Positions 1-43,212 of a DNA stretch of 43,212 bases are shown one piece after another. The notes beneath the pieces are model-generated. The model ran no database searches, was not told where the DNA came from, and saw nothing but the letters and a program-made list of their open reading frames with translations. How positions within the stretch are numbered: the stretch's first letter is position 1; every line of letters begins with the position of its first letter. Source of the stretch: a virus; IMG/VR virus record IMGVR_UViG_3300035666_000051, positions 1-43,212 of that record; one strand, 5' to 3'. The position numbers and the translations under genes were made by a program.

Positions 1-1
1 A

Positions 2-715
2 ACCTTTTTTTATGAAACACACCAAATCAATCCAAGTAAATTGGAATTTAAAGTTTTTGATTTAACTCAAACAAAATTCAAAGATTTGATTTTATCCTAT
101 AAGGATGTTGGTGCAATAAAAGCGGGTGACAGATGTATTGAAATTCAATATTCAAAATTTCATTGGTGGTGGAATGAAGATAAAAGTTATGATTACTACT
201 ATTGGATTGATGCAGGTCTTTCTCATTGTGGTTTAATCCCTTTGAAATATTTGACCAACAACCAGCTCGAAAGAAGGTATTATGAATCCAATCTTTTCAA
301 TAATGATTTTTTAAAAAATATGATTGAAGATACGGGTGATAAGTTTTTACTTATTGGTAAAGAGAATGAAAGAAACTATTGGTCAGGAACCTTAGACCCA
401 AAATGGTATAAAAACTATGATAGGAGCATTCACATCATTGGTGGTCTTTTTGGGGGACACAAAAGTAAGTGGGATGAAGTTGTAAACTTATTTGAAGATT
501 ATGCAAAAAAAGTTATCGAAGATATTAAACAATTACCCCACGAAGAAAACATCATGAGTCTCATGTTTTTCAACCACCAAGAGTTGTTTTATAGAAAACA
601 TTTCGATATTTGGTGGTGTAGGGACAATGCGCCAAGTGGAGTGGATGAAACTTTCTTTACATTAAATAAAAGTTTTTTCAGAATATTAGAAGAATTTAAT
701 AGAATTTATGAATAA
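2..715 (+). CDS. HtrL/YibB-like glycosyltransferase family protein, 5' end outside window
   Basis: The reading frame is open to the window edge. The codons before the first possible start (a TTG at 41) encode TFFYETHQINPSK, which reads on naturally, so the gene very likely begins upstream and is truncated here. The visible protein has the pattern of the HtrL/YibB family: an aromatic stretch followed by YYWIDAGLSHCG, then GGLFGGHKSKWDEVV, then an EEN-I-SLMFFNH segment. The neighbouring gene has the same three landmarks (FWIDGGLTN, GGFFGGPKS, TEESIFSIMCYKH), so the two look like diverged copies. The family is linked to polysaccharide biosynthesis, but its reaction is not established. It overlaps the next gene by 8 nt. 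A role in glycosylating virion or host surface is inference. Confidence 0.7.
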   Translation, partial: TFFYETHQINPSKLEFKVFDLTQTKFKDLILSYKDVGAIKAGDRCIEIQYSKFHWWWNEDKSYDYYYWIDAGLSHCGLIPLKYLTNNQLERRYYESNLFNNDFLKNMIEDTGDKFLLIGKENERNYWSGTLDPKWYKNYDRSIHIIGGLFGGHKSKWDEVVNLFEDYAKKVIEDIKQLPHEENIMSLMFFNHQELFYRKHFDIWWCRDNAPSGVDETFFTLNKSFFRILEEFNRIYE

Positions 716-2387
716 TATAACTCTTGTAACAGGAATATGGGACATAGGAAGGTCATCTCTCTCTGAGGGTTGGGCAAGACCTTTTCAACATTATTTGGAT
801 AAATTTGAATCGTTGTTGAAGGTGGAGGAAAATCTTATCGTATTTGGCGAATCGTCTTTGAGGGAATTCGTTTTCCAAAGAAGAAGTGAAAAAAATACAC
901 AATTCATAGAACGACCTCTTTCTTGGTTCATTGACAATGAGTTTTATCCGTTAATTCAACAAATAAGAAATAGAGAAGATTGGAAAAACCTGTCGGGCTG
1001 GTTGAAAGATTCAACACAAGCAAGATTGGAGAATTATAACCCCCTTGTTATGTCCAAAGTGTTTCTTTTACATGACGCAAAAATAATGGATAAGTTTGAT
1101 TCTGAATACATGTTTTGGATTGATGGTGGATTAACAAATACTGTTCATCCTGGTTATTTTACTCATGACAAAGTATTAGATAAACTAACCAAATACATTT
1201 CCAAGTTTTCATTTATTTGTTTTCCTTATGATGCAGAAAGAGAAATTCATGGATTTGAATACAATAAGTTAAATGAACTTGCGGGTGCCAAAGTAAATAA
1301 AGTTGCAAGAGGAGGGTTCTTTGGTGGACCAAAATCAACAATACCTTCAATAAACTCTATCTATTATGGATTGTTGAAATCTACTCTTGAAGAAGGTTAC
1401 ATGGGAACTGAAGAATCGATTTTCAGTATCATGTGTTACAAACACTCTGATTTAATAAATTATTTCAAAATTGAATATAACGGACTTATTGGTAAGTTTT
1501 TTGAAGATTTGAAAAATGATGTTTTGGAAGTTAAGAATGAAACAAGTGTTGTATCGAAAAATAATCTTGATATCAACAAAGTTGGGTTGTATGTAATCAC
1601 ATTTAATAGTCCGAAACAATTCGAAACTTTGATAAATTCGTTTTTGGAATACGATAAAGATTATCTTAACAAGACGAAAAAATTCCTTCTGAATAATTCT
1701 ACAGATAATTCAACATATGAAGCATACAAATATCTTTGTGAAAAATATGATTTTGAACACATTATACCTGATGAAGGTAATTTAGGAATTTGTGGTGGAA
1801 GACAGTTCATTGCGGAGCACTTCGACAAAACTGATTTACATTATTATTTGTTCTTCGAAGATGACATGTTTTTTTATTGTAAAGATGGAGAAGTTTGTAG
1901 AAACGGTTTCAATAGAAAAGTGGACAACTTATACACAAAATCTTTAGAAATTGCTAAAAAAGAAAATTTTGATTTTTTAAAATTAAATTACACTGAATTT
2001 TTTGGTGACAATAGTGTTCAATGGTCATGGTACAATGTTCCTCAAAATGTGAGAGAGGAGTTTTGGCCTGGTAAACCAAGACTTCCACAAATGGGATTGG
2101 ACCCAAATGCACCAAAACTTGAGTTTGATTCAATTTTATCACATAAGGGAGTTCCTTATGCCACAGGTGAGATTTACTACTGTAATTGGCCTCAAATTGT
2201 TTCAAAAACAGGAAATCAAAAAATGTTTTTAGAAACTACATGGGCACATCCTTTTGAACAAACGTGGATGAGTCACATGTATCAACTCACCAAAAAAGGT
2301 CAATTAAAACCTGGTATCTTGTTGATGACACCCACGGAACATAACAGGTTCGAACATTATAATAGAGAACTTCGTAAAGAGTCATAA
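708..2387 (+). CDS. Two-domain protein: HtrL/YibB-like domain plus GT-A type glycosyltransferase
   Basis: This is a 559-residue protein. Residues 1-270 look like HtrL/YibB (start ITLVTGIWDIGR, then SEYMFWIDGGLTN near 132-144 and GGFFGGPKS near 202-210). Residues about 292-559 look like a nucleotide-sugar glycosyltransferase of the GT2/GT-A kind: it opens with GLYVITFNSPKQFETL, has LLNNSTDNST and NLGICGGRQFIAEH, and an acidic EDDMFF at 384-389 in the place of the metal-binding DXD motif. A fusion of both domains suggests two successive sugar-transfer steps. It starts inside the previous gene, so the two are probably translated together. The acceptor is unknown. Phage glycosyltransferases usually modify DNA or virion proteins; nothing in the sequence decides between these. 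Confidence 0.75.
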   Translation: MNNITLVTGIWDIGRSSLSEGWARPFQHYLDKFESLLKVEENLIVFGESSLREFVFQRRSEKNTQFIERPLSWFIDNEFYPLIQQIRNREDWKNLSGWLKDSTQARLENYNPLVMSKVFLLHDAKIMDKFDSEYMFWIDGGLTNTVHPGYFTHDKVLDKLTKYISKFSFICFPYDAEREIHGFEYNKLNELAGAKVNKVARGGFFGGPKSTIPSINSIYYGLLKSTLEEGYMGTEESIFSIMCYKHSDLINYFKIEYNGLIGKFFEDLKNDVLEVKNETSVVSKNNLDINKVGLYVITFNSPKQFETLINSFLEYDKDYLNKTKKFLLNNSTDNSTYEAYKYLCEKYDFEHIIPDEGNLGICGGRQFIAEHFDKTDLHYYLFFEDDMFFYCKDGEVCRNGFNRKVDNLYTKSLEIAKKENFDFLKLNYTEFFGDNSVQWSWYNVPQNVREEFWPGKPRLPQMGLDPNAPKLEFDSILSHKGVPYATGEIYYCNWPQIVSKTGNQKMFLETTWAHPFEQTWMSHMYQLTKKGQLKPGILLMTPTEHNRFEHYNRELRKES

Positions 2388-2406
2388 CAATATATTTATT
2401 GTTATG
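2383..2406. repeat. 24-nt palindrome over the gene junction
   Basis: Arms CATAACAATA and TATTGTTATG pair perfectly around a 4-nt centre. It covers the stop of the glycosyltransferase gene, the TATATTTAT element and the ATG at 2404. It could be an operator or an mRNA hairpin sequestering the start. Confidence 0.6.
2391..2399 (+). promoter_or_regulatory. Late-type element TATATTTAT, 4 nt before ATG 2404
   Basis: TATATTTAT is followed by exactly 4 nt and then the ATG of the 2404 gene. The same spacing is seen at 10901 and 41827. Read as a -10/-7 promoter element, transcription would start about at the ATG. Confidence 0.65.
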
Positions 2407-2784
2407 GAATTTTATATCGCAAAGAATGCCACCCTTCCTCTGTTGAAAATGCAAGTAGTTCAAGATGGTAGGTCAAGTTATTTGGAGTTCATGGAATCTC
2501 TCCCATTTTCCACCATCTATTTTACAATGATAGATTATTATACGGGGGTTCCAAAAATCGTGTCTGCTCCTTGTTATATTACTTCATTGATATTACCTGA
2601 ACCAGGTGCGGGTGTAGAATATTATATTTATTTCCAATTTACTTCAATGGATACAGACACACCGGGTAGGTATCAAGGCCAATTTTTAATTAAGAATGAA
2701 GAAGGTAATCTCATTTTACCTCTTAGAGAACAACTTTACATTAATATCGAAGACAGCTTCATTGCAGAGTCCCCTTGTTGTTAA
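2404..2784 (+). CDS. Small beta-rich protein, probable virion component
   Basis: This is a 126-residue protein without signal peptide or membrane segment. It alternates short hydrophobic strands with the pattern STIYFTMIDYYTG ... YYIYFQFTS ... GRYQGQFLIKNEEGN ... LYINIEDSF. That is reminiscent of the immunoglobulin-like N-terminal domain of phage BppU-type baseplate/head-fibre proteins, where a polymer-like -YxGxFxI- strand precedes a final -YINI- strand. The similarity is my reading of the pattern, not a search result. The late-type element TATATTTAT lies exactly 4 nt before the ATG, which supports expression with the structural genes. A short palindrome covers the junction with the previous gene. 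Confidence 0.6.
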   Translation: MEFYIAKNATLPLLKMQVVQDGRSSYLEFMESLPFSTIYFTMIDYYTGVPKIVSAPCYITSLILPEPGAGVEYYIYFQFTSMDTDTPGRYQGQFLIKNEEGNLILPLREQLYINIEDSFIAESPCC

Positions 2785-2789
2785 ATTTG
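2782..2789 (+). promoter_or_regulatory. Possible host-type promoter TAAATTTG before DNA polymerase
   Basis: An exact match to the Bacteroidota -7 consensus TAnnTTTG, 59 nt before the polymerase GTG. A TTG at 2762-2764 is 17 nt upstream, near the distance of the -33 element. Confidence 0.45.
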
Positions 2790-2808
2790 ATATAAGGGAA
2801 TTTTTTTT

Positions 2809-2817
2809 TATATTTAT
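2809..2817 (+). promoter_or_regulatory. Late-type element TATATTTAT before DNA polymerase region
   Basis: TATATTTAT preceded by a T tract, 5 nt before an ATG at 2823. That ATG opens a 9-codon frame (MSKVNFTIV, stop 2850) overlapping the polymerase GTG at 2849. Confidence 0.5.
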
Positions 2818-2848
2818 GGGTAATGAGTAAGGTAAACTTCACGATAGT

Positions 2849-5677
2849 GTGAAAGCCAATAAACCACTCGTAAATTTTATGATTTCGAATAAAGAAATTG
2901 AAGAGTTTCTTCAAGGGAACGACCCTGAAGAATTTATAGTCGCAATAGAGTTTGACTACGTTTCTAACTCAATCTACAAAGTCAAAGAAATACCAGGTAA
3001 AGGTAAAGACATTAGAAAAGACCAGTTTATTCCATTCGCGTGGGTTGGTGACCTAAGAGGTCTTGGTTTTTACAATGATTCCAAAATGGCACAAAAAGAA
3101 GCCATGACCAAATACGGAATAGTCATCGACAAACTCGAAACCAAAGGAGATGAAAGACTTGAAAAGGGTCTTACATTCATGGTGAAGTCTCTTAAAGGAT
3201 ATAGAGAATTAATTCAATTTTTTCGTGATGGAAACTTGGACCCGTGGGGTGAGAAAGCGAAAGATAAAATAATGGTTCTCCCTCCTGTTGAGCAATATCT
3301 AATAGCAAAAGAAAAAAGATTGTTCAAAGGTTTTGATGACTACGACCAAGTTACAAGACTTGTATTCGACTTAGAGACCAATGCTCTTGACCCTAAAGAT
3401 GGTCGTATTTTCATGATTGGAATAAAAACCAATAAAGGTTACCATAAAGTAATTGAGTGTCTCGATGAATCCCAAGAAAAGGGTGCAATCATTGAGTTCT
3501 TCAATATCATTGACCAAATAAAGCCTTCCATCATAGGTGGATATAATTCAGCAAACTTCGACTGGCATTGGATATTCGAAAGGGGTCAACGTCTTGGTAT
3601 TGACATGAGAAAATCAATCAAATCTTTACACCCTCAACATTCTTATACAAGAAAAGAATCAATTCTCAAACTTGCAAACGAGGTTGAGGATTACTTACAG
3701 ACTTCCATTTGGGGATATAACGTAATTGATATTATTCACGCGGTCAGAAGAGCTCAAGCTATCAATTCGAACATCAAGGCTGCGGGTCTTAAATACATCA
3801 CCAAATTTATCAACAAAGAAGCCCCTGACCGTGTTTACATAGAACACACAGACATCGGAAAGTTCTACGCTGAAAAAGAAGAATTTTGGTTAAACATACA
3901 AAATGGAAAATATAAAAAGGTAGGAATTGACCCCGAAATCGATAATGTTTGCAGAAGAAGAGAAGATATATACATCAAAACTACGGGTGACAATCTTGTA
4001 GAAAGATATTTGGATGATGACTTGGAAGAGACCTTGGCTGTTGATAAAGAGTTTAATCAAGCATCATTCTTACTTGCATCAATGATTCCAACAACTTATG
4101 AGAGAGTTTCAACAATGGGTACCGCAACCCTATGGAAAATGTTGATGCTTGCCTGGTCTTACAAGCACGGACTTGCGATACCACAGAAACAAAGTAAAAC
4201 AGACTTCGTAGGAGGTCTTTCCCGACTACTTAAGGTTGGGTATAGTAAGAATGTACTCAAGTTAGACTTCTCGTCTCTATACCCCTCTATTCAGCTTGTA
4301 CACGATGTATTTCCCGAGTGTGATGTTACAGGTGCAATGAAGGGTATGTTGAAGTACTTTCGTGATACTCGTATTAGATATAAACAACTCGCTGAAGAGT
4401 TTGAAAAAACTGACCCACAGAAATCCGCGTCCTACTCTAACAAACAATTACCAATCAAGATATTCATTAACTCTATGTTCGGGGCTCTTTCTGCCCCTCA
4501 GGTATTCGCTTGGGGTGACATGTACATGGGAGAACAAATCACTTGTACAGGTCGACAATACCTTCGTCAGATGATTAAATTCTTTATGAGTAAAGGATAC
4601 ACACCACTTGTTATGGATACTGACGGGGTAAACTTTTCGAGTCCTGATGATGTGGATATTCATAGGTATGTAGGTAGAGGACTGAACTGGAAAGTTAAGG
4701 TTGGTAAAGAATACACCGGTCCTGATGCTGACGTAGCAGAATACAATGATATTTTCATGAGAGGTGAGATGGCTTTAGATACTGATGGTGTTTGGCCTTC
4801 ATGTATAAATCTTGCCAGAAAAAATTACGCAGTTATGGATGCGAAGGGAAAGATAAAGTTGACTGGCAATTCTATCAAATCAAAAAAACTTCCTTTATAT
4901 ATTGAAGAATTCCTTGATAAAGGAATAAAATATCTTTTGGAGGGTAGGGGTAAAGAATTCATTGAATACTATTATGAATACCTACAAAAGATTTTTGACC
5001 AAAGAATTCCATTATCAAAGATTGCTCAGAGAGCTAAAGTAAAACTCACGTTGGATGACTACAAGAAAAGATTAACACAAAAGACCAAGGCAGGAAATTC
5101 TATGTCAAGAATGGCACATATGGAACTTGCAATTCAACAGAATTTGAATGTTAACTTGGGTGATGTTATAATGTACGTAAACAATGGTAAGAAAGCTTCT
5201 CAAGGTGACGTGCAGAAAATGACTGCTAAGCAAATCAAAGATACTAACGACCTTAATAAGTTGCAAAACCCAAATGCACCACAAATTACTGATGGTGTAA
5301 TTGTTAACTGTTACATGTTGGATGCTAATATTTTAGAAAACAATCCTGATACAACAGGAGAATACAATGTGCCACGAGCAATTGTAACATTCAACAAAAG
5401 AATTGAACCTTTGTTGGTTGTGTTTCAACAAGAGGTTCGAGATGGTTTACTTGTAACAGACCCAGCGGAGAGAGGTATTTTCACAACTTCTCAGTGTGAA
5501 CTTATAAATGGAATGCCTTTCGAAGAGGGAGACCAAGACAAGTTACAAGAAGATGTTTTGGATATTACAGAACAAGAATTGGAATATTGGAAAAAAAGAG
5601 GTTTAGAACCAAACTATATGTACGAATTAGCTGAGGAGGATTGGGAAACAAAGTTAGGATTGTTTCAATCCGTCTGA
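2849..5677 (+). CDS. 43: DNA polymerase, family B (T4 gp43 type) with 3'-5' exonuclease
   Basis: Replicative DNA polymerase, about 942 residues, close to T4 gp43 (898). The exonuclease domain shows Exo I FDLETNALD (D174, E176), Exo II NSANFDWHW (D238) and a probable Exo III Y-x3-D at 387-391. Polymerase motif A is LDFSSLYPS (D473), motif B is IKIFINSMFGAL (about 536-547) and motif C is MDTDG (D590, D592). All catalytic aspartates are present, so it should be active and proofreading. The start is unclear: the frame opens with GTG at 2849, with an ATG 10 codons further on at 2879. A better placed ATG at 2823 lies in another frame. The 3' end overlaps the convergent gene by 24 nt. An exact TAnnTTTG match at 2782 may drive it. 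Confidence 0.96.
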   Translation: MKANKPLVNFMISNKEIEEFLQGNDPEEFIVAIEFDYVSNSIYKVKEIPGKGKDIRKDQFIPFAWVGDLRGLGFYNDSKMAQKEAMTKYGIVIDKLETKGDERLEKGLTFMVKSLKGYRELIQFFRDGNLDPWGEKAKDKIMVLPPVEQYLIAKEKRLFKGFDDYDQVTRLVFDLETNALDPKDGRIFMIGIKTNKGYHKVIECLDESQEKGAIIEFFNIIDQIKPSIIGGYNSANFDWHWIFERGQRLGIDMRKSIKSLHPQHSYTRKESILKLANEVEDYLQTSIWGYNVIDIIHAVRRAQAINSNIKAAGLKYITKFINKEAPDRVYIEHTDIGKFYAEKEEFWLNIQNGKYKKVGIDPEIDNVCRRREDIYIKTTGDNLVERYLDDDLEETLAVDKEFNQASFLLASMIPTTYERVSTMGTATLWKMLMLAWSYKHGLAIPQKQSKTDFVGGLSRLLKVGYSKNVLKLDFSSLYPSIQLVHDVFPECDVTGAMKGMLKYFRDTRIRYKQLAEEFEKTDPQKSASYSNKQLPIKIFINSMFGALSAPQVFAWGDMYMGEQITCTGRQYLRQMIKFFMSKGYTPLVMDTDGVNFSSPDDVDIHRYVGRGLNWKVKVGKEYTGPDADVAEYNDIFMRGEMALDTDGVWPSCINLARKNYAVMDAKGKIKLTGNSIKSKKLPLYIEEFLDKGIKYLLEGRGKEFIEYYYEYLQKIFDQRIPLSKIAQRAKVKLTLDDYKKRLTQKTKAGNSMSRMAHMELAIQQNLNVNLGDVIMYVNNGKKASQGDVQKMTAKQIKDTNDLNKLQNPNAPQITDGVIVNCYMLDANILENNPDTTGEYNVPRAIVTFNKRIEPLLVVFQQEVRDGLLVTDPAERGIFTTSQCELINGMPFEEGDQDKLQEDVLDITEQELEYWKKRGLEPNYMYELAEEDWETKLGLFQSV

Positions 5678-5989
5678 AGATAATATATACCAATTATTTC
5701 TAACAAATCTGAATTCGACACAAGCAAGTTTGTCCAACTCAACTTCATCGTATTCTTCATCAATCAAACCTACATCAGGAACTACCAAAAGTTTTGTCAT
5801 TGATTTAACTACTACGTGGTCACTTTTACGAGAGTTTAATGTTAGGACTGCATCAGGAACACCTCTTACAACAATACAAGCCTCTCCTTGAACTGTGTAA
5901 CTAGCTTCTGAAACCAAAGCGACCTCGGAAGTTTCAATTCTGAGACCGTTAATAATTCTTGTTGATGGTATGGATTTAACAATTGCCAT
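5654..5989 (-). CDS. Hypothetical protein coupled to gp13-like neck gene
   Basis: A 111-residue protein that I do not recognise. It is rich in beta-branched residues with short strands (IVKSIPSTRIINGLRIETS, KLLVVPDVGLIDEEYDEVEL, ACVEFRFVRNNWYIL) and ends in a hydrophilic tail. No membrane segment, cysteine motif or catalytic signature is visible. Its ATG overlaps the TAA of the gp13-like gene (TAATG), so it is probably translated from the same late mRNA and may be a small virion or neck-accessory protein. Its last 24 nt run into the 3' end of the polymerase gene on the other strand. Confidence 0.7.
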   Translation of the reverse strand: MAIVKSIPSTRIINGLRIETSEVALVSEASYTVQGEACIVVRGVPDAVLTLNSRKSDHVVVKSMTKLLVVPDVGLIDEEYDEVELDKLACVEFRFVRNNWYILSSDGLKQS

Positions 5990-7116
5990 TAAATTACATA
6001 AATTTGTCTTGGAAACGCTCTAAATTTCATTTGTTTGTTTAGGTTTTCCGCAATTAAAGCTTCTCTTTCCATAACCTTTTCAGGTCTCAATCTTGTCAAC
6101 CAACCTTCAGCTCCCGTAAGTTCTTCTATTAGTTTACTTTTTTCATCTTTAGACTCGGTTGCCAAACTTTGATAATCCATGGTTATTTCTGAGTCTGGTG
6201 TTTTCAGATTTCCTGAAAACTTACCTCTTACTCTTGATAAAGTTTCTTTGGCGTATGCGGTAAACCATCTTCTTACCCATTGTTGACCCGGAACGTTCAA
6301 GTCCTCCCAAGAAAGAGATTCAATTGGGACGTCAGTTGGAAGTTTTATTATGTCGGGGTTGGCTTTCAAACAGTCATTTCTGTCATCGGGTCCTACATCA
6401 TAATACCAGTACCAAACAGCCTTTCCAACATACAGGCTATAGTTACTCCAATTGAATCTTCCACCTGGAGTGTTATAAAGAAATACATTTTTCTTCCCAT
6501 CGGGTAAACCTGTTATTCTATAAGTTAATGAACCACCTAAGATTCTGTTTAAGATATTCGCTTCTTGCATTCTTATGAGATAGTCAAAACCTGACATCAT
6601 AAAGTATGAACCTTGATATCCCATTTGAGCATAACCGGCTTCGTTTGCACCTAAACCAATACCACCAAATCCAAATCCACCAACACCGCCCAATCCGAAC
6701 GCTGTCCATGGTTGGTTGGAAAACCACAATAATTCGTTGACCTCTCTGCCTGCTGGAATTTCGTAGTTTTGAGTGTTGGCACTCAGTATAAAATAATCTT
6801 TCTTTAAAACCCAAGGACCCACGGTCTGTAAACCAACAATTTTGGAATATGCGTAAGAAAATTGTTGTTCAAAATCCATTGTTCTTGTAACAAGGGCTCT
6901 TGCAACAGATTTTTCATTCATGTTCAAGTTAACGAGATTTACCCATTGAGAATCAATGAGCCACTGTAGGACGTATTCCTCATAGTCTCCGATTGACAAT
7001 TCCATCAATGAGTCTAACATCTCATCTGTTAGTTCTACACTTCTTAGGGGTGCACCCAATTGATTTCTTAGTCGATTATAAATTCTACTTCTTTCTGGTT
7101 CTGGAATAACGGCCAT
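5989..7116 (-). CDS. 13: Neck protein, T4 gp13-like
   Basis: A 375-residue protein resembling T4 gp13 (309 residues), which with gp14 forms the neck closing the filled head. Shared landmarks: the start RLRNQLGAPLRSVELTDEML matches gp13 RLGAPIINVELTPDQI, followed in both by an acidic helix ending ..Y.EY. There is a glycine-rich middle (FGLGGVGGFGFGGIG). The C-terminal RWFTAYAKETLSRVRGKF ... LIEELTGAEGW matches the gp13 segment RWVKDYATALAKELNGQI. ATATTTAT sits 15 nt before the start. It is on the minus strand, away from the gp14- and gp15-like genes, which is a rearrangement of the T4 order. Confidence 0.82.
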   Translation of the reverse strand: MAVIPEPERSRIYNRLRNQLGAPLRSVELTDEMLDSLMELSIGDYEEYVLQWLIDSQWVNLVNLNMNEKSVARALVTRTMDFEQQFSYAYSKIVGLQTVGPWVLKKDYFILSANTQNYEIPAGREVNELLWFSNQPWTAFGLGGVGGFGFGGIGLGANEAGYAQMGYQGSYFMMSGFDYLIRMQEANILNRILGGSLTYRITGLPDGKKNVFLYNTPGGRFNWSNYSLYVGKAVWYWYYDVGPDDRNDCLKANPDIIKLPTDVPIESLSWEDLNVPGQQWVRRWFTAYAKETLSRVRGKFSGNLKTPDSEITMDYQSLATESKDEKSKLIEELTGAEGWLTRLRPEKVMEREALIAENLNKQMKFRAFPRQIYVI

Positions 7117-7131
7117 TAGAATGATTTACAT

Positions 7132-7139
7132 ATAAATAT
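7132..7139 (-). promoter_or_regulatory. Late-type element ATATTTAT before gp13-like gene
   Basis: On the minus strand, ATATTTAT ends 15 nt before the gp13-like ATG. It overlaps the end of the superoxide dismutase gene. Confidence 0.55.
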
Positions 7140-8671
7140 CATCTTAGTGTATAAATCAAATCATCGGGAGGGAACTTGTATGCGTTGATACCCAATTCAA
7201 CATTTTGATTTTTGAAAACAATCGTTTCGAAAGAATTACTGAAAATCATAAAGTCTACATTGTATTTTTTTACACTGCTTGGAGTAAGAACCACAACTTT
7301 TCCTTCTTCGGTAAAATAAGTTGAGAATGGTTTTATTTGCGCGGTCATCACATTTCCATCAATTGTAATTTCACCATCAAGTCCTTCTGAATCTGATTGT
7401 GCACCGAACTCACTTTTAATTTTTACGTTTTCTAATCCAAATTCTTTTTTCAATCTTTTACTAGACCAAGTTTCTACTTTCTCTCCTTTAATTCTACTTT
7501 CGCCTAAGTTTGACATGATTGCTTTGTAAAATGCAGATTCTTCGTTGAATATTTTTTCCGCAGCTTCAATCAAAATATGTACTAGTTTTCTTACACCTAC
7601 AATTTGTTCAGGTAATGTTTTTCCCTTTAATATAATCTTTGGTCTTCCGACTTTTTTTAGTATCGCGTTTACACTTTTTGTAATCATACAAAAGGCTCTA
7701 TGATTACCTGCTAAATAACTTATATCGTGTCTTTGACCATCTTTGTAAAACCCTTGCATTCTGTTGATTTCAAGGTCTTTGGGTCTGTATTCTAACCAAG
7801 GTACTTTTTTTAGTGCGGTATAAATCCCCCCACCGTAAATTTTACTAATTTCGTCAGTTTTTAAAAGTTGTTGAAAGAATTTATCATCTTCCAAAGTACA
7901 CGCCTGAATGTATGATGAATCAGTATTTTCAATCAATAGTTCCTTATTTAATTTAGATTCAATTAGTTTTGTTTTGGTTTTCATATCAAAAAGTTTTGAT
8001 ACAAAATCCCAGTTGACTACTTTCCAAAAGTTTGTGATATATTCATCTCTTTTGTTTCTGTATTTGAGATAGTAAGCGTGTTCCCATAAATCTAATCCTA
8101 ACAGAGGAAAACCACCACCTTCAACCACATTCATAAGTGGATTGTCTTGATTAGGGGTTGACATAATTTTCAAACTCCCGTTCTTTGTTATAATTAACCA
8201 TACCCAACCTGAACCAAATCTATCTTTAGCTATTGTCTCAAACTTCTTTTTGAAATTTGTAAAAGTCCCATATTCTTTTGTAATTTTTTTATAAAGGTCT
8301 CCAGTTAGTTTTTTTGGTTTGGGTGTGAGCATGTTCCAAAAAAGTGCGTGGTTGAAAGCTCCACCTGCGTTGTTTCTGATTGTTTTATCGTATCTTGAAA
8401 TGTTTTTAATAATTTTTTCAAGTTCCAAATCACCATAATTTTTCTTTGCTAATGCGTCGTTCAATTTATCTACATAACCCTTATAATGTTTGTTATAATG
8501 AAACTCCATGGTTTCAGGGTCAATGAACGTTTTTAGTGCTGAGTAAGAATAAGGTAATTTTTCTATTCCAATTTTTTTCATTTCAGTGAGAAGTAAATTT
8601 TTTTCTTCGTTCACTTTGTTCTCCAAAATCTGATACTCAAGATTTTGAATTTGTTGTTCTATTTTCTTCAT
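7139..8671 (-). CDS. Superoxide dismutase (Mn-type) fused to putative PD-(D/E)XK-like domain
   Basis: A 510-residue protein, more than twice the usual ~200 of Fe/Mn superoxide dismutase. Residues 1-36 form a charged, possibly coiled leader. Residues 37-229 are a full dismutase: the metal ligands by alignment are H58 (FHYNKHYKGY), H108 (AFNHALFW), D194 and H198 (LDLWEHAYYLKY), with the gateway H62 and Y66. NNAGG before H108 and NQD at 174-176 are Mn-type traits, the active-site glutamine being in the C-terminal position. Residues 230-510 are unknown; LDGEITIDGNVMTAQIKP (D432, Q445, K447), preceded by a basic helix and followed by VDFMIFSN, could be a D-xn-(E/Q)xK nuclease core. The dismutase call is strong; the nuclease-like reading is inference. 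Confidence 0.92.
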   Translation of the reverse strand: MKKIEQQIQNLEYQILENKVNEEKNLLLTEMKKIGIEKLPYSYSALKTFIDPETMEFHYNKHYKGYVDKLNDALAKKNYGDLELEKIIKNISRYDKTIRNNAGGAFNHALFWNMLTPKPKKLTGDLYKKITKEYGTFTNFKKKFETIAKDRFGSGWVWLIITKNGSLKIMSTPNQDNPLMNVVEGGGFPLLGLDLWEHAYYLKYRNKRDEYITNFWKVVNWDFVSKLFDMKTKTKLIESKLNKELLIENTDSSYIQACTLEDDKFFQQLLKTDEISKIYGGGIYTALKKVPWLEYRPKDLEINRMQGFYKDGQRHDISYLAGNHRAFCMITKSVNAILKKVGRPKIILKGKTLPEQIVGVRKLVHILIEAAEKIFNEESAFYKAIMSNLGESRIKGEKVETWSSKRLKKEFGLENVKIKSEFGAQSDSEGLDGEITIDGNVMTAQIKPFSTYFTEEGKVVVLTPSSVKKYNVDFMIFSNSFETIVFKNQNVELGINAYKFPPDDLIYTLR

Positions 8672-8694
8672 ATCTAATGAAAGGCGTTTGTTAT

Positions 8695-8701
8695 ATAAAT
8701 A
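8695..8701 (-). promoter_or_regulatory. Late-type element TATTTAT before superoxide dismutase gene
   Basis: On the minus strand, TATTTATA lies 23 nt before the dismutase ATG, in the 45-nt gap after the SNF2 gene. It suggests expression of the dismutase with the structural genes. Confidence 0.5.
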
Positions 8702-8716
8702 ACACGCTTTCTGTTA

Positions 8717-10471
8717 TTATCTCATTTCGTTAATTCGGTTCATTATTTCTTCAACGAAATCAGCGGAGTTTTGTACGTCTCCCATGACAGTTGCAATGAC
8801 ATTTTTCTTTTGATTTAGAATGTCATAAATTATTCCTTCAATTGTGTTTTCAAATATTGGATAATATACCAAGACATTATTTTTCTGACCATATCTATAT
8901 GCTCTATCTTCTGCTTGAGAGTGGTCTGAAGGTAGAAATGAAAGGTCGTTCATTATAACCGCTTCAGCAGAAGTTAAGGTTATACCCACACCAGCGGCTT
9001 TTATATTCCCAACAAAAACTGTTATTTTTTCGTTTTCTTGAAATTGGTCCACAGCAAATTGTCTTTCTGCTTTTGACATCGAACCGTCAAGTTTTACTGC
9101 AGATTTTCCGAAGTGTTCGGTAATTTTATTGAGTGAGTCTGTAAAGTTACAAAATATGATTACTTTTTTTCCTTGTTCTAAAATATTCTCAGCGAGTTCT
9201 ATTGTTTGAGTAATTTTTTCATTTGCTACAATTTGTCTAACTTTTGTCAGTTTAGTAAATTGTACTGTTAAGGATTTAGATTCTTCAGGATTTTTTTCAT
9301 ACCAATTATAATACTCACCCATTACCTCCTCGTACTCTTTTGATTTCAACCTAAGATAAACGGGTGTTATTATTTTATCAGGTAAATCTAATACGTCTTC
9401 CTTAAGTCTTCGGAGTATGGTATTTGATGTTCTGTCTCTAAGTTCTTCTAAGTTTGACGACCCCATTACGTTCCATACTTTTCTCGGTCCAACTCTAAAT
9501 TGATATCCTGAACAGTACCTAATTACATAAGCCATCCAGTTTTTAGCTACGGGAGAATCAACCAAACTTAATAAGTTATAATAATCGATAGGTCGGGAAG
9601 TCATTGGGGTACCAGTTAATAACCAAAGTCTGTCAACTTTTTTTACAAGGTCATTGATTAGTTTTGTTCTTTGTGCTTGAGCATTTTTGATATAGTGTGC
9701 TTCGTCAATAACCACCAAATCAAAATTGGCTCCAAGAATTTGCGATTCAGCTTTTTTCTTAGTGTCATGGAAATTTTTTATAATATCGTAGTTTATAATA
9801 ACAAAGTCGTGATTCGGGTCGAAGTTTTTACCCTCGGCAATATATACAGACCTGTTTGAATAATTTTCTATTTCTCTTTTCCAATTTATTTTCAAAGTTG
9901 CGGGACAAATTATTAATATTTTTTTCGCCTTTGTTTCAAGTGCTGCGATGATTGTTGAGGTAGTTTTACCCAATCCCATATCGTCAGCCAAAATAAATTT
10001 TTTATTTTCAACCAACTTTTGAATTGCTTCTTTTTGATGAGTGAGTGGAGGACGTACAGAGTATTTTGAAAAGTCTATTACAACATCTTTAACTGTGTTA
10101 TCTTTTATAACAGCGGCTTTTGGTAACCAAAAATCGTGTAATTCTTCACTATCAAAAACCTTCCCCCAAATATGGAATGCTTTTTCTTTTTCGGCGAGTA
10201 ATTTTTCCACCCAAATTTTAGTTGGTATTTCAGTGTAAAGTTTGTCGTCGGCTAGTTTTTGTGCAAAATATGCATCAAGTATTACCCATTTTCTTGCAAC
10301 TTTGGGTTGGTTTTCATGGTTATTAATAATATACTCTGATTGACTTCTTGTTGGGTAGAATTTTTTATTGACAATAGATTTCCTTTTCAACTCTAAGATG
10401 TAGTTGTTCGCACCTTCGTAGGTTTCAAGTATGGTTAGTGCTTTGGATTCTAAACTTACTTCAGGACTCAT
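8717..10471 (-). CDS. SNF2-family DNA-dependent ATPase/helicase
   Basis: A 584-residue superfamily 2 ATPase. An N-terminal region of about 140 residues precedes the motor. Helicase motifs in order: THQKEAI (Q-like) near 144, DDMGLGKTTS (I, 163-172), ICPATLKINW (Ia), VIDEAHYIKN (II, DEAH at 256-259), LLTGTPMTSRP (III, 284-294), then in lobe 2 VKLDGSMSKAER, GNIKAAGVGITLTSA (V) and QAEDRAYRYGQ (VI). The DEAH box and the RYGQ ending are typical of SNF2 (SMARCAL1-like) proteins, which translocate on duplex DNA and remodel forks or bound proteins without classic strand separation. It starts directly after the SET gene stop (TAAATG), so the two are co-translated. It may serve recombination or fork restart, as UvsW does in T4, but it is not a UvsW homologue by motif. 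Confidence 0.93.
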   Translation of the reverse strand: MSPEVSLESKALTILETYEGANNYILELKRKSIVNKKFYPTRSQSEYIINNHENQPKVARKWVILDAYFAQKLADDKLYTEIPTKIWVEKLLAEKEKAFHIWGKVFDSEELHDFWLPKAAVIKDNTVKDVVIDFSKYSVRPPLTHQKEAIQKLVENKKFILADDMGLGKTTSTIIAALETKAKKILIICPATLKINWKREIENYSNRSVYIAEGKNFDPNHDFVIINYDIIKNFHDTKKKAESQILGANFDLVVIDEAHYIKNAQAQRTKLINDLVKKVDRLWLLTGTPMTSRPIDYYNLLSLVDSPVAKNWMAYVIRYCSGYQFRVGPRKVWNVMGSSNLEELRDRTSNTILRRLKEDVLDLPDKIITPVYLRLKSKEYEEVMGEYYNWYEKNPEESKSLTVQFTKLTKVRQIVANEKITQTIELAENILEQGKKVIIFCNFTDSLNKITEHFGKSAVKLDGSMSKAERQFAVDQFQENEKITVFVGNIKAAGVGITLTSAEAVIMNDLSFLPSDHSQAEDRAYRYGQKNNVLVYYPIFENTIEGIIYDILNQKKNVIATVMGDVQNSADFVEEIMNRINEMR

Positions 10472-10870
10472 TTACTTAACTTCAACGTTTGTTCTCCCGT
10501 CGTTCCAATATTCTTCACCACCATAATAAACAAAAATTTCTTCATCTTGTTCTATGTCTCTTGAAGCAAAAAATTCAAAGGTGTCGTTTTCTATATTTGA
10601 CCTCCAGTTGGCGTTTGGGGTATTACTATGGTTGTAGTAACTAGAAAATCCCATCCCCACAACTTGTTTGTCCCAATCAGATGTTCCTTGAGGCCAATTG
10701 AACCGATAGTTCATCAAAATGGCGCTCGAGGTTTTTTTAGGGATTTCTAAATCCAAATAAGGGGTGACCTCGAAAATTTCGTCTTTGAGAATTTTCTGAG
10801 AGGCAAAAACTCCTTTACCATGAATTGGACTATTGTCCAAGTATATTTTTGTTGACGGATATAAACGCAT
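10472..10870 (-). CDS. SET-domain protein, probable lysine methyltransferase
   Basis: 132 residues starting MRLYPSTK. A longer frame back to 10936 exists, but it would run through the divergent promoter region into the plus-strand gene, so I chose the ATG at 10870. SET landmarks: GKGVFAS at 18-24 (SAM-binding loop), FSSYYNHSNTPNANW at 75-89 (the NHS/pseudoknot motif) and DEEIFVYYGGEEYW at 109-122, containing the closing aromatic residues. There are no post-SET cysteines, as in other small bacterial SET proteins. The family transfers methyl from SAM to protein lysines. The substrate is unknown; it could be a host nucleoid, ribosomal or virion protein. It is directly upstream of, and presumably co-expressed with, the SNF2 gene. 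Confidence 0.88.
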   Translation of the reverse strand: MRLYPSTKIYLDNSPIHGKGVFASQKILKDEIFEVTPYLDLEIPKKTSSAILMNYRFNWPQGTSDWDKQVVGMGFSSYYNHSNTPNANWRSNIENDTFEFFASRDIEQDEEIFVYYGGEEYWNDGRTNVEVK

Positions 10871-10900
10871 AGCTTTTGATTGAAATATAACAAACAGAAA

Positions 10901-10909
10901 TATATTTAT
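10901..10909 (+). promoter_or_regulatory. Late-type element TATATTTAT, 4 nt before ATG 10914
   Basis: Exactly 4 nt separate the element from the ATG of the gp14-like gene, as at 2391 and 41827. It lies in the 43-nt divergent gap to the SET gene. Confidence 0.65.
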
Positions 10910-10913
10910 CAAT

Positions 10914-11429
10914 ATGGCAGAAAACTTAGTTCCCATAACTAGACTTGGTAAGTTCTTCGGTGGTGAAGATTATGCTCTTGATATTGATATGGGTCAGGAA
11001 TGGTTGATTGGTGATATGAACTTCACCGTTGTTTTGTATAGAATTGACAGATATAAAACCAAAACAGATGATGTCTACGGTGAGGTGTTGGAAGATGGAA
11101 TCCAATTCTTAGCGCCTGTTGAGCTGAAAGGTTATGTTCAGGTTTTAGCCCCTACAAATAAATTCCTCGGAAACTCAAGAGTAGAACAACAAGAACCTGG
11201 TAATATGAGGTTCAGTGTTTATCAAAAAACCTTGGATGATTTACAAGTTGAAATTTTCATGGGTGATTATTTGGGATATTATGAAAGTGAGGATAGAGTT
11301 AGATACTATGTTGTCTCAGATGATGGGTATGTTAAGTCGGACAATAAACACACTTATGGTGGATACAAACCATTTTACAGAACGGTTGTCGCTACTTATG
11401 TTAGTGAAAATGAATTCAGGGGTATATAA
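10914..11429 (+). CDS. Putative neck protein (gp14-like position)
   Basis: A 171-residue beta-rich protein. It contains TDDVYGEVLEDGIQFLAPVEL, QEPGNMRFSVYQKTLDDLQVE, GDYLGYYESEDRVRYYVV and a C-terminal TYGGYKPFYRTVVATY. The combination of a D-x-Y/F-GE motif, a strand describing a coordinate system with D/GDYLGYY, and a PFYR/Q ending resembles the core of T4-type gp14 neck proteins (PFYQLG). It is followed by a gp15-like gene as in T4 (13-14-15-18-19). I read it as a gp14 analogue on pattern and synteny only. TATATTTAT lies exactly 4 nt before the ATG, the same spacing as in front of gp25 and the 2404 gene. Confidence 0.72.
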   Translation: MAENLVPITRLGKFFGGEDYALDIDMGQEWLIGDMNFTVVLYRIDRYKTKTDDVYGEVLEDGIQFLAPVELKGYVQVLAPTNKFLGNSRVEQQEPGNMRFSVYQKTLDDLQVEIFMGDYLGYYESEDRVRYYVVSDDGYVKSDNKHTYGGYKPFYRTVVATYVSENEFRGI

Positions 11430-11842
11430 TGAAAATATTAATAAAAGAGTCTCAGTTCGACAATTTGTTTTTAGGTGAGAGAGTAATGGTATATTACAAC
11501 TTACACAAACATACTTTTTCAGTGACATACTCAGGAAAGGTCATAATTCATGCCGATTACGTAAAACTTGATGATGTTGAATTTAGAGTTAGAGAGGGTG
11601 GTAAATCTAAGGTAAGAGATGAAAAAAGAAAAAATGTTCATGCCTTTGTGATTGGTAATTTGATTGATTATTGTGAGTTCCCTTGTGAAGATTTGGTTGA
11701 ACCTGAGGATGGTGTGGTGGTGACATATGACCCTTACAAGTATGATAGTTTCGTAGTTAAAAAAACAGGCGAGCCAGTCTTCAATGCTAGTGAGGTTGAA
11801 ATGGTCAATCTAAAAAATAAAATATATATAATTGAAGAATAA
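11429..11842 (+). CDS. Conserved phage protein of unknown function (VHAFV type)
   Basis: A 137-residue protein. After about 19 residues it reads VMVYYNLHKHTFSVTYSGKV, followed by a strand DDVEFRVREGGKSKVRDEKR and KNVHAFVIGNLIDY. I recall a widespread small phage protein family with the same order (YNLHK..FSV, V.L....F.V...GR..V...KRKNVHAF), usually annotated as hypothetical; no function is known to me. Its ATG overlaps the stop of the previous gene (TAATG), so it is co-translated with the neck gene. A nearby internal start (MVYYNLHK) would shorten it. No catalytic residues are evident. Confidence 0.75.
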   Translation: MKILIKESQFDNLFLGERVMVYYNLHKHTFSVTYSGKVIIHADYVKLDDVEFRVREGGKSKVRDEKRKNVHAFVIGNLIDYCEFPCEDLVEPEDGVVVTYDPYKYDSFVVKKTGEPVFNASEVEMVNLKNKIYIIEE

Positions 11843-11844
11843 AG

Positions 11845-12885
11845 ATGCCTCTACCTAAACAAGTCAAGCCCACATTACCATTAGTCCCCAAAAAAACTTT
11901 GAGTGCTAGAAGGGAACAACTTTTGGAGTACATTAAAAAAGATGGTACGTATCTTCCAAAGTCTGTTCTTCATGCCGATTTGGATAAGGGTATGTTAGAG
12001 TTTTCTAAAAATGAATTAAAGGTAGTGACTGCGGGTAAGGTTGTGCCTTTCCTCGATATAATTATTACAACTCAGAATTGGACACAATATTTGGAAACGT
12101 GGAAATTTGTTGATTTGGATTACAACCCTAGTCCTCCCTTTATAACTTTAGTCAGAAGCCCCGAGGTTAAATATGGTTCCAACCCCGCAACAAAATATAA
12201 CATACCAAATAGGAAACAGTTTTATTATGCTTCGGTACCAACTTGGGATGGAAACATGCAAGGAATGGACATATATACAATACCTCAACCTGTACCTGTG
12301 GACATCAATTATAGTTTGAAAATCATTTGTAATAGAATGAGGGAACTCAATCAACTTAATAAAAATGTAATGCAGACTTTTGCTTCAAGACAAGCTTATA
12401 CTTTTATCAAAGGGCAGTATGTTCCAATTATATTGAACAATGTTGGTGACGAATCTCAAATGAACATGGATGCAAGAAAGTATTATGTTCAGTCCTATGA
12501 TTTTACAATGCTAGGTTATTTGATTGATGAAGAAGAGTTCGAAGTAAAACCCGCAATTCAAAGGGTTACTCAATTGGTGGAAGTTGATACTTCAGTACTT
12601 AAAAAGAAAAGGAAAATTTGGCCTGAAAACCCAAGTCAGTTTCCAACTCAGTTTTTATTTTTATCAGGGGTAACATCTCTCAGCGAAAAAATAGATTTCA
12701 CTGCGAACATGTCGATTTTATCCACAGACAATATTTCATCATATGATGTATACATTAATGGTAATTTTTACGGGACTGACGTACCATTTATTCAAATAAC
12801 ATATAACGATGTATTGAATGTACAGGTAGATAAAATTGATAACACCAAAGAGGCGGTTATAAATTTTGACAACAAATTAGTCTAA
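11845..12885 (+). CDS. Putative tail completion/sheath terminator protein, gp15-like
   Basis: 346 residues. The middle region has the order seen in T4 gp15 (272 residues): PQPVPVDINYSLKIICNRM followed by REL.QLNK..MQTF, a segment ending in an array of strands, and then YDFTMLGYLIDEEEFEVKPA. gp15 likewise has YNPSPIKMIYELSIFTRYEDD..QIVEQI and later a W/Y..P.DD segment. gp15 caps the tail end and joins sheath and tube to the neck. The position between the gp14-like gene and sheath agrees. The last ~100 residues (from about 245) form an additional beta-rich domain not needed in gp15. The start is 2 nt after the previous stop. The assignment rests on pattern and synteny. Confidence 0.65.
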   Translation: MPLPKQVKPTLPLVPKKTLSARREQLLEYIKKDGTYLPKSVLHADLDKGMLEFSKNELKVVTAGKVVPFLDIIITTQNWTQYLETWKFVDLDYNPSPPFITLVRSPEVKYGSNPATKYNIPNRKQFYYASVPTWDGNMQGMDIYTIPQPVPVDINYSLKIICNRMRELNQLNKNVMQTFASRQAYTFIKGQYVPIILNNVGDESQMNMDARKYYVQSYDFTMLGYLIDEEEFEVKPAIQRVTQLVEVDTSVLKKKRKIWPENPSQFPTQFLFLSGVTSLSEKIDFTANMSILSTDNISSYDVYINGNFYGTDVPFIQITYNDVLNVQVDKIDNTKEAVINFDNKLV

Positions 12886-13043
12886 CCTTCCCCGTAGATA
12901 TCTTTTTTCTCCTGACACTTTTCAAGTATCAGATTTTCCAAAAATTTATAAATTTTAATTCCCCTCTTATCACAATACTTTTTTAGGATTTCGTGTACTG
13001 TAGGGTCAATTTTTATGTTTTTGATTTCTTTCTTAGTCCTCAT
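12882..13043 (-). CDS. Small ribbon-helix-helix protein, probable DNA-binding regulator
   Basis: A 53-residue protein on the minus strand, translated by hand from the gap before the sheath gene: it starts MRTKKEIKNIKIDPTVHE and ends CQEKKDIYGEG. The layout fits a ribbon-helix-helix (MetJ/Arc) fold: strand KNIKID, helix A PTVHEILKKYCDKRG, helix B starting IKIYKFLENLILEKC. The lysine-rich N-terminus is typical of DNA-contacting arms. Such dimers act as transcriptional repressors or activators. It has its own TATTTAT element 34 nt upstream (13078-13084 on the minus strand), back-to-back with the sheath promoter. Its 3' end overlaps the previous gene by 4 nt. Codon usage and a clean frame support it as a real gene. 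Confidence 0.78.
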   Translation of the reverse strand: MRTKKEIKNIKIDPTVHEILKKYCDKRGIKIYKFLENLILEKCQEKKDIYGEG

Positions 13044-13077
13044 GGTAGAAAAAAGGCAGAATTTATTCTCACCGTTT

Positions 13078-13084
13078 ATAAATA
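13078..13084 (-). promoter_or_regulatory. Late-type element TATTTAT before ribbon-helix-helix gene
   Basis: Minus-strand TATTTATA, 34 nt before the ATG at 13043. It is arranged back-to-back with the sheath element at 13121-13128, which has the same 34-nt spacing. Confidence 0.55.
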
Positions 13085-13120
13085 GATAGTTAAAAGTAAA
13101 GTTTTTTCATTCGTATTAGA

Positions 13121-13128
13121 ATATTTAT
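13121..13128 (+). promoter_or_regulatory. Late-type element ATATTTAT before sheath gene
   Basis: ATATTTAT 34 nt before the sheath ATG. The predicted leader is A-rich and without a Shine-Dalgarno sequence. Confidence 0.65.
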
Positions 13129-13162
13129 CAATAAAATAAATCTGACAGAATAATTTTTAATA

Positions 13163-16100
13163 ATGGCAACAACAACTGTAAACCAAAAAGTTTATGTTTC
13201 ACCTGGCGTCTATACTTCTGAGACCGACTTATCATTTGTGGCTCAAAGCGTTGGTGTAACAACATTAGGTTTGGTAGGAGAGACTATCAAAGGTCCTGCT
13301 TTCGAACCTGTTTTCATAACAAACTATGATGAGTTTCAAGCCTTCTTTGGAGGAACTGAACCTGTGAAGTTTGTAAATACACAAATTCCAAAGTACGAAG
13401 CTGCATACATTGCAAAATCTTACTTACAACAATCAAACCAACTTTTTGTAACAAGAGTGTTGGGATTGTCTGGTTACGATGCGGGTCCATCTTGGAGTAT
13501 TTCCTTGGTGGCAAATCCTGACCCAACAACAATTGATATTGACACAGGAGTTGCTGCAATCAATTTTACAAGTGTGTTCTCAGGAAACACTGGTGGAACA
13601 GTAAATTTCTCAAGTTTACCAGGGGTAATTGCAACAAACTTCAATAGTCTTTATACTTTGAATGATGGTAGTACTTCTACTTTCAATAACGATTTTACTG
13701 ATGCGTTGTTGTCTGTATTTTCTAACAACAGTTTATCAGGTAATACAGCATTTGCTTGGGGAGCAATTCCAAGTTCAAATTATTTAAACGTATTAAGTGC
13801 TGGATATACCGGTTTCACAAATGAATTCGGTGTTGATAATGTTAACTTGGACAATAATGATTTGTCTGCAGGAGACAATGATGCTTGGTACTACGCTAAC
13901 TTTGATTTACAAACAGGTAATGATTATGGTGGTTATTCATTTTATTGGGCAATTAATCAAATGATTAATCCAAGTGTTGGAGTTTTCTCAGGAACTGTAT
14001 CAGGAACAATTTTTACATATTCGGGAAGTGCGTTCAGTGAGTGGAATAATATGGTTGTTGCAACACTTCGTTCAAGAGGTATATCTTTGTTTACGAACAG
14101 TTCCACAAGTCTTAACCACGGACCAATATATGAGGTTACTGGATTAACTGACGTTGATTTAATTTGTACTGGACAATACACCGGAGTTACACAAAATCCT
14201 TTCTCTCTTTTTGGAATTTCAGGTGTTACTAAAGATGGTGATACTTTCCAATTTGAAACCTCTCTTCAATCTACATCTTCTGAATACATTACGAAAGTAT
14301 TAGGTGTTGACAACTTTGGTAAACCAAGAAACGAGGTTCCTCTCTTTGTAGAAGAAATATATCCGGGTTCTTTAACATATGGATATAATCTAAGTTATAT
14401 TAGAGGATTAAATTGTAATTTGATTGCTTTACCAGGTGCTAGACCAGCAACAGGAACTCCTTCAAGTTCTTCAATTGCTTGGAAACTTCAAAAATATCAA
14501 TCTCCTAAAACACCTTTCATTGTTTCTGAATTAAGAGGTAATAAAGTGTATGATTTGTTTAGATTTATCTCAATATCTGATGGAGATGCTGCAAACTCGG
14601 AGGTAAAAGTTTCTATTGCTAATATGTCATATAATAATATGACTTTCGATATTTTGATTAGAAATTTCTTTGACACAGATGCTAATCCAGTTGTAATTGA
14701 GAAGTTCACCAATTGTACAATGGACCCAGGCTCTAACAACTTCGTTGCTAAGAAAATTGGTTCTTCAGATGGTGAGTTTGCATTAATTTCAAGATATGTA
14801 ATGGTTGAAATGGCTGAAAATGCCCCAATTGACGCATTACCTTGTGGATTTAATGGTTACACTCAAAGAATTTATGAAAGTGCTACAAATCAAGGACCTA
14901 ATATTGTTTACAAAACAAGATATTTTTATCCTCAAGAAACAATTTGGAATCCTCCTTTTGGAAATACATCAGGTGGACCTAACACTACTTTAGCTCCTGG
15001 TGATGTTATAAGAAGAACATATTTAGGTTTCTCATCTTACTATGGTATTGATGATTCTTTCCTACAATATTTGGGACAACAAAACCCTCAAATTGATTGG
15101 GCTGATACAACTGAATCTATTCCTTGGAACGGACTTACTAAAGGTTTCCATATGGACTCAGGTGCTACTGTAATTTCAATAGGAAATATCTACACAACTA
15201 GTGGACAACCAGCATATGAGTGTGGTGTAGCTAACTTTACAGCTGACCCTGAAACTCAAGAAAACCCTTACTACTTCATTTATTCAAGAAAATTCACAGT
15301 ATGTTTTGCTGGTGGATTTGATGGATGGGACATTTATAGTGAACATAGAACAAATGAAGACAGGTTCCAACTCGGAGCGTCAGGTTACTTAGCTGGGGCG
15401 GCACCTTCTGTAAGATATCCAAATGCTACAGGTCAAGGACTGTTCAAGAGAATTGTTGTAGAAAACAATACTCAAGACTTTGCTAACACTGACTACTACG
15501 CTTATTTGTTGGGTATTTTGACATACCGTAACCCTGAATCAACTAACATTAACGTTTTCGCAACTGCAAGTATCGACTACGTAAATAACTCTAACTTGTG
15601 TGAAGAAGCAATCGACATGATACAGTTCCAAAGAGCTGACTCTGTTTATATTGTTACTACACCTGACTACGATATGTATAGTCCTGATGGAAGTGACTCA
15701 CTACAAATTATTTACCCTCAGGAGGCTGTAGATAATTTGGATAACACAGGAATTGACTCTAACTATACTTCAACTTACTATCCTTGGATTTTAACAAGGG
15801 ATACTGTTAACAACACACAAATCTATCTACCAGCAACTGGTGAGGTTTGTAGAAACTTAGCTTTGACTGACAACATTTCCTTCCCTTGGTTCGCAACAGC
15901 GGGTTACACAAGAGGTTTGGTAAATTCTATCAAAGCGAGAGTTAAGTTGACACAAGAAGATAGAGATACTCTTTATCAAGGTAGAATTAATCCTATCGCA
16001 ACATTTGCTGATGTAGGAACCGTAATTTGGGGTAATAAAACACTACAAGTTGCAGATACCGCACTTAACAGATTAAACGTAAGAAGATTGTTGTTACAAG

Positions 16101-16378
16101 CTCGTAAATTAATTTCAGCTGTAGCGGTTAGATTGTTGTTCGAACAGAACGACCAAATCGTGAGACAACAGTTCTTGGATAGTGTGAACCCAATCCTCGA
16201 TGGAATTAGAAGAGATAGAGGTCTTTACGATTTCCGTGTAACAGTTTCTTCTTCTCCTGAAGATTTGGACAGAAACACATTAACAGGTAAAATTTACCTT
16301 AAACCAACGAAAGCTCTTGAGTTCATTGATATTGAATTCTTTATCACACCAACAGGAGCTTCGTTCGAAAATATCTAA
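13163..16378 (+). CDS. 18: Contractile tail sheath protein, gp18-like
   Basis: 1071 residues, much longer than T4 gp18 (659). The N-terminal VYVSPGVYTSETDLSF and LGLVGETIKGPAFEPVFITN followed by YDEFQAFFGG is the standard sheath start. The C-terminal part is also standard: INPIATFADVGTVIWGNKT, RLNVRRLLLQARKLISAVAV, DGIRRDRGLYDFRV and a final strand FIDIEFFITPTGA. About residues 130-650 hold extra glycine/serine/asparagine-rich beta domains, probably displayed on the outer surface of the tail. The protein polymerises around the tube and contracts on infection. The promoter element ATATTTAT is 34 nt before the start. A strong G/C-rich terminator follows the stop. Confidence 0.95.
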   Translation: MATTTVNQKVYVSPGVYTSETDLSFVAQSVGVTTLGLVGETIKGPAFEPVFITNYDEFQAFFGGTEPVKFVNTQIPKYEAAYIAKSYLQQSNQLFVTRVLGLSGYDAGPSWSISLVANPDPTTIDIDTGVAAINFTSVFSGNTGGTVNFSSLPGVIATNFNSLYTLNDGSTSTFNNDFTDALLSVFSNNSLSGNTAFAWGAIPSSNYLNVLSAGYTGFTNEFGVDNVNLDNNDLSAGDNDAWYYANFDLQTGNDYGGYSFYWAINQMINPSVGVFSGTVSGTIFTYSGSAFSEWNNMVVATLRSRGISLFTNSSTSLNHGPIYEVTGLTDVDLICTGQYTGVTQNPFSLFGISGVTKDGDTFQFETSLQSTSSEYITKVLGVDNFGKPRNEVPLFVEEIYPGSLTYGYNLSYIRGLNCNLIALPGARPATGTPSSSSIAWKLQKYQSPKTPFIVSELRGNKVYDLFRFISISDGDAANSEVKVSIANMSYNNMTFDILIRNFFDTDANPVVIEKFTNCTMDPGSNNFVAKKIGSSDGEFALISRYVMVEMAENAPIDALPCGFNGYTQRIYESATNQGPNIVYKTRYFYPQETIWNPPFGNTSGGPNTTLAPGDVIRRTYLGFSSYYGIDDSFLQYLGQQNPQIDWADTTESIPWNGLTKGFHMDSGATVISIGNIYTTSGQPAYECGVANFTADPETQENPYYFIYSRKFTVCFAGGFDGWDIYSEHRTNEDRFQLGASGYLAGAAPSVRYPNATGQGLFKRIVVENNTQDFANTDYYAYLLGILTYRNPESTNINVFATASIDYVNNSNLCEEAIDMIQFQRADSVYIVTTPDYDMYSPDGSDSLQIIYPQEAVDNLDNTGIDSNYTSTYYPWILTRDTVNNTQIYLPATGEVCRNLALTDNISFPWFATAGYTRGLVNSIKARVKLTQEDRDTLYQGRINPIATFADVGTVIWGNKTLQVADTALNRLNVRRLLLQARKLISAVAVRLLFEQNDQIVRQQFLDSVNPILDGIRRDRGLYDFRVTVSSSPEDLDRNTLTGKIYLKPTKALEFIDIEFFITPTGASFENI

Positions 16379-16383
16379 TAAGG

Positions 16384-16412
16384 AAGGGGGGATTAGCTCC
16401 CCCCTTTTTTTA
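16384..16412 (+). terminator. Rho-independent terminator after sheath
   Basis: AAGGGGGG pairs with CCCCCCTT around a short loop and is followed by a T run. It separates the sheath transcript from the HAD gene. Confidence 0.9.
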
Positions 16413-16419
16413 GCCTTTT

Positions 16420-17244
16420 ATGGAACCTATTATTAAAGAAGCTTTTATAGATGAAACAACCCCCGAACTCAAGTATTATGCTTTTGATTGGGATGATAAT
16501 ATTGTCCATATGCCGACCGAAATTATCTTATTAGATGAAGATGGTAATGAGGTAGGTATGAGTACAGAAGATTTTGCGAAGTACAGGACGGACATAGGAA
16601 AAAAAGATATTAATTATAAAGGAAAAAAAATTACTGGTTTTGCGGAAAACGCTTTCAGAAATTTTAGAACTGAGGGAGACAAGAAGTTTATAACAGATTC
16701 CCTCAAAGCAAAATTAGGACCCGCTTTTAAAGACTTCAGAGAAGCTATTAACAATGGGTCCATTTTCTCTATCATCACAGCCAGAGGACACAACCCAAAC
16801 GCAATTAAAGAATCGGTCTACAACTACATTTTAACTGGTTTCGGAGGTATAAATAAAGATGAACTTTTGAAAAATTTACGGAAGTACCGTTCTTTTGTTG
16901 GTGAAGAAGAGATGGATGATGATGAGTTAATTAAGACATACTTAGCAATGAACAAATATTTTCCTGTGACTTTTGGGGACGAAAAAAATGCGATTAATCC
17001 TGAGGAGGCTAAAGTAATGGCGATGCAAGATTTTGTGGATTACATTAAAGGTATGGCTGCAGTTCTTAACAAAAAGGCCTTTCTTAAAAAAGATATAGGA
17101 AATAAATTCATTCCTTCTAAACCAGTTATTGGATTTTCTGATGATGATTTAAGAAATGTAGAAGTAATGAAAAAGGCTTTTAAAAATAAACCAGAGATAA
17201 AAACTTATTCTACTGCTGGAGGCAAGAAGAAAGAAGTAAAATAA
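16420..17244 (+). CDS. HAD-like phosphohydrolase
   Basis: 274 residues with haloacid-dehalogenase-type motifs: I, AFDWDDNIV with nucleophile D23 and acid D25; II, IITARGHN with T120; IV, VIGFSDDDLRN with D241-D243. A helical insertion (about 45-100) and a long segment between motifs II and IV (EEEMDDDELIKTYLAMN) could be caps. T4-like phages use HAD-related enzymes as polynucleotide 3'-phosphatase (Pnkp) or nucleotidases. No kinase domain is attached here and the substrate cannot be read from the sequence. The gene lies between the sheath terminator and the tube promoter, an unusual place for an enzyme. The C-terminus is lysine-rich (GGKKKEVK). Confidence 0.82.
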   Translation: MEPIIKEAFIDETTPELKYYAFDWDDNIVHMPTEIILLDEDGNEVGMSTEDFAKYRTDIGKKDINYKGKKITGFAENAFRNFRTEGDKKFITDSLKAKLGPAFKDFREAINNGSIFSIITARGHNPNAIKESVYNYILTGFGGINKDELLKNLRKYRSFVGEEEMDDDELIKTYLAMNKYFPVTFGDEKNAINPEEAKVMAMQDFVDYIKGMAAVLNKKAFLKKDIGNKFIPSKPVIGFSDDDLRNVEVMKKAFKNKPEIKTYSTAGGKKKEVK

Positions 17245-17292
17245 TATTTATCATTTCGTGAAAAAAGTAAATAGAAATATTTTCTAACACCC

Positions 17293-17301
17293 TATATTTA
17301 T
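17293..17301 (+). promoter_or_regulatory. Late-type element TATATTTAT before tube gene
   Basis: TATATTTAT 34 nt before the tube ATG, the same distance as for sheath. A second AATATTTAT at 17243-17251 is further upstream. Confidence 0.65.
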
Positions 17302-17335
17302 AGGATATAAACAATAGAAACAAAATTATAATAAC

Positions 17336-17824
17336 ATGGCTGATTTACTGATGAAAATGCCAATACCTTATGAACCGAAACGACAGAATCGATTCATTCT
17401 TAGATTTCCTTCTTCATTGGGTATAAATGAGTGGTTTGTTGAATCTGCAGCAAGACCATCTATTAAAATCGCATCAAAAGAAATTGAATTTTTGAATACG
17501 TCGACTTTCGTTGCGGGAAGATTTAATTGGGACCCAATTTCCGTTAAGTTCAGAGACCCAATTGGTCCTTCAGCAGCACAAGCACTTATGGAGTGGGTAC
17601 GTTTACACGCCGAGTCTGTGACAGGTCGTATGGGATATGCTGCGGGTTACAAAAAAGATATCGACCTCGAAATGTTGGACCCAACGGGTGTTGTTGTAGA
17701 AAAATGGATTTTATACGGAACATTCTTAACCTCTGTAAACTTTGGTTCATTAGCATACAACACAGACAACTTAGCTGATATTACAGCGGAACTTAGAATG
17801 GACAGATGTGTGTTAGTATACTAA
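17336..17824 (+). CDS. 19: Tail tube protein, gp19-like
   Basis: 162 residues, the same size as T4 gp19 (163). The pattern MPIPYEPKRQNRFILRFPSS, SIKIASKEIEFLNTSTFVAG, NWDPISVKFRDPIGPSAAQAL, the helix EWVRLHAE, MGYAAGYKKDIDLEMLDPTG and a closing strand VVEKWILYGTFLTSVNFG is that of T4-type tube proteins, which stack in hexameric rings inside the sheath. The gene sits downstream of sheath, as in T4, separated only by the HAD gene. TATATTTAT is 34 nt before the ATG, the same spacing as for sheath. A 10-bp stem terminator follows. Confidence 0.95.
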   Translation: MADLLMKMPIPYEPKRQNRFILRFPSSLGINEWFVESAARPSIKIASKEIEFLNTSTFVAGRFNWDPISVKFRDPIGPSAAQALMEWVRLHAESVTGRMGYAAGYKKDIDLEMLDPTGVVVEKWILYGTFLTSVNFGSLAYNTDNLADITAELRMDRCVLVY

Positions 17825-17858
17825 TACTCTTTATTAAAAATCAATAGCATTTATATTT

Positions 17859-17893
17859 AACCGTAAAGACATAAACTTTACGGTTATTTTTTT
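17859..17893 (+). terminator. Rho-independent terminator after tube
   Basis: A perfect 10-bp stem AACCGTAAAG/CTTTACGGTT with a 7-nt loop, followed by A and eight T. It ends 3 nt before the chaperone ATG. Confidence 0.9.
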
Positions 17894-17895
17894 AT

Positions 17896-18642
17896 ATGGA
17901 AGATAAATCAAGAGAATTCGGTCAACAGTTTTTAAGTTTACCACACGACGTAGTACCACTCCCCTCAGGAGGGAGATTTTATAAAAACAAAAAGAAATCC
18001 CTCAAGGTTGGATATTTGACAGCCGCAGATGAGAATATCTTATTGGGTGGTACAGATGATATCACAGGTTCTTTATTAAGAAACAAAATCTATGAACCTG
18101 ATATGAGGATTGATGATTTGTTAGAGGGAGATGTTGAAGCGATTTTGATTTTCTTGAGAAACACATCATTTGGTCCTGAAATGCAACTAACTTTGATTGA
18201 CCCTCAAACTAAAAAGAGTTTTGATACAAATGTTAGATTGGATGAATTGGATATAAAACAACCGAAACAAGAACCAAACGAAGACGGAACATATAACACC
18301 ACACTACCAAAGTCGGGAGTTAATGTCAAATTAAAAATTCTAACCTACGGAGAACAAACGGAACTTCAAAAAATTTTGGACTCATATCCACAGGGTAGAG
18401 TACCACCTAAGGTAACACTTTTATTACAAAGACAAATATTGGAGGTAGATGGTAATTCGGACAAGGGAGAAATTGCGAAATTTGTTGAACAACTCCCAAT
18501 ATCAGATTCCAAATACATAAGAAATTTCTTGTTTGATAATGAACCAAGATTAGATTTAAGAAGAGTTGTAATTGCCCCATCAGGAGAAAGACTAACCGTG
18601 AACGTTAGTTTTGGGGTTGAATTTTTTCGCCCTTTCTTCTGA
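17896..18642 (+). CDS. 26: Tail assembly chaperone / baseplate hub assembly protein, gp26-like
   Basis: 248 residues. The region VVPLPSGGRFYKNKKKSLKVGYLTAADENILLGG is the signature of the T4 gp26/T4-baseplate family (PLPS-G--Y-------V--LT--DE-IL). A central part (DDLLEGDVEAILIFLRNTSFG, LKILTYGEQTELQKIL) follows the same family. The gene lies between tube and tape measure, where long-tailed phages keep the chaperone that coats the tape measure. The frame stops at TGA 18640, but the next frame continues for 48 sense codons without its own good start, and a TTTTTTC slip site lies at 18622-18628. This gene probably also gives a frameshifted product of about 295 residues. Confidence 0.82.
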   Translation: MEDKSREFGQQFLSLPHDVVPLPSGGRFYKNKKKSLKVGYLTAADENILLGGTDDITGSLLRNKIYEPDMRIDDLLEGDVEAILIFLRNTSFGPEMQLTLIDPQTKKSFDTNVRLDELDIKQPKQEPNEDGTYNTTLPKSGVNVKLKILTYGEQTELQKILDSYPQGRVPPKVTLLLQRQILEVDGNSDKGEIAKFVEQLPISDSKYIRNFLFDNEPRLDLRRVVIAPSGERLTVNVSFGVEFFRPFF

Positions 18643-18784
18643 TTATAGAAAAAACCAATTAGACGAGTTTTATTATTTAAGTACACTCCTTAAGGTAAGT
18701 TATTCAGACTTCCTAATCATGCCCATATTTGTACGGAAATATCTTTTGGATAAGTGGATAGAGATTAATTCACCAGAAAAATAA
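18602..18784 (+). CDS. Frameshift extension of the tail chaperone (T-like ORF)
   Basis: This +1 frame relative to the gp26-like gene is open from 18602 to the TAA at 18782 and has no ATG near its start. After the suspected shift it encodes 51 residues: ALSSDYRKNQLDEFYYLSTL..., then VSYSDFLIMPIFVRKYLLDKWIE. A short helical segment ending with -MP-F-RK-LLDKWIE- is what I would expect for the T half of G/GT chaperones and their T4-like counterparts. Proposed mechanism: Phe-tRNA on TTT (18625-18627) slips forward onto TTC (18626-18628), both cognate codons, and reading continues GCC CTT TCT TCT GAT. Independent initiation at TTG (18611 or 18617) is the alternative. Confidence 0.7.
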   Translation, partial: TLVLGLNFFALSSDYRKNQLDEFYYLSTLLKVSYSDFLIMPIFVRKYLLDKWIEINSPEK

Positions 18785-18792
18785 AAAATCTC

Positions 18793-18799
18793 TATTTAT
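18793..18799 (+). promoter_or_regulatory. Late-type element TATTTAT before tape measure gene
   Basis: CTATTTATA directly after the frameshift extension stop, 14 nt before the tape measure ATG. Confidence 0.5.
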
Positions 18800-18813
18800 A
18801 GAAAAAAACACAA

Positions 18814-20724
18814 ATGTTTTTTCAGACAACAGACGAACAGAATGAAGCTGCAAAACAGGCGGTTAAAGCCACGGATTTTAGTGCACTATCTGCTGAGTTA
18901 GATAAGACCCTGAAAAGGATGACGGATTTGAAAGAGGGGGCATCAGGACTTTTTGATATGTTCGAAGACTTGATTATTCAATCTGAGGAATTGAATAAGA
19001 CCTTTGTTGGTGGTAGATTGAGAATACAGGAGATGCAAAAAGCGATAAACGACGCTGCTCCTGATGTAGTACGTTTAGGGGGAACATATGAAGATGTTAG
19101 TAAGACTATTAGTGAAATTGCTGCTGGTACAAGAACTCAAATTGTTGCATCAACAAAAGATGTAAGGGAGTTATTTGCTGCAGGAGAAATTATAGGAACA
19201 TCGGTACTGAAAATAGTAGACGCCTTTGATAAAGTAGGAATAAGTTACGACAACATTGCAGAGAACTTAGCAGATTCCATAAGTTACGTTCAAGGAATAG
19301 GACAAAATGCGAAAGTGGTTATGCAATCCGTTGTTGCAAACACAGAACAACTTTCGAGATTTAATTTTGCGAACGGAGTTCAAGGGTTAACAAAAATGGC
19401 GGCACAAGCCTCAATGATGAGGTTTGATATGTCCAAAACATTTGATTTTGCCGAAAAAATGTTAGACCCTGAAGCGGCTATCGAAATGTCATCAGCTTTC
19501 CAAAGACTTGGAGTATCCGTTGGTAATCTAACCGACCCCCTTTCCCTTGTTAATCAATCTTTAACAGACCCATCAGGTTTACAGACTTCTCTGATAAACA
19601 TGACAAAGCAATTCACTTATTTCGACGAACAAACAAGGAGTTTCAAGATTAATCCTCAAGGAATTTTGACAATGAGAGAGCTGGCTAACGCCACAGGAAT
19701 AAGTGCAGCAGAGTTGAGAAAAACCGCATTAGCCGCGGCAGAGATGGATGTAAAACTTGCAAAAATTAACGCAACGGGGTTGAATTTTGAAGTTAGTGAT
19801 GAAAATAAAATGTTGATTGCCAACGTTGCAAGGATGGGGGAAGGTGGAGAGTATGAGGTGAGCATCAAAGATGAAAGGGGGAATGAGTATCAACAGAAAT
19901 TAACTGAATTAACTGAAACAGAATTCAAAAGACTTATAGAACAACAATCAAAAGCACCTAAAACAATTGAAGAAATCCAACAATCACAATTGAATACGGC
20001 TGAGTTGATGTTGGGGGAAATTAAAGGATTGAGAGAGACTATGTCAACCGCGTTCTTCAATCTACCCAATGTTCAAAGTTCAATAGAAAGTACAACAAAA
20101 CTTACAAGAGAATCCATGGGAGCGTTTCAAAAAGTTATGCAAACATCGGGTTTCAGAGAATATTTGGGTAATGTTAGAAAAGAGGAAACCGCAATTCGAC
20201 AACAGGGATTAACACCAGAAAAGGAAAAAGAAGCTCTCAACAAATTATTCACAGAAGCTACCGAATCAATAAAAAAACAAGCCCCTGAAATTTTGAGAGG
20301 AGCCGGCATTGCTATTTCTACAATCAAAGAAGAATCAAACGAACAAGTAAAAGCGTTCACAGATAGTGTCGACAAATATTTTAATATTCTTTTCAAAAGC
20401 GAAGATAAAAGACCCAAACCAGGAAGTACTCAATATGCCACACCAACACAATACGGACTTCTGTCAACAAGTTATGCGAACCCTGTTGCTGCGAGCACCG
20501 CAGCTGCAACCGCTCTTGGATTAGCCAAACCTGGTCCTCTGGAGGTAGAATTCTTAAACCCTACTTTGACTGTTAATGTAAATGTTTCAACACCAGCTGG
20601 TGTGGATTCTACCGCTCTTACACAGATAATTAAAGATGCACAAGTTCCATTACAACAAGAACTTTATAATGCTGTAAGAAAAGTTGCAATCAATAAAGGG
20701 GAGATAAAATCCGTAACGGCTTGA
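18814..20724 (+). CDS. Tail tape measure protein
   Basis: 636 residues, mostly helical, alanine/glutamate/lysine-rich, with long heptad-like stretches (ELDKTLKRMTDLKEGASGLF, AAGEIIGTSVLKIVDAFDKVG, KLTRESMGAFQKVMQT) and no cysteine-rich or catalytic motif. It follows the tube and the chaperone with its frameshift product, the standard position of the tape measure. T4 gp29 has 590 residues. With about 0.15 nm of tail per residue, 636 residues predict a tail near 95 nm, similar to T4. A hydrophobic stretch at about 550-575 (YANPVAASTAAATALGLAKP) may interact with the membrane. TATTTAT lies 14 nt before the ATG. Confidence 0.78.
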   Translation: MFFQTTDEQNEAAKQAVKATDFSALSAELDKTLKRMTDLKEGASGLFDMFEDLIIQSEELNKTFVGGRLRIQEMQKAINDAAPDVVRLGGTYEDVSKTISEIAAGTRTQIVASTKDVRELFAAGEIIGTSVLKIVDAFDKVGISYDNIAENLADSISYVQGIGQNAKVVMQSVVANTEQLSRFNFANGVQGLTKMAAQASMMRFDMSKTFDFAEKMLDPEAAIEMSSAFQRLGVSVGNLTDPLSLVNQSLTDPSGLQTSLINMTKQFTYFDEQTRSFKINPQGILTMRELANATGISAAELRKTALAAAEMDVKLAKINATGLNFEVSDENKMLIANVARMGEGGEYEVSIKDERGNEYQQKLTELTETEFKRLIEQQSKAPKTIEEIQQSQLNTAELMLGEIKGLRETMSTAFFNLPNVQSSIESTTKLTRESMGAFQKVMQTSGFREYLGNVRKEETAIRQQGLTPEKEKEALNKLFTEATESIKKQAPEILRGAGIAISTIKEESNEQVKAFTDSVDKYFNILFKSEDKRPKPGSTQYATPTQYGLLSTSYANPVAASTAAATALGLAKPGPLEVEFLNPTLTVNVNVSTPAGVDSTALTQIIKDAQVPLQQELYNAVRKVAINKGEIKSVTA

Positions 20725-20748
20725 TGACTGAAAAAAACGTTTTTTCTC

Positions 20749-20759
20749 TATTTATTTAT
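20749..20759 (+). promoter_or_regulatory. Two overlapping TATTTAT elements before the 1659-residue baseplate gene
   Basis: TATTTATTTAT contains two overlapping copies, ending 16 and 12 nt before the ATG at 20772. Confidence 0.5.
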
Positions 20760-20771
20760 AAATAAGTTGGA

Positions 20772-23700
20772 ATGGCAGGTAGCCCATTAGATTTAGTAAA
20801 CTCAGATGCTTTCAGAAAAAAGTTAATCACAAGGAACCTAACACCTTATGCTAAGGCTCCTAACAGACCTTCATTACCCACCAATCTTCCATATATACAA
20901 ACAGATAGCTCTGTACAAGATAGTCCTGACCAACTAATTGATGAACCTTCATTTGCTAACCAATTATACCCTCTAAATCAATGGGGGGCAGAAGGAGGAT
21001 TTCAACAAGTACCTGACCCTGGTGCACTTCTCAACACCAAATCAAACGAGGGCGAATACGGACCAGGTCAACAAGATGCTCACATATTAGACCAAGCCTC
21101 AATTGAACAATACAATTGGAAACCCAAAAATGCGTATTCCAATGGTACTCAAGAAGTTTTAGATAGTGGTGAGTATATTACTGAGCCTGATTGGATAAGA
21201 AGCGGTACACCAAATCTATATAATAACCAACCATATCCAACGACATTTGTACCCTCAGCATACGCACCAGTATCAATTCTTCTTTCACCAGACCCAGTTG
21301 GTAGTAACGGTCTGATGAGTCAAGACTCTTTTTTGGCTCAATTGGGTTCCAAAACACTTAAAAAAGAATTTCAAGAGAGAATTGCAACAAACATATATCA
21401 AAATACAGTAGGAAGAGCAAACCTATTTAATGTGAATAGTGGTACGGATATTCTCAATTTGGTTACCACCAGAGTTCCTTTGATAGAGCCGAATTGGGTG
21501 ATTACAGTCCCCGAAAATCCAATACTTGCAGCATCAGATTTTGCTTTGAGATTAGCGGGAAGTATAATCCCTGTTTCACCTATACCTGGCTCTTATTTTG
21601 ACACAAGTATAGTATTAGGTCAACCAACAACAATTCAACAGATTCGTAATGCTTTCAGACAATCAAATAGTGGTATAGGAAAGTTTTTCAATAGACTTCT
21701 TGGAGCAGACAGGACAGGGTCTCAAATTTTCTTAAATAATACTGGTGGTGGGCAAAAATCTAGATTGTTTGGTAATTTAAAATTCAACAGATTTAAACCA
21801 GGTTACGATAGAAACATTTTCGATAGATTGGGAGGAGTTCTTGTTGGGGCAAGAGAAAACAACTCTAATTTTTATATTGGTTCTGTCACTTCAGAACCAT
21901 CACAAATATTTTCACCAGCAGGAGATTTACCTGTTAGTGAGTTCGGTGCTGAGGTACAAGCCCCTGTTTATGGTCCGAGTGAACTAGCTCAACTATATGA
22001 GGGACCGAATAGAGAAATCAGATTGGGTGCGAATGCACCGGCTTATGCAGATGGTGGAGGTTTAGAAGGGGGGTTGACTTGGGTTTCTCCAAAATATAAA
22101 GGTAATGCTGGTAAAAAAGTTGGTATAGGTGGTGAAGTAACAAACCCTGATGAAAATTTCAGACCATCCTCATATGTTACTACTGAGTCCACAAATATCG
22201 CATTCAGGAACGGGTCCATAATGGACGACACCCAAAGATTGATTGATAGCCAACCTAATGGTGGAAGAAGATTACAACACGTTGGAAATGCAATTGACCA
22301 AGTAAGTAAGGTATTTCATGACGGTTATAGAGAAATGACAAAAGGTTCAAGAATTCTAACTTATGTCGGTTCTTTAGGACAGGAGGTTGGTTCAGAGTAT
22401 TGTAGAGTTTTTGCTAAAGATTTACCCTACGCAGAATATTCAGACCTTCAAAAGACCGATGGAGTGGTTAATGAGGGTAGAAGATTTTCTTATTCCGTTT
22501 TTGACAAAACGTACAATCTGAATATTACACCAAACAAACAAGAAGGTGGACAAGATTCATCAAACCTTATAGGAACGGGTGACCAAGCTTATGCAAAAAA
22601 ATACATGTTCTCCATTGAAAATTTAGCATGGAGAACTTCACATACACCTGGAGTTAATGTAAATGATTTGCCTATTTGTGAAAGGGGACCAAACGGAGGA
22701 AGAGTAATGTGGTTCCCACCTTATGGATTGACCTTCAGTGAGAGCTCAAGAGCGTCATGGAAACCCCAGGACTTTTTGGGTAGGCCCGAGAAAGTTTACA
22801 CATACACAAACTCAGAGAGAGATGGTACAATCACTTGGAAAATTGTTGTAGACCACCCCTCTGTGTTGAATGTGATTGTAAATAAAGTACTTGCAAATAA
22901 TTCAAGCTCCGAAAGAATTAATGGGCTTCTTGACTCATTTTTTGCGGGTTGTAAAAAATATGACTTGTATGAGTTGGCAAAAAAATATTATACAATTTCA
23001 CCAAACGAACTATCAGTATTACAACAAATAATTTCTTCTAAAGATGCAAGTAGAGAGGTTGTTGGTGCAATCAGAGACAATCAAGCGTCAGGAGGATTAG
23101 ACACAGGAAACCAAAGTCAAAGTTCAACTCAACCTAATCAACAAACACCTTCACAGAACTTTCAACAATTTGAAAACTTCGCATTATTTTTTCCAAACGC
23201 CCAACCAGTTGAAAATTCAACAGTCTCTAACTACACCGATTACTTCAACATTTACAATTCTCAGATGAATGGAACTTATCAAGGTGCATCTGTAACCTTT
23301 TTCGACGACGTAATTGCAAAAAATTATGATGAAATCCAAAATAAATTTGTGGACGAATTAGCACAATATTTGAAAGACAATACAAATTCTGTTGTCACGA
23401 TTTTCTTGGAGGCTTCAGCTTCCGCACCAGGTACAAATGATTATAACTTGAAACTATCTCAAAGGAGAGGGGAAAGTGTTATCAAGTTTTTTTCAGAGAA
23501 TAGTAAATTGAAAAATTATGTTTCTAACAGAAGAATTGTTTTTCCTCCTGTGAATGCCCAAGGTGAGAATGGTGAAGTAAGACAATACAATGGAACAACA
23601 TATATTCCGAACGTAAAAACGCAAAGATGTTCTGAGATTGTAAGTAATTCTTCAAATCTCAACGACAGTAATCCTAATATAACAAATCAAACTGCGATGG

Positions 23701-25751
23701 CTTGTAGAAGAGTTAGTATCTCAAAAATCCAAGTTAGCAGCCCACAACAAGTTCAACCGCCTGCTCAACCTAACATACCAACAGGGTCGGGTTTACCCTC
23801 GACTAATCAAGAGAGACCAATTCCGAGAACAGACGTTGAACCTAAATTTATAAAATCAGATTTGGTCACTAAAAGAATTGTAAGAAACTTGATTTCGGAG
23901 TGTGATTATTTTGAAACGATAAAACAAGAGACGCCCATGGTTTATGATAACTTAAAACAAAAACTTAAGTTTTTTCAACCAAGTTTCCACTCCACAACTC
24001 CTGAAGGATTGAATTCAAGGTTGACTTTCCTCCAACAATGTATGAGACCAGGAGATACAATTCCAACTGTGAATCCACAACCAAATGGTAATTACCAATT
24101 GGATTTCAATAACGCAATAAATTCTGCATTTGGAATACCACCGGTTTTGGTTCTTAGAATTGGAGATTTTTATCACACTAAGATTATTCCTAATAGTTTA
24201 CAATTGAAGTTTGAAGGTTTGGATATTAACCCTGAGGGAATTGGTATTCAACCTATGATTGCTGAGGTTACCCTTAGTTTCAATTTTGTAGGTGGACAGG
24301 GACTCGCAACCGCAATAGATAGATTACAAAACGCACTTTCTTTCAACTATTATGCGAATACTGAGATGTGGGACGAAAGAGCTGATGCGACAGATACTGA
24401 AAATTTGAAAGTATTAAGTAATGAGTTTCTTCAGATGGTACAAATGCCTTCCGCACCAACAACAAACCAAGTTCAAAATACAGGGGGTCTTAACAACGCT
24501 AATACGATTGGAAATAAAGTAAGTAGTAATATTTCCTCAACCGGAGAAACGGGTGTGATGAGTTATACACAATTTATGGATACACTATCCAATCAAACTC
24601 AAACATATTTCCAAAACGTATTCAACCAAAGTAGAAGTACTTTCAGACAATATAACAACGCAATTCTACAGCAATGGTCTTTGAATAACATTTATCAAAG
24701 TGGAAGTTTGTTATCAAACCCATCTCAACCAAACGAAATTTTACTCTACGGGAAAAACGATTCTTACCAAAGTAACATTGATAGAATTTTCGAAGACCTA
24801 ATAAGAGATATTAAAAATGATTCAGACGGTTTCGTCAAATTAATCAATTCTTCGGGTGTTAATTTCTCAGGTAAGGCTCAGAGATTGATTAAAGACAACT
24901 ATTTGAATTTTGTTAAAAACAAAAGAAATACTTATTCAAACCCGTTGGCAAAACTAATTCAAGATACTACATACAACCAACAAAATTATATTCAATACCT
25001 TTCAAGAGTTAATACAGTGTTATTTGTTACAGGTCCTAATAATGGTACAGATGGATTTCAACAAAAAAACGGAAATGTTGTTGTGTATGATTTACAACAA
25101 AAAACAAATGAATACACCGAAATGGTTGAAGACGGTGCTAAAATAGGACAAGGTATTCTTGACTATTATAATGTTTTGAAGAGTCAAACTGATTTCAAAG
25201 TTGGTGACAAAAGTTATTCTGGATATTTGACATATTGGGACTCATCCTCCAACCCACAACAACTAACAAATGAAGTATTCATACCTTTCAGTAAGAATAT
25301 TCTATTTGGTGAAAAAGAGTTTAGAAGACAATATGCTATTCTATCAAATGATATCAAGGCTGAAAATTATAATAATTTCAAAACCGCCATTATAGGACAA
25401 CTATTGACAGACCCAAGCTTGGCTGGTAGAAATGGAAGAGACAACTTCAATGAGGTGTTTGACCAATATTGGTTGAAAACGGCAAAACCTCTTTTTGACG
25501 AGGAAGATTCTTTAACAAATACATTTTTAGATACCTTAGAAAAGGATAAACTGAAAAACTTTTTGAATTTCACACCATATCCTTCGGGTAAAGTTAGAGA
25601 ATTTAACTTCAATAGAACCGATTCTCCAAGTAATGACCAAAAGAAATTGATAAAATCTTTGGGGGCTGTTAACAATAGTGAAAGAAATAAATCAAGTTGG
25701 AATTCATCTGACGGGGCAAATGTTTATATTTCAAAAGTAAAACTTAACTAA
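20772..25751 (+). CDS. Large baseplate/tail protein with OmpA-like insert
   Basis: 1659 residues. The N-terminal ~800 residues are proline/asparagine/glycine-rich and probably structural, with a compact part at about 500-770 (LAWRTSHTPGVNVNDLPICE, GGRVMWFPPYGLTFSESSRA). Residues about 800-985 look like an OmpA C-terminal (peptidoglycan-binding) domain: a helix DEIQNKFVDELAQYLKDN, strand VVTIFLEASASAPGTNDYN, the hallmark LKLSQRRGESVIKFF and a closing ACRRVSISKI. Residues about 1125-1200 (GIPPVLVLRIGDFYHTKIIP, INPEGIGIQPMIAEVTLSFN) resemble a tail-tip fold. It lies between tape measure and the gp53-like gene, so it is probably a baseplate hub or wedge component. TATTTAT elements occur 12-22 nt upstream. 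Confidence 0.75.
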   Translation: MAGSPLDLVNSDAFRKKLITRNLTPYAKAPNRPSLPTNLPYIQTDSSVQDSPDQLIDEPSFANQLYPLNQWGAEGGFQQVPDPGALLNTKSNEGEYGPGQQDAHILDQASIEQYNWKPKNAYSNGTQEVLDSGEYITEPDWIRSGTPNLYNNQPYPTTFVPSAYAPVSILLSPDPVGSNGLMSQDSFLAQLGSKTLKKEFQERIATNIYQNTVGRANLFNVNSGTDILNLVTTRVPLIEPNWVITVPENPILAASDFALRLAGSIIPVSPIPGSYFDTSIVLGQPTTIQQIRNAFRQSNSGIGKFFNRLLGADRTGSQIFLNNTGGGQKSRLFGNLKFNRFKPGYDRNIFDRLGGVLVGARENNSNFYIGSVTSEPSQIFSPAGDLPVSEFGAEVQAPVYGPSELAQLYEGPNREIRLGANAPAYADGGGLEGGLTWVSPKYKGNAGKKVGIGGEVTNPDENFRPSSYVTTESTNIAFRNGSIMDDTQRLIDSQPNGGRRLQHVGNAIDQVSKVFHDGYREMTKGSRILTYVGSLGQEVGSEYCRVFAKDLPYAEYSDLQKTDGVVNEGRRFSYSVFDKTYNLNITPNKQEGGQDSSNLIGTGDQAYAKKYMFSIENLAWRTSHTPGVNVNDLPICERGPNGGRVMWFPPYGLTFSESSRASWKPQDFLGRPEKVYTYTNSERDGTITWKIVVDHPSVLNVIVNKVLANNSSSERINGLLDSFFAGCKKYDLYELAKKYYTISPNELSVLQQIISSKDASREVVGAIRDNQASGGLDTGNQSQSSTQPNQQTPSQNFQQFENFALFFPNAQPVENSTVSNYTDYFNIYNSQMNGTYQGASVTFFDDVIAKNYDEIQNKFVDELAQYLKDNTNSVVTIFLEASASAPGTNDYNLKLSQRRGESVIKFFSENSKLKNYVSNRRIVFPPVNAQGENGEVRQYNGTTYIPNVKTQRCSEIVSNSSNLNDSNPNITNQTAMACRRVSISKIQVSSPQQVQPPAQPNIPTGSGLPSTNQERPIPRTDVEPKFIKSDLVTKRIVRNLISECDYFETIKQETPMVYDNLKQKLKFFQPSFHSTTPEGLNSRLTFLQQCMRPGDTIPTVNPQPNGNYQLDFNNAINSAFGIPPVLVLRIGDFYHTKIIPNSLQLKFEGLDINPEGIGIQPMIAEVTLSFNFVGGQGLATAIDRLQNALSFNYYANTEMWDERADATDTENLKVLSNEFLQMVQMPSAPTTNQVQNTGGLNNANTIGNKVSSNISSTGETGVMSYTQFMDTLSNQTQTYFQNVFNQSRSTFRQYNNAILQQWSLNNIYQSGSLLSNPSQPNEILLYGKNDSYQSNIDRIFEDLIRDIKNDSDGFVKLINSSGVNFSGKAQRLIKDNYLNFVKNKRNTYSNPLAKLIQDTTYNQQNYIQYLSRVNTVLFVTGPNNGTDGFQQKNGNVVVYDLQQKTNEYTEMVEDGAKIGQGILDYYNVLKSQTDFKVGDKSYSGYLTYWDSSSNPQQLTNEVFIPFSKNILFGEKEFRRQYAILSNDIKAENYNNFKTAIIGQLLTDPSLAGRNGRDNFNEVFDQYWLKTAKPLFDEEDSLTNTFLDTLEKDKLKNFLNFTPYPSGKVREFNFNRTDSPSNDQKKLIKSLGAVNNSERNKSSWNSSDGANVYISKVKLN

Positions 25752-26071
25752 TGTATCCATATTACAATAGATATACGGAATTTTTATTGAACGGACAACA
25801 ATCCGTGGTTCCGTTTGTGACGTTGCCTTCAAAATCTACCGATAAGAGTTACATTTATAAGGTTGGTCAAAGTAGATTGGATAAGGTCTCACAACAGTTT
25901 TATAATTCACCTGTTTACAATTGGTTGATACTACAAGCCAATCCAATATTCGGGGGATTAGAAAACACAATCTATGATGGGGCAATATTAGTCATTCCGT
26001 TTCCTTTGGTTCCTTCTTTACAGGATTATAAGTCGGCGGTAGAAAACTATTTTTATTATTATGGCAGGTAA
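25751..26071 (+). CDS. 53: Baseplate wedge protein, gp53-like with LysM-like core
   Basis: 106 residues. The central YIYKVGQSRLDKVSQQFYNS ... YNWLILQANPIFGG ... AILVIPFP is a LysM-like unit (Y.V..GD.L..IA..YYG....W..I..AN.I.....I..G..L.IP), as found in T4 gp53, the wedge protein that joins neighbouring wedges. Its ATG overlaps the previous stop (TAATG) and its end overlaps the next gene by 11 nt, so the three are translated as one unit. In other contexts this fold is a peptidoglycan-binding LysM; in the baseplate it serves a structural contact. Confidence 0.75.
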   Translation: MYPYYNRYTEFLLNGQQSVVPFVTLPSKSTDKSYIYKVGQSRLDKVSQQFYNSPVYNWLILQANPIFGGLENTIYDGAILVIPFPLVPSLQDYKSAVENYFYYYGR

Positions 26072-29000
26072 TTTTCAAGGTGACTTGAGCGGTGATATTT
26101 TGGTTGAGTTTGACTATAATAACATCGTAATTGTTGACCCAAATAAAACAGTTGATAGTAAAGGAGTAATCAGTGAAAGATTACTTGACCACGAGAATTT
26201 GGTTATGTATGCCAATCTCGAAGCCCAAGTTTTACCAAGAACAAAACTATCTCTTGGAACACAACCTGGTGAGAACGTAAGCACCACAATGACAATTGCG
26301 GGTATCAATTTCTTGAAACCAAATAAGGACAATTATATGACGTCAGGTTATTTGGATGAACTAACAGGAAAAAATAGTTTAGTTGGTAGGGGTCAAAATC
26401 AAATGTCAGAGCAAAGGAAAGTTGATTCAAAAAACAACGCATATTTTGCTCGAGGTGTTGTTGACAGTCAGAGTATAGTTGATAATGGATTGTTGGGGAT
26501 TACTTCAATATCGGTAAAGACTTCGACTTCATTTATACCTTCCGTTTCAATGCAACTTGAAGATGTTCAAGGAAGAGCCCTATTTCAACTCGGGGACCAA
26601 TCCCCATATGCCGCGTTTTTCAACTTACCTTACCCTCAATTCTATCTTACTCTTAAAGGGTATTACGGTCAAGCAATTCGTTACCAACTTAATTTAGAAA
26701 AGTTTGATGCTAGATTTAATTCCACAACAGGAAACTATAGTATTACTTTAGAATTCAAAGGTTTTAAGTTCAATATTTTGAATGAGATTTTGGTATCTCA
26801 TCTGATTGCAACACCTCACATGTATAACAAAAGATTTAGTGTAACGAATAACGTTGCTCAGGCGAACACTTCAACTAATAACAGAACTCTACAAACGCAA
26901 GAATCGGGTGCTCAAACAGGAAAAATAAATACTGGTCAAGATGCACCTGTAAAATCTGTAACAGAATTAGTCACGGAGAGAGGTTATGAAAAAATAGTTG
27001 AAGTTTACAGTGAATATAAAACCAAAGGATTAATTCCTCCTGATTTTCCAGAATTAACCCTGATGCAGTTTGTTTATAAAATGGATATGTTTGAACAAAA
27101 CGTTATCAATTCTTATCCTAAAGCAAACGTTGAACCTCTTACCGATATCAAGAATTTTCAAAAAACACTCACAAGTTTATTTGATAAATTGAGAGGTTCA
27201 AGCACCGCTAGTTGGTTTAGTATAAATTTAGACCCAAGACCAATAGTCTTGGAAAACGGGAGTTTAGTTTATTACTTTAAGGAGAATATAAGACAAAATC
27301 CCCAAGCGAGACAACTTGCTTTAGATGAACTGAAAAACATTATTCAGTCTTCTGTAAAGACTTTGTCTGAAAACCCTTCCGTTGGATTGGGAAGAAAGTT
27401 AGAAATCAAACTAAATAATTTAACCTATCAAAATTTATTTTTCAATTTAAATCTCAGTGATATCAATGAGAGAGAGACTGCTGCCAGATATTTTAACCTA
27501 TTCGATGTCACGGACCAAGATACTATTAATAGAAGTAACGAAGAAATAAAAAGACTATTTGTTTCCAATCCTACAATTTCAAATCTACCGAATTTCAGTT
27601 TCTTCACTTTTGAGGGACAAGATAGGTTTGATAACGTTATCAAAACAATCAATGCCGAAGCGTCACAAAAGCTGTCACAACTTCAACAAGCCATAACCGA
27701 TGACTTAGCTGCGTTCATTCAAGATAGTGCGACGGGAATTGGATTTAGACCAACCGTAAGAAACATTACTGCTGTAATTATGGCAAATGCAGAAGCCTTT
27801 ATCAGATTGATGGAGGAGGTTCATACAAATTCTTGGAATGTAAGAAACAACCCTGTCAGAAAACTTGTTATTCAAGACACATCTAAGTCCGCTCCAAATA
27901 CCGAAGCCATTTACAAAATTGGAATAACACAACAAGCGGCTCAACAAAACCAAGGAATTGTCACAGGTGAAGAACCTGTTTACCCTTGGCCGCAGTTTTT
28001 CATTGAGTCTCCTGATGATAAAAAAGGAAGGTTTCAACTAGAATACCTTGGTCATCCTTCTGTAGTAGGTCTAACTCAAGCCTACAACTTCAAGATTTGG
28101 CCCGAAGTAGAGTTTGTGGAGGAATATATTAAAGGATTGAATCAAAAAGACAACCCTCCCTCATCTCAACCACCATTAGATTCTCAACTAACAACCTTCT
28201 TAACACAAATTAACGCAATACAGTTCCCTCCGGATAATTTGGCGTATTTCAATAAGCAACAAACAAGATTTTTATATGAGATTTGGGAGCGACAATATGT
28301 TACCGCTCACTATTCAAATTATATTCGTATAAATGCAAATCAGAGAAACCAACTTATCACGACAAACTTTTCAAGTGAAACACAAAACATCGTTCTCAGC
28401 TTGGGTGAAAGTAATCCTTTTTTGAGTTTCACCCTAAAAAATCAACCTCTCAGTTCTCAATTTTATATTCCTTATTTGAGAGAAATTTCAAACAATGGAA
28501 CAGGTGCACTTTGGGTAAATTTCTCAAGTGGAATTTTCAACACACCATACATTAGAGAAGATGTAGAAAACCCATTTGTAATTTACAAAACATCTGAATT
28601 AGGACTAAACCCCGAAACGAACATACCACTGAGGTCATTAGAACAAATAGTTTTGAATTCAGGCACTGAGCCATTAATTATTGATACATATCCATTTACA
28701 AGTCAATCTTGGGTCAGAGACAATATGTCTTTGAGTAATCAAGCTCAAGGAAATGAAGTTTACAGTACAAACAAAAGTTTGAAAGTCTATAAAGACAGGA
28801 ATGTCATTTCAAATTTTACAAACATTTTTAGTTATACAGAAAATAGACCAGTGACAAACTTTTGTTACTATGATGCCGTTCAACCAACAATAGTTAATTC
28901 AAATCAAGGAACTGAAGTTGCGGATATCAAGTTATTTTATCAGTCCGAACTTCCTAAGAATTTTATTCCAACGGTGGGATATGTTTTTAATCCATTAGCA

Positions 29001-32000
29001 AACAAAACTAATTTACCTGAAAGACAAACCACTTCCATTTTGAATTCACCTTACTTTGTAAATGCGGTTCTTAATGGGGTTCAGAATGAAAAGAATAGAA
29101 AAGAATATCCATATGTACAAGCGGCATATTTGTTTTTGAATTCCCTACCATTGGGAACATTGAGAGAAAGATATAAAACGTTTGGACAAACTGAGGAATT
29201 GGATTACATTGCTTCTTGTTTTAATAAGTTCGGTGCTTTACATAAAATCCCATACGTTTGGATTTTGAAAATAGGTTCCATTTGGCACAGATACAAAAAT
29301 TTTGTTGAAAAGAATACAGATATTTTGGATAACACGGTTTGGACCAATTTCGATTATGTTAAAAACTATGACCCTAAAACTCAATCTAAAACGAAGGTTT
29401 ATAAATTCAAACCTAACTCAGGAAGTGCTCAAGATACTTCAATAGTTTTAGAGTCAACAGCCAACAATGACATCAATATCAACACAGGATTTTATCCTGG
29501 ATTGATGAATAGTTTTTCATATTTCTATAATGGTGTAGATTTATTCAAAGATTATTCTGACGCAGAAATTCAATCAGCGGTAAACGATAAATTACAATTA
29601 TTCAATTTCCCTAACTCATCTATTTCTGCCAAAGAAGGGGGTAAAAACTTAACCTTGAAAACATGGTCAATTCTTTTACCTAGTACGTTGAAAGACGCGT
29701 CAACTTCTCTGAATACTTGTTTATTACCTCCAACAAATAACCAAACTACCTCTACATCAGAGAAATATTTTATTGTTCCATCATTCGGAATTAACGTAAA
29801 TCAAACGAAATCTCAATGTTTGAATAACCCAACTGTACCACAACAAACTGTTGAACCAATTGTGAATAATAACTCAATGTACAATGGTTCTGTCAGAACA
29901 CTTTGGGCGGCGCCAAACTACGGATACTTCAATTCTACCGTCTTGAAAAAACCTGAACCTGACGAATACTTCACTACAATATTTCCAGATACATCTGACC
30001 AATCTCCAATCATGTTTAATTCCTCGTTGAATTATTCAAAGATAGAAGAGATATTTGGTGTATTTGATAGGAGAGAATTAAATTTGATGGAAAAAGAATT
30101 CTTGGAATTTTGTAGACCAGCTTCGTCCGTTAAATATCAAAGAGTAAAGTCAGGTGATGGTGCGTTCATAATTGACATAGATGTAAATTTCAGAAATTTT
30201 CAAATCTTTTTGAGAAACAATATGTTGGTGGAAACAAACCAATCAGCACAAAATCAAATTGAGTTTTATAAAAAAGCGATTGAGATTCAATATGCAAACT
30301 TCAAAAACAACATCAAAAATTTGATGGAATATGATGTTTTACTTAAAAACGGAAATCCATCAAAATTCAACAGAAGAGTTTTTAACTCTTTTTTACAAAC
30401 ACCAGGGTTCGAAAGACCAATTATTTTCAAGCCATATGTAAAGGGAAGTTTACCAACAAGCGGAGGTACAACTACACTCGTACAATCTCAAACAACATAT
30501 CCGAGAGAATGGGCGGCACTTAAAACAGAAGTAGGATTTTCTACAATATCTGGTTTGAGGTATTCGAATAACGGTTCTTATATAACAGATTTCTTTGTTG
30601 ACAATGATATTGAGTTCAGTGTAAACAATATCACCCTATTATATCAAGTAATTAAAATTTACGCAACTCAAAAATTGAAAAACCCATCTTTGGTTTCCTC
30701 AACTTTCAAAAATAGTTTACAAACCTTTTTGGGGAACGAAACAGATTTACAAAATCAATTTTTGAATGAAGTTATTTCAAATGTCAAAAATCAAATAAAA
30801 GAAATTCCAACACCTGTTGAACAAAATATAAGAAGTACGTTGTCAGGGACTCAGGGTAAAGCTGAGTTGTATAGTTTGTTTAGAGCACTAAATGATAAGT
30901 GGATTGCAGGCACTGATTATGTATCGAAAACATTGTTCGAAGACTTTTTGTTCTTGGATAGAGCCTCGAGAAATATCGGAGACACTATTTTAGTTGACAT
31001 CTTTGCAGTAAAAAATCTAATCAACAGAAATGCGTTAAACGAACAAATGAGTGTATACACTCTATTGAGTGGTTTACTTATTCAAAATAATTTTACTGTA
31101 ATGCCATTACCTGCTTATGTGAATTATTACAACGTATTGAATGTTGATGGTTCAGTAACACCAAACACAGAGAGTATTAAGAATTTTGGAAATAACCTAT
31201 GGGGTACCTTTACCACAGTCGATTATAGAAACTCCACACCCAAAATGGTATGTTTCTATGTGGGTAAACCATCTGAACAATTACCACTTCCGAGACAGAT
31301 ATCTGGATATGGAGATGACGGGTTTGATATTCGTAACCCCAACAATCCTTTGATTGAAAACCAACAAGATAAACAAGATTGGAATTATTCCAATAAGGTG
31401 GTTGGATTTACTGTTGATATTGGAATTAGAAACCAAAATGTCTTTCAAAATTTTTCAGTTTCTCAAGATACAGGAAAGGCAACTTCGGAAGCAATTGCGG
31501 CTTTGATTGCGATGACCGACCAAACCAACACAAGGAATGTGGCAACTCAAAATGCTAGTCTATACAATTTGTATAAACGTAGAAGTTATCAATGTGACGT
31601 ACAATGTTTGGGTAATGCTCTTATTCAACCAACGATGTATTTTAATTTGAGACACGTTCCAATGTTCTATGGTCCGTACATGATTACCGAGGTTACTCAT
31701 ACAATAACTCCAGGAGATTTTACAACAAATTTCAAAGGAGTAAGACAAGGATATTTTGATTTTCCACAGATTGACAATTTTATACAAAAAATTAATCAGA
31801 ACCTTTTAAGCAAAATAGAGGCTCAGATTTTCCAACAATCCGACCAAAAAAATAACTTACCAACAAGTCAACAGGCAAAAGAAAACAATATTATAGTCAA
31901 CACTACATCGGTACAGGCTGCTGCTGAAGAGGCTTGTTATAATAACAGAGCACCTCAATTTTCAACTTACATAACACAGGCCTTGGGTCTAACACAACGT

Positions 32001-32867
32001 TCTCAAAATGAATTTGCTGATGATATCAAACGCAAATTCCCGACAAACCAACAATTACAAACCCTTATTTATATTCTTTCATACGTAAGGACCTATTCAA
32101 CTCCAGGAAAACAGGGTGGTAATTTCCAATCTGCAAATTGGAATTTCGCTGATATCACATTGGATAAATCCTTACCTGGTAACAGCGTACAAAACATACA
32201 ACAAGGATTTTACACTTGTAAAAAAGTTCAAACAGCAGACGGAAAAGGGTTGTCATTGCCAACGGCTAGATTTGTCTCGGAGGACAAGTATTTGGATTTT
32301 ATGGGGGCACTTTTGACTGAAAGAGTTTCACAAATCGTTCAAGGTTATATTATACAATATTATTGTACAGAGTTTCCATCATCGAATATAAGTCTTGAGT
32401 ATTATCAGAAAAACCAACAATCAATAGATAATAGATTCAAAACAATTTTTGAACAAGCCGTTGACAGTGCCAAATCATTAGGTTTCAAAACAGATTTCCC
32501 TGTTTTACCGCCTTCACAATCAGGTACTACTAACAACTTAAATACCACAACTGCAGCACCATTATGTCCTTCAACCACATTAACATCTGTTACACCATCT
32601 GACGGTAAGCCAGGTACAATAGTTACCTTAGATGGTACGTACATGGAGTATATAAGAACAATAGAAATCGGAGGAGTTCCTTCTAATCTATGGACAAGAG
32701 CCGAACCTTCTACATACCAATTAGTTTCATCGACAAGGGTTAAGTTTTCTATTCCATCAATTCCATCGATAACTACACCAACGAATTTGAACATAAGAGC
32801 GATAACAACCACAAGTGGTCCTAATGGAATAATACTCCCAATAACCTTCACCTTTATCCCAAGTTAA
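26061..32867 (+). CDS. Giant baseplate hub/tail protein with C-terminal TIG/IPT domain
   Basis: 2268 residues, the largest gene here. The N-terminal 270 residues read ILVEFDYNNIVIVDP, YFARGVVDSQSIVDNGLLGI and then FIPSVSMQLEDVQGRALFQL with LPYPQFYLTLKGYYGQAIRY, a tail-hub type beta start. Around 1843-1900 the segment CDVQCLGNALIQPTMYFNLR, YGPYMITEVTHTITPGDF, TNFKGVR has the pattern of the gp27/gpD hub fold (a ring-forming barrel, Y.I..V.H.I..G.F.T...G.R). Residues 2169-2268 are a TIG/IPT immunoglobulin-like domain (SVTPSDGKPGTIVTLDGTYM, IEIGGVPS). It is expected in the baseplate centre; the terminal TIG domain might bind surface polymers. Confidence 0.78.
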   Translation: MAGNFQGDLSGDILVEFDYNNIVIVDPNKTVDSKGVISERLLDHENLVMYANLEAQVLPRTKLSLGTQPGENVSTTMTIAGINFLKPNKDNYMTSGYLDELTGKNSLVGRGQNQMSEQRKVDSKNNAYFARGVVDSQSIVDNGLLGITSISVKTSTSFIPSVSMQLEDVQGRALFQLGDQSPYAAFFNLPYPQFYLTLKGYYGQAIRYQLNLEKFDARFNSTTGNYSITLEFKGFKFNILNEILVSHLIATPHMYNKRFSVTNNVAQANTSTNNRTLQTQESGAQTGKINTGQDAPVKSVTELVTERGYEKIVEVYSEYKTKGLIPPDFPELTLMQFVYKMDMFEQNVINSYPKANVEPLTDIKNFQKTLTSLFDKLRGSSTASWFSINLDPRPIVLENGSLVYYFKENIRQNPQARQLALDELKNIIQSSVKTLSENPSVGLGRKLEIKLNNLTYQNLFFNLNLSDINERETAARYFNLFDVTDQDTINRSNEEIKRLFVSNPTISNLPNFSFFTFEGQDRFDNVIKTINAEASQKLSQLQQAITDDLAAFIQDSATGIGFRPTVRNITAVIMANAEAFIRLMEEVHTNSWNVRNNPVRKLVIQDTSKSAPNTEAIYKIGITQQAAQQNQGIVTGEEPVYPWPQFFIESPDDKKGRFQLEYLGHPSVVGLTQAYNFKIWPEVEFVEEYIKGLNQKDNPPSSQPPLDSQLTTFLTQINAIQFPPDNLAYFNKQQTRFLYEIWERQYVTAHYSNYIRINANQRNQLITTNFSSETQNIVLSLGESNPFLSFTLKNQPLSSQFYIPYLREISNNGTGALWVNFSSGIFNTPYIREDVENPFVIYKTSELGLNPETNIPLRSLEQIVLNSGTEPLIIDTYPFTSQSWVRDNMSLSNQAQGNEVYSTNKSLKVYKDRNVISNFTNIFSYTENRPVTNFCYYDAVQPTIVNSNQGTEVADIKLFYQSELPKNFIPTVGYVFNPLANKTNLPERQTTSILNSPYFVNAVLNGVQNEKNRKEYPYVQAAYLFLNSLPLGTLRERYKTFGQTEELDYIASCFNKFGALHKIPYVWILKIGSIWHRYKNFVEKNTDILDNTVWTNFDYVKNYDPKTQSKTKVYKFKPNSGSAQDTSIVLESTANNDININTGFYPGLMNSFSYFYNGVDLFKDYSDAEIQSAVNDKLQLFNFPNSSISAKEGGKNLTLKTWSILLPSTLKDASTSLNTCLLPPTNNQTTSTSEKYFIVPSFGINVNQTKSQCLNNPTVPQQTVEPIVNNNSMYNGSVRTLWAAPNYGYFNSTVLKKPEPDEYFTTIFPDTSDQSPIMFNSSLNYSKIEEIFGVFDRRELNLMEKEFLEFCRPASSVKYQRVKSGDGAFIIDIDVNFRNFQIFLRNNMLVETNQSAQNQIEFYKKAIEIQYANFKNNIKNLMEYDVLLKNGNPSKFNRRVFNSFLQTPGFERPIIFKPYVKGSLPTSGGTTTLVQSQTTYPREWAALKTEVGFSTISGLRYSNNGSYITDFFVDNDIEFSVNNITLLYQVIKIYATQKLKNPSLVSSTFKNSLQTFLGNETDLQNQFLNEVISNVKNQIKEIPTPVEQNIRSTLSGTQGKAELYSLFRALNDKWIAGTDYVSKTLFEDFLFLDRASRNIGDTILVDIFAVKNLINRNALNEQMSVYTLLSGLLIQNNFTVMPLPAYVNYYNVLNVDGSVTPNTESIKNFGNNLWGTFTTVDYRNSTPKMVCFYVGKPSEQLPLPRQISGYGDDGFDIRNPNNPLIENQQDKQDWNYSNKVVGFTVDIGIRNQNVFQNFSVSQDTGKATSEAIAALIAMTDQTNTRNVATQNASLYNLYKRRSYQCDVQCLGNALIQPTMYFNLRHVPMFYGPYMITEVTHTITPGDFTTNFKGVRQGYFDFPQIDNFIQKINQNLLSKIEAQIFQQSDQKNNLPTSQQAKENNIIVNTTSVQAAAEEACYNNRAPQFSTYITQALGLTQRSQNEFADDIKRKFPTNQQLQTLIYILSYVRTYSTPGKQGGNFQSANWNFADITLDKSLPGNSVQNIQQGFYTCKKVQTADGKGLSLPTARFVSEDKYLDFMGALLTERVSQIVQGYIIQYYCTEFPSSNISLEYYQKNQQSIDNRFKTIFEQAVDSAKSLGFKTDFPVLPPSQSGTTNNLNTTTAAPLCPSTTLTSVTPSDGKPGTIVTLDGTYMEYIRTIEIGGVPSNLWTRAEPSTYQLVSSTRVKFSIPSIPSITTPTNLNIRAITTTSGPNGIILPITFTFIPS

Positions 32868-32876
32868 TATATTTAT
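32868..32876 (+). promoter_or_regulatory. Late-type element TATATTTAT before the 32891 gene
   Basis: TATATTTAT directly after the hub stop, 14 nt before the ATG. Confidence 0.55.
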
Positions 32877-32890
32877 ATAAAAAGTATTTT

Positions 32891-33115
32891 ATGGACTTGA
32901 AATCAAAATTGAATGCTTATTTAGGAAAAAACATTAGGTATTCAGAGCAAGACAACGGTGATGGAACGAGAGAAGTTTGTGACTTAGATACAGGTGAGTG
33001 TTACGTTGTGAGAGACAGAGATGGTCTTATTGAAAGAGCCGGCCACCAACACATGGCAAATAGAAAAGTTAAAGTTGAAACCGTTCACGGTATAAAACAA
33101 TTATTAAACGGTTAA
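32891..33115 (+). CDS. Hypothetical small protein
   Basis: A 74-residue hydrophilic protein: DLKSKLNAYLGKNIRYSEQD, a turn-rich acidic part with DLDTGECYVVRDRDGLIER, then KVETVHGIKQLLNG. I do not recognise it. TATATTTAT lies 14 nt upstream, so it looks like a late gene. It is followed after 4 nt by the proline/alanine-rich protein, and the two are probably co-transcribed. The two cysteines (VCDLDTGEC) are unlikely to form a metal site on their own. Confidence 0.65.
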   Translation: MDLKSKLNAYLGKNIRYSEQDNGDGTREVCDLDTGECYVVRDRDGLIERAGHQHMANRKVKVETVHGIKQLLNG

Positions 33116-33119
33116 TCAA

Positions 33120-33785
33120 ATGAGTTTAGATAAGAAAATTTTAAGTGAAATCGAAAGATATAGAAACATTAACAAATATATAATGGAACAAGATGCTGTA
33201 GCAGACCCATTGGCGGCACCTCCACCACCCGCACCAGCACCTGACGCGGCTGTACCAGAAGCACCAGCTCCAGCGGCGCCAGCCCCTGAAGCACCTAAGG
33301 CAGAACCATTAGATGTTGAGGCTGACCCTGATGTAGAAAAAATTGATGATGAAGGAAAATCAGAGGAGAAGAAGGGAGATGAAACTGAAGAACTTGATGT
33401 GACAGAACTTGTTACTTCTCAAAAAAATGTTGAACAAAAACAAGAGGAGTATTTTGATACATTATTTAACCAGCTCGGTAACTTGGAAAAGAAACTTGGG
33501 GAAATGGACCAAATAATGAACAAACTCAATAGTTTGGAAAATAAGATTGAGAGATACAGAGAAAAAACTCCACAAGAGAAGTTAGAGTTGAGAACTTATG
33601 ACTCATATCCTTATAACCAAAAACTATCCGATTTTTTTGACGACAAGAAAGAAGAGATGGAAAAAACAGGAAAACATGATTATATTTTAACTTCGGACCA
33701 AGTGGTTGATATGAATGTGAATGATGTTAAAAACTCATTCCAACCAGGACAAAATCCGACAGATAATTTTGAATTCAAAAGATAA
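33120..33785 (+). CDS. Acidic protein with Pro/Ala linker and coiled coil, probable virion protein
   Basis: 221 residues. The start SLDKKILSEIERYRNINKYI is helical. Residues about 28-60 are almost only proline, alanine and glutamate, giving a locally GC-rich stretch (about 33205-33300). An acidic lysine/glutamate segment follows, then a heptad region with EYFDTLFNQLGNLEKKLGEM and NKLNSLENKIERYREK (coiled coil), then a folded-looking C-terminus (DSYPYNQKLSDFFDDKKEEM, DYILTSDQVVDMNVNDVKNS). The helix/linker/coil/anchor arrangement suggests a fibrous or scaffold-like virion component. No family is recognised. A perfect stem terminator follows the stop. Confidence 0.7.
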   Translation: MSLDKKILSEIERYRNINKYIMEQDAVADPLAAPPPPAPAPDAAVPEAPAPAAPAPEAPKAEPLDVEADPDVEKIDDEGKSEEKKGDETEELDVTELVTSQKNVEQKQEEYFDTLFNQLGNLEKKLGEMDQIMNKLNSLENKIERYREKTPQEKLELRTYDSYPYNQKLSDFFDDKKEEMEKTGKHDYILTSDQVVDMNVNDVKNSFQPGQNPTDNFEFKR

Positions 33786-33786
33786 T

Positions 33787-33810
33787 AAAAGGGACTGAAA
33801 AGTCCCTTTT
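33787..33810 (+). terminator. Terminator before the SSB promoter
   Basis: A perfect 10-bp stem AAAAGGGACT/AGTCCCTTTT with a GAAA tetraloop. The A and T ends would also make it work in both directions. Confidence 0.9.
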
Positions 33811-33814
33811 CAAT

Positions 33815-33843
33815 TTGACATATAGGGTAAACCCAATTATATT
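33815..33843 (+). promoter_or_regulatory. Sigma-70-like promoter TTGACA-17-TATATT before SSB
   Basis: TTGACA (33815-33820), 17 nt, TATATT (33838-33843), 25 nt before the SSB ATG. It is the only classical -35/-10 pair noticed here, and directly follows a terminator. Confidence 0.6.
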
Positions 33844-33850
33844 TAATAAA
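33839..33850 (+). promoter_or_regulatory. ATATTTAATAAA element before SSB
   Basis: Shared with 38212 and 39703, all in front of replication or nucleotide genes. It overlaps the -10 of the sigma-70-like promoter and ends 18 nt before the ATG. Confidence 0.5.
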
Positions 33851-33868
33851 CAATCTAAATTTTAAACT

Positions 33869-34717
33869 ATGAGTAATGTATTAGACGCCGTATTGGCACA
33901 GTATGAAAAATCACAACAAGGGGGCGGGGCCCAATCAAGAATGTCGCAAGACGAAAGAATGAAAAAGTATTTCGCTTTAATCCTTGGTGATAAAGAGAAA
34001 TCAGGTCAGAGAAGAGTAAGAATTCTTCCTACCGCAGATGGCTCCTCACCATTCAAAGAGGCTTGGTATCACGAAATCCAAGTAGGTGGTCAATGGCAAA
34101 AATTCTATGACCCAGGAAAAAATGACAACGAACGTTCACCTTTGAATGAGGTTTACGAAGAGTTGATGTCAACAGGAAAAGAATCCGATAAAGAGTTGGC
34201 AAAACAGTACAAGTCACGCAAGTTCTACATCGTGAAAGTTATCGATAGAGATAACGAAACGGACGGACCAAAGTTTTGGAGATTTAAACACAACTACAAA
34301 AACGAAGGTATCTTAGACAAAATTATTCCAATTTGGAGAAACAAAGGTGATATCACGGATGCAGAGAAAGGTCGTGACCTTATTATTGAACTTGCTAAAT
34401 CTAAAACTCCAAAAGGTAAGGAATACACTACAGTTTCAGCTATTATGTATGATGACCCATCTCCCGTTTCTGCAGACGCAGACCAAGCGAAAGAGTGGTT
34501 ATCAGATGAATTGAGTTGGACTGATGTTTACAGTAAAAAACCTGTTGAGTACTTAGAAGCAATCGCTGAGGGTAAAACACCTAAGTGGGATAACGAAAAA
34601 GGTGGATATGTTTATGGTGACGATGAAGTTTCTGAAACCTCTATGGGTGGAAGTAAACCTTCAAAAACCGTAGACCCACAAGCAGACGCAGCAGCTGATG
34701 AAGATTTACCATTCTAA
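33869..34717 (+). CDS. 32: Single-stranded DNA-binding protein, gp32-like
   Basis: 282 residues. The start SNVLDAVLAQYEKSQQGGGA, then RVRILPTADGSSPFKEAWYH, FYIVKVIDRDNETDGPKFWRF and RDLIIELAKS match the T4 gp32 layout: a basic N-terminal arm, then an OB core with R-x-LP and FWRFK segments. gp32 binds ssDNA cooperatively in replication and recombination. There is no cysteine at all in this protein, so the zinc-binding subdomain of T4 gp32 is absent. The C-terminus is acidic and ends AADEDLPF, like the tip of cellular SSB proteins used for partner binding. The next genes are UvsX and RNase H. It is flanked by terminators and has its own promoter. Confidence 0.88.
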   Translation: MSNVLDAVLAQYEKSQQGGGAQSRMSQDERMKKYFALILGDKEKSGQRRVRILPTADGSSPFKEAWYHEIQVGGQWQKFYDPGKNDNERSPLNEVYEELMSTGKESDKELAKQYKSRKFYIVKVIDRDNETDGPKFWRFKHNYKNEGILDKIIPIWRNKGDITDAEKGRDLIIELAKSKTPKGKEYTTVSAIMYDDPSPVSADADQAKEWLSDELSWTDVYSKKPVEYLEAIAEGKTPKWDNEKGGYVYGDDEVSETSMGGSKPSKTVDPQADAAADEDLPF

Positions 34718-34726
34718 TTTATAACC

Positions 34727-34760
34727 AAGGGCGGTGATGAACCGCCCTTAATTTTATTTT
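34727..34760 (+). terminator. Terminator after SSB
   Basis: A perfect 9-bp stem AAGGGCGGT/ACCGCCCTT with loop GATGA, followed by AATTTTATTTT. It isolates the SSB mRNA from UvsX. Confidence 0.88.
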
Positions 34761-34973
34761 ATGAGTTTCAAAGTACAAGAACAACCAAAAAAAATCTACG
34801 AAGCAGTTACCTTCGAATTTAAATTGGAAGATGGAGATGGAAAAGTTTATCATTTGAGAAAATGGGAAGATGGTAATGGTGGGGGATTTTATATTAACAA
34901 CAATGGAACTTGGGAAGATTTTTACCCCGAAGACGACCTACTTGATTTCATTGATTACGACTTAGACTTTTAA
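34761..34973 (+). CDS. Hypothetical small acidic protein
   Basis: A 70-residue acidic protein (YEAVTFEFKLEDGDGKVYHL, WEDGNGGGFYINNNGTWEDF, then DDLLDFIDYDLDF). I do not recognise it. It sits between SSB and the UvsX-like recombinase, 2 nt before the latter, so it is probably translated with it. The high density of aspartate and tryptophan suggests a protein-binding or DNA-mimic character, but this is speculation. It directly follows the SSB terminator, so it may depend on readthrough. Confidence 0.6.
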   Translation: MSFKVQEQPKKIYEAVTFEFKLEDGDGKVYHLRKWEDGNGGGFYINNNGTWEDFYPEDDLLDFIDYDLDF

Positions 34974-34975
34974 CT

Positions 34976-35977
34976 ATGGCAATTAAGAAAAACGATTTTA
35001 GTAATTTAAAAAAGAAGTTTTCCACTTCTGCAAAATATAAACCTCAAAGGTTCCTTGATTTAGGTCAAGACTTTTTAGATGCAGTTGGACTTCCTGGGCC
35101 AGCGATTGGACACATTAATATGTTCCTTGGTCACTCCGACACAGGTAAAACAACTGCAGCAATCAAAGCCGCAGTGGATGCTCAAAGGAAAGAAATTCTT
35201 CCAGTCTTCATCATTACCGAACAAAAGTGGAGTTTTGACCACGCAAAACTTATGGGTTTCCAATGTGAGGAAGTAGTAGATACCGAGACAGGAGAAATGG
35301 ATTGGGATGGGTTTTTCTTATTCAACAATAACTTTAGTTATATCGAACAAATTACAGACTATATAAATCAACTTTTGGATGCTCAGGAAAAAGGGGAATT
35401 GAATTATAGTCTTTGTTTTATTTGGGACTCTGTTGGTTCTGTACCATGTAAGATGACATATGAAGGTAAAGGTGGTAAACAACACAACGCTTCAGTTCTG
35501 TCAGATAAGATTGGTATGGGAATTAATCAAAGAATTTCAGGTTCTAGAAAAGCAGATACCGACTACGAAAACACACTTATTATAATCAATCAACCGTGGG
35601 TCGAACTTCCTGATAATCCATTTGGACAACCAAAAATCAAAGCGAAGGGTGGAGAATCCGTTTGGTTGAACTCATCCCTTGTATTTTTGTTTGGAAATCA
35701 AAAAGGTGCTGGTACAACAAAGATTACTGCCACCAAAGACAAAAGAACTGTAAAGTTTGCAGTCAGAAGTAAAATTTCAGTGATGAAAAACCATATCAAT
35801 GGGCTTGGATATGATGATGGAAGAATTATTGTAACACCACACGGATTTTTGGCGGGTAAAGATTCTGCAGAGGAAAAAACTTCTATTGAGGCATATAAAA
35901 AAGAATATGCTGATTATTGGAAAGATATTATAGGTGCTGAAGGCGATTTTACATTGACAGAAGAAAAAGAAGATTGA
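34976..35977 (+). CDS. uvsX: UvsX-like RecA-family recombinase
   Basis: 333 residues. Walker A is FLGHSDTGKTTAAIKA (GHSDTGKTT at 52-60) and Walker B is CFIWDSVGSV (D151). The segment RISGSRKADTDYENTLIIIN followed by NQPWVELP is the DNA-binding/nucleotide switch region. The family polymerises on ssDNA and drives strand exchange and recombination-dependent replication. UvsX of T4 has 391 residues; this one lacks part of the N-terminal self-association region and part of the C-terminus. The C-terminal end (TLTEEKED) is acidic. It is in an operon with SSB and the FEN nuclease, as expected. Confidence 0.92.
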   Translation: MAIKKNDFSNLKKKFSTSAKYKPQRFLDLGQDFLDAVGLPGPAIGHINMFLGHSDTGKTTAAIKAAVDAQRKEILPVFIITEQKWSFDHAKLMGFQCEEVVDTETGEMDWDGFFLFNNNFSYIEQITDYINQLLDAQEKGELNYSLCFIWDSVGSVPCKMTYEGKGGKQHNASVLSDKIGMGINQRISGSRKADTDYENTLIIINQPWVELPDNPFGQPKIKAKGGESVWLNSSLVFLFGNQKGAGTTKITATKDKRTVKFAVRSKISVMKNHINGLGYDDGRIIVTPHGFLAGKDSAEEKTSIEAYKKEYADYWKDIIGAEGDFTLTEEKED

Positions 35978-35997
35978 GTAACCCTTAAAAGAGGTTT

Positions 35998-36990
35998 GTG
36001 ACAAAAACACTACTTGTCGACGGAGACAATTTATTTAAAATAGGATTTCACGGGGTTAAGGACCTTTTTACGGACGGTTCTCACATAGGTGGAGTATATC
36101 ACTTCATCAATACACTTAGACGATTCTTGGAGGAGCACAATCACGATAAAGTGGTTGTATTTTGGGACGGCGACTCAAACTCATCAATAAGAAAATCTTT
36201 ATACCCACAATATAAGGCGAATAGAAGGCAGGATATGAACGAGTACAAGTACGAGTCATACCTCCAACAAAAATCTCGAGTTAAACAATACCTCGAGGAG
36301 ATATTCGTACGCCAAGTTGAGATGATTAACAACGAGGCTGATGATTTAATTGCTCACTACTGTAAAGTCGCAAAAGATGAGGACATAATAATCTTCTCAG
36401 CAGACAAAGACTTAACTCAACTCATATCTGAAAGAGTTACCATATATTCTCCAATCTCAAAACAATACTTTAAGAATGGGGATATGATAACAATCAACAA
36501 AGTTGAGATACCACATTATAACGTTTTACTTACCAAAGTTTTCACAGGAGACAAGTCCGACAATATCGATGGTATTGAAGGATTAGGGGAAAAAACTTTA
36601 TTAAAATTCTTCCCTGTTTTGCAGGAAATACCTTGTACTATGGACGAATTACTCGATATTGCACGAAATAACGAGCAAAAGAAAAAACCAAAAGCCCTTG
36701 AGAATATTTTGACTGGTAAGACAAAAAATGGTATACTTGGTGAGGAGTTCTACAACACAAACATGAAGATTGTAGACCTTGGGAATCCACTTATTACCGA
36801 TGAAGGTAAAGAACTTGTCGAACAAATATACACAGACACAATTGACCCTACAGACAGAGGATACAAAAACCTAATGAGACTTATGATGGAAGATGGTCTC
36901 TTCAAATATCTTCCAAAAAACGATGAAGCTTGGGTAAACTTCCTAAGACCATTTATGAAATTAACAAGAAAAGAAAAACGAAAGAAATGA
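35998..36990 (+). CDS. rnh: FEN-type 5'-3' exonuclease / RNase H, T4 Rnh-like
   Basis: 330 residues, starting at GTG, with AGAGG six nucleotides before it, one of few clear Shine-Dalgarno-like sites here. Metal-binding acids: D8 and D10 (LLVDGDN), D57/D59 (FWDGDS), E113/D115/D116 (NEADDL), D136/D138 (SADKDL) and D185/D188 (TGDKSDN) followed by the helix-hairpin-helix IDGIEGLGEKT. RNase H of T4 (305 residues) removes RNA primers and 5' flaps during lagging-strand synthesis. It is 20 nt after UvsX and overlaps the next gene by ATGA. All active-site acids are present, so it should be active. Confidence 0.93.
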   Translation: MTKTLLVDGDNLFKIGFHGVKDLFTDGSHIGGVYHFINTLRRFLEEHNHDKVVVFWDGDSNSSIRKSLYPQYKANRRQDMNEYKYESYLQQKSRVKQYLEEIFVRQVEMINNEADDLIAHYCKVAKDEDIIIFSADKDLTQLISERVTIYSPISKQYFKNGDMITINKVEIPHYNVLLTKVFTGDKSDNIDGIEGLGEKTLLKFFPVLQEIPCTMDELLDIARNNEQKKKPKALENILTGKTKNGILGEEFYNTNMKIVDLGNPLITDEGKELVEQIYTDTIDPTDRGYKNLMRLMMEDGLFKYLPKNDEAWVNFLRPFMKLTRKEKRKK

Positions 36991-37727
36991 TAGACTACAC
37001 TTTATCAGACAAACTAAAAGTCCAATATAGAAATGCAAAACCTTTTCCGTATATTGTGATTGATAATTTTCTACCCGAGTTTTTACTAAAAAGTTGTTTA
37101 GAAGAAATTAAAAAACACAAAAAATGGTTTTCTAACGAAGAGGAATGGGTTGAAGAATTTCAAAAAAACAAACTATATTATCCGTCAGGGATTACGGATA
37201 TGGAAGAATTTAAACAGAATCTTCCAATTACTAATATGGTTACAGATTATATGAACTCTAAACCATTTATTAAATTTTTAGAAAATCTAACAGGGTTTGA
37301 AAAATTATATAGAGACCCTATAATGTTGGGAGGGGGAATACATAAAATAAATAAAGGGGGTAAGTTATCCATCCACATTGATTATAACCAACACCCTGGT
37401 CAAAAATGGAAACGTAACTTAAACGTACTACTTTATTTAAATGAAAATTGGGAGAAAGAATGGGGTGGTAACTTGGAGTTATGGGGTGGGAACCCTTGGA
37501 AGAAAGAAATTGAGGTCGAACCTATATTCAACAGAGCGGTTATCTTTTCTATTGAAGATGCACCTCACGGACATCCAATACCATTAAACACTCCTGATGA
37601 CGTGTCAAGATATTCGTTGGCACTTTATTATTTCACCGATGAAGAAGTGAAAGACAAACACACAGTTATCTTCTACAGAGATGAAGAATTGGGAATAAAA
37701 GAAACAGACAATTTATTTAAATTTTAA
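36987..37727 (+). CDS. 2-oxoglutarate/Fe(II)-dependent dioxygenase, prolyl-4-hydroxylase-like
   Basis: 246 residues from the ATG that overlaps the RNase H stop (ATGA); a longer frame from 36930 would run inside RNase H and is less likely. The fold pattern FPYIVIDNFLPEFLLKSCLE starts typical dioxygenases. The iron triad is H130 and D132 (LSIHIDYNQHP) with a distal histidine at 194 or 196 (APHGHPI), and R208 (SRYSLALYYF) for 2-oxoglutarate. The double-stranded beta helix is evident in LNVLLYLNENWEKEWGGNLE. The substrate is unknown: proteins, nucleobases or small molecules are all possible. It is expressed with the replication genes. Confidence 0.9.
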   Translation: MIDYTLSDKLKVQYRNAKPFPYIVIDNFLPEFLLKSCLEEIKKHKKWFSNEEEWVEEFQKNKLYYPSGITDMEEFKQNLPITNMVTDYMNSKPFIKFLENLTGFEKLYRDPIMLGGGIHKINKGGKLSIHIDYNQHPGQKWKRNLNVLLYLNENWEKEWGGNLELWGGNPWKKEIEVEPIFNRAVIFSIEDAPHGHPIPLNTPDDVSRYSLALYYFTDEEVKDKHTVIFYRDEELGIKETDNLFKF

Positions 37728-37750
37728 GAAAAACGAAACACTAAAAACAA

Positions 37751-38212
37751 ATGAAAAACATGAAAGAACAAGAAATCACCAAGATGGAGTTTCTTTTGAC
37801 TCTCAACGAAAACATTGTAGTACAAAGATACTTCAATGTTAAAGGTTACAATCCTGATGCGAAAAGCTCAATTGAGTTTTATGAGTTTATCAAAGACCTT
37901 AAAGATGAGCTTCACTACTACCTCAAAATGAAAACGGTTGTTTATATGATGGACAACATGGAAGCAATCAAACATGACTCAAAAATCATGGAAACTTCTT
38001 TCACTGATGGACCTGAAGTATTCAACATTTATGTTAAAGTGGGAGACCAGACAATTTGTCATAGAATTTTTGATGGTAAAATTTTTCCTCCGAAAGTTCG
38101 TTATACGGTGGACGTAAGACCATATTTGAAAGATGTTTTGAAAAGTTTGACTGACATTTTTTCATCTGAAGAATTAAATTATCAATACTGCGAATTTGAT
38201 TTGAGGGACTAA
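37751..38212 (+). CDS. Hypothetical protein in replication operon
   Basis: 153 residues, not recognised. It starts with KEQEITKMEFLLTLNENIVVQR, has a helical region (SSIEFYEFIKDLKDELHYYL), then strands around FNIYVKVGDQTICHRIFDGK and ends in an acidic helix. No catalytic motif or membrane segment is visible. Its place between the dioxygenase and the replicative helicase suggests a replication- or nucleotide-related role. Alternative starts exist at its second or third ATG (37760 and later); the 37751 start is A-rich upstream. Confidence 0.7.
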   Translation: MKNMKEQEITKMEFLLTLNENIVVQRYFNVKGYNPDAKSSIEFYEFIKDLKDELHYYLKMKTVVYMMDNMEAIKHDSKIMETSFTDGPEVFNIYVKVGDQTICHRIFDGKIFPPKVRYTVDVRPYLKDVLKSLTDIFSSEELNYQYCEFDLRD

Positions 38213-38223
38213 TATTTAATAAA
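38212..38223 (+). promoter_or_regulatory. ATATTTAATAAA element before replicative helicase
   Basis: Identical 12-mer to the one at 33839, ending 23 nt before the helicase ATG and overlapping the stop of the previous gene. Confidence 0.5.
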
Positions 38224-38246
38224 TAGAGGGGATATATTTCGGAGTT

Positions 38247-39629
38247 ATGAATAAGAATTTTGACTACTTAGGCAACACATTTCAGATACAATTACTGAAC
38301 CAAATTATAGAAGATAAAGACTTCGCTTCATCCATTATGGATGTTATTGAGAGTTCTTACTTCGATAACAAGTATTTCAAAATTATTATTCAATTAATCA
38401 AAGAGTATTATAAAAAGTTTGAGGCTACTCCGAATTTTGAAACTTTGGAACAACTTATCAGAGCCGAAGTTACACAAGAATTTGTTGCAAAGATAGTTCT
38501 CGACACACTCAAACAAGTCAAAGACGCACCATTCGAAGGTTCACAGTTTGTCCAAGAAAAAGCACTCAAGTTTTGTAAACAACAAGAGCTTCAGAAGGCT
38601 ATGGACAAAGCCCAAAAAATTATCACAGAGGGTGACTTTGAGTCTTACGATAAAGTGGAAGGTTTAGTCCGTGAAGCTTTACAGGTGGGAGAAGTTGAGA
38701 AAAATGTCTCTGATATCTTTACGGGTTTGGAAACAGTATTGGAAGAAGACTATAGACACCCAATTCCTATGGGAGTTGCTGGTATTGACAAACTATTAAA
38801 GGGTGGATTAGCCAAAGGTGAAATTGGGGTCATACTTGCACCCACAGGTGTTGGTAAGACCACAATTTTAACCAAGATTGCCAACACCGCTTTCAATATG
38901 GGATATAATGTTCTTCAAATTTTCTTTGAGGACAATCCGAAAATAGTTCAAAGAAAACACTTCACGATTTGGACTGGTATTGCACCCGACGAGTTAGCTA
39001 ATCATAAAGAAGAGGTAATGTCCAAAATTGTCGAGATACAAGAGACGATGAAAAACAAACTTGTCTTGAAGAAACTTGCCTCTGATTCGGTGACAATGAA
39101 CCAAATCAAAAATCAAGTTAGAAAGATGATAGCTGACGGAACTAAAATCGATTTGATTTTGTTGGACTACATTGATTGTGTTCTACCTGAACAATCTGCA
39201 AAAGACGAGTGGAAAGCTGAGGGTTCTGTAATGAGAGCATTTGAAGCCATGTGTCATGAATTAAATCTTGTCGGTTGGACTGCAACTCAAGGTAACAGAA
39301 GTTCAATTTCCTCTGAAGTTGTAACTACTGACCAAATGGGCGGTTCAATTAAGAAAGCGCAAGTCGGACACGTAATCATTACAGTAGCAAAAACACTTCA
39401 ACAAAAAGAGTTGAACTTAGCAACTATAGCCATCACAAAATCCCGTTTGGGTAAAGACGGAGTTGTATTTGAAAATTGTAAATTCAATAATGAACTCCTT
39501 GAGATAGATACAGAATCCTCAGTAACATTCCTTGGATTTGAAGAACAACAAGAAGAGAAAAAAAGAGATAGAGTTAGAGAGCTACTTGAAAAAAGAAAGG
39601 CTCGTGAAAATACTCAAAACAACGTGTAA
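38247..39629 (+). CDS. 41: Replicative DNA helicase, DnaB/gp41-like
   Basis: 460 residues, close to T4 gp41 (475). An N-terminal helical domain (about 1-150, for primase/loader contact) is followed by the RecA-like motor: Walker A APTGVGKTT at 198-206, a RecA-like arginine-rich region FEDNPKIVQRKHFTIWTG, Walker B LILLDYIDCVLP (D307), the SVTMNQIKNQVRKMI element, and TATQGNRSS (sensor) plus KSRLGKDG near the C-terminus. It moves 5'-3' at the fork as a hexameric ring. The element ATATTTAATAAA is 23 nt before the start. A primase gene was not found in the window. Confidence 0.92.
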   Translation: MNKNFDYLGNTFQIQLLNQIIEDKDFASSIMDVIESSYFDNKYFKIIIQLIKEYYKKFEATPNFETLEQLIRAEVTQEFVAKIVLDTLKQVKDAPFEGSQFVQEKALKFCKQQELQKAMDKAQKIITEGDFESYDKVEGLVREALQVGEVEKNVSDIFTGLETVLEEDYRHPIPMGVAGIDKLLKGGLAKGEIGVILAPTGVGKTTILTKIANTAFNMGYNVLQIFFEDNPKIVQRKHFTIWTGIAPDELANHKEEVMSKIVEIQETMKNKLVLKKLASDSVTMNQIKNQVRKMIADGTKIDLILLDYIDCVLPEQSAKDEWKAEGSVMRAFEAMCHELNLVGWTATQGNRSSISSEVVTTDQMGGSIKKAQVGHVIITVAKTLQQKELNLATIAITKSRLGKDGVVFENCKFNNELLEIDTESSVTFLGFEEQQEEKKRDRVRELLEKRKARENTQNNV

Positions 39630-39672
39630 TTAAATATCTACTTTTTTCAAAAAAAACTTATTTTTTTTTAAT

Positions 39673-39680
39673 TAAATTTG
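39673..39680 (+). promoter_or_regulatory. Possible host-type promoter TAAATTTG before nrdJ
   Basis: Exact TAnnTTTG match in the 134-nt gap before the reductase. No clear TTG lies at the -33 distance. A GGTCG/CGACC inverted repeat with a 9-nt loop (39682-39700) follows directly. Confidence 0.45.
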
Positions 39681-39702
39681 TGGTCGATTAGTACACGACC
39701 CG

Positions 39703-39713
39703 ATATTTAATAA
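39703..39713 (+). promoter_or_regulatory. ATATTTAATAA element before nrdJ
   Basis: Third copy of the element found before SSB and helicase, 50 nt before the reductase ATG. Confidence 0.45.
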
Positions 39714-39763
39714 GAAAATCACCGATTTTTTTAATAAAAATATTCTACAAAAAAATTACAAAA

Positions 39764-41626
39764 ATGGACATTTCGAACAGAATTTTATCAGAGATTACAG
39801 TGTATATGAAGTATGCAAAGTATATCCCTGAGTTGAAGAGAAGAGAGACGTGGCAAGAGCTTGTCACAAGAAACATGGAGATGCATATCAAAAAGTTTCC
39901 ACAATTAGAAAATGAAATCAGAGAGAATTACATGTATGTTTACAAGAAACAAGTTCTTCCATCAATGAGGTCAATGCAGTTTGCAGGAAAACCAATTGAA
40001 ATTTCACCAAACAGAATTTATAACTGTGCATATGCACCTGTTGATGATTGGAGAGTTTTTTCTGAAATTATGTTTCTATTGTTAGGTGGAACAGGTGTGG
40101 GATATTCTGTTCAAAAACATCACGTAGACGCATTACCCGAAATTAGAAAACCAAGTAAAGAAAGAGGTAGAAGATGGTTGGTTGCGGATTCTATCGAGGG
40201 ATGGGCAGATGCAATTAAAGTTTTGGTTAAAACTTACTTCTTTGGTGGTTCACACATCGAATTCGATTTCAGTGATATCAGACCAAAAGGTGCGAGACTT
40301 GTTACCTCAGGTGGTAAAGCACCCGGTCCTCAACCTCTCAAAGAGTGTCTTATCAAATTAGAAGGTATTTTAGATGCAAAACAAGACGGTGACAAACTCA
40401 GACCAATTGAAGTTCATGATATGGTTTGCCATATTGCGGATGCGGTTCTTGCGGGTGGTATCAGAAGAGCGGCTTTGATTTCTTTGTTCTCAGCAACAGA
40501 TGAAGAAATGATTGGTTGTAAAAGTGGTCAATGGTGGGAACACAACCCACAAAGGGGTAGGGCTAATAACTCGGCCGTTCTTATGAGACACAAGATTACA
40601 AAGGATTACTTTATGGACCTTTGGAAAAGAATTGAAGCGAGTGGTGCTGGTGAACCAGGAATTTATTTGAGTAACGATAAAGATTGGGGAACTAACCCAT
40701 GTTGTGAAATTGCACTTCGTCCATTCCAATTCTGTAATCTTACGGAGGTGAATGTATCCAATGTTGTATCACAAGAAGACTATGAGGATAGAGTTAAAGC
40801 TGCAACATTCATCGGGACACTTCAAGCAGGTTATACTGATTTTCACTACCTCAGACCAATTTGGCAAAGAACAACTGAAAAAGACGCATTGATTGGAATT
40901 TCAATGACAGGTATTGGTTCAGGTGCGGTCTTAGGATTGAACATGAAATCAGCTGCTAAAGTAGTAAAAGAAGAAAACAAAAGAGTTGCTGAAATAATTG
41001 GAATAAATCCTGCAGCTAGAACAACAACAGTTAAACCAGCGGGAACAACATCTCTTACCCTTGGAACTTCATCAGGTATTCACGCTTGGCACAACGATTA
41101 CTATATCAGAAGAGTGAGAGTTGGTAAGAACGAAGCAATTTACAGTCATCTTAAGAGTAATCATCCTGAATTAGTAGAAGACGAATACTTCAGACCACAC
41201 GACACTGCGGTTATTGGTATTCCACAAAAATCACCAGAGGGTTCAATTCTAAGAAACGAATCACCAATTCAACTTTTAGAGAGAGTTAAAAAGGTACAAC
41301 AAGAATGGATTAAACCTGGTCATAGAAGTGGCTCAAACGCTCACAACGTATCTGCAACAGTTTCAATTCGTGAACACGAATGGCCTGCAGTAGGTGAGTG
41401 GATGTGGGAAAACAAAGAGTATTATAATGGTCTTTCTGTACTACCTTATGATGGTGGAACTTATATTCAAGCACCGTTCGAAGATTGTACCAAAGAAAAG
41501 TATGACGAATTAATGGCAACACTTAAGGACGTTGATTTATCCAAAATCGTTGAAATTGACGACAATACAGATTTGAGTGGTGAAGCGGCATGTGCTGGTG
41601 GCGCTTGTGAAGTAAAATTTGTTTAA
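39764..41626 (+). CDS. nrdJ: Class II (adenosylcobalamin-dependent) ribonucleotide reductase
   Basis: 620 residues. The pattern follows monomeric class II reductases of the Lactobacillus leichmannii type: C88 (RIYNCAYAP), the active-site NPCCEI with N311, C313 and E315, C324 (FQFCNLTEVN), and a C-terminal redox pair C610/C615 (ACAGGACEVKFV). The spacing 313-324 and 610-615 equals that of the reference enzyme's 408-419 and 731-736. Substrate-binding loops GGTGVGYSVQ and KPAGTTSLTLGTSSGIH are present. It makes deoxyribonucleotides using vitamin B12 and needs no oxygen. It is about 120 residues shorter than the reference, so an insertion domain is missing. An exact TAnnTTTG match is 83 nt upstream. 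Confidence 0.93.
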   Translation: MDISNRILSEITVYMKYAKYIPELKRRETWQELVTRNMEMHIKKFPQLENEIRENYMYVYKKQVLPSMRSMQFAGKPIEISPNRIYNCAYAPVDDWRVFSEIMFLLLGGTGVGYSVQKHHVDALPEIRKPSKERGRRWLVADSIEGWADAIKVLVKTYFFGGSHIEFDFSDIRPKGARLVTSGGKAPGPQPLKECLIKLEGILDAKQDGDKLRPIEVHDMVCHIADAVLAGGIRRAALISLFSATDEEMIGCKSGQWWEHNPQRGRANNSAVLMRHKITKDYFMDLWKRIEASGAGEPGIYLSNDKDWGTNPCCEIALRPFQFCNLTEVNVSNVVSQEDYEDRVKAATFIGTLQAGYTDFHYLRPIWQRTTEKDALIGISMTGIGSGAVLGLNMKSAAKVVKEENKRVAEIIGINPAARTTTVKPAGTTSLTLGTSSGIHAWHNDYYIRRVRVGKNEAIYSHLKSNHPELVEDEYFRPHDTAVIGIPQKSPEGSILRNESPIQLLERVKKVQQEWIKPGHRSGSNAHNVSATVSIREHEWPAVGEWMWENKEYYNGLSVLPYDGGTYIQAPFEDCTKEKYDELMATLKDVDLSKIVEIDDNTDLSGEAACAGGACEVKFV

Positions 41627-41826
41627 TGAAAGAAAGTAAAAACGATAGTCAAAGGGAGAAGTCAAAACTTCTCCCTTCTGATTTTTACATGGAGAATGGA
41701 CGAAAAGTTATGACCGAATCTTATCATTTGAGTAGGGGATACTGTTGCGGTTCAGGATGTAGACATTGTCCATTTGAACGGAAAGCAATTAAAGGGAATA
41801 CAACTTTAATTAAAAAAACACCGTAG
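41626..41826 (+). CDS. Small cysteine-rich protein, DUF5522-like
   Basis: 66 residues. The C-terminal half MENGRKVMTESYHLSRGYCC followed by GSGCRHCPFERK fits the DUF5522 pattern (Y....G..V.T..+L..RG.CCG.GCRHCP). The four cysteines and the histidine of YCCGSGCRHC probably bind a metal, most likely zinc; this is a property inferred from the motif. The family has no known function; I recall it as common in Bacteroidota, which supports that host. The ATG overlaps the reductase stop (TAATG), so it is translated with the reductase and might assist it, for example as a redox or metal partner. Confidence 0.82.
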   Translation: MKESKNDSQREKSKLLPSDFYMENGRKVMTESYHLSRGYCCGSGCRHCPFERKAIKGNTTLIKKTP

Positions 41827-41835
41827 TATATTTAT
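41827..41835 (+). promoter_or_regulatory. Late-type element TATATTTAT, 4 nt before gp25 ATG
   Basis: Exactly 4 nt before ATG 41840. The element includes the upstream in-frame ATG at 41834, which argues for 41840 as the real start. Confidence 0.65.
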
Positions 41836-41839
41836 GTTT

Positions 41840-42313
41840 ATGGCAGAAGGTGTTACTTATGGTTTGAAATTTCCTTTTGAGGATTCACTTAGAGGTGATT
41901 ATCTTAGACTGACAGAATTTGAATCACAACAAATCAGGGCAGATTTGATTTTTCTACTTCTAACTAGAAAGGGTTCAAGATATTATTTACCTGAATTTGG
42001 AACAAGACTTTATGAGTTCATATTTGAACCTAATGACGGGTTGACCTTCCAAGCAATTGAGTCAGACATACGTGATTCAATAAATCAATTTATGCCAAAT
42101 CTCCTTGTAAATCAAATAACTATTGAACCCGCAGACCAATCTGTTGAGGTTAATAGTATTAATGAACAACCCATTTCAAGTGACCCAAGACTTACGGACA
42201 TTTATAGAGTACCTGGGAAAGGTACAGGAGAATATACGGCAAAAATAAAAATAGATTATTCAGTCAATGCACAAACCTTTGCACAGAGTGATTTTGTAAT
42301 AATCAATATTTAA
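41840..42313 (+). CDS. 25: Baseplate wedge protein, gp25-like
   Basis: 157 residues from the ATG at 41840 (a second in-frame ATG lies 6 nt earlier inside the promoter element, and I think it is not used). The pattern LTEFESQQIRADLIFLLLTR, KGSRYYLPEFGTRLYEFIFE, IESDIRDSINQFMPNL and NQITIEPADQ is that of gp25/GpW-type lysozyme-like wedge proteins, with the conserved PEFGTRL. gp25 nucleates sheath assembly at the baseplate. TATATTTAT lies exactly 4 nt before this ATG. The next gene is a gp6-like wedge, as expected for a baseplate operon. Confidence 0.92.
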   Translation: MAEGVTYGLKFPFEDSLRGDYLRLTEFESQQIRADLIFLLLTRKGSRYYLPEFGTRLYEFIFEPNDGLTFQAIESDIRDSINQFMPNLLVNQITIEPADQSVEVNSINEQPISSDPRLTDIYRVPGKGTGEYTAKIKIDYSVNAQTFAQSDFVIINI

Positions 42314-42318
42314 AAGAA

Positions 42319-43212
42319 ATGGCAGATAGAAATATATCATACGCTACAAGAGACTTCGCGGCAATTAGAGTTGAGTTACAAAATTATGTAAGAACTTATT
42401 ATCCCGAACTTATTCAAGATTTTAATGACGCCTCAGTATTTTCAGTATTTCTTGATTTAAACGCTGCTGTAGCTGACAATCTTAATTTTCATATTGATAG
42501 AAGTTTACAAGAGACAGTATTACAATATGCTCAACAAAAGTCTTCAATCTACAATATAGCTAGAACTTATGGTTTGAAAATACCTGGAATGAGACCATCT
42601 GTGGCTCTTGTTGATTTTTCAATCACCGTTCCAGCCTTCGGAGATAAAGAAGATGAAAGATATCTTGGAACCTTACTAAGAGGTTCACAAGTAATCGGTG
42701 CGGGTATAGTTTTTGAAAACGTGGAAGATATTGATTTCGCTTCCCCATATAATTCTCAAGGTTTCCCTAATAGATTGAAAATACCAAATTTCAATGCTAA
42801 TGGAGTTTTAATCAATTACACAATAACAAAAAGAGAAGTTGTAGTAAACGGAATAACAAAAGTGTTCAAAAGAGTAATCACACCAAATGATGTTAGACCA
42901 TTCTTTGAATTGTTTTTACCTGAAAAAAATGTTTTAGGTATCACAAGTGTGTTATTGAAAAATGGAACTCAGTTTACTAACTTACCGAGCACTGCAGAAT
43001 TTTTAGGTTTACAAGATAGATGGTATGAAGTTGATGCATTAGCGGAAGATAGAATATTTGTAGAAGACCCAACAAAAGTTTCTGACCAACCCGGTATAAA
43101 AGTTGGTAGATACATTCAAACTCAAAATAGATTTATATCAGAGTTTACTTCAGAGGGTTTCAAGAAGTTAACGTTCGGTGGAGGTACAAATACAGCGCAA
43201 GATGCCTTAGAC
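42319..43212 (+). CDS. 6: Baseplate wedge protein, gp6-like (baseplate J family), 3' end outside window
   Basis: The frame from ATG 42319 stays open for 298 codons to the end of the window. It starts MADRNISYATRDFAAIRVEL and has YYPELIQDFNDASVFSVFLD, LNFHIDRSLQETVLQYAQQK, SSIYNIARTYGLKIPGMRPS, then beta-rich FSITVPAFGDKEDERYLGTL and LRGSQVIGAGIVFENVED. The order of helical start, a Y/HID...ET segment, S-I-N-ARTYGL and strands is that of T4 gp6 / baseplate J-like wedge proteins. It follows gp25 with 5 nt spacing and has an A-rich leader with no Shine-Dalgarno. gp6 forms the iris ring with gp7 and gp53. Confidence 0.88.
   Translation, partial: MADRNISYATRDFAAIRVELQNYVRTYYPELIQDFNDASVFSVFLDLNAAVADNLNFHIDRSLQETVLQYAQQKSSIYNIARTYGLKIPGMRPSVALVDFSITVPAFGDKEDERYLGTLLRGSQVIGAGIVFENVEDIDFASPYNSQGFPNRLKIPNFNANGVLINYTITKREVVVNGITKVFKRVITPNDVRPFFELFLPEKNVLGITSVLLKNGTQFTNLPSTAEFLGLQDRWYEVDALAEDRIFVEDPTKVSDQPGIKVGRYIQTQNRFISEFTSEGFKKLTFGGGTNTAQDALD

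Follow-up and report, generated by a model that had tools for sequence, protein, structure and literature searches.

An OmpA/Pal-fold domain with a serine-for-aspartate ligand pocket in a predicted tail-hub protein of large uncultivated phages

The window analysed here, a stretch of viral DNA of 43,212 nucleotides (IMG/VR record IMGVR_UViG_3300035666_000051), carries a T4-like tail cluster on its plus strand that is syntenic with that of Flavobacterium phage immuto. The tail sheath (13163..16378, +) and the gp19-like tail tube (17336..17824, +) match the immuto sheath and tube at 4e-47 and 2e-33, and the T4-type baseplate hub subunit (17896..18642, +; PF12322) matches immuto gp039 at 1e-13. 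The protein of interest, a 1659-aa tail-hub protein encoded by the open reading frame at 20772..25751 (+), is syntenic with immuto gp035. It is followed by a small baseplate wedge-like protein (25751..26071, +; phrog_7145, 5e-5 to immuto gp034) and by a 2268-aa putative hub protein (26061..32867, +), which has a weak match to the tail protein phrog_52 and corresponds to immuto gp033 by position, with no significant sequence match between these two. The order in the window is thus sheath, a 274-aa protein, tube, T4-type hub subunit, a 636-aa protein, the OmpA-bearing protein, the wedge-like protein and the 2268-aa protein; immuto has the same order of sheath, tube, hub subunit, tape measure, a small protein, gp035, gp034 and gp033, which places the OmpA-bearing protein between the tape measure and the wedge/hub genes. 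The same series of gene sizes surrounds the hub protein in five relatives. The sheath is 1071 aa long in the window and 709 aa in immuto, and the extra length is unexplained. A gp25-like baseplate wedge gene (PF04965; 41834-42313, +) lies among replication genes, at a distance of about 9 kb from the tail cluster.

Direct homologues of the OmpA-bearing protein were not found by tblastn at 1e-5 among GenBank phages. A divergent relative pointed to immuto at an E-value of 0.3, and the link was then backed by synteny and by a profile of the protein's flanks, which matches gp035 with 20 bits; a match to a Gordonia thymidylate synthase (0.01) was set aside as chance. The earlier note on this DNA had placed the domain within a baseplate protein, and a baseplate-region or tail-hub location is borne out by the synteny with immuto. 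In BFVD, the flanking domain gives weak and short matches to CIS tube and tail tube proteins, with pLDDT in the flanks mostly below 70, and the VIA match lists are dominated by the OmpA domain. Gene order and these weak tube-like structural matches together suggest that the protein may form a ring at the junction of tube and baseplate.

Residues ~803-987 of this protein (23178..23732, +) make up a complete domain of the OmpA/Pal/MotB fold, as supported by Pfam, AlphaFold2 (AF2) and VIA. These boundaries lie close to the residues ~800-985 proposed from the sequence, and both motifs quoted there were recovered, EASASAPGTNDYNLKLSQRRGESVIKFF ungapped from residue 880 and ACRRVSISKI at residues 977-986. 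Pfam OmpA (PF00691) matches residues 857-939 with an E-value of 1.1e-6 and 29.3 bits, against a curated cut-off of 27.2, and scores 34.1 bits in the whole-record search. Among 16 relatives scanned, 12 have the Pfam match at E<=0.01 and several score under the cut-off. Searched against the PDB, a profile of the 16-member family retrieves OprF, Pal, PorE and YfiB (E 1.8e-5 to 2e-3), and the OmpA-type motif is kept across 81 non-redundant phage sequences. In the middle of the protein, AlphaFold is confident for the OmpA domain only, with a core pLDDT of ~80-94 from 16 sequences and up to 96 from 53 sequences. Overlay of the confident model on known structures gave PorE, Pal and OmpA as the best matches: the VIA Z-scores are 9.3 and 10.2 for PorE (the latter with an rmsd of 3.7 over 135 aligned residues), 9.8-10.0 for Pal and OmpA, and 9.2 for TagL, and Foldseek ranks PorE and OprF at the top. 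A chance or low-complexity match as the source of the signal is ruled out by these Pfam, profile and structure matches. Since Pfam overlooks many divergent members and PHROGs gives no OmpA flag on the window protein, the domain has likely been overlooked in such phages so far.

The OmpA domain appears to interrupt another domain. The first half of this hub domain, residues 641-706 (22692..22889, +), is matched with an hhalign probability of 93.7 and an E-value of 2e-7, and with 4e-9 by the HMM of the contiguous domain. A proposed second half, residues 1123-1172 (24138..24287, +), is in register and weak (hhalign E 0.025). Between the halves lies a stretch of ~416 residues (22890..24137, +) containing the OmpA domain, where immuto, Mel-JY01 and LR756508 have ~20-35 residues. 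The contiguous domain of ~190 residues is found at or near the C-terminus of immuto gp035 (716 aa), of a Microcystis phage protein (2255 aa) and of a protein of LR756508 (1579 aa), a 484-kb phage; none of these three proteins has a significant OmpA match, and the hub-domain profile has no matches in the bacterial genomes searched. Read most simply, these alignments point to an insertion of the OmpA-bearing stretch into the hub domain, or to its loss from there. Insertion is well supported for the left side only, the second half being in register and not significant.

Pocket residues were counted in an alignment of 81 distinct phage sequences. The earlier note had proposed canonical OmpA-type anchoring to diaminopimelate (DAP) and pointed to the contact pair of Asp and Arg. 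One half of this pair stands, with Arg899 kept in 81/81 sequences, and the other is gone: the Asp of the L-beta2-alpha2 loop is absent from the phage domain, and its position is taken by Ser884 (23421..23423, +) in all 81 phages and in all 25 members of a cellular subfamily described below. The rest of the pocket (23442..23468, +) is retained, namely Tyr891 in 79/81 and Asn892, Leu895 and Arg899 in 81/81 each, so that the Asn, Leu/Ile and Arg of the DAP pocket are all present. The fold and the retained Arg, Asn, Leu and Tyr speak for canonical anchoring, but for OmpA, Pal, PorE and TagL the side chain of the lost Asp is listed among the conserved contacts to DAP; because it is Ser in 81/81, canonical anchoring to DAP is not supported and we consider it very improbable. 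In PorE, Arg591 and amides of the main chain hold the DAP carboxylate. The amine is held by Asn584, by the main chain and by Asp576, the latter through both its side chain and its main chain; Tyr583 and Ile587 make hydrophobic contact, and the Asp supplies only part of the contacts (PMC7192894). The residues named for the TagL pocket are Asp486, Asn494, Leu497 and Arg501 (PMC8253398). Changing either residue in the OmpA of A. baumannii, by D271A or by R286A, is reported to have shown each to be critical for DAP binding (PMC6572160). Throughout the phage family, then, the alignment has one of the two classical contacts gone and the other fixed. Because Arg, Asn and the main chain also hold DAP in PorE, the Ser may keep part of the network.

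The conservation of the pocket stands out from that of the domain around it. Its five columns are 98-100% conserved (mean 99.5%), whereas the domain averages ~50%, and in 20,000 draws no set of five columns picked at random reached this value. Such strict conservation of the remaining pocket argues that some ligand may still be bound. A different account would make the domain a stable, ligand-free structural decoration, acting as a spacer or stiffener of the hub ring. The low conservation of the domain beside flanks at 75-88%, the loss of the Asp throughout and an invariant pair of cysteines confined to the phages would fit this, the pair possibly locking the fold. These cysteines, Cys953 and Cys978 (23628..23705, +), are invariant in 81 phage domains and do not occur at these places in 8 aligned cellular domains, and a disulfide between them in the virion is possible. 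The account leaves unanswered why the ligand-pocket residues are selectively conserved when they have no other evident function, and we regard it as quite unlikely.

The kinship of the phage domain leads to the envelope of the Bacteroidota. A search of Bacteroidota genomes with the phage domain profile returned a small group of strong matches (E 1e-18 to 7e-13), well apart from the generic OmpA domains of the phylum at 3e-8 and weaker. As read from their sequences, the strong matches are envelope-type proteins that combine propeller-like repeats with an OmpA domain; the phage protein does not have this architecture, and the domain alone is in common. The propeller-OmpA family is present in 135/199 genomes of the Fluviicola order (Flavobacteriales) vs 7/395 drawn from the phylum. 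Each of the 25 distinct cellular members inspected has Ser at the Asp position and keeps the Asn, Leu and Arg; a Ser at this position is also found in two generic Bacteroidota domains (L176 and L188). Profile alignment of the phage and cellular families by hhalign gave a probability of 99.5 and an E-value of 3e-23 over 164 columns, at ~25% identity. When OmpA domains from elsewhere in the Bacteroidota are included in a tree, the phage and Ser-type cellular rows fall together on one side of a branch with support 100/99, which is 100/98 once the motif columns and the N-terminal extension are taken out. On sequence grounds, the phage domain is kin to the Ser-type propeller-envelope subfamily rather than a generic OmpA domain. 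The tree is unrooted, and the transfer of the domain was likely from host to phage.

This kinship also bears on a further alternative, in which the phage domain mimics the host envelope family and binds its outer-membrane or periplasmic partner instead of peptidoglycan, as a secondary receptor contact. That the closest cellular kin are propeller-OmpA envelope proteins so frequent in the Fluviicola order, and that phage and cellular domains have in common the Ser as well as much of their length, would fit mimicry. No partner protein is known, however, the similarity stands at ~25% identity in the profile alignment, and the pocket that the phages conserve is the one in which known peptidoglycan binders hold their ligand; we therefore consider mimicry unlikely.

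The relatives of the window phage are large environmental, uncultivated tailed phages. Near-identical contigs of ~317-321 kb (L123, L124 and L126) carry the same hub protein, and the family thus includes jumbo phages. The host is probably a member of the Bacteroidota, judging from the kinship of the domain, the host of immuto, the superoxide dismutase of the window phage, whose best genome matches are in Bacteroidales, and the scarcity of Shine-Dalgarno sequences, none being obvious, in our reading, upstream of most window genes. Bacteroidetes-type promoters showed no enrichment, and the hub domain is also present in a Microcystis phage. The dismutase, a phage-encoded Fe/Mn enzyme (7139-8671, -), has a C-terminal extension of ~280 residues. 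Other genes in the window encode a protein in which a weak glycosyltransferase-2 match follows an HtrL_YibB domain (708-2387, +), a small SET-domain protein (PF00856, 54.7 bits; 10472-10936, -) and a ribonucleotide reductase with a match to the class II (B12-dependent) insertion domain (39764-41626, +).

Collectively, we tentatively favour, at a probability of about 45%, the reading in which the hub ring carries an inserted OmpA/Pal domain shared with host-type envelope proteins, and the non-canonical pocket of this domain would contact peptidoglycan. The OmpA/Pal domain of a Flavobacteriales-type envelope subfamily would sit in the middle of the hub domain of a ring protein in a large T4-like phage, and this ring, at the tube/baseplate junction, would display the domain on its exterior. 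As the tube passes the outer membrane, the domain would reach the periplasm, where the pocket formed by Tyr891, Asn892, Leu895 and Arg899 together with Ser884 may touch the stem peptide of peptidoglycan in a non-canonical manner. The contact would probably be weaker or re-specified, and may help the tail tip to hold or register on the wall. Contact of phage tails with the wall is usually ascribed to lysozymes, other hydrolases and LysM domains. A LysM domain was found in one of ten records searched, the window being among the nine LysM-free ones, and no VanY domain was found in nine related records; most of the records in both searches may be fragments. This scarcity leaves room for a wall-contact role of the OmpA domain. 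Several points weigh against peptidoglycan contact through the re-specified pocket: the Asp is lost in every sequence, and D271A alone was reported critical for DAP binding in A. baumannii OmpA (PMC6572160); the conservation of the pocket may be structural; and we infer both the host and the orientation in the virion, with a weak second half of the split domain.

A broader proposal, that an OmpA domain of the Bacteroidota envelope was captured for the hub ring by a widespread group of large phages, where it grips the target wall via a re-specified Ser-for-Asp pocket, is in our estimate doubtful. If it is true, the pocket would mark an unrecognised class of ligand in Flavobacteriales envelope proteins. 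For a large family of uncultivated phages, a tail hub with an envelope-type domain would be a further way of contacting the wall, and the Ser-type pocket ties phage tails to envelope proteins of Flavobacteriales that form an uncharacterised class. The OmpA domain is small and expressible, with clear predictions for point mutants.

Among known systems, Immutovirus gp035 holds the equal place in the tail cluster and matches the window protein in the first half of the hub domain; it has no OmpA domain, and the next-but-one gene, gp033, carries a VanY domain. The Ser-type propeller-OmpA proteins of Flavobacteriales (e.g., of the Fluviicola MAG L160) share with the phage an N-terminal LYF-ND-P motif, a [G/S]-x-[A/T/C]-S-[A/P] loop with Ser for Asp, the YN..L..RR and GE motifs and a closing (V/I)Y...A...RR/RK strand. 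They are proteins of ~440-860 aa with propeller-like repeats, whereas the phage domain resides in a tail protein and has the extra invariant Cys pair. The best structural match, the C-terminal domain of PorE (type IX secretion, T9SS; 6TOP), has the Arg, Asn and Tyr of the DAP pocket in common with the phage, as well as a hydrophobic residue at the Ile587 position, but bears Asp576 where the phage has Ser884, and PorE is a bacterial lipoprotein with a bound stem peptide (PMC7192894). A literature search on OmpA domains in phage baseplates turned up papers on type VI secretion, on polymorphic toxins and on unrelated subjects, and none that dealt with phages. The peptidoglycan-binding domain of TagL from type VI secretion is an OmpA fold within a contractile-tail machine, with Asn, Leu and Arg as in the phage and Asp486 where the phage has Ser (PMC8253398). 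TagL, however, is part of the membrane complex in the cell that fires and is anchored to the wall of that same cell, whereas the phage domain would meet the wall of the target.
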